Positions 1 to 64,000 of a DNA stretch of 64,000 nt are shown here, piece after piece. Source of the stretch: Buxus sempervirens. Taxonomy: Eukaryota > Streptophyta > Magnoliopsida > Buxales > Buxaceae. Under the pieces are notes generated by a model that saw only the letters and a list, made by a program, of their open reading frames with translations, was not told the origin of the DNA and did not search any database. How positions within the stretch are numbered: position 1 is the first letter of the stretch; each line of letters opens with the position of its first letter. A program made the translations under genes and the position numbers. Where the stretch lies: NCBI GenBank assembly GCA_947561395.2, contig OX387193.1:13516001-13580000 (forward strand), in the 5' to 3' direction.

Positions 1-114
1 TATAACAAATTATCATGAACAGGATACTAGGAAATCGAAAAAATAGAACGGCAGTGTTTTATGCATGCGGTTACACACACACCACGAAGAGCAGTTAGTA
101 TTACATAATACATA

Positions 115-215
115 CTTCTTGAAGTATATTATATAATTTGGCTTCATAGAGCAGGGTTTTTTTTTTTTTTTTGTTTCATAGAGCAGTTGCCAACGCTCTA
201 TTTTGCTAAAAGAAA
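115..215 (-). pseudogene. Decayed casein kinase I-like exon (copy 1)
   Basis: On the minus strand this piece encodes IERWQLLYET, matching IEHWQLLHEA in the second copy at 3480-3545. Both resemble the conserved HPQLLYEAKLY stretch of plant casein kinase I N-lobes. Here the exon is broken by a poly(T) insertion at 155-174, so it cannot encode the conserved helix. It is recognisable mainly through its better-preserved duplicate. The family assignment rests on short motif matches. Confidence 0.45.
143..186. repeat. Poly(A)-only retro-insertion with 12-bp target duplication
   Basis: The 12-mer TTCATAGAGCAG occurs at 143-154 and 175-186, flanking a 20-bp insert made almost only of T. The duplicate locus near 3500 has a single, slightly changed copy of this 12-mer and no T-run, so it shows the empty site. 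This is what an almost completely 5'-truncated LINE-mediated insertion looks like, with its tail on the minus strand. Confidence 0.65.
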
Positions 216-960
216 AAGAACAATTCTCACTTATGGCAATGGGTGAAGAGAAGTAAGAACTAAACCGTACTTTGTTTACCAAAGCGTGGTCTCCACAAAA
301 CTGAGACAACCCTTACACTTGAGCTGGCCGATTGGAGAGAGGCATATGAGAAAATGTTTGATGTTTCTTTTTTTTTTTTTGGACAAAACATTTTGATTTG
401 GAATTTTTGGGCGTTTTGGTTTTCTTGACAAACTTCTCAACAGCGTTAGAGTGCTAACTTATAGATGGGTTTTTCTAAACATCTATGCATGTGTGTTTAT
501 CAATTCAAGTAAAGATAAACACAGAAAATTCAACAGAGAAAAAAAAAAAAAAGGATTACACGCAAAAGACAAGCACACAACCAATCAATTCAAGTAAAAT
601 TTTTGTTTATCCCACAAAAGGAAAATCACCCAACCACCACAAATGCTTTCTCAGGCAACCCCCTCCATTTCTTGGGTTCATATCGGTAATGCCAACAAAA
701 ATGTGCCCTAACTCTTTTTTTTTCCTGGTTAGGGTGAATGGTACAATGAAAACACTCCACAAGGACAATAAAAAGTCAAAAAGCAATGAAATGCTGAATC
801 AACAATTGAAATCCTTTCTGCAAAATTACAAGAGAGAGAATCTACTGCAAATCCTACTTCTACTCTTTTTCCCCTTTTTTTTAATCAATTCCTACTCTTT
901 TTGTTTAATACTTTCATTATTTCCAAAATCCAAGAGGCAAATATCTGGATCTGGATATCA

Positions 961-3139
961 ACGGAGGAGTCTCATACAATGAGGTATTTGTACTATGCTT
1001 TTGTTTATTTCCTGTTATTATCTCTTGCTTTCAAGTATGTATCTCTAATAAGCATGACTCGAGTAAGGCATCCTTGGGGATGTTAACGTTTCTTTGGTTC
1101 CAGGGAATCAGGGATAGTTGTTATATATTAGGAGTATTATCATCAATGTAACATTATGTCTTCCTGGTGAGGCTGTATCATCTACACCAAATTTCCTGCA
1201 CCCACCCTCATCCAAGATACAAAGCATGATGGTCCCACGAGCCATATTTTTCTTCATAAAATTTTTAATTGGTGGGACCCACATGCATTGATTTGCCGTG
1301 TTAAATCACTTTAGTATTGTAAAATATTGCTCTACACGATAAAAAAAAAACAGTAAAATATTGCTCTAGGAGCTGACTCTATGTTAAGAGGTTTTGTTAT
1401 ATGCAAAGCCTTAAAGGTGTTTTATCATCATTGTTTTGTAATCCAAGGTTGCAGCCTGGAGGAAGATTGGGCTGCCTGAGCACTAGTGGAGTGGATATCA
1501 TGATAAAGCTACAACTTTGTTGAATGTTAAACGCACGAAATGGTCTTTTCCTTTGGGCGTTGGTTTCTCCAGTTGTAGCTTAATGGTATGGTTCTCCTTT
1601 AATGCCTGAATAATAATTATTTCAGTAGTTTGTGTTTGTTTTATTGTTTTTGAGATTTTCAACCAGTTCTATATAATATATGAGATCCAAGCTTCCCTGT
1701 AAACGTTGTATACGTTTAAGAAGAGAACAAAAGTGATTAGAATTAGTAGCTGTTATAAAAAAAAAATTCAGAATTTAAAAATCAAAAGAATTGAATACAT
1801 TAGAAGTTGTGAGCTAATTGACCTTTTTTAGCAATTTTATTTTGTTGTTACTTTTTAGCATAAAAAAGTAGAAGACTTTTTTGCTTATGAATTTCATTTT
1901 CTAAAGGCGTCTGAACTTTCCATTGAATCTGTTTTTGAAGTGTGGTACTAATGATTTTTCAACAAAGCAAATAAAAGTTTCTGCAGGCTGTTTGCCATAT
2001 GTTTCTTATGTATTCCGACATTTCTTAGGAACAAAGTGGATGGGAGTAAAGATGAGAGCCCTGTATAAAGATCATTTTGATAAAGTTTGATTCCCATTGT
2101 TTTGATCTTTATTTTGGAAAACCATATGTACAAGGTCACTTAAGAGGCTGTTTGGTACAACTTTTCAAATTAGAAATAAAGTATAAAAGTTAAAAATTAA
2201 CTTTGAAATGTTAGACCAAACAATCTTTTAAAGTTTTGTTTTCGTATCTTGTTTACCCTTTAATTAATGAACTCGCTCAATAAATAATGGAATTAATCTA
2301 AGGCACAAGGCTTCCTCTGTTTCAGCGTTTACTTTATTTTATGCTGCTCCGAAATGTTTTTATACTTAGCCGGTTTTTTTTGTTCTATACAGTTTCAGAC
2401 GATTGCTGCAAAGCTCGGCCATTGCCTGGAATGGGTTTGGACTGTATTTTTAGGGTATAATCGGGCTAAGGTCTGAGATTTTATAGCCCCTTAATTCTTG
2501 TATGGTACACTTATCTAAACCTTACAAGCTGTAGTATTATTTTCTTTTTTAAAGTGCTAGGCATTCAAAATAAATTTCCACAAGTAATTTGAATGCTGGA
2601 GGGATAATTTTGTCCAAAGCGCTCGGCTTCCTATTCTGTTTGAAGTGGCCTGTAAATAATCAACCAAAAGTGCGTTTTTAATCCTTAAAAATTATTTTTG
2701 TTGCATCTAAAAGTTGATTGTTCGAAAGTAAGCTTTATTTCACCATCATCGGTGCAATCGGTATGGGGGATCTAGACCTGCAAGACAACTTAGTATCACA
2801 GAAGCAAGTGGTGATAAAAAGGAAATGAATATGTTTTCTTCTGTCTTCAAACCTGCACTGTAACACTGACAAGTAGTTTGTTCAAAAGGCAGGACCACCC
2901 ATCCATGGCCAAAAGTGAGAGTTGCTGTTTTCTTTTGGTTCTTAGGAAAGCAGCAACACAAAGCATCTTAACTGCTCTGAAGCCAAATTATATATTGTTC
3001 TTTGGGGAGCAAGTACGTATTATGTTAAAGTAACTACTTCATCTGCACCCGCCTGCACAAAACACTATTCTATCATCACAATGATCAGGTATTCTGTTAA
3101 TAATAGTTTTCTTGTTATACTTCCAACTGGTATTGTTGG
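961..3139. other. Intergenic DNA between the duplicated blocks
   Basis: I see no supported gene here. A sequence beginning GAGGCTGTTTGGTACAAC near 2145 and pieces near 2200-2240 look like the end of a TIR element (GGCTGTTTGG is typical of plant PIF/hAT ends), but I could not pair it with a second end. Short open frames at 1948-2139 and 2746-2961 on the minus strand show no recognisable family. Confidence 0.5.
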
Positions 3140-3545
3140 CATAAAACGTTGAGGTGTGCGTGGGTTATACCTGTAGCAAAGATTATGATATTCGATCATG
3201 AGAAGGAATTTTGTTATTATTTGATCAGCCAGCATCAAGATTGTCTTCAATGAGAACTTTCTCCATAGTAGACAAACCGATCTTTAAGATACGATCCCAG
3301 CACATAATTGTCTCCATCTGCACCACAACATTTGATGCTAGCAATACCAGTTGGAAGTATAACAAATTATCATTAACAAGATACTAGGAAATCAAAAAAA
3401 ATAGAACGGTAGTGTTTTATGCATGCGGTTAGACACACATCATGAAGAGAAGTTATTATTACATAATACATACTTCCTGAAGCATATTATATAATTTGGC
3501 TTCATGGAGCAGTTGCCAATGCTCTATTTTGCTGCTTTCTTTCTC
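3140..3545 (-). pseudogene. Casein kinase I-like pseudogene fragment, minus strand
   Basis: Two separated exon-like pieces lie on the minus strand. At 3545-3480 is SSKIEHWQLLHEAKLYNMLQ, followed by a GTATGT donor. It matches the family stretch around HPQLLYEAKLYKILQ. At about 3353-3170 is TGIASIKCCGADGDNYVL and then, in another frame, KFSLKTILMLADQIIT. These match the plant casein kinase I segment TGIPSIKW-CG-DG-NVL and KFSLKTVLMLADQMIT. The intron position between them is kept, so this is a decayed genomic duplicate and not a processed copy. The frame changes between the two motifs, the intron acceptor is lost, and the HRD and DFG catalytic regions are not seen. It lies at the start of duplication copy 2. 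A short inverted repeat (TATACTTCCAACTGGTATTG at 3117 and its complement near 3350) suggests further rearrangement. Confidence 0.6.
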
Positions 3546-4620
3546 ACTTATGGCAATGGGTGAAGAGAAGTAAGAACTAAACCGCACTTTGTTTACCAAA
3601 GTGTGATCTCCACAAAACTGAGAACAATCCTCACGCTTGAGCTGGCTGATTGGAGAGAGGCATATGAGAAAATGTTTGATGTTTTTTATTTTTTTGAACA
3701 AAACATTTTGATTTGCAATTTTTTGGGCGTTTTGGTTTTCTCAACAAACTTCTCAACAGCGTAGTGCTAACTTATAGATGGGTTTTTCTGAACATCTATA
3801 CGTGTTTATCAATTCAAGTAAAGATAAACACAAAAATTCAACAGATAAAAAAAAAGAAAGAAAAAGATTACCAGCAAAAGACAAGCATACAACCTATAAA
3901 TTCAAGTAAACCACACTTTGCTTACCAAGTGTGATTTCCACAAAACCGAGAACAACCCTTCACCCTGAGCTACCCTACACACATCATGAAGAATTTACTC
4001 TCTCTCTCTCTCTCTCTCTTTTGGTTAGGAGAACAAAACATTTTGAGTTGGATTTTTGGCAGTTTGGTTTCTTCAACAGAACTTCTTAACATTGTTTTAG
4101 TGCCAACTTATGGATTGGTTTTTCTAGACCATTTATGCATGGGTCAAGGGAGGTACTTCAATTTCTTTTCAAAAACAAGTGACCTAGTTTCATTAGTGAC
4201 TGAGATGTAAGAATAATTTTCCCAAACTTTCAACATAACAGACAATACCAAAGAAAACACAAACAAAATCCAACAGAAAAAAAAAATCGCAAGCAAAGAC
4301 AAGCACAAAACCTACTAATTCAAGTAAAATTTGTGTTTATTCCACAAAAGGAAAATCATCTGACCGCCACAAAGGCTATCTTTGGGCTACTGGTACAATG
4401 AAAATTCTCTACAAGGAGAATAAACAATCAAAATACCGAAAAATGCTGAATCAACAACTGAAATCCTTTCTGCAACATTACAAGACAGAGAATCTAATGC
4501 AAATCCTACTCCTACTCTTTTTTTTTTTTTCCTTTTTTGTAATCAATTCCTACTCTTTTAATTTTGTTACTTTCATCCTTGCCAAAACCCAAGGGGCAAC
4601 TTTCTGAAATCTCATCTTGA
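3358..4620. repeat. Segmental duplication, copy 2, with an internal third unit
   Basis: This matches positions 1-960. Relative to copy 1 it carries an extra stretch at about 3911-4330. That stretch is itself a more diverged repeat of the preceding 350 bases: the blocks around caaaaccgagaacaaccctt, gaacaaaacattttga and ccaacttatgg recur. A CT microsatellite lies near 3998-4019. After about 4310 the sequence follows copy 1 from about 585 to 920 again. So there are three related units: two in tandem here and one at the window start. Confidence 0.75.
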
Positions 4621-7600
4621 TAGACTTTTTTTCTTCTTTCATAATCATTAATGAGTCTAGGATTTATGCTATTCCAGTGATGAGGATAATTAGCTTAAAC
4701 TCCTTTGTCATAGTTTTTTTATGGGACAAAACCAAAAGGTTAGATTTCGAAATATAGTCTAGAGCTATGACTTCTGGTCAACCATCCCAAACCCCAACTT
4801 GCCCAAATAGGAGCCGAAACTTAAGTTAATCTGTGTCTAAATTTGAGCAAAGATCATTTTGAGCTCGAAGTTGAGTTTGGGCTACTGAAGTTTATATGGC
4901 CTGCCCTGGCTCCAAGTCAAGTATATGTCATTCCTAACTTGAGCCCTATTAGATAAATAATGGAACAACCTACAAGCAATATAATTTTTCTCACTTCAAT
5001 ATATTTATGATGTTTTTTTTTATCAGCCTTTTCATTTAAATGACTTTAGATTGTGTCAGATCAAACCCAATCAGAATTCAACAAATTGAATTCAGGCTAG
5101 ATTCAGGCTCATAAGTTTGCTCTGATCTTAATCTCTCAATTTACAGGCCTGATTTTGTTACTAGTCACTCCATTGTAAAGCTCATTGAGGACCTTAATTC
5201 CATATTTATAACATTGTAGCACTCCTTCAAAGATCATCATAAACCAATCAAGGCCAGCAGCATTTGTCAATGCAACTCCCAATTTGCAGTTTTAATCCCG
5301 TACTCAACTGGTCTTTCAAGTCAACATACATGAACCATACTCTCGACACCCTCAATCTGAACACCATCCACATCAGATCAGAATAAGATTAGATTTAGTT
5401 CTCTCATTTGCCAATTTATACTTAACATTGTGTTTCCATGTCATATTTCAGCCAAGTTGCCCTATAATGCTGCTTCCCTGCTGATTTCATCTTGTTGTAA
5501 CATCATAGCCAACATAAACTCAAAACATTTTCATATTCCCAGTTTCATCCAAGGTTTACCATTTCGGTGCCAATGGGCGTGCCGCCCATCACACAAAACG
5601 CTGGAAAGGTCAAAAAAGGCAAAACTGGGATTTTTTTTTATTTTGGGGAAATTTCTCCGGCATGTCACCCCATTTCACCGGCAAGCCGCCACAAATCACC
5701 AATGAAAAACTGAAAATTCAAAAAAACTTTTGTTTCCCCTCTCCTGTTCTGCTTATATTGCTCGTTTCGCCTCGTTTCCCTCCGTTTTGCTTGACACGCC
5801 GCTCCGTTTTGCCGGCACGCCGTCAAAAATCGCCAAACATGTGAATCGGAGATTTTTCTGCTCTGAAACGCATTGCCAACTCCAAAAAAACGAAATTTCG
5901 GCAACTGTAAACACTGGTTTCATCTAGATTCAGGTTCCCCAAATTTTCAATTTTACATTTAGCCTAAAGAACATGATCATCTGATGCTTCCAGAAAGATA
6001 CTCATGCCATCATTCATCAGCAAATGCAAGCAGAAAATAGGAATCCTATCTATTCCTACCAACATCTCTAATCAAGTATCTTCCATCTTAGCCAAAAAAG
6101 ATTGTTGGATATCGTTCACCAGAGTAAAAAAGGAAGGGATTAAACTTGTATATACATAAAATTTGACCAAATTTTTTTTATTTGCAAGACCACAATCTAT
6201 TGCCTTTATATGTTTACTAACCACCTTTGTTCTTGCCAACTTCTATGGTTTTCCTGTTAACCAAACACACTCGAGAAGGGGAAAAAAAAAATCCTAAACC
6301 AGTTTGCTAAATATGATAGAGGAACTGGCTCTTTATTAATTCCAAATGAGGCCTTGAACTCTAGTAAAACATCAAGGAAGCTCAGCTCCGCTTTATTATA
6401 AGCTTAATCCAGATCCAATTTACCAAAATCAGGCCTTTGCATTCCTCAACCTTTCATATGCATTCATTAGCAATCAAAGAACCGTATAATTTGAATCCTC
6501 TATTGAAAGCACTTTGATAACACGACAACACAACTGAGATGACCTCCCTTAAAATATTGGACAAAAATTCTGCATTGAACTTATGTAAGCATGTGGTAAA
6601 ACTGATAATCCAAGTAACCAAAATGTCAAGCCCCAGCATTTTTGGGTATCACCACCAAAAACATAGCATTTGTTACCATGTGTGCGTGTTTGTATTGAAA
6701 ATTTAAATTCGAAGTGAATTGATCACATTACCAAACAACTTTATTACTTGTAAAAGAAGAAAATTTCAATAGAAAATTTACTTTTTAATCTCTACTTTTT
6801 GACTTATCAAAAGTTACCATTCATAAGTTATACCAAACAGGACCTTATTTGCTAATCACCTAACACCATCTCCTATATTTTACTCGACGATCAACTCTTG
6901 CCTCCAACTAACCTCCTTTTAAGGCACACCTCTTTGAATTCATCTTTCAGTTTCCTCCTAGCCTCTGTAACTGCAACCTCCATACATCTTAGCTCACACC
7001 CTCTTGTCAGGCTATTGAATTTCCAGTAACAACTTCCTTTTTTAATATTGTAAAAAATAAAAGGTATACATATTCCACAACTGAAGCTTTTCCCCCATGG
7101 ATCTGAACCCTGCCAACCCCATACTAGCATCAGATATCTCCAAAGATGAATACTGAACAGTCCATAAATGACAGGTGTCAGATCCACATAATCCAGAGGC
7201 TGCTGAACAGACCAGTTGATCAATGTGGCATAAAACCAGTTTTATCTACAATGAGAGATGGGACATATATGATTTTACATGGGTTGTAGATAATACAAAA
7301 ATAAATGAAGAAGGATTTAAAATGGAGATGGCATTCCAACCATAGTCCTCAACAAACTAGCATATCTCTCTCTGTGTCTCCATATTGTTAACTGTAAGAA
7401 GCAATACTATCTTAACTAGATATATATCATTTTTTTTATCATTTCAGGCATATTGTGCTTCTTTTCTAGTTCAAACAATGAACAGATGATTGGAAAATAA
7501 ATACTTATGTTTTACACATATATATGATATATATAGACTTACAGAGTAATATAAAGATGGTTTTCTACATAAAAATTTCCTGCTAAGAACTTGCGTTGTT

Positions 7601-8640
7601 TCAGATAGCATCAAATAAGTTTAAATAATTACCATTTAAGTATTCTATGAAATTTTCAGATTCTCAGATTTTAGTATGCAGCTAAACAATTAGATATTGT
7701 TACCATTCTAATGACTGTCAATCAAAGCCAAGTGCCTTATCCTAATCAGTTGGGTTCCACATGAATCTTGCTCTTCCATGCAACTCTACCATAGATATTA
7801 CCGATTGGGATTGGGATGGAGGAACAGGATTCATGTTGACAACCCCAAAAAAAATATGATACAAGAACAAGAATAGTTATGCTATACACATAACAAAACC
7901 TGTTGCTCGGCAATTTGTTGACTAGCTTCTCCATAGAATTCATGCAAGTTCTCTACAAGGGTAAAACAGAAAATTCTTACACAAGAACCACTGGACAAAT
8001 GAACAATGCATGGCCATACTCTGAAAATACTCAGAGAACTGCTGATAATGTTAGCTTGACAGATATCTCCAATAGAGGACTCAAAAACTCGTTTACCTGA
8101 CTATCTTTGGATAAAGTGACATAAATAGATACGGTATTTGGCAAGTTCAATGCACAAGTTATAAGAACTTACTTGATATGGCAATATGTAAAAACAAGAC
8201 GCCCCAAATGTCTTAAGAAAATGGGCATTAGACTTCATCGTCTGAGATGCCAAAGACCATTGATATGCAATTCCAGAAGGAACTTTTGGCAGCTATCGAA
8301 TGGAACCTTCGAAATGGCAGAAGAACTTCGTGTTATTACATGATAGCTCCATATATCACACCATGGAATAGCACCAAATATCATACACTACCACAAATAT
8401 CGCTCTTAAAAGGCAAAATTTGCTATTCTACCATGCGTTATAAATATATACTTATTGACGAGTAAACATAAGAAGTAAACTAGTTAGATCAATAAAATTG
8501 CACATATCAGACCACAGATGGCAGGTGGAGGTTTAATGAAAGATAGAAAATGAAATTCTTTTAGTAAAAAGTCATTGCCATAAAATCAAGAAACATAATT
8601 CACAAACATAAAATAGGTTGAAACAGAATAATCAATTACT
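4621..8640. other. Intergenic region, old TE scraps
   Basis: I see no host gene. A locally GC-richer stretch at about 5560-5860 (CCGGCAAGCCGCC, GCCGGCACGCC) stands out from the AT-rich surroundings. It gives short overlapping open frames with no family resemblance. A LINE reverse-transcriptase fragment is at 6330-6645. A minus-strand frame at 6891-7223 is 110 codons long but unrecognised. The sequence after 8000 is probably near the 3' flank of the minus-strand gene that ends at 8857. Confidence 0.45.
6330..6645 (-). mobile_element. L1-type LINE reverse-transcriptase fragment
   Basis: The minus strand encodes EFLSNILREVISVVLSCYQS, then AFN-G and LIANECI, and after a stop a piece like GLILVNWIWIK. 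This matches the plant LINE reverse-transcriptase core (LAN-L--V----IS--QSAFI-GR-I-D--LIANE...). The fragment has an in-frame stop and frame damage and no flanking target duplication that I could see. It is an old dead piece. Confidence 0.6.
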
Positions 8641-8856
8641 TGGTATGCTCTTTATTCCAAATGCAATGAAACGGAACTCTTCTCTACAATATTTCTTCAC
8701 ATTATAAGCTACACGGCAAAAGAAACTTTTCTCTCTTGGTAACAAATTCTAATGAGAAAGTTGCAAGAAGATGTTTAACTTCTATCCACAAGAATAAGCT
8801 GAAAATTTGGGACTGATTGTGTCCAATATTTAGCAACTAGATGATATAGCTGAAGA

Positions 8857-11503
8857 TTATCTCCTCTTTTTCCTGGAAACTTTTGATTTCTTGCGGGAAA
8901 GTTTGTTCTCCTCTTTTTGGTTATCATTATCAGATGAGGAACTGGAGTGATCTGATGAAGATGTGTACCAATGCTTCCTCTTTCTCCTGCATTCTTTCCG
9001 ATTTTTATGATTTCTATGACCCCTTCTCTCCAACCTTCTTACTTGGTAGTCATCTTCATCAGATTCTTCACTCTGATGCCTTTTACGATGCTTCTTACTG
9101 TGCTTTCTTCTCATTGACCTTGATCTCCTTTTGGACCTTCTTTCAACATATTCATGATCACTTAGACTTGTGGATATCTGATCACTGTCCTCAAAGTTCA
9201 TAAGATTCAGAGAACTCCCAGCCCTATTCTCATGAGCTTCTGGCAAAGGATAGATAGCACATTCACCAGGAATACCTGCATGTTCCAATGTGTCCACCTC
9301 ATGATTAGGGGCATCCTGTTTCGTAGAACAACTGCCATCCTCCACTTCAATCATATCCTCCGAATAAGCCCCATGATTACGTATCATCTCTTTCTGGTCA
9401 TATTTCTCCTTGTCCTCAGAATAAGTCAATCCTTCTTTAATAAGACTTTTTACTCTAGATGGCAGTCTACACTCATACCCACTCAATCTCAAGCCCTTAT
9501 ACATATGTGACTTTGACAGATTCATCTTTCCCGCGGCACTATTTTTTCCCTCGTTGGGGTAACTTTTCTGGCTTGTATTGTCAGAAGCAGAATCTTCTTT
9601 TGAAAGGGAACAGCTGTTAGAACTCAGAGACTTCAGATATCCTTGGTCAATTCTTCTCCCCTGCATGACACCACGCAGATTTTTATGTTTATGGTTAACC
9701 ATCCGAATGCCATCATGTCCATTATCAACACCTTCTCTACTTGGTTGCTGATTTAGCAAAAATTTATCAGTAGTCAACTGAATAGCAGATGGTGCTGTAT
9801 TGGTTTTATCATCACTGGCAACCGAAGATCTTTGAACTAACCTTTCATCAGAACTGGGAGAACTTGAACAGCCTCTACTTGAACAGCCTCTACAGTCGGA
9901 ACCCAACATGCTACAGATAGATTTTTGCAAGACTCGTTCTTGGGTGTTTCTTTCACCAGAATCATCTGTAGAAATAAAAGTTGATTTTGAAGAAGAATTG
10001 GAACAAGGACTGCTTAATGGCTCCCTTAGACATTTAGCTTCTTTTTCCTGCTGTTTACAAACATTATGGGTTTCACTGCTATTGACTTCATTGTCAACTC
10101 TAGTGCTTTTAACCACAAGACTCGTAGTACTGCAACTCTGATTGCTCTTGGAGGGTGATAAGCTCTCTCTCGGTACTGATTTTCTTGAACGCATAACCCT
10201 GGCACTTTTAGGACTTGAACTGATGTCACTTTCACTGACAGCACTCCTTGAAATCCTTATAGATTCCCTGCGACTTGAGTTGTGTGATGGGGATCTGCCA
10301 GGTTGGTGCCTACGGGATAGGGATTCATAGTGATGGTATCTCGGTGACCACGACCTAGATAGAGACCTTCTCCTGCTCCCATGGTAAGGCAAATAACTTC
10401 TCCTGCCACCTGAATGGTATGCATCTCTCCTATAACTGGATCTATAGTAATCTCTACGATAATCATAACGACTATTATAATTGAAATGTCTATGACTCCT
10501 GTAATAGCTATGATATCTTGGTGAATCCTCTTCACGTCTATTCCTATATTTAACAGGAGATAAAGATTTTGATTTTGACCTTGAAGATCGAAAAGCTGGT
10601 GACCGCGAATGAAACTCTGATTCTGAACCCTCCCTGCACAAGGGAAGTATAAACACCATCAACAAAGAAATTCATGGTTACCAATAAATAAGGACAGAAA
10701 AAGGAATATCTTGCTTACTAGCCCTGCACACTCACCCACACACATACAGAATTCCAATTAATATCGGTTAAACTTAGTCAGCGTAAGACAAATACTAAGA
10801 AATCAACCACAAATTAGAACAATAAAAAATATTGTTTTAAACTACACTAAATAATTTTTCCTCCAATCTCCCATGTGATGGGGATTATTTATCCATGGCA
10901 AACAGATAACTATGCATGCCATAACCAATATTTAATATATCAGAAAGGCATCAAATACAGAAATATTTCCACCAACATTGTGGTTGGAGAGATAAACAAT
11001 AAATTCTCATCAAAATCTAGACTATACATGAACAGGCAACTAATGAAACTGCAAATCACAAGGGATAACTGGTGGAAACATAAATTCCCCAAATGCCATT
11101 AACACACCCAAGTCCCACAAACAATCAAATGACATGAACTTAAGAAAATCAGGATAAGATAATAAGATCATCCAACATACATTGTGGGGGCAGATTCTTC
11201 GGCCTTATCTTGCCTTACATTATTCTTTTCACCTTGCAAAAGCCTGCTAATCTCAGCAGCACGAGATGCAGACTGCTCTGCTGCTGCTTTGATGCTCACA
11301 GACTGTGCAACTGCCTGTTGCTGCACTAAAAGCTGCTGCACAGCCAATGAATGCTGAAAATGGTACTGCTGCAAAGCTATGAAAGTTGGAACCCTGGTTC
11401 CTGGCAAAGGCAAAGCCGGTGTCCCAGTTCCAGCCAAGGCTTGGCTTGTAGTGTTAGGCACTTGAGAAGCAGATTTTGATGCTCCAGCACTCGTATTCAT
11501 CAT
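8857..11503 (-). CDS. Arginine/serine-rich nuclear protein, two coding exons, 699 aa
   Basis: Exon 1 is 11503-11181 and exon 2 is 10633-8857. The intron has a GTATGT donor and a TTGTGCAG acceptor. The split codon AT|G joins ...ESAPT to MEGSESEF, and 323+1777 nt gives exactly 700 codons including the stop. Residues 1-108 are Ala/Gln/Ser-rich with a likely helical coiled segment (FQHSLAVQQLLVQQQAVAQS, then AAEQSASRAAEISRLLQGE). Residues 115-270 are RS- and RY-rich (SRSSRSKSKSLSP, many YRR and HSGGRRS units). The middle is Ser-rich. The C-terminus (about 620-699) is a strongly basic KHSKKHRKRH...KKSKVSRKKRR block with SDHSSSSSD. No RRM is visible. The composition suggests a nuclear-speckle or splicing-associated RS protein. 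The N-terminal block looks conserved-type but I cannot name the family with certainty. The initiator MMN follows an ATG-free stretch with a likely CATAG acceptor of a 5'UTR intron just upstream. Confidence 0.88.
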
Positions 11504-12263
11504 GGAACTCCTTTAACTATGATTCCACAACCACATTAAGAAGACAGTCAATAAATTAAGTTACAAAAAAGATATAAATAAAAGGGCGAACCGAATGCAC
11601 GAGGCTCCCACCACTGCTCGGGTCTGATGTAAATGGACGAAAGAAATTTCTAAAATTAACGGAGTAGATAGATTAAAATCTAATTCTCTCGGTGACAAAA
11701 GAGCAATAAATGAACAAAGTGAAAGAAATTTCTAAAATTAACGGAGTAGATGGAATGAAATCTAATTTTCTCAGTGAAAAAAATATCACTGGAACAAGGG
11801 AAGAATAACAATTTGGAGTCCTAGTAAATAAGAAACCCCAAATGAACGGGAAGTAATCAATCTCAAGGATCAATCCAGCTAAAACAGTGTAAAGAAACTA
11901 ATACAAATAAATTAAATCTAAATCGAACAGCACGTCAAGAAATTTAATTGGTCTGAGACTAGGGTTTGCTATATTTCTTGTCGTACATGACTAAGATTCG
12001 AATCAAACTTTTGTGCGATTCCATGAAATTTATAGAGATTTAAAACAAAAATTTCGAAACTACGAACTAACTCGATAAATAAAAAAACAAAAAGAGGGGA
12101 TCATAAAAGCATAACCTCGAAACCAGTGGTTTTCCCGTCTTGGAGCTGCGAGCACGATGGAGTCCAACAACAGAGAGAGAGAGAGAGAGGTCGGAGAGAG
12201 AGGCCTTCGAGCGGGTTGGGTTAAAGCTTTAACCCAACCCAAGTCAAACCGGCCCAATGGGCC
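11504..12263 (-). promoter_or_regulatory. 5'UTR, probable leader intron and shared promoter side of the RS gene
   Basis: On the minus strand a non-coding exon probably ends near 12110 (CGAG|GTTATG) and rejoins near 11520 (CATAG|TTAAAGG). That is inference from splice-like sites. A GA microsatellite lies at 12173-12190. A 28-bp perfect palindrome centred on AAGCTT occupies 12213-12240. A GGCCCAATGGGCC block at 12251-12263 carries two TGGGCC (site II type) motifs, common in plant housekeeping promoters. The divergent MSRA gene starts about 600 bases away. Confidence 0.5.
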
Positions 12264-12464
12264 AAAGCGGAAGTATTGCTGGGATTTGGGCGCTATACAA
12301 AAAGTGCACGTTCCGGAAGCCTCTGCCGCAGTAGACAGTGTTTGGAATCTTCGATTTTATAAGAAAAAAATAAATATGTTAAAATTTTCTTTTTATCCAT
12401 TTGATTGTAATGAAAGAAAGTGATTTGAAAAAAAATAAAGAGATTTTGAAAGAAAAAAGGTTTA

Positions 12465-12705
12465 GTATCATCAACCACTATTAACACAAACCATCCTATT
12501 CCACCACCATATACCACTATCACCACCCTCACCATCACCATCCCACCACCAACGCCATCACCCATGACCACCCCACTCTCATCCATAATCCCACCACTCA
12601 CTATCAACACCCACCATCATCACCACCACCCCACCACCCAACCACCATCGCCCACCACCCAACCACCACCCATTCACTCAACTACCTGACCATCACTATC
12701 CACCC
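12465..12705. repeat. CCA/ACC-rich low-complexity tract
   Basis: About 240 bases are dominated by ACC, CCA and CAT units on the plus strand (caccaccat, ccaccaccaac and similar). The tract is imperfect, so it is a decayed minisatellite-like sequence. It lies between the two divergent genes. Frames through it are open only by composition and are not treated as genes. Confidence 0.8.
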
Positions 12706-12857
12706 ATTATTTTATTAAATATATTTTTTTTCTTTTTATTTCTCACCTTATCCAAGCACTAAAAAAAAAAAAGGAAAAAAACAAAACCATCATTTTCTCT
12801 CCTCTTCTTTCCATCTCCAAGAATCCAAACACAACCCAAAGAAATGCGAAACGTAAG

Positions 12858-15800
12858 ATGCATTTGGTGGTCAATTTTAAGGCTCATGGTCTTCGTGCAG
12901 GCCCCCGTACCTACTACCTAAACCTCGTATTTATTTTTCATTTATTTATGTGGTTTCCCTTCGTCATCCTCTTCACGTCTCATTGGAATCATCTGAACCC
13001 CAAGCCTCTGCTCTTCAACTCGATATCCATCAAAGCCTCTGATATATCTATGGATTCTTCCTCTTCGTCGATTGCTCAAGGTCCGGACGACGATGTCAAA
13101 CTGCCGGATCATCATTTTGCGCAATTCGGCGCTGGGTGCTTCTGGGGCGTTGAATTGGCGTTCCAGAGAGTGCCGGGAGTCACGAAGACCGAGGTTGGAT
13201 ACAGTCAAGGGTTGCTGCATAATCCCACTTACCGTGATGTTTGTACGGGCAAGACAAATCATTCGGAGGTTGTTAGGGTTCTGTATGATCCGAAGGAGTG
13301 CAGTTATGAGAGTTTGCTCGATATGTTTTGGTCTCGACATGATCCCACCGCGCTTAATCGTCAGGTAAATCATTTTCTTGTTCTTCTTTTGCAGATTGGG
13401 CTCGATCTTCTATTTGTTGGTTGTTAATTGAGTTTCTTTTTGGAGAAATTGACTTCTTGTTTCTTTACTCATTCTGTAGTATCTCTGCTGACATGGTTCG
13501 GTTTGTTTCATGGTGGTTGTCTTGGCTTGAATTTTGGATCTAATGGCGTGTTTAAATTGTTTATTACATATGGGATTCTTTTGTCACCTGGCTAGGTCTT
13601 GATTAGCTGAACTGAATCAGAATTTGAAACGGATTTGTTTAAGAGGCATAATATGGACACTTTCTGTATTGAATTGTCATCTCTCTGATTCCATTATTCT
13701 ATTAATGTTATTATCCTGCACGACTGGCAGGGTCATAAACCGTATGGACATTTGTAATTAGTGGTGTCTTGTCCTTTTCTTATTTCTTTAGTTTTATTTT
13801 TTAATTTCAATGCGTCAGTAAAAAGAATGTCTATTAGATATATTGATATCATTAAGAATGTGTTAAATTGAGTGAGAGGTGGTCTGAATGATACAAATGA
13901 GTTATCAATAAGGATAGTCTTATCTCAAGGTCAGAATGTGTTAAATTTTTTAATTTCGATTCGTCAGTAAAAAGAATGTCTCTTTTTGCTTATGGATGGA
14001 TTGAAAGTCCACAATCAAGAGAAGGTACTATTGTTAAGTTACCAAAATAAAGAGGGAAAATTTCTTAACTATAACTATGAAGGGATTTCTTGGAATCAAA
14101 AGATTCTAAAACATGTAAAGAGTGAGACTACGGAGCATAACTTTAGTACAATTCATACTAGGGCCAAATCAGTAATAAGAATTGAGAATTAGGAGATACC
14201 TAAAAGTTACCACCAATCCTAAAGAGAGGGATATCATTGAGGATGTTTAACATAAATCTGGAGTTGGATAGCTTAAATGTGAGAACACGGATTTGAGTTT
14301 ACATGCATCTACTTTGCATGAAAATGCCAAAGATATTTGAGAAGGGGGATCTTTTCTCTTTTTTTGTGATCTACTTTGGTGGGGGATGATACACATTTCA
14401 TGTACATCTCCCATCTGTATTTTTTTGGGTTTTCTAATCTTTTAATGAATATCTGAATTACCTATAAAAAAAAAAGGCCAAAGATTAGGTTTTTTGATCT
14501 ACCCCTCTGAATTGTTGCTTTGGTAGGCCCTACACTAGGTTAAGGTGCTTTTTATTATTTACAGATCAAAATGCTGGATACTAAAGAAACAATATATCCA
14601 TAGGCTTAGTGTTGCTATGATGAGAATTTTACCATGGATGTATGCTAAGGTAGGTCCTTTATTGTTTATTACCATTAAATAAATAATGACACCTACCCAA
14701 GGAGGATGTTACATGACATAACCTTTAAAAGAACCCATATATGAATGGAGAAAGAAACTGAAAAGGTCCCAACCCATAGAATGATAATTTGAAGACAAAA
14801 TTACCATTCTTACCTATAACAAAGGCTGATTTACAGTCATTAGAAAGAAGATTTGGACCCAGAATGACTTATTAAGTTGTCCATTGCAGCATGCTTGTTT
14901 TCCTTCTAGATATACATGGGCAATGGGCCATTGACTAGGCAGTACTTTGACCTTTATAAGCCAATGATTTGCTCCATTGCTCGATTTGTGCTTATCATCC
15001 TTGATATTTCTAAGCCAATGATTAAAGTTACAAAAGATTATTAAAAACTTTCCCTTTTGTTGTTTTACAAATGATAAAATTTGTTGTTCTCTTATTATGA
15101 ACTTACTGAATACAATCTTCAATTTTACTGATAGCGTTGTTGTTGTAGCATGAAGGTTTGTGTTCCTCTTTCTTTTATTCTTTCAGCACTAGATTTTTGA
15201 CGTAGGAGATTTTTAGAAGCTACCAAATAAAGCTACAAGCTGACTAGAAATTTTGTGTCTAAAAAGTTTCTTATTTTAGTAGTTTCCAATTCTAACAGTT
15301 TCTTATTTCAATATTAGGAAAGTCTTTCTAAAGGACCCAATGGTGTGTAACATTCTTTCTTAGTCTGATAAAGGTCTAGAGTGGAACTTATAGTTTAGAA
15401 GGGATCTTACATCTTAGAGACTCTGAGATTGATGACTTGGGGTCATTAGTGTTGAAAGCCCAACAACACATAAAAGGAGGGGTCTCAACCTTAAAACCTA
15501 GGCTTTAAGGTGAGGGAAATCCATCTCTTATATGGTGGGTGAAACAAGGGTGAATTCCCAATGTGGGACAAATTCCAACAGCCCCCCTCACGCTGGACAA
15601 CACAGCGTGGACACGGGTTAGGCTCTGATACCATGTTGAAAGCCCAACAACACATAAGAGGAGGAGCCTCAACCTTAAAACCTAGGCTTTAAGGTGAGGG
15701 AAATCCATCTCTTATATGGTGGGTGAAACAAGGGTGAATTCCCAATGTGGGACAAATTCCAACAATTAGTTGAAGGTCTGAAGGGGGTGGTCATTCTTGA

Positions 15801-18800
15801 TAATGTGGCGGACGATAGATTTTGGTCTCTTGAGTCAAACAGTCAGTTTTCTTGTAAATCTTGGGTGTCTCATTTTAGAAAGCCGGGAGTCACTCATAGT
15901 CCTAGATTCCCTTCCTCATTCCTTTGGAAAGCTAAAATTCCCCTAAAGGTGAAAATCTTTGCATGGACGGCTATGCTTAATAGGATTAACACCCTTGACA
16001 ATCTTCAAAAGAGGAGGAAAACTTGGGCTTTGTCACCAAATGCATGCATACTTTGTAAGAAGAATGCTGAATCTGTAGACCATGTTCTTTTGCATTGTGA
16101 GGTTGCTGATTTTATCTGGAAAAGGTTATTACATTTTTTAGGAGTTATGTGGGTATTACCAAAAACAGTGGGTGAGTTGACAGCACAGTGGAGGTTCCCT
16201 GGTATGTCTCTAAGAGGAAGAAGGCTGTATGACGGAGTGTTTTTTGCCTCTTTATGGAGGTATTTTTTATGATATTCTCAAGAGTCCAGATGCTCTTTTG
16301 GACTCAGTGATGGGCTTGGCTGCTTTTTGGGTTTCGATTACCCCAGAATTTGGCGCTTTTGAGGTTGGGGATATTGTAAGAAATTGGGAACAGATGTTAC
16401 ATTAAAGCCTTCTCAGGTTTTTTCTGGTTTTTCAGATTTTCTCCAGATTTTGTTTATACCACAGTATGGTGGGGCTATGTTTTTCTAGGACTATCCTACT
16501 TCTCGTGGGTTTGGGTCCTTTTTTTTATCATTGTAGTTTGTAACTTGCACATTCCTGTGCTGTTTTATATCATCTATTATTACTGATAAAAAAAGTCTTT
16601 CTATTTTCTGTTTCAGTATTAGGAAGGTAGCTATAGTTTCTTATTTTTATGGTTTCTTATTTAAATTTTAGGAAAGTTTCTACATTCTGTTTTAGCATTA
16701 AGAGAGTTGCAATACTTCTATTTCAACTTTAGAAAGTTTTTATTATTCCTTTATAGGAAGTTTTGTAACCTCTATAAAATGGGGAACAGTTTCATAATGT
16801 AATATGAGAGAATTATATAGCAAATCAGTTGTTCAGCAGTTCCTGGGTATCCTAGCTTGAGAATTCCATCATAAATTTCTTAGGCTACATTAATTGTTTT
16901 TTTAAACAGAATATAGAAATTTTCCTATAACTGAAATAGGAAACCATAAAAATAAGAAACTACAGCTACTTTGCTACTACTGAAACAAAAAATAGATAGA
17001 CTTTCCTAATATTGAAATAGGAAACTGTTGGAATAGGAAACTACTGAAATAATAAACTTTTTAGAAACAAAATTTCTAGACAGCTTGTAGCTTTATTTGG
17101 TAGCTTCTAAAAATCTCCTACATCAATTTCCTTACCCTTTCACAAGACTCGGCTCTGACGATTATAAGGAAATGTATCGCTCATAAAGATCAAGAGCTTG
17201 ATTCTGCAATTCCATTGTAATAATCTAGGAACAATCAGACACCAGACGCCCTTTTCACTGTACTAGAAACTTCTAATAACCACCTTTATGAGTGGCAACA
17301 ATTTGATCATCCAAAATATCTTTAATTTCTTCCTTTTGTTGCTGAACAATTGGAAATCGTGGTTGTACAGAGCTTGTTGAACTGTCATCATCTCCATAAT
17401 AATGTGTACTAATATGTATACCATCAGTTAGCTTCGAAATCGATTTAGGACAGCTCATCCTTGAAAAGATTGGAGTCTCAACAAACTTTACTAGGGCTTG
17501 GTAATGGAGTCTCACCACCATTAAGAAATATATCCTTGAAAATATTGGAATCTCACCAACCTTTAATAAGGTTTGATAGCGGAATCTCACCACTATTAGG
17601 TAATGGAGTCTCAACATTACCGGAGAACAAGAGTACTCTTATCTCAAGAAAAACATGGTTACATTTTTTGATAACCTTGCTCTGATACCAATTGATGTAG
17701 CCTAAGAAATTTAGGATGGAATTTTCAAGCTATGATACCCAGGAATCGTAAAAAGGAAAACTTAAGAGAAAAAACTCAAGGGAATGCATCTCACCCCCCA
17801 AGCTCTTGGCTTCTCACCTTGAGCTAAGACAAAACTTCCTATAAAGGAATAATAGAAACTTTCTAAAGTTGAAATAGAAATATTATAACTCTCTTAATGC
17901 TAAAATAGAATATAGAAACTTTCCTAAAACTGAAATAGGAAACCATAAAAATAAGAAACTACAGTTACCTTCCTAATACTGAAACAGAAAATAGAAAGAG
18001 TTTCATAATATTGAAATAGGAAACTATTGAAATAAGGAACTTTTTATAAACAAAATTTCTAGGCAGCTTGTAGCTTTATTTGGAAGCTTCTAAAAATCTC
18101 CTGCATTAGATTCTGTTTATGGTCCCGTTCTTATAGTTTCTATGTCTCCAATCTAACTTAGGGTTGGCAATGGGTCGGATATATATCGGAATCCAATCCA
18201 AAATAGTCAAATTCGGATATGGGATTTAGATCCGTGGTTTGAATACAGATCTTGAATTTCGGATCCGAAAAAATTTAGATTCGAATTCGAATATTCATAT
18301 ATACGATCCGAATAGGATCCGAACTAAAATCATATAAATACTATACATAAACCCAGCCCAGGCTAGAGATAGGTTAGCCCTTAGACTATTTGTAAACCTT
18401 GTATAAACCATGGTTGAACCATCATAACTAAACCAAAAAGCCATTAGAGAAAACGATTTGCCCTAACTTTGCCCTAAGTTTTTTATCCTCTCTGTCGCCC
18501 TGCGAGGCTGCGACATTGGGAGGGACTTTGTCTTCTCCATTTGTCAACGACAAAGGCCGCCGCCGCCGTACCAGCTAACCTCCCTAGTTACCACCTCAAG
18601 CTGTCAACTAAGGCTTTTTTCTATTCTGAGTACGACAGGGAGTCCCGTACAAACCATGACATAATAGTTGGCACGTCGTTGATTATCGAAAGGAAATCTC
18701 TTTTTCTCAAGCACTCTAATTCCCGATTCCCTAGTGATTAGTCTGTTTCCCTTTCCTGTTCTTGGTTAAACTTGAAGAAATATGTATTCTGTTCTCCCAC

Positions 18801-21693
18801 CCATGCGATCTTTAGTTTATCCTCTATTTTCGATTAAAATTGACCTAATTGCCTTTATTTGTTATTATTATTATTTTTTGTTTTAATGATGATCCGTGAT
18901 CTTCTGTTTTCTGCCTTGTGCTGTTTATTTGAGGTTTTGTGTTAGATGGATAGGTAAGTTCTTTCAATTTAAGGGTTTGTGATGTCTCTCTTTCAATGCA
19001 ATTAGGTTTAACGAATGGTATTTTCTGCAGATTTTGACTGGTTAGATGTTATCATTAACTACAATGTGATTAAACATGGCCTCAATTTTTTTTAAAGCTT
19101 TAAATTAATTGGAAAGAAGAATATGGTCATGTTGTTTATTGTTAGCTATTGATCCTGTTTATTCATGTTTTTTTTTTTTTTCTGTTTTCAAGTAATGGGT
19201 TTCTGTGTTTCTGATCTGAAACTTTTTCAAATCAGATTGAATTCGGAATTCGGTTATTCATTCGGTTGAATATCGAATTCGAATACCAAATCAGATTTTG
19301 GTATAGAAGATCCGTCGGATTTCGGATCGAATTCAGATATCGGTAATTTTTTTTTCGGTTCGAATTTGGATCATGGTAGATCTATACCGTATTTGACCGA
19401 TTGTCACCCCTAGTATAACCTCTTGGGATCACCTCAATCCACATGTTGTGCAACTTCTGGAGTGCCTGAATCTCTTGCCTTCAGTTTGATTCAACTGATA
19501 TTAACATAATTCACCATGGATGGGTGGGACATTTGCTGACACTTTTTAGATTTGGCCACAAGATACCATAGGATTTAACACAAGGGATGTTTATTATTAC
19601 CTTTAGTTTTCTTCATCTAGGAGTTAAATTGCATATGCCTAGATGTTGTGATTTGAAAAGCATGAAATGGTATTCTTCGCGTAATGGGATGCAAGTCTTA
19701 CTGGATTCCTTAGCTTAAAACTCTCCAAGTCTTTAGTTCAGTATTATTAAAAATTCTAAAATAAAAACCAATTCTACTTAATTATTTGATTTCCTTTTCT
19801 GTTTAGACTGTATCTTATGAGAAATAGTAGTAGTAGTTGTTGTTGTTGTGTGTTTTTTTGGGGAAGAGTAGGGATGTGAATGGGCTGGCTGTGTTAGCAA
19901 GTGTTCCATCCCATGTGCTGTGATAGGCTGGGGTATAATAGTTTTTCTGGTGGGCTAGCACAACCTATGAGAGTAGGGATGTGAATGGGCTGGCTGTGTT
20001 AGCAAGTGTTCCATCCCATGTGCTGTGATAGGCTGGGGTATAATAGTTTTTCTGGTGGGCTAGCACAACCTATGGCATGGTGAGGCATGACCCTATTCAT
20101 GCCTTATGCTGGCCCAACATGGCCAATTTTCACCTCTATGGTCCCCAAATGAAACGTCAATGGTATGATATTGGGACTTCAAGGATTTTAATAGGTGCCC
20201 AAATGAAAATTTCATTCCTGCTTTGAAAACTTAAATTTGTTGTCATTGCACTGTAAGAAAGTGCAATGTGTAGCTAGAGTAATCAGAACTTTATCCTCCT
20301 TTGATGGGGTTTTGTGTTTATTTCTTGTTGGATGCTTGCATTGTTGAAAGCTAGTAAGTTAAATTATTCTTATGCCTTGATGGTACGCTAGTGAAATTTT
20401 CCTCAACTAAATATTATAATGGTATTCTAAATGAAGGTTCATTGATAGGCTTAAAGGCGTCATGCTTTTAGTCTTTAGATTGTCAATAACGCATAACATG
20501 ATGGGTGTTGAACTAGTCTTAACCCCAAATTTCTACCTTCTGGTTCAACCAGTATGAAGGTTCTTAAACAGATTTATAGTTATCATAATTTTAGATCATC
20601 AATATTGTTAGGTTGGGTTTCCCGCCTACATGGAGGATGGCCTTTCATTGGTGGATCCTATGTGAGTTGTTAAGTCCATTGGAGATATGGCCTTTCACCC
20701 AACATCAAAGACTTTTTGAGGGTTTGTTTTTCAAAGAAAATTCTTGCTGCTTTGTTGAAAGAAGATAGAGAAGAAGAGGTTGTGTTTTGGGAGAATGCTT
20801 AGTGGCTGAAAATAGAGAGAAGAGACCTCAAAACCCAGTTTTTGGAGTTACAGTCCAGTTTTTATTTTTTATTTTTTATTTTAAAAGGGAAACTCAAAAG
20901 AAGCAAAATGAATTGAAGACAGAGAGACTACGAGTGAGCCAGCCAAAAAGGAAGATAAAAGAAAAGAAGGGAAGACGAGGAGAAAGCCCAAATAAAACAA
21001 TGAGGAAAAAAGAGAGAAGGGAGTAGAATACCTCATCATGGAGAGGAGATAAGTGCTTGAAAACAAAAAGTAAACAACCAGAAAGAAAACATTATGTACC
21101 TCATTTAGATTAAAGGAAAAATTGCACACGTGTTCTCTTCGTTCACATCTCTTGACAACCTTGTGGACACGGTGTTGCCTTAACAAGTTTTTCTGAACGA
21201 AGCAAATAACATGCTGTGATTTTATAGTTAAAAAAAATGGTTTTTTAGTGGATCACAATATTTCTTGTTATTGTTATTTTATTTTTTGACAAGTAATGAA
21301 ATTCCATTAATAACAAAAGGGCGGGAATACAAGCCCACAAGATGTGGGTAAACAGTTCTATGCTCAGTTTGTGATCCAATGGTGATCCACAAATCAGATT
21401 GATTCAAGATCTTAATGACTTGGTAAATCTCTGATATACAGGGTAACGACGTGGGGACACAGTACAGATCTGGAATATACTTCTACACACCAGAGCAGGA
21501 GAAAGCAGCACATAATTCCATAGAACAACAGCAGAAGCTCTTGAACAGGAAGATTGTTACTGAGATTCTGCCAGCCAAAAAGTTCTACAGAGCTGAAGAA
21601 TATCACCAGCAATACCTTGCAAAAGGGGGACAAAGTGGTCTCAAGCAGTCAGCTGAGAAGGGATGCAACGATCCTATCAGATGCTATGGGTAA
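12858..21693 (+). CDS. MSRA: Peptide methionine sulfoxide reductase A, plastid-type, two exons
   Basis: Exon 1 ends at 13364 (CAG|GTAAAT) and exon 2 is 21442-21693 (TACAG|GGTAAC). The join reads ...[19 protein letters not shown], the canonical MsrA sequence in phase 0. MsrA reduces methionine-S-sulfoxide in proteins. The catalytic motif GCFWG (Cys 94 counting from 12858) and the C-terminal [11 protein letters not shown] with recycling cysteines are present. The AQGPDDDV segment before the domain is typical of the plastid subfamily. From 12858 the product is 252 aa, close to plastid MsrA length. From the internal ATG at 13050 (MDSSSSS) it is 188 aa, close to cytosolic forms. The first 64 residues include a very hydrophobic run ([17 protein letters not shown]), which is unusual for a transit peptide, so the true start is uncertain. 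The 8077-bp intron is packed with transposons. Confidence 0.9.
13365..15197 (+). other. MSRA intron, 5' part without recognised elements
   Basis: This is AT-rich intronic sequence. A direct repeat of about 60 bases around CGTCAGTAAAAAGAATGTCT (near 13814 and 13965) is the only structure I noticed. No gene is supported. Confidence 0.5.
15331..16591 (+). mobile_element. 5'-truncated L1-type LINE (zf-RVT end), inserted in the LTR
   Basis: The target duplication AAAGTCTTTCTA is present at 15319-15330 and 16592-16603. The insert ends in an A-rich tail (ctgataaaaaa), as expected for target-primed reverse transcription. The coding part encodes the zinc-binding reverse-transcriptase tail: [20 protein letters not shown], then [20 protein letters not shown] and IWKRLL. 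The frame upstream ([13 protein letters not shown]) runs up to 15449 and resumes at 15770 beyond a TRIM insertion. The 5' end is lost, so only roughly the last 900 bases of the LINE are present. It is dead on arrival. Confidence 0.85.
15450..15764 (-). mobile_element. TRIM retroelement with 131-bp LTRs, nested in the LINE
   Basis: The LTRs are 15450-15580 and 15634-15764 (TGTTGAAAGCC...AATTCCAACA). They differ at 3 of 131 positions. The 5-bp target duplication ATTAG is exact at 15445-15449 and 15765-15769. The 53-bp interior holds GGCTCTGATACCA, the complement of an initiator-Met-tRNA primer-binding site. It also holds a CCCCCCTCACGC stretch, which is a polypurine tract on the minus strand. 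The element therefore points minus. It has no coding capacity and looks structurally whole and young. It is the youngest layer of this stack. Confidence 0.93.
16910..18108 (-). mobile_element. Gutted Ty3-type LTR element, minus strand
   Basis: The 5' LTR is 17693-18108 (416 bp). It is followed on the minus strand by a TGGTATCAGAGC primer-binding site at 17690-17679. The interior is only about 550 bp, with a purine-rich tract before the second LTR. That LTR begins at 17125 and is truncated near 16910. The interior retains a piece resembling the C-terminal chromodomain end of Ty3/gypsy integrases (motif KGGY in a [12 protein letters not shown] context). Gag, protease, reverse transcriptase and most of integrase are missing. 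It is a fossil with one very large deletion plus further decay. It belongs to the same LTR family as the solo LTR at 15198. Confidence 0.75.
18159..19412. mobile_element. hAT-like element with short TIRs, non-autonomous
   Basis: The left end is TAGGGTTGGCAATGGGTCGG. The right end, read on the complement, is TAGGGGTGACAATCGGTCAA. Subterminal parts on both sides are rich in TCGGAT/ATCGAATTC-type repeats. The flanks ATCTAACT and GTATAACC agree at 5 of 8 positions, consistent with an old 8-bp duplication. The interior (about 18400-19150) is unlike the ends. It has a 66-codon plus-strand frame at 18541-18741 with an Ala-rich start and a T-rich downstream stretch, reminiscent of a captured first exon with intron. 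I do not recognise its source. Confidence 0.6.
19865..20074. repeat. Exact 105-bp tandem duplication
   Basis: The unit starting AGAGTAGGGATGTGAATGGG at 19865 is repeated base for base from 19970 to 20074, each copy ending CACAACCTATG. No differences are seen across 105 bases, so the duplication is recent or is an assembly artefact. It lies in the MSRA intron. Confidence 0.9.
20075..21269 (+). other. MSRA intron, 3' part
   Basis: Nothing gene-like is supported. A purine-rich stretch (gaagatagagaagaagagg, then aaaagaaaagaaggg) spans about 20755-21030. It creates long but compositionally trivial open frames on both strands. Confidence 0.5.
21270..21420 (-). mobile_element. LINE 3' end, severely 5'-truncated
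   Basis: The sequence attttttgacaagtaatgaaattccattaataac closely resembles the A-tail junction of the LINE at 44092 (tttttataagtaatgaaatttcatt). Read on the minus strand it is a LINE terminus followed by A-rich sequence. Only about 150 bases remain. It lies just before MSRA exon 2. Confidence 0.45.
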
Positions 21694-23103
21694 GATAAGA
21701 TAACTACAGAGTCCCAACTTTCAACGAAAACCATAATTCAATGATATCTTCATCCCGACTGATTTTTAATTTATATATGTGGCTTTCTGAACATAGATTT
21801 GTTGTGAAATGCATTGTTCAGAACTGGTAAATTCTGTTATAATAATGTTATTGTTAGTTTTGTGTTATACTTCCATCTCTTATTGTTACTATTCTTTTTT
21901 CCTTTTTCTCTTTCTGGGCCTGATTTGTTTTCGGAGCCATTTTCATTTACTAGTGTTAAGCCCTGAAGGTTGCAGTTCTATATACATACGCATCTGTGCA
22001 CAGGAAAATGAAAGCTCTGGTTTGTAAGAAAAAAGGAAAGATGGGTACGTATGTTCCATTCGAAGAAGCTGAATCTCATATCTGCTGATTTACATCCATG
22101 AGAGAGGGAGCCTATTTTGGCCAAATCTCTTGCCAACCCAAGAGAATATTTAAGTAACAAAAAAAAAATAAAAAGTGGAAGACAAAAACGGAGTTGCCTG
22201 CATATGCCTTGATATGCATTTATCTGTTAATTTATAGGATCTTATTATCTTATTACATCAAAACAAATGTAGCCTACGTCGAAAAAAATTTCAGAAAATT
22301 TAATATCTGAGTCCAAACTCTCGAAAAGGAAAATATTTTTTTGGAAATTTTTTACCCGCAGATATGTTTGGTGTGTCAGAAAATATTTTCATTGAAACAA
22401 AAGGAGCCTTGAGGACATTCTGAATGATTCCAGGAAACACCGTTGTGACACACCAAACATATCTGCTCTACATGACAGCATCTCACGATGATAACTGCAA
22501 CAGATATCATCCCATGTTTGCAGCACTCATCTCATCTTTGTACTTTGTATCAGCTATCAAGATTAGAATCAGTTTAGTTACAGCTGTTGAAGTTAAAGCT
22601 GTTCGGATAGAGAAAGATGGGAGGGTATGGTTAGGAGAAAAAGAGAGAGTGTTGACTGTTGACTGTATCTTAATGTTGATAAAGGGTTGAACAGGACCAT
22701 TAGTGCTGCTGGTCTGAACCGTCCCTAATCGATATAGACCAATTGTGTGCGCGGGCCTTCCAACAAGATCCATTCACTTTGGTCTTGGATAATTAATTGA
22801 ACCCATCTAAACCAAAAACACAAAGGGACAAACTTGATATGGAGCCAGTCAATCAATGACAAGTCCAAGCCCAAACAGGCCTTGCAATAAAATTGATTGG
22901 AATGGAAATAAATAAATAAGTCAGCTGAAAAATTGGTCCAACCCTAAAAACCGCGATTAACGGGACAACCTAAGGTATCTAAGGACTTCCCCGACTATGA
23001 GTCAGACTCAAATAGCTTAGGTGGATTGCATGACATAATTCAATTTGGGTAACTGCCTACACCCTTAGACGAGAAAAAATCATCTGCCATGTTTGCCTGC
23101 ATT

Positions 23104-23245
23104 GCTCCCTGATGTGGTCATGAGATGCAGCCATGTGGATCATCTCAAGGCCATTATTTTTTCATGTGAGGCCCACTTGAAACATTTACAACAATCAAAA
23201 AACACTGACCGTGAGATGCTCCACATGGCAACATCTCACGGTCAC
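23104..23245. repeat. Double inverted repeat (hairpin element)
   Basis: TGACCGTGAGATG at 23206-23218 pairs perfectly with CATCTCACGGTCA at 23232-23244. The block at 23104-23146 (GGTCATGAGATGCAGCCATG...CATCTCAAGG) is a diverged copy of the same hairpin. The two hairpins are therefore themselves repeated about 100 bases apart. This is MITE-like, with no family assignment. Confidence 0.6.
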
Positions 23246-23952
23246 ATTAGAGACCAATTTAGGAAAACATGGCAGACGAATTCATTCCCCTTAGACAAGC
23301 TTGAGTTGAGCAAGGTATGCGGACCAATGTGCACACACATTTTATAGATTAACCCTTTTCAGACTTATATACATCGAAATGGTTTCTTAATAATTACATC
23401 GAGTGTCTAGTCATAATATAACCTTATGAGGGGCATATTCCTGATTTTTATGGGAAATGAATTCTTATGAATTGAAAAACAAAGGTTGTTTTCGACAGTT
23501 CTTGAAGACCCATGAATTATTGCGAAAGACAAATCTAAATTGTAACATCTACTCCTCTTTAAGTAATGATAAAAAAAAACACAGTGATAACAGTTGTTTC
23601 TTAAGAGAAAATTTTTCATTGATGCCACTTTTAAGTTTCATGACTCTCTCATTCTTAATAATAGCACTTACTTTGTTAGAAGAAGCCCTTTGGTTTAGGA
23701 AACACTCCACTAGTAAACAAAACAAAAGACTCCCCAATAAAGTCTTGGAATGCAAAGAATCACTCTCACTCTTACTTTCCTTTTTTCCTTTTTTTTTTTG
23801 TTTTTGTTTTTGTTTTTGTGTTTTTTTTTCAACACTACAACAATGTCAAACCCTAGTAAGTACTTTTCTTCTAGCAGACATATTTTTCCGAGCCTAAAAA
23901 GAAGCATGCCTAAACTTTGACTCAGGCTTGTAAAATGCAAAACAGGTCTCTT

Positions 23953-23983
<31 letters not shown>

Positions 23984-24759
23984 GTTTTTTTGGTTTTTTT
24001 CTCTCTCTAAAGCTCAGGCTCAACTTGGGTGCCTCATAATTAATATAAAGCTATTGCATTATGTGAGCTGAGCTCGGCACATTGACAGCCCTTGTCTTAG
24101 GAGCCAAGGATCACTCAAATATTTTTTTTTATTCCACCATTTACCTCATGGTCAAACCCTACCAAGTTCTTTCTCTGTAGCAATTATATTTTTCCAAGCA
24201 TGCCTTCGTCAAGCTTGTGCTTGTGTCATTATTGCTACAGCACCCAATATGGATTATTGCTTCAGGTGTATGTTCTTGATATGTAGCTGCTACTGCTAGT
24301 ATTTTGAAACAAGCTATTACATAATTTGTTTTAGTTTTATTCCTCACTTAAATCAAAACCTGTTTACCTCCTAGTTATAAGAACCTCCTACCTCCCCTTA
24401 CAACCTTTTAGCTTCTCTTGCACTCGATCATCACCAAAAGAACCAAAATTTTAATTGTCAAATCTTTGAAATATGTTGCTGTGGCCAAGTAATTTTCTCC
24501 ATCCTCAAAATGACTTTCATGGGGAGTAGTAGTTAATTATCATCCCTCAAAACAGCCATGTTGAGTTAGGATTTAGGAAGATTGCTGAACTTAATTTGAA
24601 AGTTTTTCGTTTGTGTAGAAGCCGTTTTATAAAAGCAAAAAATTCTAGCTTGACATTTTCTTTTTATTATAATACATCTTTTAAGTTCTTACGAATTCCA
24701 ACATCCTTTGAATTAATAACTACCCATCCATTACATCTATACAATATATAAAGCCAGGC

Positions 24760-24965
24760 ACCCCCTCGGAAAGCATGCCAAAGAAAATGTGCAGTTTTCC
24801 AGAAGAATCCTTACATAACAACACCCAGGTTCATTAATAAAAGGATAAAATGGTCAAAACTCCCTCAAATATGTGATTTTGAAAACCTGCCAATCAGTTT
24901 TGCAAATTGCAACCGTTCCCTCCATGACGTGCAGTATTGCACGTGCACCCTTGCCAGTAACCATT
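24760..24965. repeat. Dispersed repeat with ACGTGCAGTATTGCACGTGC hairpin, copy A
   Basis: This shares an AAGCATGCCAAAGAAA-type start, a CATTAATAAA-type middle and an ACGTGCAGTATTGCACGTGCAC end with copies near 29320-29505 and 61616-61770. The end forms a GTGCARTAYTGCAC hairpin. The family is unknown to me. Confidence 0.5.
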
Positions 24966-27526
24966 AAGGGTAAGGTTTATGTGTCTACGTGCAGTACTTC
25001 ACATGCCACCCGTAGCACAAGCTGAAGAGACTATGAGGTTTGAGAAATCCTTTTATCAATTTATGATATCCAAATCTTTTTATTATTTTTGGTCTTTTCC
25101 TTGCCCTTTTACATCTTCCAATAAGTACTCTCTCACACCTTCTCATAGTTACTTCTTTAGGTTTCTGCTTAACATCATTTTTTTTAATAAATCACCACTG
25201 TCAAAAATCTGAACTGCATGATGGTATCTGAACTGACTACCAACATATATGGAAGAAAGGAGATAACATATTTCTGGTTCAGGAGCCTTGTTGGGATGAA
25301 TATGGAAACCATGCTGCCTAATTTCCTCCATAGTGACTAGGTTTGGTCATCATCAAGCTCATCAGTGGAAACCAGACCAGCCTGAGAACCCATTCCAGGT
25401 GGTAATTTATTGTTAGGTAACAGATTTGTTTCAGAAGACATAACTTGATGTATCAACCAAGCCCATAACTGCCTTTTTCTTATGGTTCACATCTTACAGA
25501 TTCTTTCTTCATAAAATAATTAATTTAGAAGACTTTGATCAATCTGACCGAACTCTTAAAATGTTTAGTCAATAATCAAACAAACCCAACAGTCCACATC
25601 CAATCCTATTCTTCAACACAAATAAAGAACCATTTGTTATAGGGTCACTATCTTCCCTTCTCTAATTGAGTGTTTTTGCCACCCTAAAAGGGGAACATCT
25701 TTTCCTTTGCTCCATACCTAAGAAGCTCTGGTCTTCCTCTTTTCAAAAGCAGAATCCCACATACAGAACACCTATCACTTCCAACCATCATGAATGCATT
25801 TCATGTGGTCCTCTACCAGTCTTGCCTTCTTCATTCTATTTTCCAACAACTATCATCATCTGACTTGATGATCCTGTACACTGCCAATACACCCAAATCC
25901 CATACATAACCATATTGACTGGGGACGATGAACACATCGATGTAATCATCGCGGTCTGATCTTGAGACCCTTATAAACACTTCTTATGGTTGTGTACCGT
26001 ATTATCCTTATATTTTAGTAATATCACATCATTGAAAACAACTACTACAGGTGTGGTTCCATGGCCCCAAATATTGGTTAGTGGGGCCATCCTTCTTTAT
26101 TAAAGAAGAAGATAAAATCATCTTCATATCCCAAGCTTGGTGTTGGGCACATCTAAGGTTTGACTGAAGCTTATTTCAGAACAACAGCTTAGAACTTTGT
26201 TGGAGAGTTGTAAACAAAAACTAGTATCTTAAACATATTGTTCAAGTACCCAGATCTTGTCATGGGATTTCCATGCAATCTTGAATACCCAAATAGAATC
26301 TCTGGGAATGTAGCCTAACTAACTTATAATTTGATGTGAGACGTGGAGATCTAAGCCTCTATGTAGGGATTAAAAAAAATACTTTTTTTTGAATGCCTAA
26401 TGATAAATATAAACTTCTTTTTATCTACTCTTAAAAGTTCTCAGCTATAGTAACCTTAGTAACTCTTCCTCTGTACCATTCCAAAGTATACCTTGAATAC
26501 TATATATAAGGGGCCAATATCAAACCCTAATCCGCCTGATTGGGCTAAACCTGAATCCATCCCTAACCCGATTTTTGCAATTCCAAACCCTAACCATTAG
26601 GCGATGGAACGATGCGAGACAGGTTATCCATTTAACTCCATTTCCATCCCTATGTGAAACAAATGAAAGCATGCCAGTGACAATAGAGGGGCCTGCACAC
26701 CAAAACACAATCCTAGTTAGTGATACCATGATACTATATATCGACTGTAGCGTACCAGAGGAAACACGTTCCGAGTACATTCAATCAAAAAATATGTAGT
26801 GAAAATCTTGCAACCCTACCCGTAACTAGGTTATAATTAGCCTGTTTAAATTTAAAAAAAAAAATTTTCAATTGTGCGAATTTTAGGTATTATGTTTTGT
26901 TGAATTTTTTAATTTTCATGGATCAACCATACCAAGACTGCAGGATTTTTGGTGCAGAGACTGCGGTTATATTATTAGTCCTCCAACTTTGTACCTTTCA
27001 CCATTATAATAATGGTCCTTGTTCAAAGTTCTGATATCCGAAACCTTATAATCACTTATAAACAAACAAATGGGTCATGACCCATCTCCTTGTGGGCCAT
27101 ACCCATAATGGGACATGTCCATTAAACACCTAACGAATACAATATAGATGTTGAGATCATGCACGCCAGAGGACTTCATTGATGGCTGCATCAGTAACAT
27201 CCCATGTGATATTTCTCATATAGTGATACAGACACTGCATAATTAATACACATTTGAAAATGCATTATCTTCTAATCCCCTACTATTGAACTGTTTGACT
27301 CTAAAGTCTGTTACCCTTTTGCCTTGTCTTTTAACTTTTCAATCTTTGTTGCTTTAAAGCTTTCACAAAGGAAGAGGACATGTCAAGCAAAGCACTCACT
27401 TGGTCCCAGAGGTGAATTATTGCCTTTGAGGACACTTTACACTAACTACAATAGAACTTTGTTTTGCATGAACTTTCCAAAGTGCAATGCAAACTCAGCA
27501 TAAAGTATAAAGAAGAATACCCTTTA

Positions 27527-28626
27527 GGGCCCGATTGGTTCGCGGAATTAGGGATTGGAATTGGGGTAAGAATTGGAATTGGGTTCCCAATTCCAATTCT
27601 TTTGATTGGTTAAATATTTGGAATTTGGAATTGGAATTAAGGCCCAATTCCATAGAATTAGCTTATAGGCTATTTTTGAAGTTACCTAATTCCCTACTAA
27701 ATCGAGAAGAATTGGGGATACGAGATAGAGAATTAGAAGCATGATATATGCCCGACAAATAGAGCTAGCAAAATACGACCCGACCCGACACGAGTTAAGT
27801 GGGTTTGGGTTGACCCGTTTATTAATTGGATTGGGGTTTCCCTAACCCGCCAATAATCGGGTCAACCCGATTATGACCCGGCAACCCAACGAGTAACCCA
27901 ATTTTTAAAAAAAATCGACAAAAGTGTCATGTCCCAACCCAATTAACCCCCAACCCTATTTTAATCATATTTTTTTAAAAATAATAATAATAATAAACGG
28001 GTTGGCGGGTTGAACTCGTTTATTGGCGGGTTGGGGGGTTTTCCAACCCGCCTTAATTTAGTTTAACTCGAACTCGACCCAATTAACCCCAACCTGATTA
28101 TAACCCGACCCTTTGCCAGCTCTATCGATAAAGAAACTACCAAATCTCATTCTCCTCTTCCTCACTGGTGTTGTGAAGCTACTAAATCTCGTTCTCCTCT
28201 TTCTCGTTGGTGTTGCAGGGACTAGTACGTATCTTCTCCCTTCTTCTCTCCTCTCTCTATCTCTTTTGTTTCCTCTCTCTCCTATATTACTCTCTCTTCT
28301 GTTTCCACTTGCTTTGACCTATCGAGTTGATTATAATCGTCTGGTCTTACTTGCAGAGAATGGATTATTGGAATTCATATGTCATGATAATCAGTCATTT
28401 GTGTTATTATTAACATGGGAATGATACAAATCAATTCTTCATAAGTTCATCCAATTAGTGGAATTGGATTTTAAATCAATTCTTCATGGAATTGTAATTC
28501 CAAATTTTAATTCTCTTGCCATCCAATCATAGTAATTTCAATTCTACTCAATTCCAATTCTTGATGAATTAGAATTGGAATTATAATTCTTAATTCCAAT
28601 TCCAATTCATTGAACCAATCGGGGCC
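27527..28626. mobile_element. Harbinger-type (Tourist-like) non-autonomous element, TTA duplication
   Basis: The TIRs are GGGCCCGATTGGTTCG at the left and, on the complement of the right end, GGCCCCGATTGGTTCA. The flanking 3-bp duplication TTA is exact (27524-27526 and 28627-28629), which is diagnostic for PIF/Harbinger elements. Both arms are built from AATTGGAATTCCAATT-like repeats. A hAT-type MITE sits inside at 27760-28124. Beyond it, at 28130-28420, is a stretch with CTCTCTCC repeats and an open frame (28113-28424) of no recognisable family. No transposase is present. Confidence 0.88.
27760..28124. mobile_element. hAT-type MITE nested in the Harbinger element
   Basis: The left end is TAGAGCTAGCAAAATACGAC. 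The right end, on the complement, is TAGAGCTGGCAAAGGGTCGG. The 8-bp flanks CCGACAAA and TCGATAAA agree at 6 of 8. The interior is rich in GGGTTGACCCG/AACCCGCC palindromic units and an ATAATAATAATAATAA tract. The 365-bp length and lack of coding capacity are typical of a MITE. Confidence 0.82.
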
Positions 28627-28964
28627 TTAATGTTCCATATAAATTTGCTTATTAATTTCCATGTCTTGGCCGAAACAAGGGACCTTTAACCCTAAAATTC
28701 TTCAAAATATTAAACACTTTCATGATTCTTGTTACATGTGATAAAATCTATAACATGAGTATTAATAGGCTTACATGGATTAAAATATTGTTAATATAGC
28801 CTATTGTTAGGCAACCACTCCACTCTAGGTTTGCTACATAATTGTTTTATATGTCAGGAAGGATCATGCCTTAATGAGTGACCAAACCAGGCGATGAAAA
28901 CAATAACAAATTTTGGCTAAATAATATAATGAAATCAAATAGTTGAAATCATTAGGTCAAATGG

Positions 28965-29095
28965 ATATTATACCGGCCATGGCCGGTACAAAATAGTATT
29001 GGTCAATACCAGTATTTTGTGATACCAGTATAAGCTGTTATCGAGTCATATTGACTGATACTGAGTTGTATTGGCTGATACTTAAAACCATGAGG
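28965..29095. mobile_element. Small MITE of the TATCGGTATC / TTAAAACC family
   Basis: This 130-bp stretch is dense in GATACTGAGTTGTATTGGC-like units and ends GATACTTAAAACCATG. It resembles the better-defined copy at 46285-46442, which ends GATACTTAAAACC. The left boundary is not sharp. Confidence 0.45.
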
Positions 29096-29319
29096 GGTCT
29101 TAATAATATTTAGGTCAAACATGTGACATGATTTTGCACCCAAGATGGTAAGCCCAAACTATAATTTCGGCAGTTTAAAATTATTCAATAGAAAAAAAAA
29201 ACAGATATATGGGTTTCTCAAATATGGGATAATAGAGAGAAAACAGACGAAATGATATAGGGAGTTTCTCAAATATCGGATACTTGAAATATAATATCTA
29301 TCTATAATGAGAATATGCC

Positions 29320-29505
29320 CCTTGGGAAGCGTGCCAAAAAGTTATATTCACCCTTCCCATAATACCCTTACAATTCACTGCTAAACTTTATTAATATAGT
29401 GGTATGACAATCTTCTCCATTTTAATACACTTAAATTTAAAAGAGTTGAAAATTGTTCCTCTTCTCCAACCATCCGTTTATGTACGTGCGGTACTGCACA
29501 TGCAC
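29320..29505. repeat. Dispersed repeat with ACGTGCGGTACTGCACATGC hairpin, copy B
   Basis: This is the same architecture as 24760-24965: GGAAGCGTGCCAAAAAG at the start, TTTATTAATA in the middle, and a GTACGTGCGGTACTGCACATG hairpin at the end. It is more diverged. Confidence 0.45.
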
Positions 29506-29579
29506 CTTTCTAATATTATTACATAGATTAAACAAAAAAAGACTATACTTGGACTTTTGATCTTATAAATTGTCTCTGA

Positions 29580-30009
29580 CCTTAGAGTAAATTATTTCTG
29601 AAAGGCTTCCTTTTTCCTGAGAGAGGACTTATCAATGGGTATTTATATAATACCTTGTAAAAAGCGTCCTTGACTAATAAACTAATAAAGAAAATGTACC
29701 TCTTGATATAGTAAGAAAATTTAATTACTTTACGTTCCCGGTTCTTTAATCGTAACGGAAAAACTTCCTTGGTGAAATGACGGTTATAACCTTCGAAGTG
29801 ACCAGCAAGGCTCAAACCATCCCACGTGAAAAGGACATGTTTGCTATCGTTCCTTGCTTTTGGAGTTCGGACAAGCACTCCCCAACAGAAATAATTTTCT
29901 ATAAATCGCTTTGAAATTAAAAACGCTTAAAATAGAAACAAAAATGCGTTTTCGTAATCTCCGTTATCGAATAGACGCCAACGCCTGCAAGAACACAGCC
30001 AAAAGAGGA
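29580..30009 (+). other. ELMO gene upstream flank
   Basis: This precedes the TATA-like box of the ELMO gene. A 98-codon minus-strand frame (29582-29878) has no recognised family and is left as non-coding. Confidence 0.4.
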
Positions 30010-30725
30010 TATAAAACAGAAAGAGAGAGAGAGAGACGGTGCTAGAGCGAGAGAGAGAGCGTTTAGTAACTGTTTTCGTGGCGACTTCTTGGAACAGATC
30101 TTGAAACCCTAAGAGACATTCTTTCTTTCTTTGCATCTGTTGTGTTTTCTAGTCGAAGAATCTGCTTCGTCGTTTGATGAATTAGCAGTGGATCGACGAA
30201 TGCTGTTGTTTGATACGCTCGTAACGGTCTCAGTGGGACTTTTGTTTGTTTTCGGAAGAAGTTAGTTTGAGGCGGTTGTCGGTTTGAGTCTGTGAAGAAA
30301 CTCTGGAATTCACTTTAGAAGTGAATCTGAATCTGTTGTGCGGCAAAGTGGTTCTTGATAGTTTTTGTGAGATTTTTTGGGTTTAAGATGTTGAAGGCAC
30401 CTTAATTTCCTCGTTTTTCGCTTTAATTTCGTTTTAGATGGTTGAGGACTGATGCTTCTCGGTGTTGATTGATTCTTGCTGGTTTTGAGGAGATTTGGTT
30501 GGACTCGGGGGAGTTTTCGAGGAAGGACTCTTGGATTTCGTCATTTATTATGTTTTCTGTTGACGTGTCCAGGAGATTTCGCTGGATACTAGCGAGTTAA
30601 ACCGGTGATATCTTAGTTTCTGATTTTCTTTGTATTCTCTTCTTTGCATTGCTGTGTAAGATTTGGAGAGGATATTTGCTCTGAGATGTTGGGTCGGATG
30701 TTGCAATAACAATTTAAAGGACGAT
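30010..30725 (+). promoter_or_regulatory. TATA box and 5'UTR of the ELMO gene
   Basis: TATAAAA lies at 30010-30016. It is followed by a GA microsatellite (30021-30058), the usual position for a plant transcription start and leader. From there to the ATG at 30726 the sequence is G/T-rich and lacks gene-like frames, so a long leader of about 690 bases is inferred. It may contain an unrecognised leader intron. Confidence 0.55.
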
Positions 30726-30957
30726 ATGGCTGACAATGGTGGATCCTTCGTCGCAGTAAGGAGGATTTCACAAGGCCTGGAGCGAAACAGTGCTTGCCAT
30801 TCAACTTCCGGTACGTCGTAATTTTCTCTATACTGAAAAATGTTATTTCTGTTATAATTGCGAAGTCTACTCTTTTTTATTTTTTATTTTTCTTTCGATT
30901 GAAATTTCTGAGTTACCATTCGATAATTTGATAACTCTTGATGTGTGTGGTTCTTCC

Positions 30958-30988
<31 letters not shown>

Positions 30989-33900
30989 AACAAATAAATT
31001 TTTTTGGGCTTATAATCACTTTGTTGTGGAAGTTTAAGTGATTAAATTTTTTGTTCTGTTATTTTTTTTTTCTCTTCTGTCTTATTGCTGCTGTTGAAGT
31101 TTTTTCTGCTATTGCAACTTTGATGATGTTGAAAATGTTACAAAATTGCCAAGTTTGTGTTCGATCGAAATTACTGAGATCTGAGCTTTAGTTTTTTATT
31201 CTTTTTTCTCTGCTGTATTCCAATCTACTTATGTCAAACAAATATGGCAAGCTAATATATCAAGTTCTTTATTTGAGATTTGATTTTCAACTAATTACCT
31301 GAATTTTATCCATATGAGTAGTGATATTTTTGTAATATATTTGGAACTTGCACTCGGCAACATGAGATAAAATGGCTGTTTCTTCCTATTCTCTTTGGTA
31401 TACAATTAATCATAGAAAACTTTTATGGGACCTTTGTGAAAGTTAAATTAATCTTTCTTTTGAGGGATCGATTAAATGATTTAAATTGAAGCTTCTTCAA
31501 TGGAATGATGGGTCTGCATGAACTGATTTCAGGATTGGATGAGTTTTGGGTTACTCATTTCTGTCATCTAAAACTAAGTAATAGCCAGTATGTATAGCAG
31601 CTCTTTTACCATGATTCCTGTATTTCCAATGCTTACTGGCAAGTATTTTTGTGTTGAATAAAGTTTTTCAAGTAAAGGTTGTTTCATTATAATGATTTCT
31701 TCAGTCTATTTTCTCATAGGCTTTATTCAGAATGCTGGATTTTGGGAGGAAAGAAAAGAAATGCTATGGAAAGCACTTTATTTTTTGAAGGGAAGGAGAG
31801 TAGGCCTTGGGTATTTGGAAAGAAATTGAACTAAAAAATTTTTCCGTTGGGACCAGAACATTTGCTGAAGGGAGCTCACCATTACTCCAACCTACCTTGC
31901 TATATTTCTTATCTTTCTTTGCAATGGACGAGCCTTACCGGGATATATAAGAACTCAATAGAATGAATTTGACTTTATTTTCTCTTTATATTTCTCTACT
32001 TGACCAATTCATTACAGTTTTAGTCAGAGCTTTGGATTTATACCACAATCTCACTCACGGTTCTTCTTTTCATTTATGGTGATTGAAAATCAAGCTCTAG
32101 TTTTGTGTTTGCTAGATATAAAATATGGAAAAAGTTTAGCCTGAAATAAGGATTGAAAATGTGGATTTTAGAATTTGAAGTCATTTGTTTGCTATGTAGT
32201 GGATAATCATTAGGTTATAGTTAACGGATTTAGGAACTTCATTTTCAATAGCTCGCAGTTTTGTATTGCTACAGCTGAGGTTGTGGCAGGATCAGCAGCA
32301 TGGCTTGGCAGAGGTCTTTCTTGTGTTTGTGCTCAGAGAAGAGAGAGTGATGCTCGCCCATCATTTGACTTAACGCCTGCCCAGGTAATATGGTTTTGAT
32401 TTCGCTAAACCGAAATTTGGCAATTTATTTGTCTACTGCAGTTATTTTCTTCGATGTACCATTAATGTATCTTGGGTAATTCATGTGATAGTAAATTAAA
32501 TGAGTAATAAATAAATAAAAATGAAAATCTGGAAAGGTGAATATAATGACTACATACTTCAATGGCTGCTTGAATGCTGATATTTCTGAAATTATTTTTA
32601 TGTTACAATAGAAAATGGCAATCTGTAATGTAACCTTTTTTTTATTTTTTTTACATCTGATCGGTAATGTAACCTGTTTCACATGAGAAGATCGAAGCAT
32701 GGGATGTAAAATGGTTCAAAAATTGTGGGACATTAGAGTCAACAAATCTCAGCCCAGATATCTTATTCTACTAAGGAAACTAGTAAAATGTTTACAAGAT
32801 GGAAGTAAGGCAACCAATATATGGTTGGAGCAAGGGAAGTATCTTCAATCAAACTTCGGGTCTTCAGGTTTTCTGTGGGGATTTAAGATATATAAATTGG
32901 CCTGGTGGGATAGAGTTTTATTAGATTCTGCCAAATAACCTATGGACCATTGGGAAGCAGTCATTGTAGGATTTGGGATAGAAAACGGCTTGAAAGGGAA
33001 TGGATCTTTTGTGATTTTGGTGTTTGATGGCTATTTAAACAGGTCTGGTAGAATAGGGATATGTGGTGGCATAAATAGAGGTATCAAAAGTAAAGGAAGT
33101 ATTAGATTCCATTTACAATGATACTTGACTTCATTCTTTCCATATTAGATGAGATGTTATTACAGTGGTAAAATATTCCTTTTTCTAATTTCAAACCATC
33201 TAAACACCATGAATTTCATAAACTGAGAAAAAAAGGGAAATGTAAATAAAAAATGGCATGTATATACACTAGGATATCCAATTGATGGTTTCATTGGGAA
33301 CATTTTCTGATTTTCATTATATTGCATCTATATAATGCTCTTTCTTTATGCTGTGACCATTTTGCATTAGCTTTTCATTCCATTTTCCCTTTTCGATTTT
33401 CCATTATTTATAGAAAGAAGTTACTTATGTTGATAATCACCTCTGCTAGTGTATTCCATTCTTGTCAGCTTGTAATAGCTTGATAACTAAATGACTCCTA
33501 ATATGATCATCATTATCTGGTGAAAGCTACCAATAACAATAAAATTTTTATTAATTTCTCTTTCTCTTTTATTATTTTTTTATATTTTTATATTTTTATA
33601 TTTTTATTTTTTTATTTTTTTATTTTTTTATTTTTTTTTTCCTTTTCCTACCATGTTTGCCTACAGATAAACCAGTAAAAACTGTAATCTTCTCTTTGGC
33701 TTTGAGCTTTCAGGAAGAATGCTTGCAGAGGCTACAGAGTCGCATAGAAGTTGTATATGACAGTTCTATTCCTGAACATCAGGTAATTTAATCTAAATTC
33801 ATCATCCAAACATCATCTGTTTTCCTCTCTTGCTTAAGTTTGCATTTTGCAGCATAACACTACTATATAATGCTACAAGTTGCATTAGGTTGGGAACTTC

Positions 33901-36900
33901 CTTTTTATCTTTTGATACTGATATTGATATTTAATGGAGGAAGATGCAATGCAAGGCAAATCTGAAGTTTTTCATTTGTTTGATGGTCATCCATTTGTTG
34001 TGCCCCATCATATCATTGATTAGGCTGCTAACTAAACTTTGGGGGCACCACTTACTATTGCTGTACTGTTATAGGAAGCCTTAAAAGCTTTATGGTACGC
34101 TGCCTTTCCTGATGAAGAACTTCAGGGTTTAATTTCTGAGCAGTGGAAAGAAATGGGCTGGCAAGGGAAAGATCCATCCACGGACTTTAGGTTCATGATC
34201 TTGCCTCCATCTTCTCCAAATTTTTACTGTTTCTAACACTCAACTTAGACAATCTTTATTTGTTATATCGTATTTATCTTGCAGGGGTGGTGGTTTTATA
34301 TCACTGGAGAACTTATTGTACTTTGCTAGGAACTTTCCAGTATGTTCCCTTCTCTCTCTCTCTCTCTCCCTCCCTCCCTCCCTCCCTCCACCAACCCCCC
34401 TTTTTCCCTATCCATCTCACATCTCTCTCTGAAACAAATGCACGCACTCTTCCACAAAAGCTGTGTAACTTGAATTCCAACATTCACGTGTTAGATTATG
34501 AACATTCTGAAAATATTATATGACGGATTAGTACTTCTTTTGGGGTAAATTTACTAAGTTGGAACCAAACGTAGCTAGGTGTTAAAATCTGGGTGTGGCT
34601 TACCAAGGCTGCAGATCCTGCCAAGAAAGTAGGAAAATGGATAATGCTTTTCAAATGCTAAGTCTTATTGAAGGATGCTGAGCATCAGCCCTTCTATTTC
34701 CTTAAAGGTGATTGATGTAACTCATTGATAGGGAAGAAAACTACTTATGAAAGAGAAGGAAAACTACTTACGTTAAAGTGATGAGTAAACTCATAGAATA
34801 GCTTTAGAAATAACCCCAAGCTAGCATCAGGATATGACTATCTTCTAGCTCCTAGTGGGAAGGCTTAATCATCTCTGCTTTTTTTTTCTTTCTTTTGAAG
34901 CTTCTATTTATAGTAGGTAGGACAGAGAAGGATGAAAGAATCTCAAAGAAAAATCTTATCATCAAGAACAGCCTCCTCTGACCAGTACAATTTGCTCCTT
35001 TGATTGGACAATGGCTGATAAGTGCAAAAACTCTAGGCTTACAATCAGGTTGGACCAATAATGAATACATACATCTTACCTATTGATACCACGGATGAAA
35101 TTTGCCATTGGGCACTATCTATTGATCTGTTTTACCATCATCACCTTCCATACCAGGAAAGCGACTGTGCTTCTCCCTTTGGATTTGCTGCCTCACTCAG
35201 GGATTAGAATACAATTGTCCTAGTGATTCAGTTGCGACCAACTGCAGTTAGCGAAGCATAGGTGTAACATGCTGAAACCAATGAGCAAGACTATAAGAAG
35301 TTGGTGCACTGATGTGCAAAAGGAATGGCAACTCCACAAATAGCAACCTGTAACAGGAGTACAGAGTCTCTGCATGTTTAGAAACCTAGGGCAGGAATTA
35401 TAATGATTCCATAGGTGCAGTGACCTATGATAGAAGTAAAATGATTTTATGTTTACAGAGACTTTTGATAGGAGTATAGTTACACCATAATATTGACTTA
35501 TGATAGAACTTTAGTAGCTCAACAAGTACAACAACCTCTACTAAGAATTGTTCCAGATACAGGGAAATGGAATTGGGAAATTACTGTCAGATTCACAATT
35601 AGATCAATGTTTTCCTTCTTCTGTCTTGATGATTGGCAGCAAATGAAGCTGATTTGGAAGTCTCTACTCATTCCAAATTTGCTTTCTTTTATTTTGACAG
35701 TAACTTTGTACAAGATTCCCATCATTTGTGGCCTTCTTACTTAGAATTGGATTATTAATAAACATAGGAATGTGTGGGAAGATGTGGAATCAGTGGCTTA
35801 TCTCCTGTTTCATTGTTGAGTATCAAATCAGCTGGGGAATTTCCTCTTGTGAAAATTAAATTAAACTGATTGATGCCCAGATGGTTGTTTTATGTTCCAA
35901 ATAGTTGGGTTTGGTGAGGAGAAAGCTGGAAAGCTTTGTTACAGAACTTTTGTCCCTCTGCTATTTGGTTGAAACTGTGGAAAGAAAGAGATTGTTGAAT
36001 AATTATTTAGTTGAAGCATATGAATCCCGCTCAGTTGTTTGAGATAGGGTTCAAATTCAGGAAACCATTTCTGGGATTAAGGAGTTAGGGAGTTAGGGGG
36101 GATTGACCTTTTTAACTTGTATTTTCTAATTCTGTGGAAAGAAATACTACAGATTGGAACATTTGAATAATCAGGTAGAGCTGATTTTTGTCATCATATG
36201 TGGGATTTACCAAAGGCATCTATGGATTGCAAAAGGGATATTGGGACTAGGCAAAACTTTCTTGGCATGTCACTGAAACAACAAAAAAGATTTAAAGAAT
36301 TTATAGAATGTGTTATTGACAGCCAATAAAAACATGAAACTATCATTTGAAAACCTATGGATCAGGAAGCAGTTATAGGTGTTAGGCCAATGCTCTGTAT
36401 TCTTGTCACTTCATGTCTCTAAAACAACAAAAAGAATTTGAAAATTTCATAGAATAGTTGAAATTTCATTATTGCTAGCAAGCCTGGGATTTTGAATTCA
36501 ATCTTCTCCTAATGATTAGAAAAGAAACCAAGAAAAAGAAATTCGATTGGTTGTATAGAGCTTCCTTATATTCTCATAAAAGCTGTAAAAAAGGGGTGTT
36601 ACAAAGGTGTTTTATTGAAACTAGAGGATGGTCTTGTCAAGCGTGCTATACTAATTCTACTCATTTTGATTGGTAAAATGACCTAGATCCAGGGCTTGTG
36701 GGCTGTGGGCAGTAACAAATGCAGATGGCTAGACAAAACAATTAATTAATATTATAGGCAAATATATGAAAGTCCAACCAAATAATAAATCTTTCATGTA
36801 AATGTGGGAATAGTTTGTGGCCAACTCTTGCGAGTCGGAGCACACCTCATAAAGTTGAATAACATCCAACCATACAGCTCAAAGTATTCCTAATGATGAA

Positions 36901-37961
36901 AGTATCACTATTTGATAAAACAGATTCATAAATTATTTTTCTTGGTTCATGCGGTCATTTGTAAGTAGCCTCGTCTTTTCATTCAGAAATCCTTTCAAGA
37001 TCTTCTCCGAAAGCAGGAAGGTGACCGGGCCATGTGGGAGTATCCATTTGCAGTTGCTGGTGTGAACATCACATTTATGCTCATTCAGATGCTCGAGCTT
37101 CAAGCAGGTGGTAGTTTTTCCTGCCTTAACTTGATTATAATATTTTCTATATATTCTGGTTCTATTCATTGTTGAGGATTATTTATTCAAGTAGTCATGA
37201 AAACAGGTTGACCAATTCTGTATTTTCCTGTAAATTTTACAAATTTTTGTCCAAACGTACTGGTCATTTAATGATTATATATGAACTGAGGCAGATCTTG
37301 TTCAGTTTAGCACAACAGAAAAAAAAAAAAAGGCAGAGATTTTTGGGGATGGTTGTTTTCTTATGCTGAAAGAAAATCTTTAATGCTTTAAAAACTGGGT
37401 TTGGTATCGTAGCAGTAAGAAAACTTATTCAATTCAACCTGGTTCAACCAGTGATTCAAATTGTACATTGATTTGATTTGACAGTCAAACCACGGACAAT
37501 GGCAGGAGCAATTTTTTTGAAGTTACTTGCAGGTAATGTTGAATATCTTTCTATTGGACTCATTTTATTAAGATTATGGAATGTTTACTTGCATGATGGT
37601 CAAGCCGTTAAAAAGCTTATGCCATTGATCTGAACCATCTGGTATCTCCATGCGTAACAGAAAACGAGTTAGCATTCGACCTACTCTACTGCATAACATT
37701 CAAACTGATGGATCACCAATGGCTTGCCATGCATGCGTCCTACATGGACTTCAATGTATGTATCCTCAAGCTATAAAATACACTGCAAAGTCATTTTTTT
37801 TTTGTTGCCTTTTTTAGTTATTTTAGCAGTAAAATGTATTCTTAACCCTTCCTTTGCAGACTGTGATGAAATCGACACGTCGTCAGCTGGAGAGGGAGCT
37901 TCTCCTTGAAGACATCACACGGCTGGAAGATATGCCTTCATACAGACTTCTGCAACGATAG
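30726..37961 (+). CDS. ELMO/CED-12 domain protein, nine exons, 266 aa
   Basis: The exons are 30726-30810, 32275-32384, 33714-33782, 34075-34190, 34285-34339, 36987-37107, 37485-37532, 37661-37755 and 37860-37961. They total 801 nt, every intron is GT-AG and all phases agree. The protein begins MADNGGSFVAVRRISQGLER, a plant ELMO N-terminus. The ELMO domain runs about residues 66-245 and includes WQGKDPSTDFRGGG (about 117-130), LLYFARNFPKSFQDLL, WEYPFAVAGVNITFMLIQML and AFDLLYCITFKLMD. It ends DMPSYRLLQR. Animal ELMO proteins act with DOCK exchange factors on Rac. Short plant ELMO proteins lack the Armadillo and PH parts and are linked to receptor-kinase and defence signalling. Introns 1, 2 and 5 are long (1464, 1329 and 2647 bp). 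Intron 5 holds a LINE scrap. The gene looks intact. Confidence 0.95.
33565..33652. repeat. AT-rich microsatellite in ELMO intron 2
   Basis: A degenerate (TATTTTTA)n / (TTTTTTTA)n tract precedes ELMO exon 3. It may serve as an extended pyrimidine-rich region but is otherwise unremarkable. Confidence 0.8.
34346..34390. repeat. (CT)n(CCCT)n microsatellite just after ELMO exon 5
   Basis: TCTCTCTCTC followed by CCCTCCCTCCCTCC begins within a few bases of the exon 5 donor at 34340. Length variation here could affect splicing of the short 55-nt exon. That is inference only. Confidence 0.85.
35580..36110 (+). mobile_element. LINE zf-RVT fragment in ELMO intron 5
   Basis: The plus strand encodes LIWKSLLIPNLLSFILTVTL and, in a shifted frame, VWEDVESVAYLLFHC. 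These match the WK---P-K---F-W and C---ESVDHLL-HC motifs of plant LINE reverse-transcriptase zinc-binding tails. The fragment has stops and shifts and no clear ends. Confidence 0.55.
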
Positions 37962-38510
37962 TAGTATACAGGTTCGGTGCTAACCAAGTGGCTTGTAAGG
38001 GCAAAGATGCTTGCAGCCATCCAGAACAAGTGTGATCATTCTCGTACTGTTTTTTCTTTCTTCCCTTTTCTTTCCTGATAATTGCGATTGAATGGTGTTA
38101 ACACTTGCAATTTTCTTGAGTTTTCACAAGGTTTGGGTTGGATTTTTTTCCCCCCTTCACTCCCCACGAATACCTTTACAAATGTTGGCTATTAGCTTGC
38201 AATGTGAAAAAGTAAATAAACGAGAGGAGATGATTTCACGCATTTCGATTTGCTGCAACAAGAAGCTCGAAAGCTCAGTTAGCCAAATTTTTGACAAACA
38301 ACCACCACCTCTTACATAATTAGAGATTGTCACCTTCCTACGGGATTGCATTAACCCCTTGAACTACTCAATTTATTTTCTCCATGTAGAACATCCGGGT
38401 TATCAAGATCATCCGACAGGCTGCACAAAGGCAACAGGAGGAAACCTCGCAGCATTTTCATTAGCAGTCTGGCATGGGGTTGCCTTGTGAACGACAATAA
38501 CACGGTTCAC
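37962..38510 (+). other. ELMO 3'UTR and downstream flank
   Basis: This starts right after the TAG stop. There is no convincing gene. It lies between the ELMO stop and the minus-strand NDPK relic, so the two are convergent. Confidence 0.5.
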
Positions 38511-38984
38511 AGTTTCTGATGCATTTTAAACCAGGCTTGCTCATCTCTTGCAAGAAGGCACGCCTACCTAAATTTTAAGGAATCTGTCGAGCGATTTCAC
38601 TTCTAACATCCATTTTGCAGTCATCATTACTAATAAGAATAAAAACCATGATAAGAATGTCAAAATTCCTCAATAAATTTACACTTTTTAAGTTCCAATA
38701 ATCCAAAACAAATCGGCTGGAAGCAGGACCAGAAAGCGCGAGGACAACACAGCCTGAACTGGGAGAATTTGACTCGTAGATCCAGTGGTGCCTTAACAGT
38801 AAGGCAAATCTCCTTCCGTGCACTCTGAACCGAATCACTCCCATGAATTACATTCCTGCAAATCTCCTACATAAGAAGTTTAAGGCACCCTCCATAGAAG
38901 TACTAGTCAAAATACGATTTTAAGGTAAGTAGTCACAATATTGCAGGAATAGTCACATCGTTCCATTTTCTATCTGCTTTATAG

Positions 38985-39371
38985 GCTTGTTTTCAGGCTA
39001 CCTTGTGGCACATATGTAAAGAAAGGAATGGTAGGATCTTTGAGGAGAGGAAGACCACTATTGAAGATGTATCTATGTCAATTTGATGGCAACTGCCTCA
39101 GGGATATGGGGCATGAAGACTTAGGAGCTTTTTGGAATCTGAAATTTTGAGGAATTGGAAAATAGTATGTTCCGTAAGGATTGTTGATGGTGGGGTGGGT
39201 TTTTGGAGACCTCCAAAAGAAAGAAATATCAAACTAAACTTTGATGCTCTTGGGCAATCTAGGTTCCTCTGAAGCTATATTCATGGACTCGAGTACTAGT
39301 GTTGGGTATGGATGTGTGTCTACGAGCCAGATCCATCTAACCTCAAATCCATCTTACCCCCAACACGTAGG
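38985..39371 (+). mobile_element. LINE fragment (zf-RVT / RNase H junction)
   Basis: The plus strand encodes LWHICKERNGRIFEERKTTI and, further on, WRPPKERNIKLNFDALG. These match the IWKERN-RIFE and P----KLNFDG motifs at the zinc-binding and RNase H junction of plant LINEs. A hAT MITE interrupts it at 39372. A later RNase H-like piece at 40610 may be the same insertion. Confidence 0.65.
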
Positions 39372-40038
39372 TAGAGTTGTAAGTAGGGTGGATTGGGCCG
39401 GTTTTGATGAGTTCAAACTCAACTCAATCTAAAAACAGTTGGCCCATCACCTTGGCCTGCCCTAAACCCAAACCTAAAATTATTTCTTGAGTTCGGACTG
39501 GGTTCAGGTTGGCCCAAATTAATGGGATCTATCAAGGATCTAATGAAATATAATAGTAAGTCTATAATATATTTTAGTATAGGAAAGCAAAAAATTGAGT
39601 TTTTAAATTGCATCATTTCTAAGATTTATTGACCAAATTATAAGACAACACATTCAACATTATGAAAGAAATACTTACTGAAAATGTGGTCCTTTGTAAA
39701 TCTCAAGTCATTATCCATACAAAGGTCACATTATCAATTTTCCTTAATCTTGAAAAGGTTGTAGGTTTGAAGCTTTATACTCAATTCTATAGAACCTTAT
39801 CTATTGGGAATTGATTGGAAATATAGAGAGGAAGGGCTTGGAGTTTGAAAGAACTTAAGAAGAAGATGGGGTTTGTGGTAAGTCATTTAACCTTGGCTTT
39901 ATATAGTTCGGGCCTTTAGGGTTTTCGGGCTATGAGGTGCAAGTCCAAGCCCAACCCAAACCCAAACCCAAAATAAAACCTTATATCGTGCTATTATTCG
40001 TGTTGGGTTAAGCGGGCCGAGCAAAACTTAAAGCTCTA
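39372..40038. mobile_element. hAT-type MITE with 8-bp target duplication
   Basis: The left end is TAGAGTTGTAAGTAGGGTGG. The right end, on the complement, is TAGAGCTTTAAGTTTTGCTC. The flanks CACGTAGG (39364-39371) and CATGTAGG (40039-40046) match at 7 of 8. Subterminal GGCCGG and GGCCCGCTTAACCC units are typical of this MITE type. It is 667 bp with no transposase. Confidence 0.85.
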
Positions 40039-40609
40039 CATGTAGGATACAAGGGCTCAGTTGAGAAGTGTACAAATTTTGGATACATATACTAGGATTT
40101 GACTGAAAAGTCCCAAAATAAATATCAGTAAGGTGGATAAGAAGCCGAGCTCTCTTCTTATTTGTTTATGTTTTCGTTTTTGTCTCTCTTTTTTTTTTTT
40201 TGATTCATTGCTTGCAATATATGGTTCTGAGACTGTCTACTCTCTCTTTATAAAAACTATTGCCTTTATAGATTCATTACTTGCAAGTTGATTGTTTGAT
40301 ATTTCTTTTATCTTTTCCCCTCTTCGATCTTTGACTGTCATGTCTGGAAGGATACGAAGGATCTAACACATATCGAGTAATCATACCCATTTCTTGTCGT
40401 GTCAACACGGGTACTTCGAGGTTATGTAAGGTATCTATGTAACATAGGTATGAAGTAGATGGAATGTTGAAAGATAAAATGGGCACTTCCATACATGCCT
40501 ATTTGGTCAAGTTGAAGAAGTTGAGTCCGTACATGCAGTACTACTTGCACTTCTTATTTGGTTACGAGAAAGGAAGGCTTTAGAAACTAGTTCATCGAAG
40601 GGAACTCAG

Positions 40610-40990
40610 CAACTATCATTCTTTGGACAAGGGAGGAAGGGGATGGGTTCTTGGAAACTCTTACATCTAATTTGTGTTGCTAAAGCTCTTGCAATCAAGT
40701 TGAATGCTTCATTCAACCAAGTGCCTCAAATGACAAATGATGTAGCAGATAAATTGGCAAAAAGCATGAGCCAGGAAAGATGATTTCCTCATTGTCATTC
40801 CATTTTTATATGAGTTATAATAGATGTAAAATAGCTATGTTATTAGAGGTTCTTTTGTAGGAGTTGGGTTAGGCAATTGTTGTCTTTTCCAATTGTAAGA
40901 CCTATATATTCTTCCTCTTTGAATTTTACAATATATTCTTGTTACTGGTCAGAACAATAATAATTTTGAATTCCATGTCGACAACATATA
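40610..40990 (+). mobile_element. LINE 3' end (RNase H C-terminus and tail)
   Basis: The frame LICVAKALAIKLNASFNQVP followed by TNDVADKLAKSMSQER matches the C-terminal RNase H end (N--AD-LAK) of plant LINEs. An untranslated tail of about 200 bases reaches to about 40980. It is probably the distal part of the LINE seen at 38985-39371. Confidence 0.6.
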
Positions 40991-41005
40991 TATTAATAAT
41001 AACAA

Positions 41006-42717
41006 GGCAAACATTCAACATTTTTTTTTTTGGGTGACCAAAAGCCAGGATATGCGCTTTCATTAACAAATATCAATAGTACAAAAGCATTGGCCATTAG
41101 CCAGGGCCATACGAAAACCACAGAAATAGAGAAAATGTAGGTTAACAGGACATCCATAAACCCAAACAAAGCTGTTGAAATTTTTGACCAAATGTCAGAC
41201 CTGTTGCCGAAGCCAGATAAAATTACCTGAAAAACAAGGGTAGAGTCTGATGGAGGGTCTATATACAAACGGATTCAAGTTCCTATCAAAGGAGATAAAA
41301 GCACTATCATCAAGGATGTGATAATGGATTGGAGAGTAATCGGCAAACCGATACTCGTCCAGGTGAAGAAAAGCAACATCCATAGGTTATGAAAGATGTC
41401 ATGGCATCCAACATCTCCCCTCAACAAAACCTTCCTATAAGACCGACCAGAAACAAAGACAAAAACCAATGCATGAAACCCGATCTCGCCGGCAGTACCT
41501 CTCGCCGGCAAGGTACTGCTGCATCAAAACCATCCACATGGCAGGACCGGCCAGAACACAAAAAAACCTTCGACTAACAACCACAATACGACCGAAGCAT
41601 CCAGCAGACAACATAATAAACCAATGAAGAGAATAAGCACATGGATTGCAATACTTGACGATCCACCAAGGATTAACTATCACCCCCCCCCCCCCCCCCC
41701 CCCCCCCAAGCCCCACTGTCCCCATCAAGGTTGTCCGCTTCTCCATTCTCCATTTCTGTAGCCATTTGCAAAGGGTGCAAGTTGGCGACCACCAAACATG
41801 TACGAGCAATAGCCCTAAACGCTCAAGAGAACAGGACGTGCGTTAATGATTCTCACTAGTCGGACAGTGAGAAACCCTATCGCAAATGCCTCTTTGCAAA
41901 ACCCTAACCCTAATGCATTACCCACCCACTGAAACCCTAACATCACCAGTGCATGCTTGTTTGACGGAAAGCAAGTCAGTTTGCACCCTTTGCAAATGGC
42001 TACGAAGACATAGGATCAAGCGGACGACCTTAATGGGGACGATGAGAGGGGGGTTGCCGATGGTTAATCTTTGGTGGGTCATCAAATACTGCAACCCTTA
42101 TGCTTATCCTCTTCATTGGTTTGTTGTGTTATCTACTGGATACTTCGTATTGTGATTGTTAGTCAAAGGTTTTTTGTGTTTTTGGCCGACCCCGGCGTGT
42201 GAATGGTTTTGATGCAGCAACACCTTGCCGGCGGGATCAGGTTTCATGTGTTGATTTTTGTCTTTGTTTTTTATCAGTCTAGTAGGAAAGTTTTGTCAAT
42301 AGGAGATGTTAGATGCCATGGCACCTTCCATACCCTCTGCTTGTTGCTTTTCTTCACCGGAACGAGTATCGATTCGCGATTACTCTTCCACCCCTCATTA
42401 CGTCCTTGACAATGGTGTTTTTAACCCCTTTGATGGGATCTTCAATCCGTTTGAATATGGACCCTTCGTCAAACTCTACCCCTGTTTTTCAGGTGGTTTT
42501 ATGTGGCTTAGGCAACAAGTCTAACATTTGATTAAGAATTGCAACAGCTTTATTTGTGTTTATGGATGTTCTATTACCTGAATTTTCTCTATTTCTGTGG
42601 TTTCTATATGGTTTTTGTGTTATCCCTAGATAATGGCTAATGCTTTTGTACTGTTGATATTTGTTAATGAAAGCGCATAGCTTGGCTGGTCACCAAAAAA
42701 AATGTTGAATGTTTGCC
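41006..42717. repeat. Long imperfect hairpin (inverted repeat, arms about 780 bp)
   Basis: The left arm (about 41006-41785) is the reverse complement, by eye at roughly 85 percent, of the right arm (about 41980-42717). The outer tips GGCAAACATTCAACATT and AATGTTGAATGTTTGCC are perfect complements. Just inside, TTTTTTGGGTGACCAAAAGCC mirrors GGCTGGTCACCAAAAAA, so LINE-like A-tails point outward at both ends. Internal landmarks repeat in mirror order (CTTTGCAAATGGCTAC, ACCTTGCCGGCG, ATGGATGTTGCTTTTCTTCACC-like). The spacer is about 190 bases. A poly(C) run of about 24 at 41684-41707 interrupts the left arm. CAAACATTCAACATT recurs as a direct repeat at 42728-42742. A transcript across it would fold into long dsRNA. 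Confidence 0.85.
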
Positions 42718-42742
42718 TGGCCAAAAACAAACATTCAACATT

Positions 42743-44091
42743 ATTGCTTAATCATTTAAGCAAAGGAAATAAATCAACAATATGGACAGTCATAAATAGC
42801 CAACAAATGAAAAAGTAACCTCTTCTTCATGAGTCCCTTGTTTTTTATGCATTGTGTCACTTGTCAAGTAAAAGTTTGAAATTGATAAAATGCAAGTACA
42901 AACATTTTGCACCCACTAAATTGGTGTTGGCCATTTTTACACATAGCCACGTAATAAAAGTTTGACAAAGCAGAAGGAAAAAGTGCTGTTATTATCTTAA
43001 GATTGCCAAAATTAGCATTATTTGCTAAACCATTAAGTCCCATTGTGTAGTTTGGCAAAAATTTTCAACAATTCCTTTATGGATAATTTTCTGTGGCACT
43101 AGACTCCCTTGGATCTCCTAGCAAATGCTGCACATGGATCCAGAACATTGATTTTACTAAAGATATAAGTTTCATCAGACAAGCCACACTAGGAAAGCAA
43201 AAATATATATATATATATATATCCACAACTACAAATCTAAACGAACCTCAACTAAGGTGCCTAAGCATCTTGGACATGGCGTTAATGAGACCATCTGAAC
43301 CTTGGCATAAGCTCAACAATATTGCTTGGTTTCATGCTGAGACCGTATTTGGGTTTTGTAGCTTTGGCATTTCATGTCTGGGGAAATTTTAGCAGCTACA
43401 AGTTTTTGTTTCAACCATTTTGACGTCCATCCCTCGTCTCGTGTCTGCTTGCATTCCTAATATTTTTCAACTTTGGCACTATAGAGTATATTTTCAGCTT
43501 GTTTACATGTGAACTCGTAAGTGTTCTATAAAGAGTATAACTACCAAAAATGACTAAGTTACATTATTTGCAGAGATCAATAGACATCCTAGAGATCTTT
43601 GTTTATGTCTTCTCTATGAAAGCTGACATGCCTTAGGTTTTGCGGACATGGCCTGTCACGTAATGAGTAGGGAGGAGGGAGGCAAATGCAATACACAACA
43701 CCAAAACCACAATAATAAAGCCATTCCATATTGTTTCATGTCTCACTCAAAATGGAGATCAGTTAGGCAGCAGAGATGTGTAGAATGATGGCTAAGGCCA
43801 GAAAATAGAGACTCACAGGTGATTGTAGATTCCACTTAAAACTTCTTAAGATCTCACTAAAATCTAATCTTTGAATCTTAAATTTCTTTTACAAGTCTAG
43901 ATAGGTCCTCTCAAAGTATACTCAACATATAATATACTGAAAAGAAATCATCTAGACATAGAAAAGAAAATATCTAGCTTCCAAATAGAAAGGAGAATTT
44001 CCCTCACATACTTCGTCCTGCCCACCAATAAGCTAGAAGAGTTGCTGAAATTCTTGCTAATGTTAATGATCATGAAAAACCCCACATCTTA
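42743..44091. other. NDPK-relic intron sequence without recognised elements
   Basis: AT-rich sequence. A (TA)n run lies near 43204-43222. The 99-codon frame at 43093-43392 has no family resemblance. Confidence 0.4.
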
Positions 44092-45140
44092 GAAATTTTT
44101 TTATAAGTAATGAAATTTCATTGAGATAAAAAGGAACGTATGCATAAGGAATATACAAGAGACAAGACAACTATGACAAATGAGAGATAACAAGAAACAC
44201 TCCTAAGGCCTTTTGACACTCATTTGAAACATCAAGGTCAATCAAGCAAGAAGAAATATCACAAAAGATCAAATAATGCCTTCTAGCCTGCTTTTGCTAA
44301 TCAATTCACAATGTTATTTGCTAACCTTCAAACTTAATTGAATGAGATGTTCAAACTATGCAGCAAAAATCTAGCTAATATGATACGCTCACAATACCTC
44401 CATGGTCCAATTTCATCCATCCTCAACCACTGCAAAATGTTAGTGGCATCCCCCTCAATCATAACATCCTTGAACCCTTCCCTGTAAATAAAACGCAACC
44501 CCATGAAGAGTGCCATAAGCTCAGCGCGGGCAGAATCAACAAAAGTACCAATAATTGAAGACTAAACACCCCACCTACTCCAAATGGCCCAAGATTCCCT
44601 AATAAACACCCATCAATATTAAGTCTATTCAACTCTTCTTTGGGTGACTCCCAATGTCACAAAGGAGCATTCGTAAATAGTGATGAATAGCACACTATGT
44701 TCCAATTCCTCACTCTACTACTGCCACCCTGGTGGACTCTATCACAAATTCACAGCCTCTCTAGAATAGAATCATCAAATAATCAAATATTACTCTCTTT
44801 CCATATATGCCACAAAACTACATGGGTTTAGAAGCCTGTAAAATATATGAGCCTCTGCCCCAACCCAAGAAAAGTCCACTGATTAAAAAAAATTCAATCA
44901 TTGTCCTTGGCTTAACCCAAAATCTGCCCATCACCCTCCAAATTCCACTAGCAAAAAAATAATGTAAGGAAAGATTATGAATAAGTTCTCCCTGGCACAT
45001 ATAAAAGAGACAAATGTTAAGAGATTAACCATTTTCTTCTATTTTGGACATGGTCCATAATTTTATCTTATAGAGCAAAATAGTCCAAACAAATGCTTTC
45101 CAAACAAACACCTTGATCTTAGTGGTTTCCATAAAGAGGG
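44092..45140 (-). mobile_element. L1-type LINE fragment, RNase H and zf-RVT
   Basis: On the minus strand from about 45140 down come a zinc-binding reverse-transcriptase tail (FASGIWRVMGRFWVKPRTMI) and an RNase H piece (ALFMGLRFIYREGFKDVMIE, then GDATNILQWL and GPWRYCERI). A 3' end follows with ATTTCATTACTTATAAAAAAAT at 44116-44092. The 5' part of the LINE is missing and the frames are interrupted. It is an old insertion inside the stretched NDPK intron. Confidence 0.75.
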
Positions 45141-46284
45141 ACAATGGCAAGGAACATTAGCCACATTCATTATACATCTGTGTACCATAAATTACAGAGA
45201 TTATCACACAGAAAATATTCCAAGCTTCCATATACCAATGTGCACAATTATCATATTTTAATACCATTAGAACACCATATCCTCTCCTCCCATCCAAAGA
45301 GGAAAAAAGCAAGAAAAACACTCACCCCAAGCATATTCAAACATTTATTTATTTTTTCCTTTTACCTCTTGACTTCGTGTTTTCAACCAATGGATGGTAA
45401 AATGTAAATCCTGAGGTCTAATGAAAACAACTGTATTTATTGAATTCACCTGCCTCTTAACTTTGTGCTTTCAGAATTCTCACACTGCCATAGGGCACAC
45501 CATTGTCTTCTTTACCTCTTTGACTTTTTGGCCCCATCAATAGAGTGAGAAATATATTATTAACAAAGAAATTGGATCTAAAAAAGGTATTATGTTGGTT
45601 GCTAGCATTACATGACCCTCCTCCTACACTTGGTTTTAGGATTGGCACACCCAATTGTTACTTCTTGGTATAATATCGAATTATCCCATTTCTTCTACAA
45701 ATAGTACCTGCTGTGGTTCCATGAATGCAAGAGAATACAATATCTGGAAAAGTGCTCCATCCACACTGTTGTCACATGAAAAACCCTTTATATTATAGGG
45801 TATGAAATTTTCATATCTTGCCATGTAGTCATGTACACCAATGGTGTAAAATAATTTCTGATAATGCTCGCATTGGCCATCACTTGCAGGTAGCTGATAT
45901 AGGTCCACAAAAGGGAAAACAATTGCAAGATTTACATTCCAATTCACAACTTCTTTTCTACCAACTATTATTTACACATTTATATATACATACATACATA
46001 CATACATATACATACATATATATATATATATATATTAGTATTCTATTTATGTTCTTATTTGCTTCTAAGCCCTTTCCATTGGATTGCTTGTGCTTGGCAA
46101 TGCTGATACTCCTTATTTTGCAATAATCCTAACATATATGTGTATAATGATATATTGCTCGTGCTTCGGCTATATTTACTACTTATCTTTTCAATGGTCT
46201 GAAATATATAAATTATTATTCTAATGATAGATATTTGCCAATTAGATATTTTACATTCCTACTATAAATATATCTTTTGACCAT
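45141..46284. other. Relic-intron sequence with a (CATA)n(TA)n microsatellite
   Basis: The microsatellite occupies about 45980-46034 (tacatacatacatacata then tatatatata). The left end of the Harbinger element whose right end is at 49477 may lie in this stretch, but I could not identify it. Confidence 0.45.
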
Positions 46285-46442
46285 GGTTTAAAAACTCGGT
46301 ATCGGGTTTGGTATCGGTCTAGCCCGATACCGAGTTGTATCAACCGATACGTCCAATACCAAACCCGATACCGACCGATACTGGACCGATACTGACCGAT
46401 ACCGAGTTGTATCGCCTTATGGCGATACCGATACTTAAAACC
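46285..46442. mobile_element. MITE with GGTTTAAAAACTCGG / CCGATACTTAAAACC ends
   Basis: The 158-bp element starts GGTTTAAAAACTCGGTATCG and ends GGCGATACCGATACTTAAAA-CC. Its interior is a series of CCGATAC and GAGTTGTATC units that can pair with each other. Relatives lie at 28965-29095 and 51151-51920. Confidence 0.65.
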
Positions 46443-49400
46443 TTGCTTTTGACAATACCATAGAGTTGGTGATAAATTAGACAGGGGATCAAGAGGCAAT
46501 ATTTATTTAGTTGATGGTGAAGGAAGTGAAGAAGAGAAATAGATTAATGACAACATCTAAGAAAAGAAGATGGAAAAGAATTATAGAGGAATGTTATAAA
46601 AGGACTAGGAAAAAAATATACGATGAAACAATTCCAGAACAATATAATAGCTTGAGATCAATATATAGAGTTCACACAATTGAGGGAAATACCTACATGC
46701 CTTGGTTGCAGATCCAATTTCTCAAACTGTTAAAACACCTGATTCAGTATGGGAATCTTATTTTTAGGTACATTTTTTATTGTTATTTAATAGTTCTTTT
46801 ACATTCATAATTACTTACACAATAAGTTAATTATAAGTTATTATTTTAACGTAGGTACACCCAAAAGCAAAAAGGTTTCAAAAGGTTGGTTGTCCCATGT
46901 ATAATCAATTTTTCATCATCATATATGGAGACACCTTTGCTTCTGGGGAAATGGCTAGTTAAAATAATCAAAATGTATCAAATAGTAATGAAGATTCTGA
47001 TCATGGATAAGAGTTTAATATCTTGGCACACCTTTCTCTCCTACCTCATTGACAATTGAGTTTGATACCCATCAAAAGCATTTCCCTTCAAGTCATGAAA
47101 GACAACAGTCACGATCTCAAACCCAAGGTATCCAACATCGGTCGAAGAGTCGTTCAAACTTCAAAGGGATCGGAGTTGTTTGACGCTATTCGTTATATGG
47201 GTGATGCAAGCTAGGAAATAAACAATGCACGTGCTCAAAATTCATCATCAAGTTCAACTTCTAGTATTGGACCATATTCGATGACAAAGTGTAATTTAGT
47301 TCTTAAAAGCATGGAGGGTTGTAGATGGGAACTTGTTTGAAAGCAATTGAGAAAATGGAAAATAAGATGTGGCAAAAAGGCATTATTGAAATGTCTGATA
47401 AACACAAAAAGGGTGGTTGGTTAGGCTTTAGACTTATATATTGATATGTCACTTTTGATAGTTTAGAAATATGTTAGGATTGGAATTTTGTTTTTGTGAT
47501 GATCAGACTTTGTTTTAGATTGGTATTTTATTTTGTTACTAGATCATAGTTGACTTTTTGAAATGAAAGATTGCATTATAAACTTTTGATTTTGCATATA
47601 TCTTATGATGTTCCAATCCTGTTAAGGTTAACTATGATAGTGTACATTAATTGGTTCTTGTTAATTATTATGATATTATGTGCTATCTCAAAATTTTTTT
47701 TTGTTGGGCCTTGTTATTTTGGTTGACCTTTATTGTTAGAACAATGATACAGATAGAGATTCAAAGTCAGAAATTGTGCAGGTTTTTAGTCATTTGAGTG
47801 ACAACATGTCAATTGACTTTTATGACTCAAATGAAGAAAGATTTTTGAGAAATGAAATGGTCGCAGTAGCTGCTGCTGCTGCTGCTGCATATCATGATAG
47901 ATACATTTGCAATGTTCCATACAAAGATGATGTGTAACTAGGTCTGAATATGTTCATAATGTGGTGTATAGGAATCCAGAGAGATGTCCTAACATGTTTA
48001 GGATCAAATCACATGAATTCCTTAATTTATGTACTACACTAAAAGAGAGAGACCTCCTTCATGATACACGGTATAAATCTATAGAAGAGCAAGTTGTAAT
48101 ATTTTTATTTACATTAGCATTAGCATATAATTCCTCAAATGGAAAAATTGCAGATCGTTTTCAACATTTAGGAGAGACTATTTCTCATCATTTTTGTAAA
48201 GTTTGAAGGCAATGATCCGATTTGGGAAAGAAATTATCGTCCCATCTTTTTTTGTACAAAATCCTCCTAAAATTCAACACAATCTCAAATATTACCTATG
48301 GTTTAAACTAAATTTAATTATCTTTTGCCATCTTTATTTTTATTGCAATTTCTTTTGTTAATAATTATAAACAAAAAGTATATTTTTTATAGGATTGTAT
48401 TGGAACAATTGATGGAACTCATACTAGTGCCAATATACCGTCCAATAAACAAATACCATATACGATATGGAAGGCAATGATAACACAAATTGTTATGTGC
48501 GTCTATTCTTTTAATATGCGCTTTACTTTTGTTTTAGCTGGGTAGAAAAAGATGACACATGAAACACGGGTTTTTCTTAATGCAATTATTAAGCCTAAAA
48601 TATATTTTCTCACTCACCAGAAGGTTTGTAAAGTTATTACAATTAGTGTTTACTATAAAAAAAAAACAAATAAATGATATCTTATAACCTTTTTATTCAT
48701 TTATTAGGTAATTATTATGTGGTCGACTCCGGCTATTGCAACATGCAAAGATACTTGACATCATTTCCTGAAAAACAATATCACCTTCAAGAATTTAGTC
48801 GAAATAGTCTTTAAGCATCAAGAGGAAAAGAGTCATTCAATAAAAAGCATTCATCTTTGCGTAATGTCATAGAATACCATTTTAGGATTTTGAAAAAAGG
48901 TTTCCATACTCTCTTTAAAGCAACAATAACATATCATTATTGCTTGTTGTGCATTACATAACTTTATTAGAATGCCAAGTATATGAAGATAATTTATTTC
49001 TAAAATGATGAGGAAATGATGTTCGAAGATGATTCAGCATATTCAAGTTCACAACAACCTATAGAGATTGATGTATCTGTTATATCTCAACGAGAGATGT
49101 CAACATTAAGAAACTCAATTGCAAGTAAACTAGCCAGTGCATATTGATTAAAACAATGGTGATATATCATAACTTTTTTTACCCATTTGAATGTAATTAA
49201 ACAACTAATTTTATAAAACTTTTATGTTATTAGACTTATATTAGAATGTATGATGGTTATATCATTAACTAAAAAGCACCAATTGTTTACAATAGTTTTT
49301 TGATAGCATAAAAGCAATTTTTATACTTTTGAATTACCAAACATGTTTTTTGGCTTCTTAACAATACAAAAAAAGTTTACCAAACAATTTTGCTTCAATA

Positions 49401-49477
49401 TAATATTTTTTGAAAAGTGAAAAAGTTACATGATTACTTTCTTGCTTTCAAAAGCAAAAGCATTACTGAACGGAGAC
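46443..49477 (+). mobile_element. PIF/Harbinger element 1, both ORFs decayed, plus strand
   Basis: ORF1-like pieces (46510-47440) encode a basic start (MMVKEVKKRNRLMTTSKKRR) and later FIIIYGDTFASGEMAS and ELFDAIRYMGD, the C-terminal part of the Myb/SANT-like partner protein. ORF2 pieces (about 47800-49000) encode an HARBI1-like transposase: RCPNMFRIKSHEFLNLCTTL, then QVVIFLFTLALAYNSSNGKI, then DCIGTIDGTH (first catalytic Asp) and DSGYCNMQRYLTSF (second). Stops and shifts break both, so it is inactive. The right end GCAAAAGCATTACTGAACGG-AGAC stops at 49477 and is followed by TAA. The left end was not found. Confidence 0.75.
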
Positions 49478-51150
49478 TAAGGCTGCATTTAGCATTGCTT
49501 CTAGAAAATTGCTGTAAAAAGCAAGAAAAGCAATTAGATTGCTTTTACTTCTATGAAAATCTTTTCATGAAGCAAAACTGGGTTCACATTTGCTTTACTG
49601 CAGAAAAGCATGTTTGGTAACATCAAAAGCATAAAAATTACTTCTTGACAATATCATTACAAAATTAAGTGTTACGTAGCAAGCCTTAAACCAAATTCTA
49701 CATGCTTAAAAAAGTTTGCCAATTTAAAGCATAATACAAAACTATTTACTTAAATACTTGTTAAGGAAATATAAAAGCTTCCAATGTTTCATTAAATTGA
49801 CATTCACCATTGCGTCAATCCATGTGCACTAGCCAATATATTTATAATTGAATCCTTAAGTTTTGACATTTCTCATCGATATTCAGCAAATACATCTATC
49901 TATATATATTGTTGTGAACTTGACATACTTGCTCATCCTCATATTATGAAAAAAAAAATTTCTTAACTACTTACATTCTAATAAAATTATGTAAAGCACA
50001 ACATGTAATAGCTATTTGTTGTTGCTTCATATGGAAACATCATCTTTAATGTAGAAAACCACTTTTTTAAAACTCCAAAACAATATTCTATAACATTGCA
50101 CAATGATGAACGCCTATGACTAAATAATTCTCTTGCTTTTACAGCCTAATGTCTACTTCCTCTATATTCTGATTGCGATTTTGTTCCCCATGATATGGAG
50201 TCAAATAACCTTCCATGTTAGAGTACCCAAAATCTTCCAAATAATCCTTACCTGAAATAATAAATTAAAACTGAGTTATATTTTTAAAATTTATTTCTAT
50301 ATTAATATATTACAATAATATTTGCTTTAAAAACCTTCTAATGCATGAGGAAATGCATATTCTGGCTTAGTAACAACATCCAAAAAAACCCTAGCATTTT
50401 GTGTTGTTCCTTCCCATCCAACTAAAATAAACGTAAAACGCATATCAAAAGAATATGCAGACATGACATTTTGTCTTGCGGCTGTTTTCTTCCTCGACAT
50501 AAAATTTGCTTATCCAATGGTACATTGGCACTAACATGTGTTCGATCTATCATCCCAATGCAATCCTACATATAGTAGAGTACTTCTTGTTAGTAATACT
50601 TCATCTAATTATAAATAGATTAATATTAAAATTAAATTAAATCATACCCATGGATAATATTTAGGATAGTGGTGAATTTCAAGTGAAGTTTCTACAAATG
50701 AAGGTGAAACTATTATTTCTTTTCCAAAGCGTATCACTGCCTTTAAAGCTTTCCTGAAATGTCGAGAAATAGTCTTCATAAAGTATTGAAATTGCTCTGC
50801 AATCTTCTGATTGGAAGCCTTGCGTGCCAATATCATACACATCCTAAGCATATCAACACATCTATCTGAAATTCCATATACTACTTTATGAACATACTCT
50901 CTACCCCAAATAATACATCATTTCTGTATGGAGTTGTCCTTCAAAATAGCTTTTAAGTAGGTTGTCATTTCTATCCCTTCCATGCTTCCACTGACTTCAA
51001 CGCATTTGGCCAGTGAATATGGTACAAAGCTTGAGGATGCAAAATGTTGAGTAAGCATATCATTTCTCACATAACTAACATCAACCATATAGCGAATGGC
51101 TTCAGAAAAGTTAGAACTCCTTGACCGATTTCCTGTGTGACGCCCAAGGT

Positions 51151-51920
51151 TTTAAAACTTGGGCTCAATATCGGTCAGGCCCAAGTCCGAGTTAACTCAG
51201 TCGACATGGGTAGCATCAACCGAGTTAATGCCGTGTCGGGTCCAGTCGACCCAGCTGACCAAAAAAAATCAAAATCAAAATAAGACCTGTAGGAGCAAGT
51301 CTTTGTTCTTTATTTACACAAAAAAAAAAAGAAAGAAAAGAAAACAGAGTTGCTCTGTAAGGGAGATGGTGAGAAGAAGGAGAGGAAGGTCTCTCCTAAA
51401 TATGAAAAGAAGTTGATGCCCAATGGGTGATCAAGTTTCAGTTCATGTTCCAAGAGCTTCTGTCCTCACACACACAAGAGCTTCTTCTTCTTCTTCTTCA
51501 ATTTTTTTTCCTAAATTTTTTGGAAAACGACTCTTCATCCTACAAAAATCTAAATCTGCAAAAATAAAACTCCAATCTGTTATTAGATGGAAGAGCACTT
51601 CAAAATAAGGGTTTTTTTTTTTTGGGTGAAAATAAAGAAGTGGGAGTGAAGATGGGATCTCAAGATTGCCAGAAATGGCGTGCTAAGTTCCACAAAGGCT
51701 TTTTAAAGCCTCTATCAAGTTGCCCAAGTCGTCTAATGCGATACCGAGTCATCTCAGGCGATACATTTCAGTATTACTCGAAACAACTAGTACTTGAAGT
51801 CTTACCGAGTTCAAAAGCTCCTAATTGAACCTTTCGTATCAATGCTTAGTATCAGCTCACTTCGAGCCAATACCGAGTTGACTCAACTAATACTTCTCAG
51901 AATCAGCCGAGTTTTAAAAT
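51151..51920. mobile_element. MITE/TIR element inside Harbinger element 2
   Basis: The ends are GGTTTTAAAACTTGGGCTC and, on the complement, CATTTTAAAACTCGGCTGA. The subterminal parts are rich in CCGAGTTAACTCAGTCGAC and CGATACCGAGTC units, as in the 46285 copy. The element separates two parts of the host ORF1 (TPSGR before, RSSNFSEAIRYMVD after), so it inserted into the transposon gene. The interior (51260-51620) is unrelated, with poly(A) and CTTCTTCTT tracts. Confidence 0.7.
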
Positions 51921-52489
51921 GATGGCAACACCTACCACTAGGAGTTTTAGACCTTAAGCAAAGCTATTCATGATTAGAAGCACCTAGATTTGATTGAGTG
52001 TTGATCTCATTACTTATTGAAGTAGTCCTGACGGATGTATCAAAATCCTCAGATAAAGCTTCATGAATATGATCAGACTCCTTATTACTATCTGATACAT
52101 CTTAATTGTCTGCACCTGCCATTTCTCTATATGCAGATGTATCACCAAAAATGCTCACTACTGATCATAAAAAGGTCAACCTGCTTTACGAAACATTTTT
52201 GCTTTGGGTTATACTTGTATTATAGAATAATATGTGATCAACATTACAACTAAATGTATTAGCAAAGGGCATTGTTGATAGAGGGATAGAAGGCATCTAA
52301 ATGATTATTAGCTATGATTAGTATATCTAGTAGTTATTAAAGGTACGAGAAGATAAAAAGCATTCATTTAAATGAAAGTACTAAAGGAATAAGCATGACA
52401 ATCCCGCAGCATCATTTTTATACAGCACCAAATTTAATACTTAAAAGGAAATTACAACAATCATTAGGATGGAAGAAGTTGGGACAGTA

Positions 52490-52812
52490 ATAAGAGGTCA
52501 CAATAATCAATTGCTTGGAGAGAAATAATCAATTGCTTGAGAGGGCTGTTTTGGGTTTGATGCACAGCTGGTTGACTGGGCAAGTAGTGGGATCTAATAT
52601 ATCTATTGAGGAATTTCTGTTATGTAACAACTTCTATGATCTAGGACGGGGATGTTCTGGTTGATGTTCGTAGTCCTTGGGTTCTAGTCTTTGAGTCTAT
52701 GTATTGACTTATTTAGAACCTAGGCATGGGTACACTATTTGTGTACCGTGTTTGCTATTTCCTTCATTTATATCATTTCCATCTTTTTACTGATCAAAAA
52801 ATAAATAAAAGT
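52490..52812 (+). mobile_element. LINE 3' end inside Harbinger element 2
   Basis: The frame RAVLGLMHSWLTGQVVGSNI and FLLCNNFYDLGRGC, followed by a terminal stretch ending TTTTTACTGATCAAAAAATAAA, closely parallels the tail of the LINE at 16591 (TATTACTGATAAAAAAA). It is a 5'-truncated LINE tail. Confidence 0.6.
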
Positions 52813-54371
52813 ATATGTGCGTAAAAGGCATCATTGGATATAGTGGTTCCTCAAATGAACTAAACAATATAATATGATGCTTATGAACTGCACAATACCT
52901 TAATCCTGGTAGCACACTTGATATTCTGATCTCATGAAAAGATGTCTCATTGAGTTGGATATGTGAAGCTCTAATATTTCAGGCACTAGCGGTTGAAGTT
53001 CTACAAGAATCTCCCTTAAGGAGTATTCAAGCTCTACTAAACTATATTCCCTTTTTCCACTTTTTCTTTCTTTAATACTGTAATCCTAGATAAATGACAA
53101 CAATGCAACGTTCATGCATCATTAAGTTTTTGGTATGCCATATCAAAGATGAAAAATAGAGATGCTTAAAGGCCTACAAAATATCATGTATGAGATACAT
53201 GAACTTACATTAAAGATATATAGAATGACCACCATACACAAAGCTGTTAAGTCACCTTGAGGTTATCATAGAAATATTAGATGCAAATACATAATCCCAA
53301 TTTTTCTTCTCCTCTTTCTTTTCTTTTGTCATGTGAGATTCAATATTTCATTACCCAAAATAACAGAAAACTTCCAGAGAAAACAAGATTCCTATATGTT
53401 AAAATAAAGAAGTTATTCTAAAAGTTTAATACATTGATCAAAGAATGTCTCATACAACCCAAATATTGACAAACACGTGCAGATGGCATTCACAAGACAT
53501 CGAATAGAACATCTCAGCAACACATCTGCAAACAGAATGGTCATCTACTATCATTCCTAATTTTGAATCAGAAAATAGTAAGAAAAAAGAGTAAACATTG
53601 AAAAGGGGTCTTTTTTAATACATTAGAAGTGAAAATTCGACAATATAATGCAGAAACCAGATTTTGGTCAAAGTTCAGCACTTATTTTTCCACTCATTTC
53701 CTATTGAAACTACTATCCACTCTCTGTTGGTTGAATGTAATGCAATAAAGACAAAAATTCCAGCATTAGAAGTGTCTTGATAGAGTGTATGTTAGATAAA
53801 ATCCAACAACATGCAACCAGTCATTCCCACATATCATAGTACAGCAATGACACAATCCTATGATCAAAAGGGATCAAGGATCCCAACCAATTAAATTAAA
53901 TTAGATTTCACTTATTAAAATCTGTCCGTTTAATCAAATATGTGGGCTCAGGAGATGGCAAAACAAAGCACAAAATTTTGCTTATGCTTGACCAAACATA
54001 TTAATACTTCTACTTTAAGACTTGGCCGACTATAGTAGATAAACATGTCTTATTGCTTGCGCTAAATACCTCGAATTTAGCCCCAAGATATGGCCGGATA
54101 ACTCATACACCAAAATGGGGAAAATTATCAAATACCAGAAATTTATAGGATATTCGATCAGAATCATTTGCAATTACTCATGAAAAATATGAATCAGTCA
54201 AACAGATACATATCCCTAAACAATCCATAATAAGAAATCAGAAATCCCGCTTAAAAAATGCATAAAATGCACCATAAAGACATACATTCAAAAGAATCCA
54301 CCATCACTACTAGAAACCAGAAGCAATAAGTCACCAATAATAATCCGGAAAGACCGGTAACAGAAGAACTC
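52813..54371. other. Harbinger element 2, intron-like part without recognised coding
   Basis: AT-rich sequence between the probable leader exon and the ORF1 remains. I see no further domain. Some of this could be later insertions that I could not delimit. Confidence 0.4.
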
Positions 54372-55664
54372 ACCTTTTAAAGAAAGCTGGATAGACAGGT
54401 TGAATGAAGAAAGTTGTCTGGGAGAGTGGATTTTTCAAAGGGGAATATCGGTGGTGGTGAACAGAATCGGTGGAATAAGGGTTTAAATGGGGGGAAACAA
54501 CAGAGAACCTTGTCACTTGCTGTCTCTTGCTCGACTGTTCAGTTTACCAGACTGAACTGAACGATTGATGACGGTTGTGTCTCATGACTCTCATCACGGC
54601 AACGCTTATATGTGTTTCTTGTTGCTCATCTTCACTGCAAGATGAGAAGACAAAAAAACCAGAGAGCAAATGGAAGTGAGAAGCGAAGATAGTAGAGAGA
54701 AATATCTGCCATTCTAAAAAGCAAAGAAGCAAATAATTAAAAGCCAAAAAAAGTTTTTTTCTTTGCTTCTCAAAAAAAGCAATGAGATTGTTTTTGGCTT
54801 CATTGTGAGAAGCAAAAGCAACCCTTAACCACAGATGCTCATTGCTGGAAAAAATTTGATTTTGCTTCAATAAGCAACTCCAAACGCAGCCAAAAACAGC
54901 TTCAAAAATATAATCATATCTTTCATTCAGCATTTAACATCATATGCATCAGATGTAAAATGCTGAACAAAACAAAGATGCATACATCAACTTAACAGGA
55001 CTATAAGATCAAAAAATCATACCACGTAATCAGAATTAAAATATAGAACACCAAGTTACCTCTCGATTTCAACTGCAAAATCATCACGGATGGTATCGGA
55101 AGCAGAGTCCAAATGATTTGTGGCTCCAATTATCTTTCGGCCTGTTGTAACGATGTTCTTAACCTCCAACACTATTGCAACTACAGGACCTGAGATAATG
55201 TACTCGACAAGCCCATAGAAGGAATGGCTTTCCAGACAGATCCTCATAGTGCTTCTCGGCAAAATCCCGCTCCACACTCATGAACTTTAAACCTGAACCC
55301 AAATACCCAGTTACAGAGACAGGCTGGACAACCGAAATATCACAGAATGAAATGAACTTTTCAATACTAAAGATCATATATACCCTTCAAGGAGAAACCC
55401 TTCTTCTCAAATTTGCTCATAATGTCACCAACCTAAAACAGATCAACCGATTAGATGAGCCGATCGAACCATCTTTTCTTGAACAGATAAAAGTCCATCT
55501 GACATTCAGATTCAAAAAAAATCAATCATTTAACTGAGGTTGAAAGCAAACCAGAGATTGTTCAAAAGCCAGTGACGGAAAACAAGCCAAATTATTTTCA
55601 TGCGCTTCGCAAATATATCCAATTAGAGAGTTACAAACGCAGTTAATACAAGAGAATATGGCAT

Positions 55665-55862
55665 TTACGAATTATCGACACCTTCCACGGTCTGAAAGCG
55701 ACGAATAACTAGAGAAGTAAAATGCAAGTGAGGATTAGGTGAGGCGGAAACCAGCCTGGCTTGATCACGATCAATGTCTGCTTCATCCTCTGAATCTTCT
55801 CCAAACACTAATTTTCGGAATTTTTTAGCCCTTTTAGCGACAGATTCTCTTCTCTTTGACAT
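55665..55862 (-). CDS. Short hypothetical ORF, 65 aa, Lys/Arg- and Asp/Glu-rich
   Basis: The frame starts MSKRRESVAKRAKKFRKLVF, continues GEDSEDEADIDRDQ and ends at a stop after VEGVDNS. The charged, bipartite basic-then-acidic start looks like the N-terminus of a nuclear protein and is less random than neighbouring frames. It lies where the missing first NDPK exon would be expected upstream, but it bears no resemblance to MEQTFIMIKPDG. It may be a first exon of an unrelated gene whose remainder was lost, or a chance frame. No function is assigned. Confidence 0.3.
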   Translation of the reverse strand: MSKRRESVAKRAKKFRKLVFGEDSEDEADIDRDQARLVSASPNPHLHFTSLVIRRFQTVEGVDNS

Positions 55863-56310
55863 GGGGCTCTCAACAAGCCAAGCTGCAGCTTTAAAATTCC
55901 AATTATACAGCAGATACCGACCCTTGGACGGGGTTCAAATCAGTCAAATATATCTATACCTGGGAATCGCGCCAAGCATCGTATCCAACTTTCCAAACTC
56001 CTGTTTTTTTCTTTTTTAACAATCAACTTTCCACACTTGCCCTTACGCTTGCTTATCGGGCCATGCTGGCCTGTGCACCCCGAGCTATCGGTCCGTTTAG
56101 GCACAGCCCGCCAAGGCACGTGGCCTGGCACGCTGACGGCACGGGCCCGCCAAGGGCTAGCCGCTAGCCCTTTTTTACCTCCAAAAAAGTGGTTTTTAAC
56201 TACTTTTTTGTTTCTTTTACCCCCCCAATAGCTATATTTTTTATTTTGGGGGGGGGGGAATGGTTGTAATTGACTGTTAAAGACTTTTTCTACCCTTCCA
56301 ACTATCAAAT

Positions 56311-56642
56311 TGTGACATCCTGGCTGCCTGTGTGGGCGGGTGAATGGGTAGTCTCACTAGCGAGCTACCAGGCGAGGATGTGCATATGGTTGGGATCCCA
56401 CAACGCTCGGGGATGCTATAAGTAGTCTTAAGACCTCCAAATTAGCAGGAGGCCTTTTAAGGAGCAACACGGGACTAAATCCCCTGGGGACCCCAAAGTT
56501 AAGCGTGCTCGGATGAGAGCACTCTTAGGATGGGTGACCCCCTGGGAAGTTTTCTCGTGATGTCCCTTAAGAACAAATCCGTGAGGGCCCTTTGAGCCCA
56601 GAGCAAACAATATCTTGCTGGTTATGGGTCTGGGGTGTTACA
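56311..56642 (+). mobile_element. Cassandra-like solo LTR carrying a 5S rRNA-derived segment
   Basis: The LTR begins TGTGACATCC and ends GGGGTGTTACA, with the 5-bp duplication CAAAT exact at 56306-56310 and 56643-56647. About 56496-56572 resembles the 3' two-thirds of plant 5S rRNA: AAGTTAAGCGTGCTCGG, GATGAGAGCACTCTTAGGAT and GGGTGACCCCCTGGGAAG. This includes the box A/intermediate/box C region of the internal Pol III promoter. LTRs with embedded 5S sequence define the Cassandra TRIM family. No interior or second LTR remains, so it is a solo LTR fossil inserted in the hAT 5' region. Confidence 0.92.
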
Positions 56643-57214
56643 CAAATAACAGTCATATTTGAGGGCAGAAGTGGTAAAAAGCCATTTTTGGTTTTCTATA
56701 AATAGACCTACTCTTTCCCACTCTAAACCACACCTCTTCTACAGTCTCTTGCTCTCTTCTACAATCTCTCTAGCCTATCAAGAAATAGTTACTTTGCTTA
56801 AATTGTTCAAGCATCAAAAGTAGGAAATTTGACTCTAGAGGTTGAAGGCTTTAACTACAAAGTTCAAGCTTCATTCTAAAGAGGTATTCTTCTATTTAAT
56901 TTTTTGATTTTAAAATTAGTATAAATATTATATATATATATATAAGTCTCTCCTTCTACCTTTCTTATTATTTTAATGCCTAGTATAGTTGGTGAATATT
57001 GTGCAACTAAGTGCATCTCTAGGAAAGTTCTGTCATAAAAGACAAGATAATTGCCTAAGGAAAGTGGATTTTAAGCGGGACTGTTTGTAACCCCTCCACT
57101 TACCTGGAAATTTTCCTAGTGCATTTTTGCATACTTATTCCTCACTTTACTATAGGTAGTGTATCACCAAAAATTTATTATTATATTATTTATTAAGAAA
57201 TTTTTTTCCGAAAT

Positions 57215-59188
57215 TTGATAATGAACCCCAGGCATTCTATGTTCTTTGACATTGAGGAAAAGGAATTTCTTAGACCCTATTCTGACCCAACTTTTTCTGA
57301 TGATGTGATCCAATCCCCATATGGTAACCCTTCCATCCAAGATCATGAAATTGAGTTGCCTTCCCAAGAGATGGAATCATCTTCCCTATTAGCTAGGAGC
57401 AACAAGAGGAGTAGAACCTCTGGTGTGTTGGCTTAATTTTACAATTGAAAATATAGGGAGTGAAGAGAGGGTAGTTTGTAACCACTGCAAAAAAAAAAAA
57501 AAAAAAAAAAAAAAGTTGTAAAGGAAAAAGTAGTACAAGCCACTTGCAACAGCATTTGTAGAAATGCCTTCCAAAACATGGCCAAAAAGATCCTAGGCAA
57601 GCCCAAATTTCCAGCAGTAGTGTTAATTTTGGTAATTTTGTTTTTAATTAAGAAGAAACTAGGCTTGAAATAGTAAAGTGGGTAATACAAGAAGAATTAC
57701 ACTTTATATTAATAGAATCTAAAAGATTTAACTGTCTAATAATCAAATATCTAGCACTAGGATTTAAATCCTTCTCACGCCACATTTTAAGAAAGGATGC
57801 TATAAAATTATACGAAAAAATGAAAACCAGATTAATAGAAACTTTTTCAAACAATAACTTTTAGGTAAATTTAACCTCAGATATTTGGACAAGTAAACAA
57901 TAAATAAGTTATTTAGCTATAACTGCACATTATATAGATGAGAATTGGAGTATGAAAAAAGAATATTAACTTTTGAAGCACTAGATTCTAGCCATTATGG
58001 ACTAGCTATAGCAAATACTATGACACAAAATATAAGAAAATATAAAATACAAAAATCAAATAATGGCTCTAGTACTTGATAATGCAAGTACTAATAATGT
58101 TGCAATAAATATATTAAAACAAAACTTAAACTTAAATATAGATAGATGTTTATTTCATGTTAGGTGTGCTTGTCACATCTTAAATTTAGTTGTGCATGAT
58201 GGCTTAAAAATTGTCCAATATCATTTAACAAATATTAGAAATACAGTAAGATATTTAAAACAATCTAACACAACTACTAGAGAATTTAAAAATTATTGTG
58301 CAAGTTTAGGAAAGCAACCTAAAAAAATTACCCTAGATGTTGAACATAGGTGTAACTCAACATATTTAATGCTAGAAGCTGCACTAGAATTAAAACAAGA
58401 ACTTACACTATTTTATGAAACAAAAGTGCCTCAAAGTGAACTAATAGAACTTGATTGGCAAATAGCAGAAATTTTAAGAGATTTTTTAAATTATTTATCA
58501 TTGGTTTATTACCCAACATCCCCGAGTATTTTAAATTGTTTATATCAAATAAGTATTTGCTTTAAACAATATAGAGACATGCCCGTTGCTAAGGATATTT
58601 GCCCTGCAATGGAAGCTAAAATTTTAAAATATTGGCAAGATATACGTAATTTATATTGTTTAGTTACTACAATGGACCCTAGGATTAAATTAGGAGTGTA
58701 AGATTTAATAGACGAAATAAATGAGAATATGAATTCTTCTTTTCAAATAGATATACGTAAAATAAGAACCCTATTAGAAAGACTTTTTTTCTAAATATGA
58801 TACTAATTGTAGCAAACAAAGTCAAACTCAGACCCAAGAAGCACTACCAGATAATTCCCCTTGAAATTTTTTAAATGGGAGAAGAATGGGAAAACAACCA
58901 GCATCTGGTAGTGGGGGATCATCTGAATTAAGGATTTATTTAGAAAGCCCCCCAATACTGTTACATGCTATGGAAGAGCATAGTTCTTTTAACATTTTGA
59001 CATGGTGGAAGCAAAATCAGGTTAGTTATCCTGTGTTTGCCACCATAGCACGTGATCTACTAATGGTTCTGGTGTCCACAGTTGCATCGGAATTAGCTTT
59101 TAGCACAGGTGGACGAATAGTGGATGACTACAAGAGCAGATTAACGCCGGAGATGGTGCAAGTATGTGCTGTCTTACAAATTGGTTAA
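57215..59188 (+). pseudogene. hAT transposase (BED zinc finger, RICESLEEPER-like), decayed
   Basis: The order is as in plant hAT transposases. An N-terminal acidic region (57215-57436) is followed by a BED-finger remnant (SEERVVCNHCKK near 57460-57490) broken by a 26-base poly(A) run at 57489-57514 and a stop before KCLPKHG. Then come LTSDIWTSKQ and TAHYIDENWSMKK (57870-57960), and the catalytic-core piece at 58063-58701 (ALVLDNASTNNVAINIL, CACHILNLVVHDGLK, LDVEHRCNSTYLML). Last is the C-terminal dimerisation domain at 58886-59188 (NILTWWKQNQVSYPVFATIA, ASELAFSTGGRIVDDYKSRL). Several stops and shifts separate the pieces, so no active transposase is expected. Confidence 0.88.
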
Positions 59189-59538
59189 GGGCGGAATTGA
59201 GAGATTAGGAATATGCGGATAATTAACTTGCTGGAGACTTTAATGATTTGAATTTTGATGAATTTAGTCATCCAAATTAGTCTAAGTTTTATTATATTTT
59301 TTGTAATCCAAGTTTAGGAACTTTACTTTCTATTTTTTTTTCTTTTAAATTACAAATGAAAGATAGATGAGTGGGTGTCAACCTAGTTAGGATGTGCTCA
59401 TATTATAGTGATGCAGTATTATTTGTGCAAGTAATTATGTATTATTTGCAAAGTTGTACTTGTACTTGTAATAATTAATTAATTTATATTTTTTTGAACA
59501 AAATCTATCATAATATGTGTAAAACAATTTTGTGAATA

Positions 59539-61365
59539 TGTAGACACCCCAAATTGCATTACAAAACGAGAAAATAATTAAAAATATGTAATTGGGATTT
59601 GAAACAGGTCAAAAAAGTGTAAAATTTGGTCAAACATGAAACGCCCGTATTTTATCTATGGTCTGGTCGTGCCTGTAATTGATATACGGTCATGCCTTGA
59701 CCGTATTAATAATACGGGCAAGGCATGACCGTATTATATATACGGGCACGGTCTTTTTGTGCGAATTTATCCTTTTTCGATTTCTGAGCATTATCTGCAC
59801 TCAAATCTCTCTCTAGGAGATTCGAATCTTCTTGTTTATCCATTTGAATCCTCTTGTTTATCCTCTGTGGTTTAATGGATTTACATTAACTCCTTTTTAA
59901 ACTCAATTGAAAGATTTTGGCATATCTCTTGGGACCAACCATGCCCTTGGGTTTGCCTATAAATAGAGGGCCTCTCCTCAAGCAAAGGGCCAAGAATCTG
60001 AAGCCTGAAGAGCTCCAAGTGAAGAAGGAAATCCCTGCTTTTTTGCTTTCTCAATCCAAGTAAGTCCTTTTTCTCTTTTATTTTCTGTTTTTAATTCTAG
60101 AGATAGTTAGATCTTCTCCACTTCTGTAGAATAAAAGCCTACTTCTTATTTGTATTTCCAAACCTGCCTCCAAGTACCTCAAGACTCCTCTCTAGCCATA
60201 AAACGTGAAGAGAGAGTTAGGGGAAAGGGGAACAGGTGGATCCATAGAATAGAACCCTATAGTATGTTCTTTTCCTTTTTTTATAGAATAAGGCCATCAA
60301 TTGTGTTTGTATCCTCAAACCTATCTCTAAGTACCTCAAGACTCCTCTCTAGCCGTAAAACGTGAAGAGAGAGCTAGGGGAAAGGAGAATAGGTGGATTC
60401 GTAGGGTAAACCCCCAGGTGCTATAATCTGTGATATGTGGTTTTTATTACTCTATTGATGTTATGTAAGTGTTTTATTCTGAATCTGGAGGAATCCTATG
60501 GATCCCTATTGTTTACAGCATGAGATCCCCACTGCCTCCTATAGTTCGGATTTTTCACACTATTGCACCTACATCATTGTTTTCTGGATTTTGGGGATAT
60601 TCGGCTATGATTCTGGATCTACCATGATCTATATGATAGATCTAAGACCAAAAGCCTGAAAGTAACCTTTAGTGTTTTACGATGTGATTTTGAAGTTGTT
60701 TTAATCTTGGAGAGAGGACCCTAGGGTCCAAACTATCCATTTTTGATGTTTTTTTATCAATCTGAGTGTACTTGGTCTAGATCTCTCCACTAGTGAGAGA
60801 TCTGGTACAGATCTATACCCTAAACAGTTCAAGTTTATTTTTTCAATGTTTCTTTCAAAGGTTTTTAACTGGTATCCTTGTTTCAAGATTTTAATGATTT
60901 AACCTAAGGCTACTTTTCCAAGCTTTGCTTTATATTTATTTTCATTGATGATTCTTTATGTAATCGTGAAACCCTAGGAATGGTATGATCATATTGAAGG
61001 TTCTGAATTAATCGAGATATTCGTATGAAAAACCATACACTTTTGTCACTTTTATGATTTTTTTTCTTATTTAAGCAAGCTTTCTTTGTTTTTAACATGA
61101 ACAATACCTGGCAACCACCTTGTGTGGATGAATAGGGGTGCCTAACACCTTCCCCTGTTCATAACCTAATCCCCTTACCTATCTCTGGTTGTTTTTTGTT
61201 TTGTATTTTAAAATAGAGTTATTTTTACTCTAATTTCTGTCTTTTTTATTTTGATTTGATATTGTGGTGCCCACTTACACCTAAATAGAATGGTGGCAGC
61301 TCCTTGTTTTAATGAATCCCGTGTGATGATCAGGAAGTCATTAAATTGATTTTCCATGTCTCACA
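59539..61365 (+). mobile_element. Long Tat/Ogre-like solo LTR, plus strand
   Basis: The unit begins TGTAGACACCCC at 59539 and ends CCATGTCTCACA at 61365 (1827 bp). The flanks GAATA (59534-59538) and AAATA (61366-61370) match at 4 of 5. About 100 bases before its right end it contains AATGGTGGCAGCTCC. In the sister copy this is GAATGGTGGCGACTC, the primer-binding-like motif of Tat/Ogre Ty3 elements. It holds a strong hairpin (59683-59736) and a tandem repeat of about 150 bp (60115-60265 and 60280-60415, each with CTCAAGACTCCTCTCTAGCC). It is a fossil without coding interior. Confidence 0.75.
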
Positions 61366-61615
61366 AAATAATAAACATATTTTTCAGAAATTTTTTTGTG
61401 ATTTTTTACTATTTTTTGGAATTTTCCTTTATTTTTTTTAAAAAAATCATTTTTTAATTCCCTAGGCCTGCTGGCTTGGGCATGCCATGCTGGGCCTGGG
61501 GTATATACAAAACGGGCTAAGCGTGCCGTGACCCGCCAGGAGCGCGGCACGCCGACTTGTGCTAAACGGGCCTGGGCCGTGCCAGGCTAGCCCGTTTAGC
61601 ACCCTTACTTGCCCT

Positions 61616-61770
61616 TATACAATACTGCCAAGTTTCATTAATAAAGGAGTAGAATTATCAGAAGTGTCACATAACTAACCAAACAATCAGTTAAGCAACT
61701 ACTACCTTCCACAACGGTTAAACAACTACTCCTCAATGACGTGCAATACTGCACGTGCACCATGCTAGTC
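61616..61770. repeat. Dispersed repeat with ACGTGCAATACTGCACGTGC hairpin, copy C
   Basis: This has a TTCATTAATAAAGGAG start, an AACGGTTAAACAACT middle and a GACGTGCAATACTGCACGTG end. It is the same architecture as copies at 24760 and 29320. It abuts the target duplication of the hAT element, which may have inserted into its left part. Confidence 0.5.
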
Positions 61771-61837
61771 CCTTTAATGTGGAGAAAGGGCAGAAGCTTG
61801 AAAAAGGAGAAATATTTCTTCTCATTTCAATCAACAT

Positions 61838-62178
61838 GGGAAACGAGCTGTGCTAGACATGCTTCAGGCTGGACCGGGCCCATCTGGGAGCTAGGCCATG
61901 CCGTGCCCAGCTTCCGAAAAGCTAGGCATGGCTAAGCCTGGCACGAACCAATTACTATTAAAAAAAAACGAAAAAATTTAATAAATAAAAAAATATGAAA
62001 AAATATACTTATTATTCATAAAAAAATTTGCACATTTTGGGATTCAATTTTCACCCAAAAAAATTTAAATAAGAAATTCTATTCCAAAAAATGCTAACTT
62101 TGCATTTCTACAAGTACAACTTTTCAAATGTAACAATACTTATAAAATTATATTACATCACTATAGTATGAGTACATC
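61838..62178 (-). mobile_element. Second hAT right-end fragment, mirror orientation
   Basis: Read on the minus strand from 62178, GATGTACTCATACTATAGTG and AAAGTTGTACTTGTAG match the hAT sequence at about 59390-59470 (GATGTGCTCATATTATAGTG, AAAGTTGTACTTGTAC). A GC-rich end follows (GGCACGGCATGGCCTAG). It is therefore the 3' end of a second, related hAT copy in reverse orientation, cut off by the long LTR that starts at 62179. Confidence 0.65.
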
Positions 62179-64000
62179 TGTGAGACATGGGAAAAATCAC
62201 CAGGATGATTTCCCCTCCGTCCGCACACGGGCTCAACGCAAAATTGGGAGAGTCGCCACCATTCAGAATTTTGGGGTGTGAATGGACACTAAATGATTCA
62301 AAAATAAGCAAAAATAGCCAAAAGACAAATTCTAGGGTAAAAATAACCCTACTTGAAAATCAAGTCCAGAGATGGGTAAAGGGATTAGATTATGAATGGG
62401 GGAAGGTGTTAGGCACCCCCATTCACCCACACAAGGTGGTTGCCAAGTGTTTGTTCATGCAAAAAAAAAAAAAAGAAATAAGAAAGCTTGCTAAAAATTA
62501 TCAAAAGCCTTGAAAAAGGAACAAGTGTATGATATATTCACACGAAGATCCAAATGGATTTTAGATCTTTTCTTATGTCAATATCATTTCTGAAATGTCA
62601 TAAAAGGATAAAAATCCAAGCAAAAGAGTGTACAAAGCCAAGTTGAATAAAATCCGGAAAATTCGGTGAAAAGTAATGCCATTTGCCTTGAAATCATTCA
62701 AATCCAATTTTAAATGGAACCAAACCAAATCCATTTGAAAAATTATGGTAAATAATAGTCTCATGCAAAATTTCACCCCATTCCGATTAAAATCCTAGGA
62801 GTTATACTCCTTTGAAGTTGCTGCTGGAGAAAATCAAAAGTGGCAAGTAGGCAAGTTCGGAAAATCACCTAGAAAAATCCACTCCATAAAAATCCATGAA
62901 ATTTGGTGTGATAGAAGTCTGTATGGCCATCGTTTGAAAGAAACTAGCCTCATACAAAAAATCACTCGGATGTGCCTTGGGTGGTCTCCCGAACAGGCCC
63001 CGAAGATCACAGATTTACCTAGAAAAGTACCATTGAGAAGTTCTGAGTAAATCTGTTACCAATAATACAAATGGAGTCAAAAAATTATGAAACCAAATGG
63101 ATTTGAAAATAGACTCATAAAGGAGTGCCCAGAAAATAAAATCACTCGAATCGGACTTAAAACAAACACATGGCCCTCCGTCAAAGTGACAAGTTTTGTA
63201 TTTGAACCTGAACTGTCCAATAAACTTCGACAGAGAGGTGTCAAAAATCCGCTTGATAGAAATTAATGAAATTTGGTGGACATAAACTAGACAGCCTCAC
63301 CTTTCCCATGGTTCTGGAATCACTCCAAAATTCATCCGGACGATGAAGTTATGAGGGTCCGAAGTTGGGGTACAGTTGCTGTCAAGTAAAGCCCTTTTTG
63401 AAAAAACCAACTCAAAACTGTGATAAAGTGTGTGTGATTCGTGCAAAATGAATACAAATCCTTTAAAAACATTCCAGAATTGATTGAGGCCATTTATTTC
63501 AGATTTATCACAATAAACGTAATAAACCCAACATATGAACCTATCCCGCCAAAACGGATGCAATGTATGTGTAAGTGAAAATCATTCAAGAACAATATGA
63601 CAACATAGCATGCATTCTCATATTCATCAAAATAAGGTTCTAAAACAACTTAGGGTTCCGTTCCATTATCGTTTCCCTTTGTTCTCTCTCCCCGTTAAAC
63701 ACGGTTCTTCAAGATAATCATGGGGTACTTTGAATATAGAACGGTTTACATAGATTCAGAAGGCTTATGCAAGATAGGGTTCTAGTACTAGGGTCAATCC
63801 CCAGTCTCGTTTCTCCTAGATCCCGCCTTCAAGTTTTACGGCTAGGGGGAGTCTTAAGATACTTTGAGTCGGGGAAGGATTTTCATACATACAAAAAGGC
63901 CTTATTCTACAGAAAGGTAGAAGAAGAGATCTAGATCTAGAAATGTAATGACAAAAATTAAAGAGAGGTTTGAGGCTTACCTGGGTTCTGGAAGCACTTC
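62179..64000 (-). mobile_element. Second long Tat/Ogre-like LTR, minus strand, runs off the window
   Basis: On the minus strand this ends CCATGTCTCACA at 62179 and shares with 59539-61365 the GGTGTTAGGCACCCC region, the GAATGGTGGCGACTC motif (near 62265), and the CTTCTGTAGAATAAGG and CCTAGCCGTAAAAC blocks (near 63830-63910). Its 5' limit lies beyond 64000. Whether it is a solo LTR or borders a complete element cannot be seen. The visible part is non-coding. Short plus-strand frames are chance. Confidence 0.7.

Follow-up and report, generated by a model that had tools for sequence, protein, structure and literature searches.

Two NDPK-like coding segments are found about 16 kb from each other in a 64,000-nucleotide stretch of Buxus sempervirens DNA, analysed here as a whole and called the window. 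Are these segments unrelated fragments, or exons of a single gene set apart by an overgrown intron, as the original prediction had it? Both segments (55.06-55.43 kb and 38.8 kb) map to the minus strand, in the correct order and in matching phase, and their splice sites fit the consensus. Exon 3 ends at 55060 with ...GAAATCGAGAG followed by GTAAC, and exon 4 starts at 38855 with GAATGTAATTCATGGG, preceded by ...TTTGCAG. One NDPK gene, not two, is thus recognized. The exon-intron structure is retained, and includes exons 2-4, a remnant of exon 1 and three introns with GT-AG borders (Table 1). When exons 2, 3 and 4 are translated jointly, with XX in place of the frameshift, the top PDB matches are all plant NDPK chains, 1u8w (E-value 6.8e-46, the best), 1vya (2.7e-45) and 1pku (5.6e-44), which we take to be from Arabidopsis (nucleoside diphosphate kinase I), tomato and rice, respectively. 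Exon 3 is also matched by Pfam NDK (E 2e-14). NDPK1 (nucleoside diphosphate kinase 1) is a common housekeeping gene. The locus is very probably an unprocessed pseudogene that arose by duplication of cytosolic NDPK1, partner in a block duplication of a gene located at 40.947 Mb on contig C9, and its intron 3 would have grown by insertions.

Table 1. Features of the NDPK1 locus and of the neighbouring MsrA gene (window positions).
Feature	Position	Strand	Remarks
MsrA gene, synteny anchor	13031..21690	+	aligned exon stretches ~13.03-13.37 and 21.43-21.69 kb
Exon 4, NVIHGSDSVQSARKEI ... HHWIYES	38770..38855	-	net 29-nt deletion, changed position of the stop codon
Intron 3	38856..55059	-	16,204 bp (715 bp in C9 partner), GT...AG borders, repeats of several families
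~680-bp dispersed repeat	39369..40045		at least 39 other places at 81-90% (40 of 1,351 candidates scored)
Left arm of "hairpin"	41021..41833	-	inverted second copy of ~0.73-kb repeat
Right arm of "hairpin"	41977..42702	+	~0.73-kb dispersed repeat copy ending in A run
LINE remnant	44105..44823	-	RNase H-like stretch (44337-44561), RVT_3
~160-bp dispersed repeat	46274..46446		at least 39 other main matches at 79-94% (40 of 857 candidates scored)
Pair of decayed Harbinger-type elements facing each other	46855..52214		outer extent; transposase remnants
Harbinger-type transposase remnants	47949-48913 and 50905-49999	+ and -	
~297-bp dispersed repeat	52514..52810		at least 34 other places at 85-98% (40 of 352 candidates scored)
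668-bp dispersed repeat	54036..54703		at least 5 other places at 90-93% (40 of 352 candidates scored)
Exon 3	55060..55292	-	1-nt insertion in KPF codons; 76.6% identity to C9 partner over 252 nt
Intron 2	55293..55383	-	91 bp (120 bp in C9 partner)
Exon 2 (VGDIMSKFEKKGFSLK)	55384..55432	-	87% identity to C9 partner over 54 nt
Intron 1	55433..55751	-	319 bp (264 bp in C9 partner), alignable in part
Exon 1 remnant	55752..55786	-	local DNA alignment; 35 nt if ending in CTG followed by GT, 51 nt in C9 partner

Exon 1 had been reported as lost. Judging from local DNA alignment, a remnant is probably kept, as the alignment score (36) was reached by none of 1,919 random 1-kb pieces of the window (maximum 26.8). 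A gapped reading of the remnant implies a net 16-nt deletion, which is probable; the ungapped local alignment covers 40 nt, to 55747, with no deletion. The remnant was missed by a motif search, and came second (31) in a six-frame peptide scan, behind a stretch at 20520 (37), taken for a chance match. Its location singles it out, since it lies on the expected strand, 319 bp upstream of exon 2. The last exon had been taken to end at ARKEI, but it continues past the deletion as far as the C-terminus, and is followed by a 3' UTR alignable to that of the C9 partner.

The C9 gene (L009), found in the same genome, resembles the window copy in having four exons, the same borders and phases, and MsrA nearby, and differs because its exons form an open frame and its intron 3 is short. 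Introns 1 and 2 are ordinary in both copies, and the striking disparity in length concerns intron 3, which is therefore the only one that grew. The enlargement of a single intron hosting repeats and transposable elements is supported, and the short intron expected in an open paralogue is the one seen on C9. A Pfam NDK scan of the genome (19/19 candidates scored) gave 11 matches at 6 loci. By sequence reading, only the C9 gene and the window locus are NDPK1-like among these, although the scan picked up the window gene by exon 3 alone, and a lone NDPK1 exon elsewhere could escape it. Of the five other NDK loci given by the scan, the C9 gene is the nearest to both window parts. The best ungapped placement of exon 4 scores 38/48 in the C9 gene and 26-30/48 in the four other loci, that of an exon 3 stretch 52/69 and 34-44/69, respectively. 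A closer paralogue for one of the parts, sign of two different duplications, was not found among them.

An MsrA gene is found close to each of the two NDPK1 copies, with order and relative orientation conserved. In blastn comparisons, MsrA stretches at 13031 and 21379 in the window correspond to C9 40963035 and 40961706, a weak anchor of no assigned identity at 24735 to C9 40959486 (68.9%, E 7e-9), and NDPK exons 4, 3 and 2 to C9 40948611, 40947854 and 40947498. These 6 rows fall in order at three loci (MsrA, the weak 24.7 kb anchor, NDPK1) with one relative orientation; they were taken from 41 rows, the remaining 35 being set aside, most without individual inspection. The MsrA pair has dS 1.07 and dN 0.112, and dS values of the MsrA and NDPK pairs are similar and near saturation (1.1-1.4). 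Shared order and orientation, together with similar dS, point to an old block duplication, which would have given rise to the window and C9 copies. A SR-rich reading frame (window 8.9-11.5 kb) had no match in 200 kb of C9, low-complexity filters being on. Collinearity past NDPK1 (60-73 kb in window coordinates, C9 40.905-40.918 Mb) was considered, and dropped as due to repeats, because rows at 59.9-63.4 kb match two C9 places, and no gene emerges from the translated 70.6-71.8 and 72.3-73.15 kb intervals.

Sequence features mark the window copy as a likely pseudogene, which may lack a functional product. The predicted frameshift in KPF was found, as +1 nt in exon 3. The frame of exon 4 is also broken (net -29 nt, with a changed stop position), and the exon 1 deletion (net -16 nt) is a probable third frame-breaking indel. 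Glycines are lost as predicted (G77V, G99D, G103D, G110E); the protein in PDB 1u8w is whole, and keeps the G and P residues missing in the window copy. The His of NVIHGSD, presumably catalytic, is retained. There are 69 columns in which the C9 copy and three outgroups agree throughout; 10 of these are changed in the window copy, where one further column of the 69 is unreadable, whereas only 1 column is changed in the C9 copy alone. Window-derived residues outnumber C9-derived residues 12 to 4, and 5 are undecided. Comparison of the two copies gives dS 1.20 and dN 0.130 for exons 2-3, dS 1.40 and dN 0.111 for all codons, and dS 0.69 for exon 2 alone. In the short exon 4, 10/12.3 synonymous sites are changed and dS is not computable; the difference from exons 2-3 (37/61.8) is not significant (Fisher p 0.19). 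The overall dN/dS of about 0.1 suggests that the copy stayed mostly under purifying selection and died late.

About 58% of intron 3 is made of dispersed or mobile repeats (summed intervals, the Harbinger stretch being counted by outer extent), and the other 42% or so has no repeat assigned to it. The two predicted Harbinger elements are indeed of Harbinger type, but face each other. Their arms align only in parts, at 73-77% identity over aligned columns and 66-73% in blastn, and a C9 relative has matches to DDE_Tnp_4 and Plant_tran that stay under the cut-offs. The RVT_3 match of the LINE remnant has E 1.2e-6 and 28.9 bits (cut-off 21.6); among the matches listed, the LINE has one relative, on C21, in two pieces at 71% and 76%. 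The long hairpin described earlier corresponds to a pair of ~0.73-kb dispersed repeat copies in inverted orientation. Arm-to-arm identity is 77% by blast, and 84% over aligned columns. Origin from one inverted duplication is disfavoured: none of the other places listed extends over more than about 0.8 kb, the two arms align there on opposite strands, and the best long places have 79-80% identity, compared to 77% arm to arm. The hAT MITE also proposed found no match at 54.70-54.89 kb among the matches listed (40 of 352 candidates scored). Shared flanks of at least 5 nt were absent at three of the four repeats examined; the fourth has one of 5 nt, and none of the four shows a clear target-site duplication. 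Outside this flank survey, a 13-nt direct copy was noticed beside the hairpin, 25 bases past its right end. The 715-bp C9 intron had no blastn match in intron 3, and no empty site was found.

The hypothesis that two unrelated NDPK fragments, derived from separate duplications, ended by chance 16 kb apart on one strand is very improbable. It would account for the distance between the parts, and for exon 4 synonymous sites being somewhat more diverged, but not for exon sets that are complementary and non-overlapping, with exact splice borders and phase. Both parts also have a common nearest relative among the loci found, their order and orientation are collinear with C9 through MsrA, and just one other NDPK1-like locus emerged from the Pfam scan. 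Collinearity of the neighbourhood, along with introns kept with GT-AG borders, leaves a processed, retrotransposed copy with practically no probability. There is very little chance, too, that intron 3 was long in the ancestor and shrank in the C9 copy, with no expansion in the window. Copies of dispersed repeats in the 16.2 kb, some with relatives at 98%, must be later insertions, and introns 1 and 2 have similar sizes in both copies; failure to recover an empty site, and to align the partner intron to intron 3, are the points in favour. The repeat content thus indicates growth in the window rather than shrinkage in C9.

Could the locus still be a live gene, able to splice out the large intron, in which apparent lesions are sequence errors? 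The low dN/dS and the retained His fit this view. Yet the reading frame is broken by two indels and probably by a third, the stop is altered and changes at invariant columns are in excess, which leaves this view scarcely any probability. The facing repeat copies in intron 3 can be read as two large palindromes. It is conceivable, if rather unlikely, that the window duplicate long functioned with a multi-kb, palindrome-bearing intron 3, and that the intron helped silence the gene, deciding which NDPK1 copy was lost.

In the favoured reading, that of a duplicated pseudogene with a grown intron, independent insertions, repeated over a long time, would have enlarged intron 3, some before and some after the loss of selective constraint, the copy dying late. 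Among the matches listed, the nearest relatives of intron 3 repeats have identities from 98% down to about 71%, the closest being those of the ~297-bp repeat, and growth accordingly looks stepwise. The predicted sequence of events, expansion and then decay, may hold for the oldest insertions but not for the youngest. Palindrome arms have K2P distances of 0.18 and 0.28-0.34; an insertion order might be guessed from these values, which date weakly because the arms may already have differed when inserted, and mutation may be faster in repeats.

Introns many kb long because of LINEs, LTR elements and other repeats are described for grapevine by Jiang and Goertzen (2011, PMC3058033), with shorter counterparts in Arabidopsis and Populus; according to the same paper, prediction programs faced with large introns break a single gene into two. 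Growth of introns driven by transposable elements, with splitting of gene models, is therefore already published (PMC3058033). The window locus is similar, its intron being probably enlarged to many kb by transposable elements, with possible splitting of the gene in two. The grapevine set consists of expressed genes compared between species, whereas here a decayed duplicate is set against its partner in one genome. The window NDPK1 is a case of a known, ordinary phenomenon, with no new mechanism, and provides a gene mistakable for two unrelated fragments along with an in-genome control.

An intron of the MsrA gene in the window measures about 8 kb, whereas its counterpart on C9 is about 1 kb long, and the window MsrA frame is open over the aligned codons. 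Since this intron is also enlarged, growth may be regional rather than tied to the dead gene, as far as two genes can suggest.

The NDPK exons near 55 kb and the exon at 38.8 kb, all of cytosolic type, have GT-AG borders and agreeing phases, and form, as proposed in the original prediction, one gene on one strand, with introns of 319, 91 and 16,204 bp. The best PDB matches of the joined translation are 1u8w (E 6.8e-46), 1vya (E 2.7e-45) and 1pku (E 5.6e-44), which we take to be the Arabidopsis, tomato and rice proteins, respectively. Exon 4 carries a net 29-nt deletion, followed by HHWIYES and by a 3' UTR alignable to that of L009, the partner gene found on contig C9 at 40.947 Mb. The first exon, believed lost, has left a remnant scoring 36 in local alignment, against a maximum of 26.8 among 1,919 random pieces; the motif search gave no match to it. 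Gapped alignment of the remnant implies a net 16-nt deletion, and ungapped alignment needs none. In the six-frame peptide scan it ranks second (31), after a stretch of 17 residues at W20520 (minus; 37), taken for chance despite its higher score.

Features of the NDPK pseudogene and of its intron 3 (window coordinates; relatives are those among the matches listed)
Feature	Coordinates	Strand	Relatives or other evidence
NDPK exon 1 remnant	55786-55752	minus	local alignment
NDPK exon 2	55432-55384	minus	GT-AG borders, matching phase
NDPK exon 3	55292-55060	minus	GT-AG borders, matching phase
Dispersed repeat, 668 bp	54036-54703		at least 5 other places, 90-93%
Dispersed repeat	52514-52810		at least 34 other places, 85-98% (40 of 352 candidates scored)
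Two facing Harbinger-type elements	46855-52214		
Dispersed repeat	46274-46446		at least 39 other main matches, 79-94% (40 of 857 scored)
LINE remnant, RNase H-like stretch	44105-44823		RVT_3, E 1.2e-6; at least 1 relative, 71% and 76%
Predicted hairpin	41005-42718		at least 86 rows, 3 self included (40 of 188 candidates scored)
Dispersed repeat	39369-40045		at least 39 other places, 81-90% (40 of 1,351 candidates scored)
NDPK exon 4	38855-38770	minus	GT-AG borders, matching phase

The window corresponds to C19:13516001-13580000, and its genes and repeats suggest a flowering plant. A Pfam NDK scan of the 676.5-Mb genome (247 contigs, 19 of 19 candidates scored) gave 11 matches at 6 loci, exon 3 being the only part of the window gene listed. 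L009 is an open NDPK1-like gene; the remaining four loci look, by sequence reading, like other NDPK types. Among these loci L009 is nearest to both parts of the window gene, and no closer paralogue splits them: best ungapped placements match 38/48 bases of exon 4 in L009 vs 26-30/48 in the other four, and 52/69 bases of an exon 3 stretch vs 34-44/69. L009 introns, computed from exon coordinates, measure 264, 120 and 715 bp; the last is the short counterpart of the 16,204-bp intron.

TE-driven intron growth is already known in plants, and the NDPK pseudogene adds one case. A grapevine study describes such growth, and gene models split by the resulting introns (PMC3058033); the case here comes with an in-genome control.

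A blastn comparison of 200 kb of C9 with the window and a further 10 kb returned 41 rows. Six are anchors in common order and relative orientation: two successive stretches of the neighbouring MsrA gene, a weak match at W24.7 kb with no gene assigned, and NDPK exons 4, 3 and 2. The other 35 were left out as repeats or unplaced, few being looked at singly. MsrA matches (15 in total, 14 of 14 candidates scored) also occur on C1, C14, C10 and C4, and no NDK match of the Pfam scan lies within 6 Mb of these. The MsrA pair has dS 1.07 and dN 0.112 (186 codons). For the NDPK pair dS is 0.69 in exon 2, 1.33 in exon 3 and not computable in exon 4; values are dS 1.20, dN 0.130 for exons 2-3 and dS 1.40, dN 0.111 for all 115 codons, the larger values being near saturation. 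A second NDPK pair (L010 and L012, NDPK2-like by eye) sits at C19:~2.98-2.99 Mb and C9:47.88 Mb, which suggests duplicated blocks common to both contigs and fits C9-C19 homoeology.

Differences between the window and C9 NDPK copies number 11, 13 and 51 by codon position, which indicates that purifying selection was in force while most of the divergence built up. Judged by three outgroups, the window copy has 12 derived replacements and the C9 copy 4, with 5 undecided. Across C9 and all three outgroups 69 columns are invariant; the window copy differs at 10 of these and is unreadable at 1. Conversely, C9 differs at 1 column where the window copy agrees with the outgroups. By rough hand estimate, the excess of ~8 changes in ~250 nonsynonymous sites puts neutral divergence since the loss of constraint at ~0.03-0.06 substitutions per site.

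Insertion timing rests on the nearest copies among the matches listed. Insertions with relatives at ~70-80% would be early, preceding the loss of constraint, and those with relatives at 98% would be late, following it. The predicted order, expansion and then decay, would hold for the old insertions and not for the young ones.

As predicted, the intron houses LINE-derived and Harbinger-type sequence. Listed repeat intervals total ~9.4 of 16.2 kb, counting the Harbinger-type stretch by its outer extent, and the remainder is not thereby unique sequence. Adjoining the Harbinger-type pair, a frame at 46511 is Myb_DNA-bind_3-like (E 0.0043, below cut-off). The long hairpin does have inverted arms, but we read each arm as a copy in its own right of a ~0.73-kb repeat with a terminal A run. 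Relatives among the matches listed extend over no more than ~0.8 kb, aligning to one arm on one strand and to the other arm on the opposite strand; identity is 79-80% for the best of the long matches and 77% between the arms. At W41006-42740, GGCAAACATTCAACA and its reverse complement flank the two inverted repeats, and a direct copy, CAAACATTCAACA, lies beside them at 42728-42740. Within the 668-bp repeat, 54640-54370 (minus) resembles by eye a 5' UTR exon that has GTGAGT as its donor, and could be a captured promoter or the repeat's own leader.

The window MsrA gene (13031-21690, plus) is open across 186 aligned codons. Its intron is ~8 kb long, vs ~1 kb on C9, and contains a LINE zf-RVT stretch (E 1.3e-18). 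Upstream of the NDPK pseudogene, a hAT transposase remnant is found at 58063-59188 (hAT-like_RNase-H, E 5.1e-7; Dimer_Tnp_hAT, E 1e-21).
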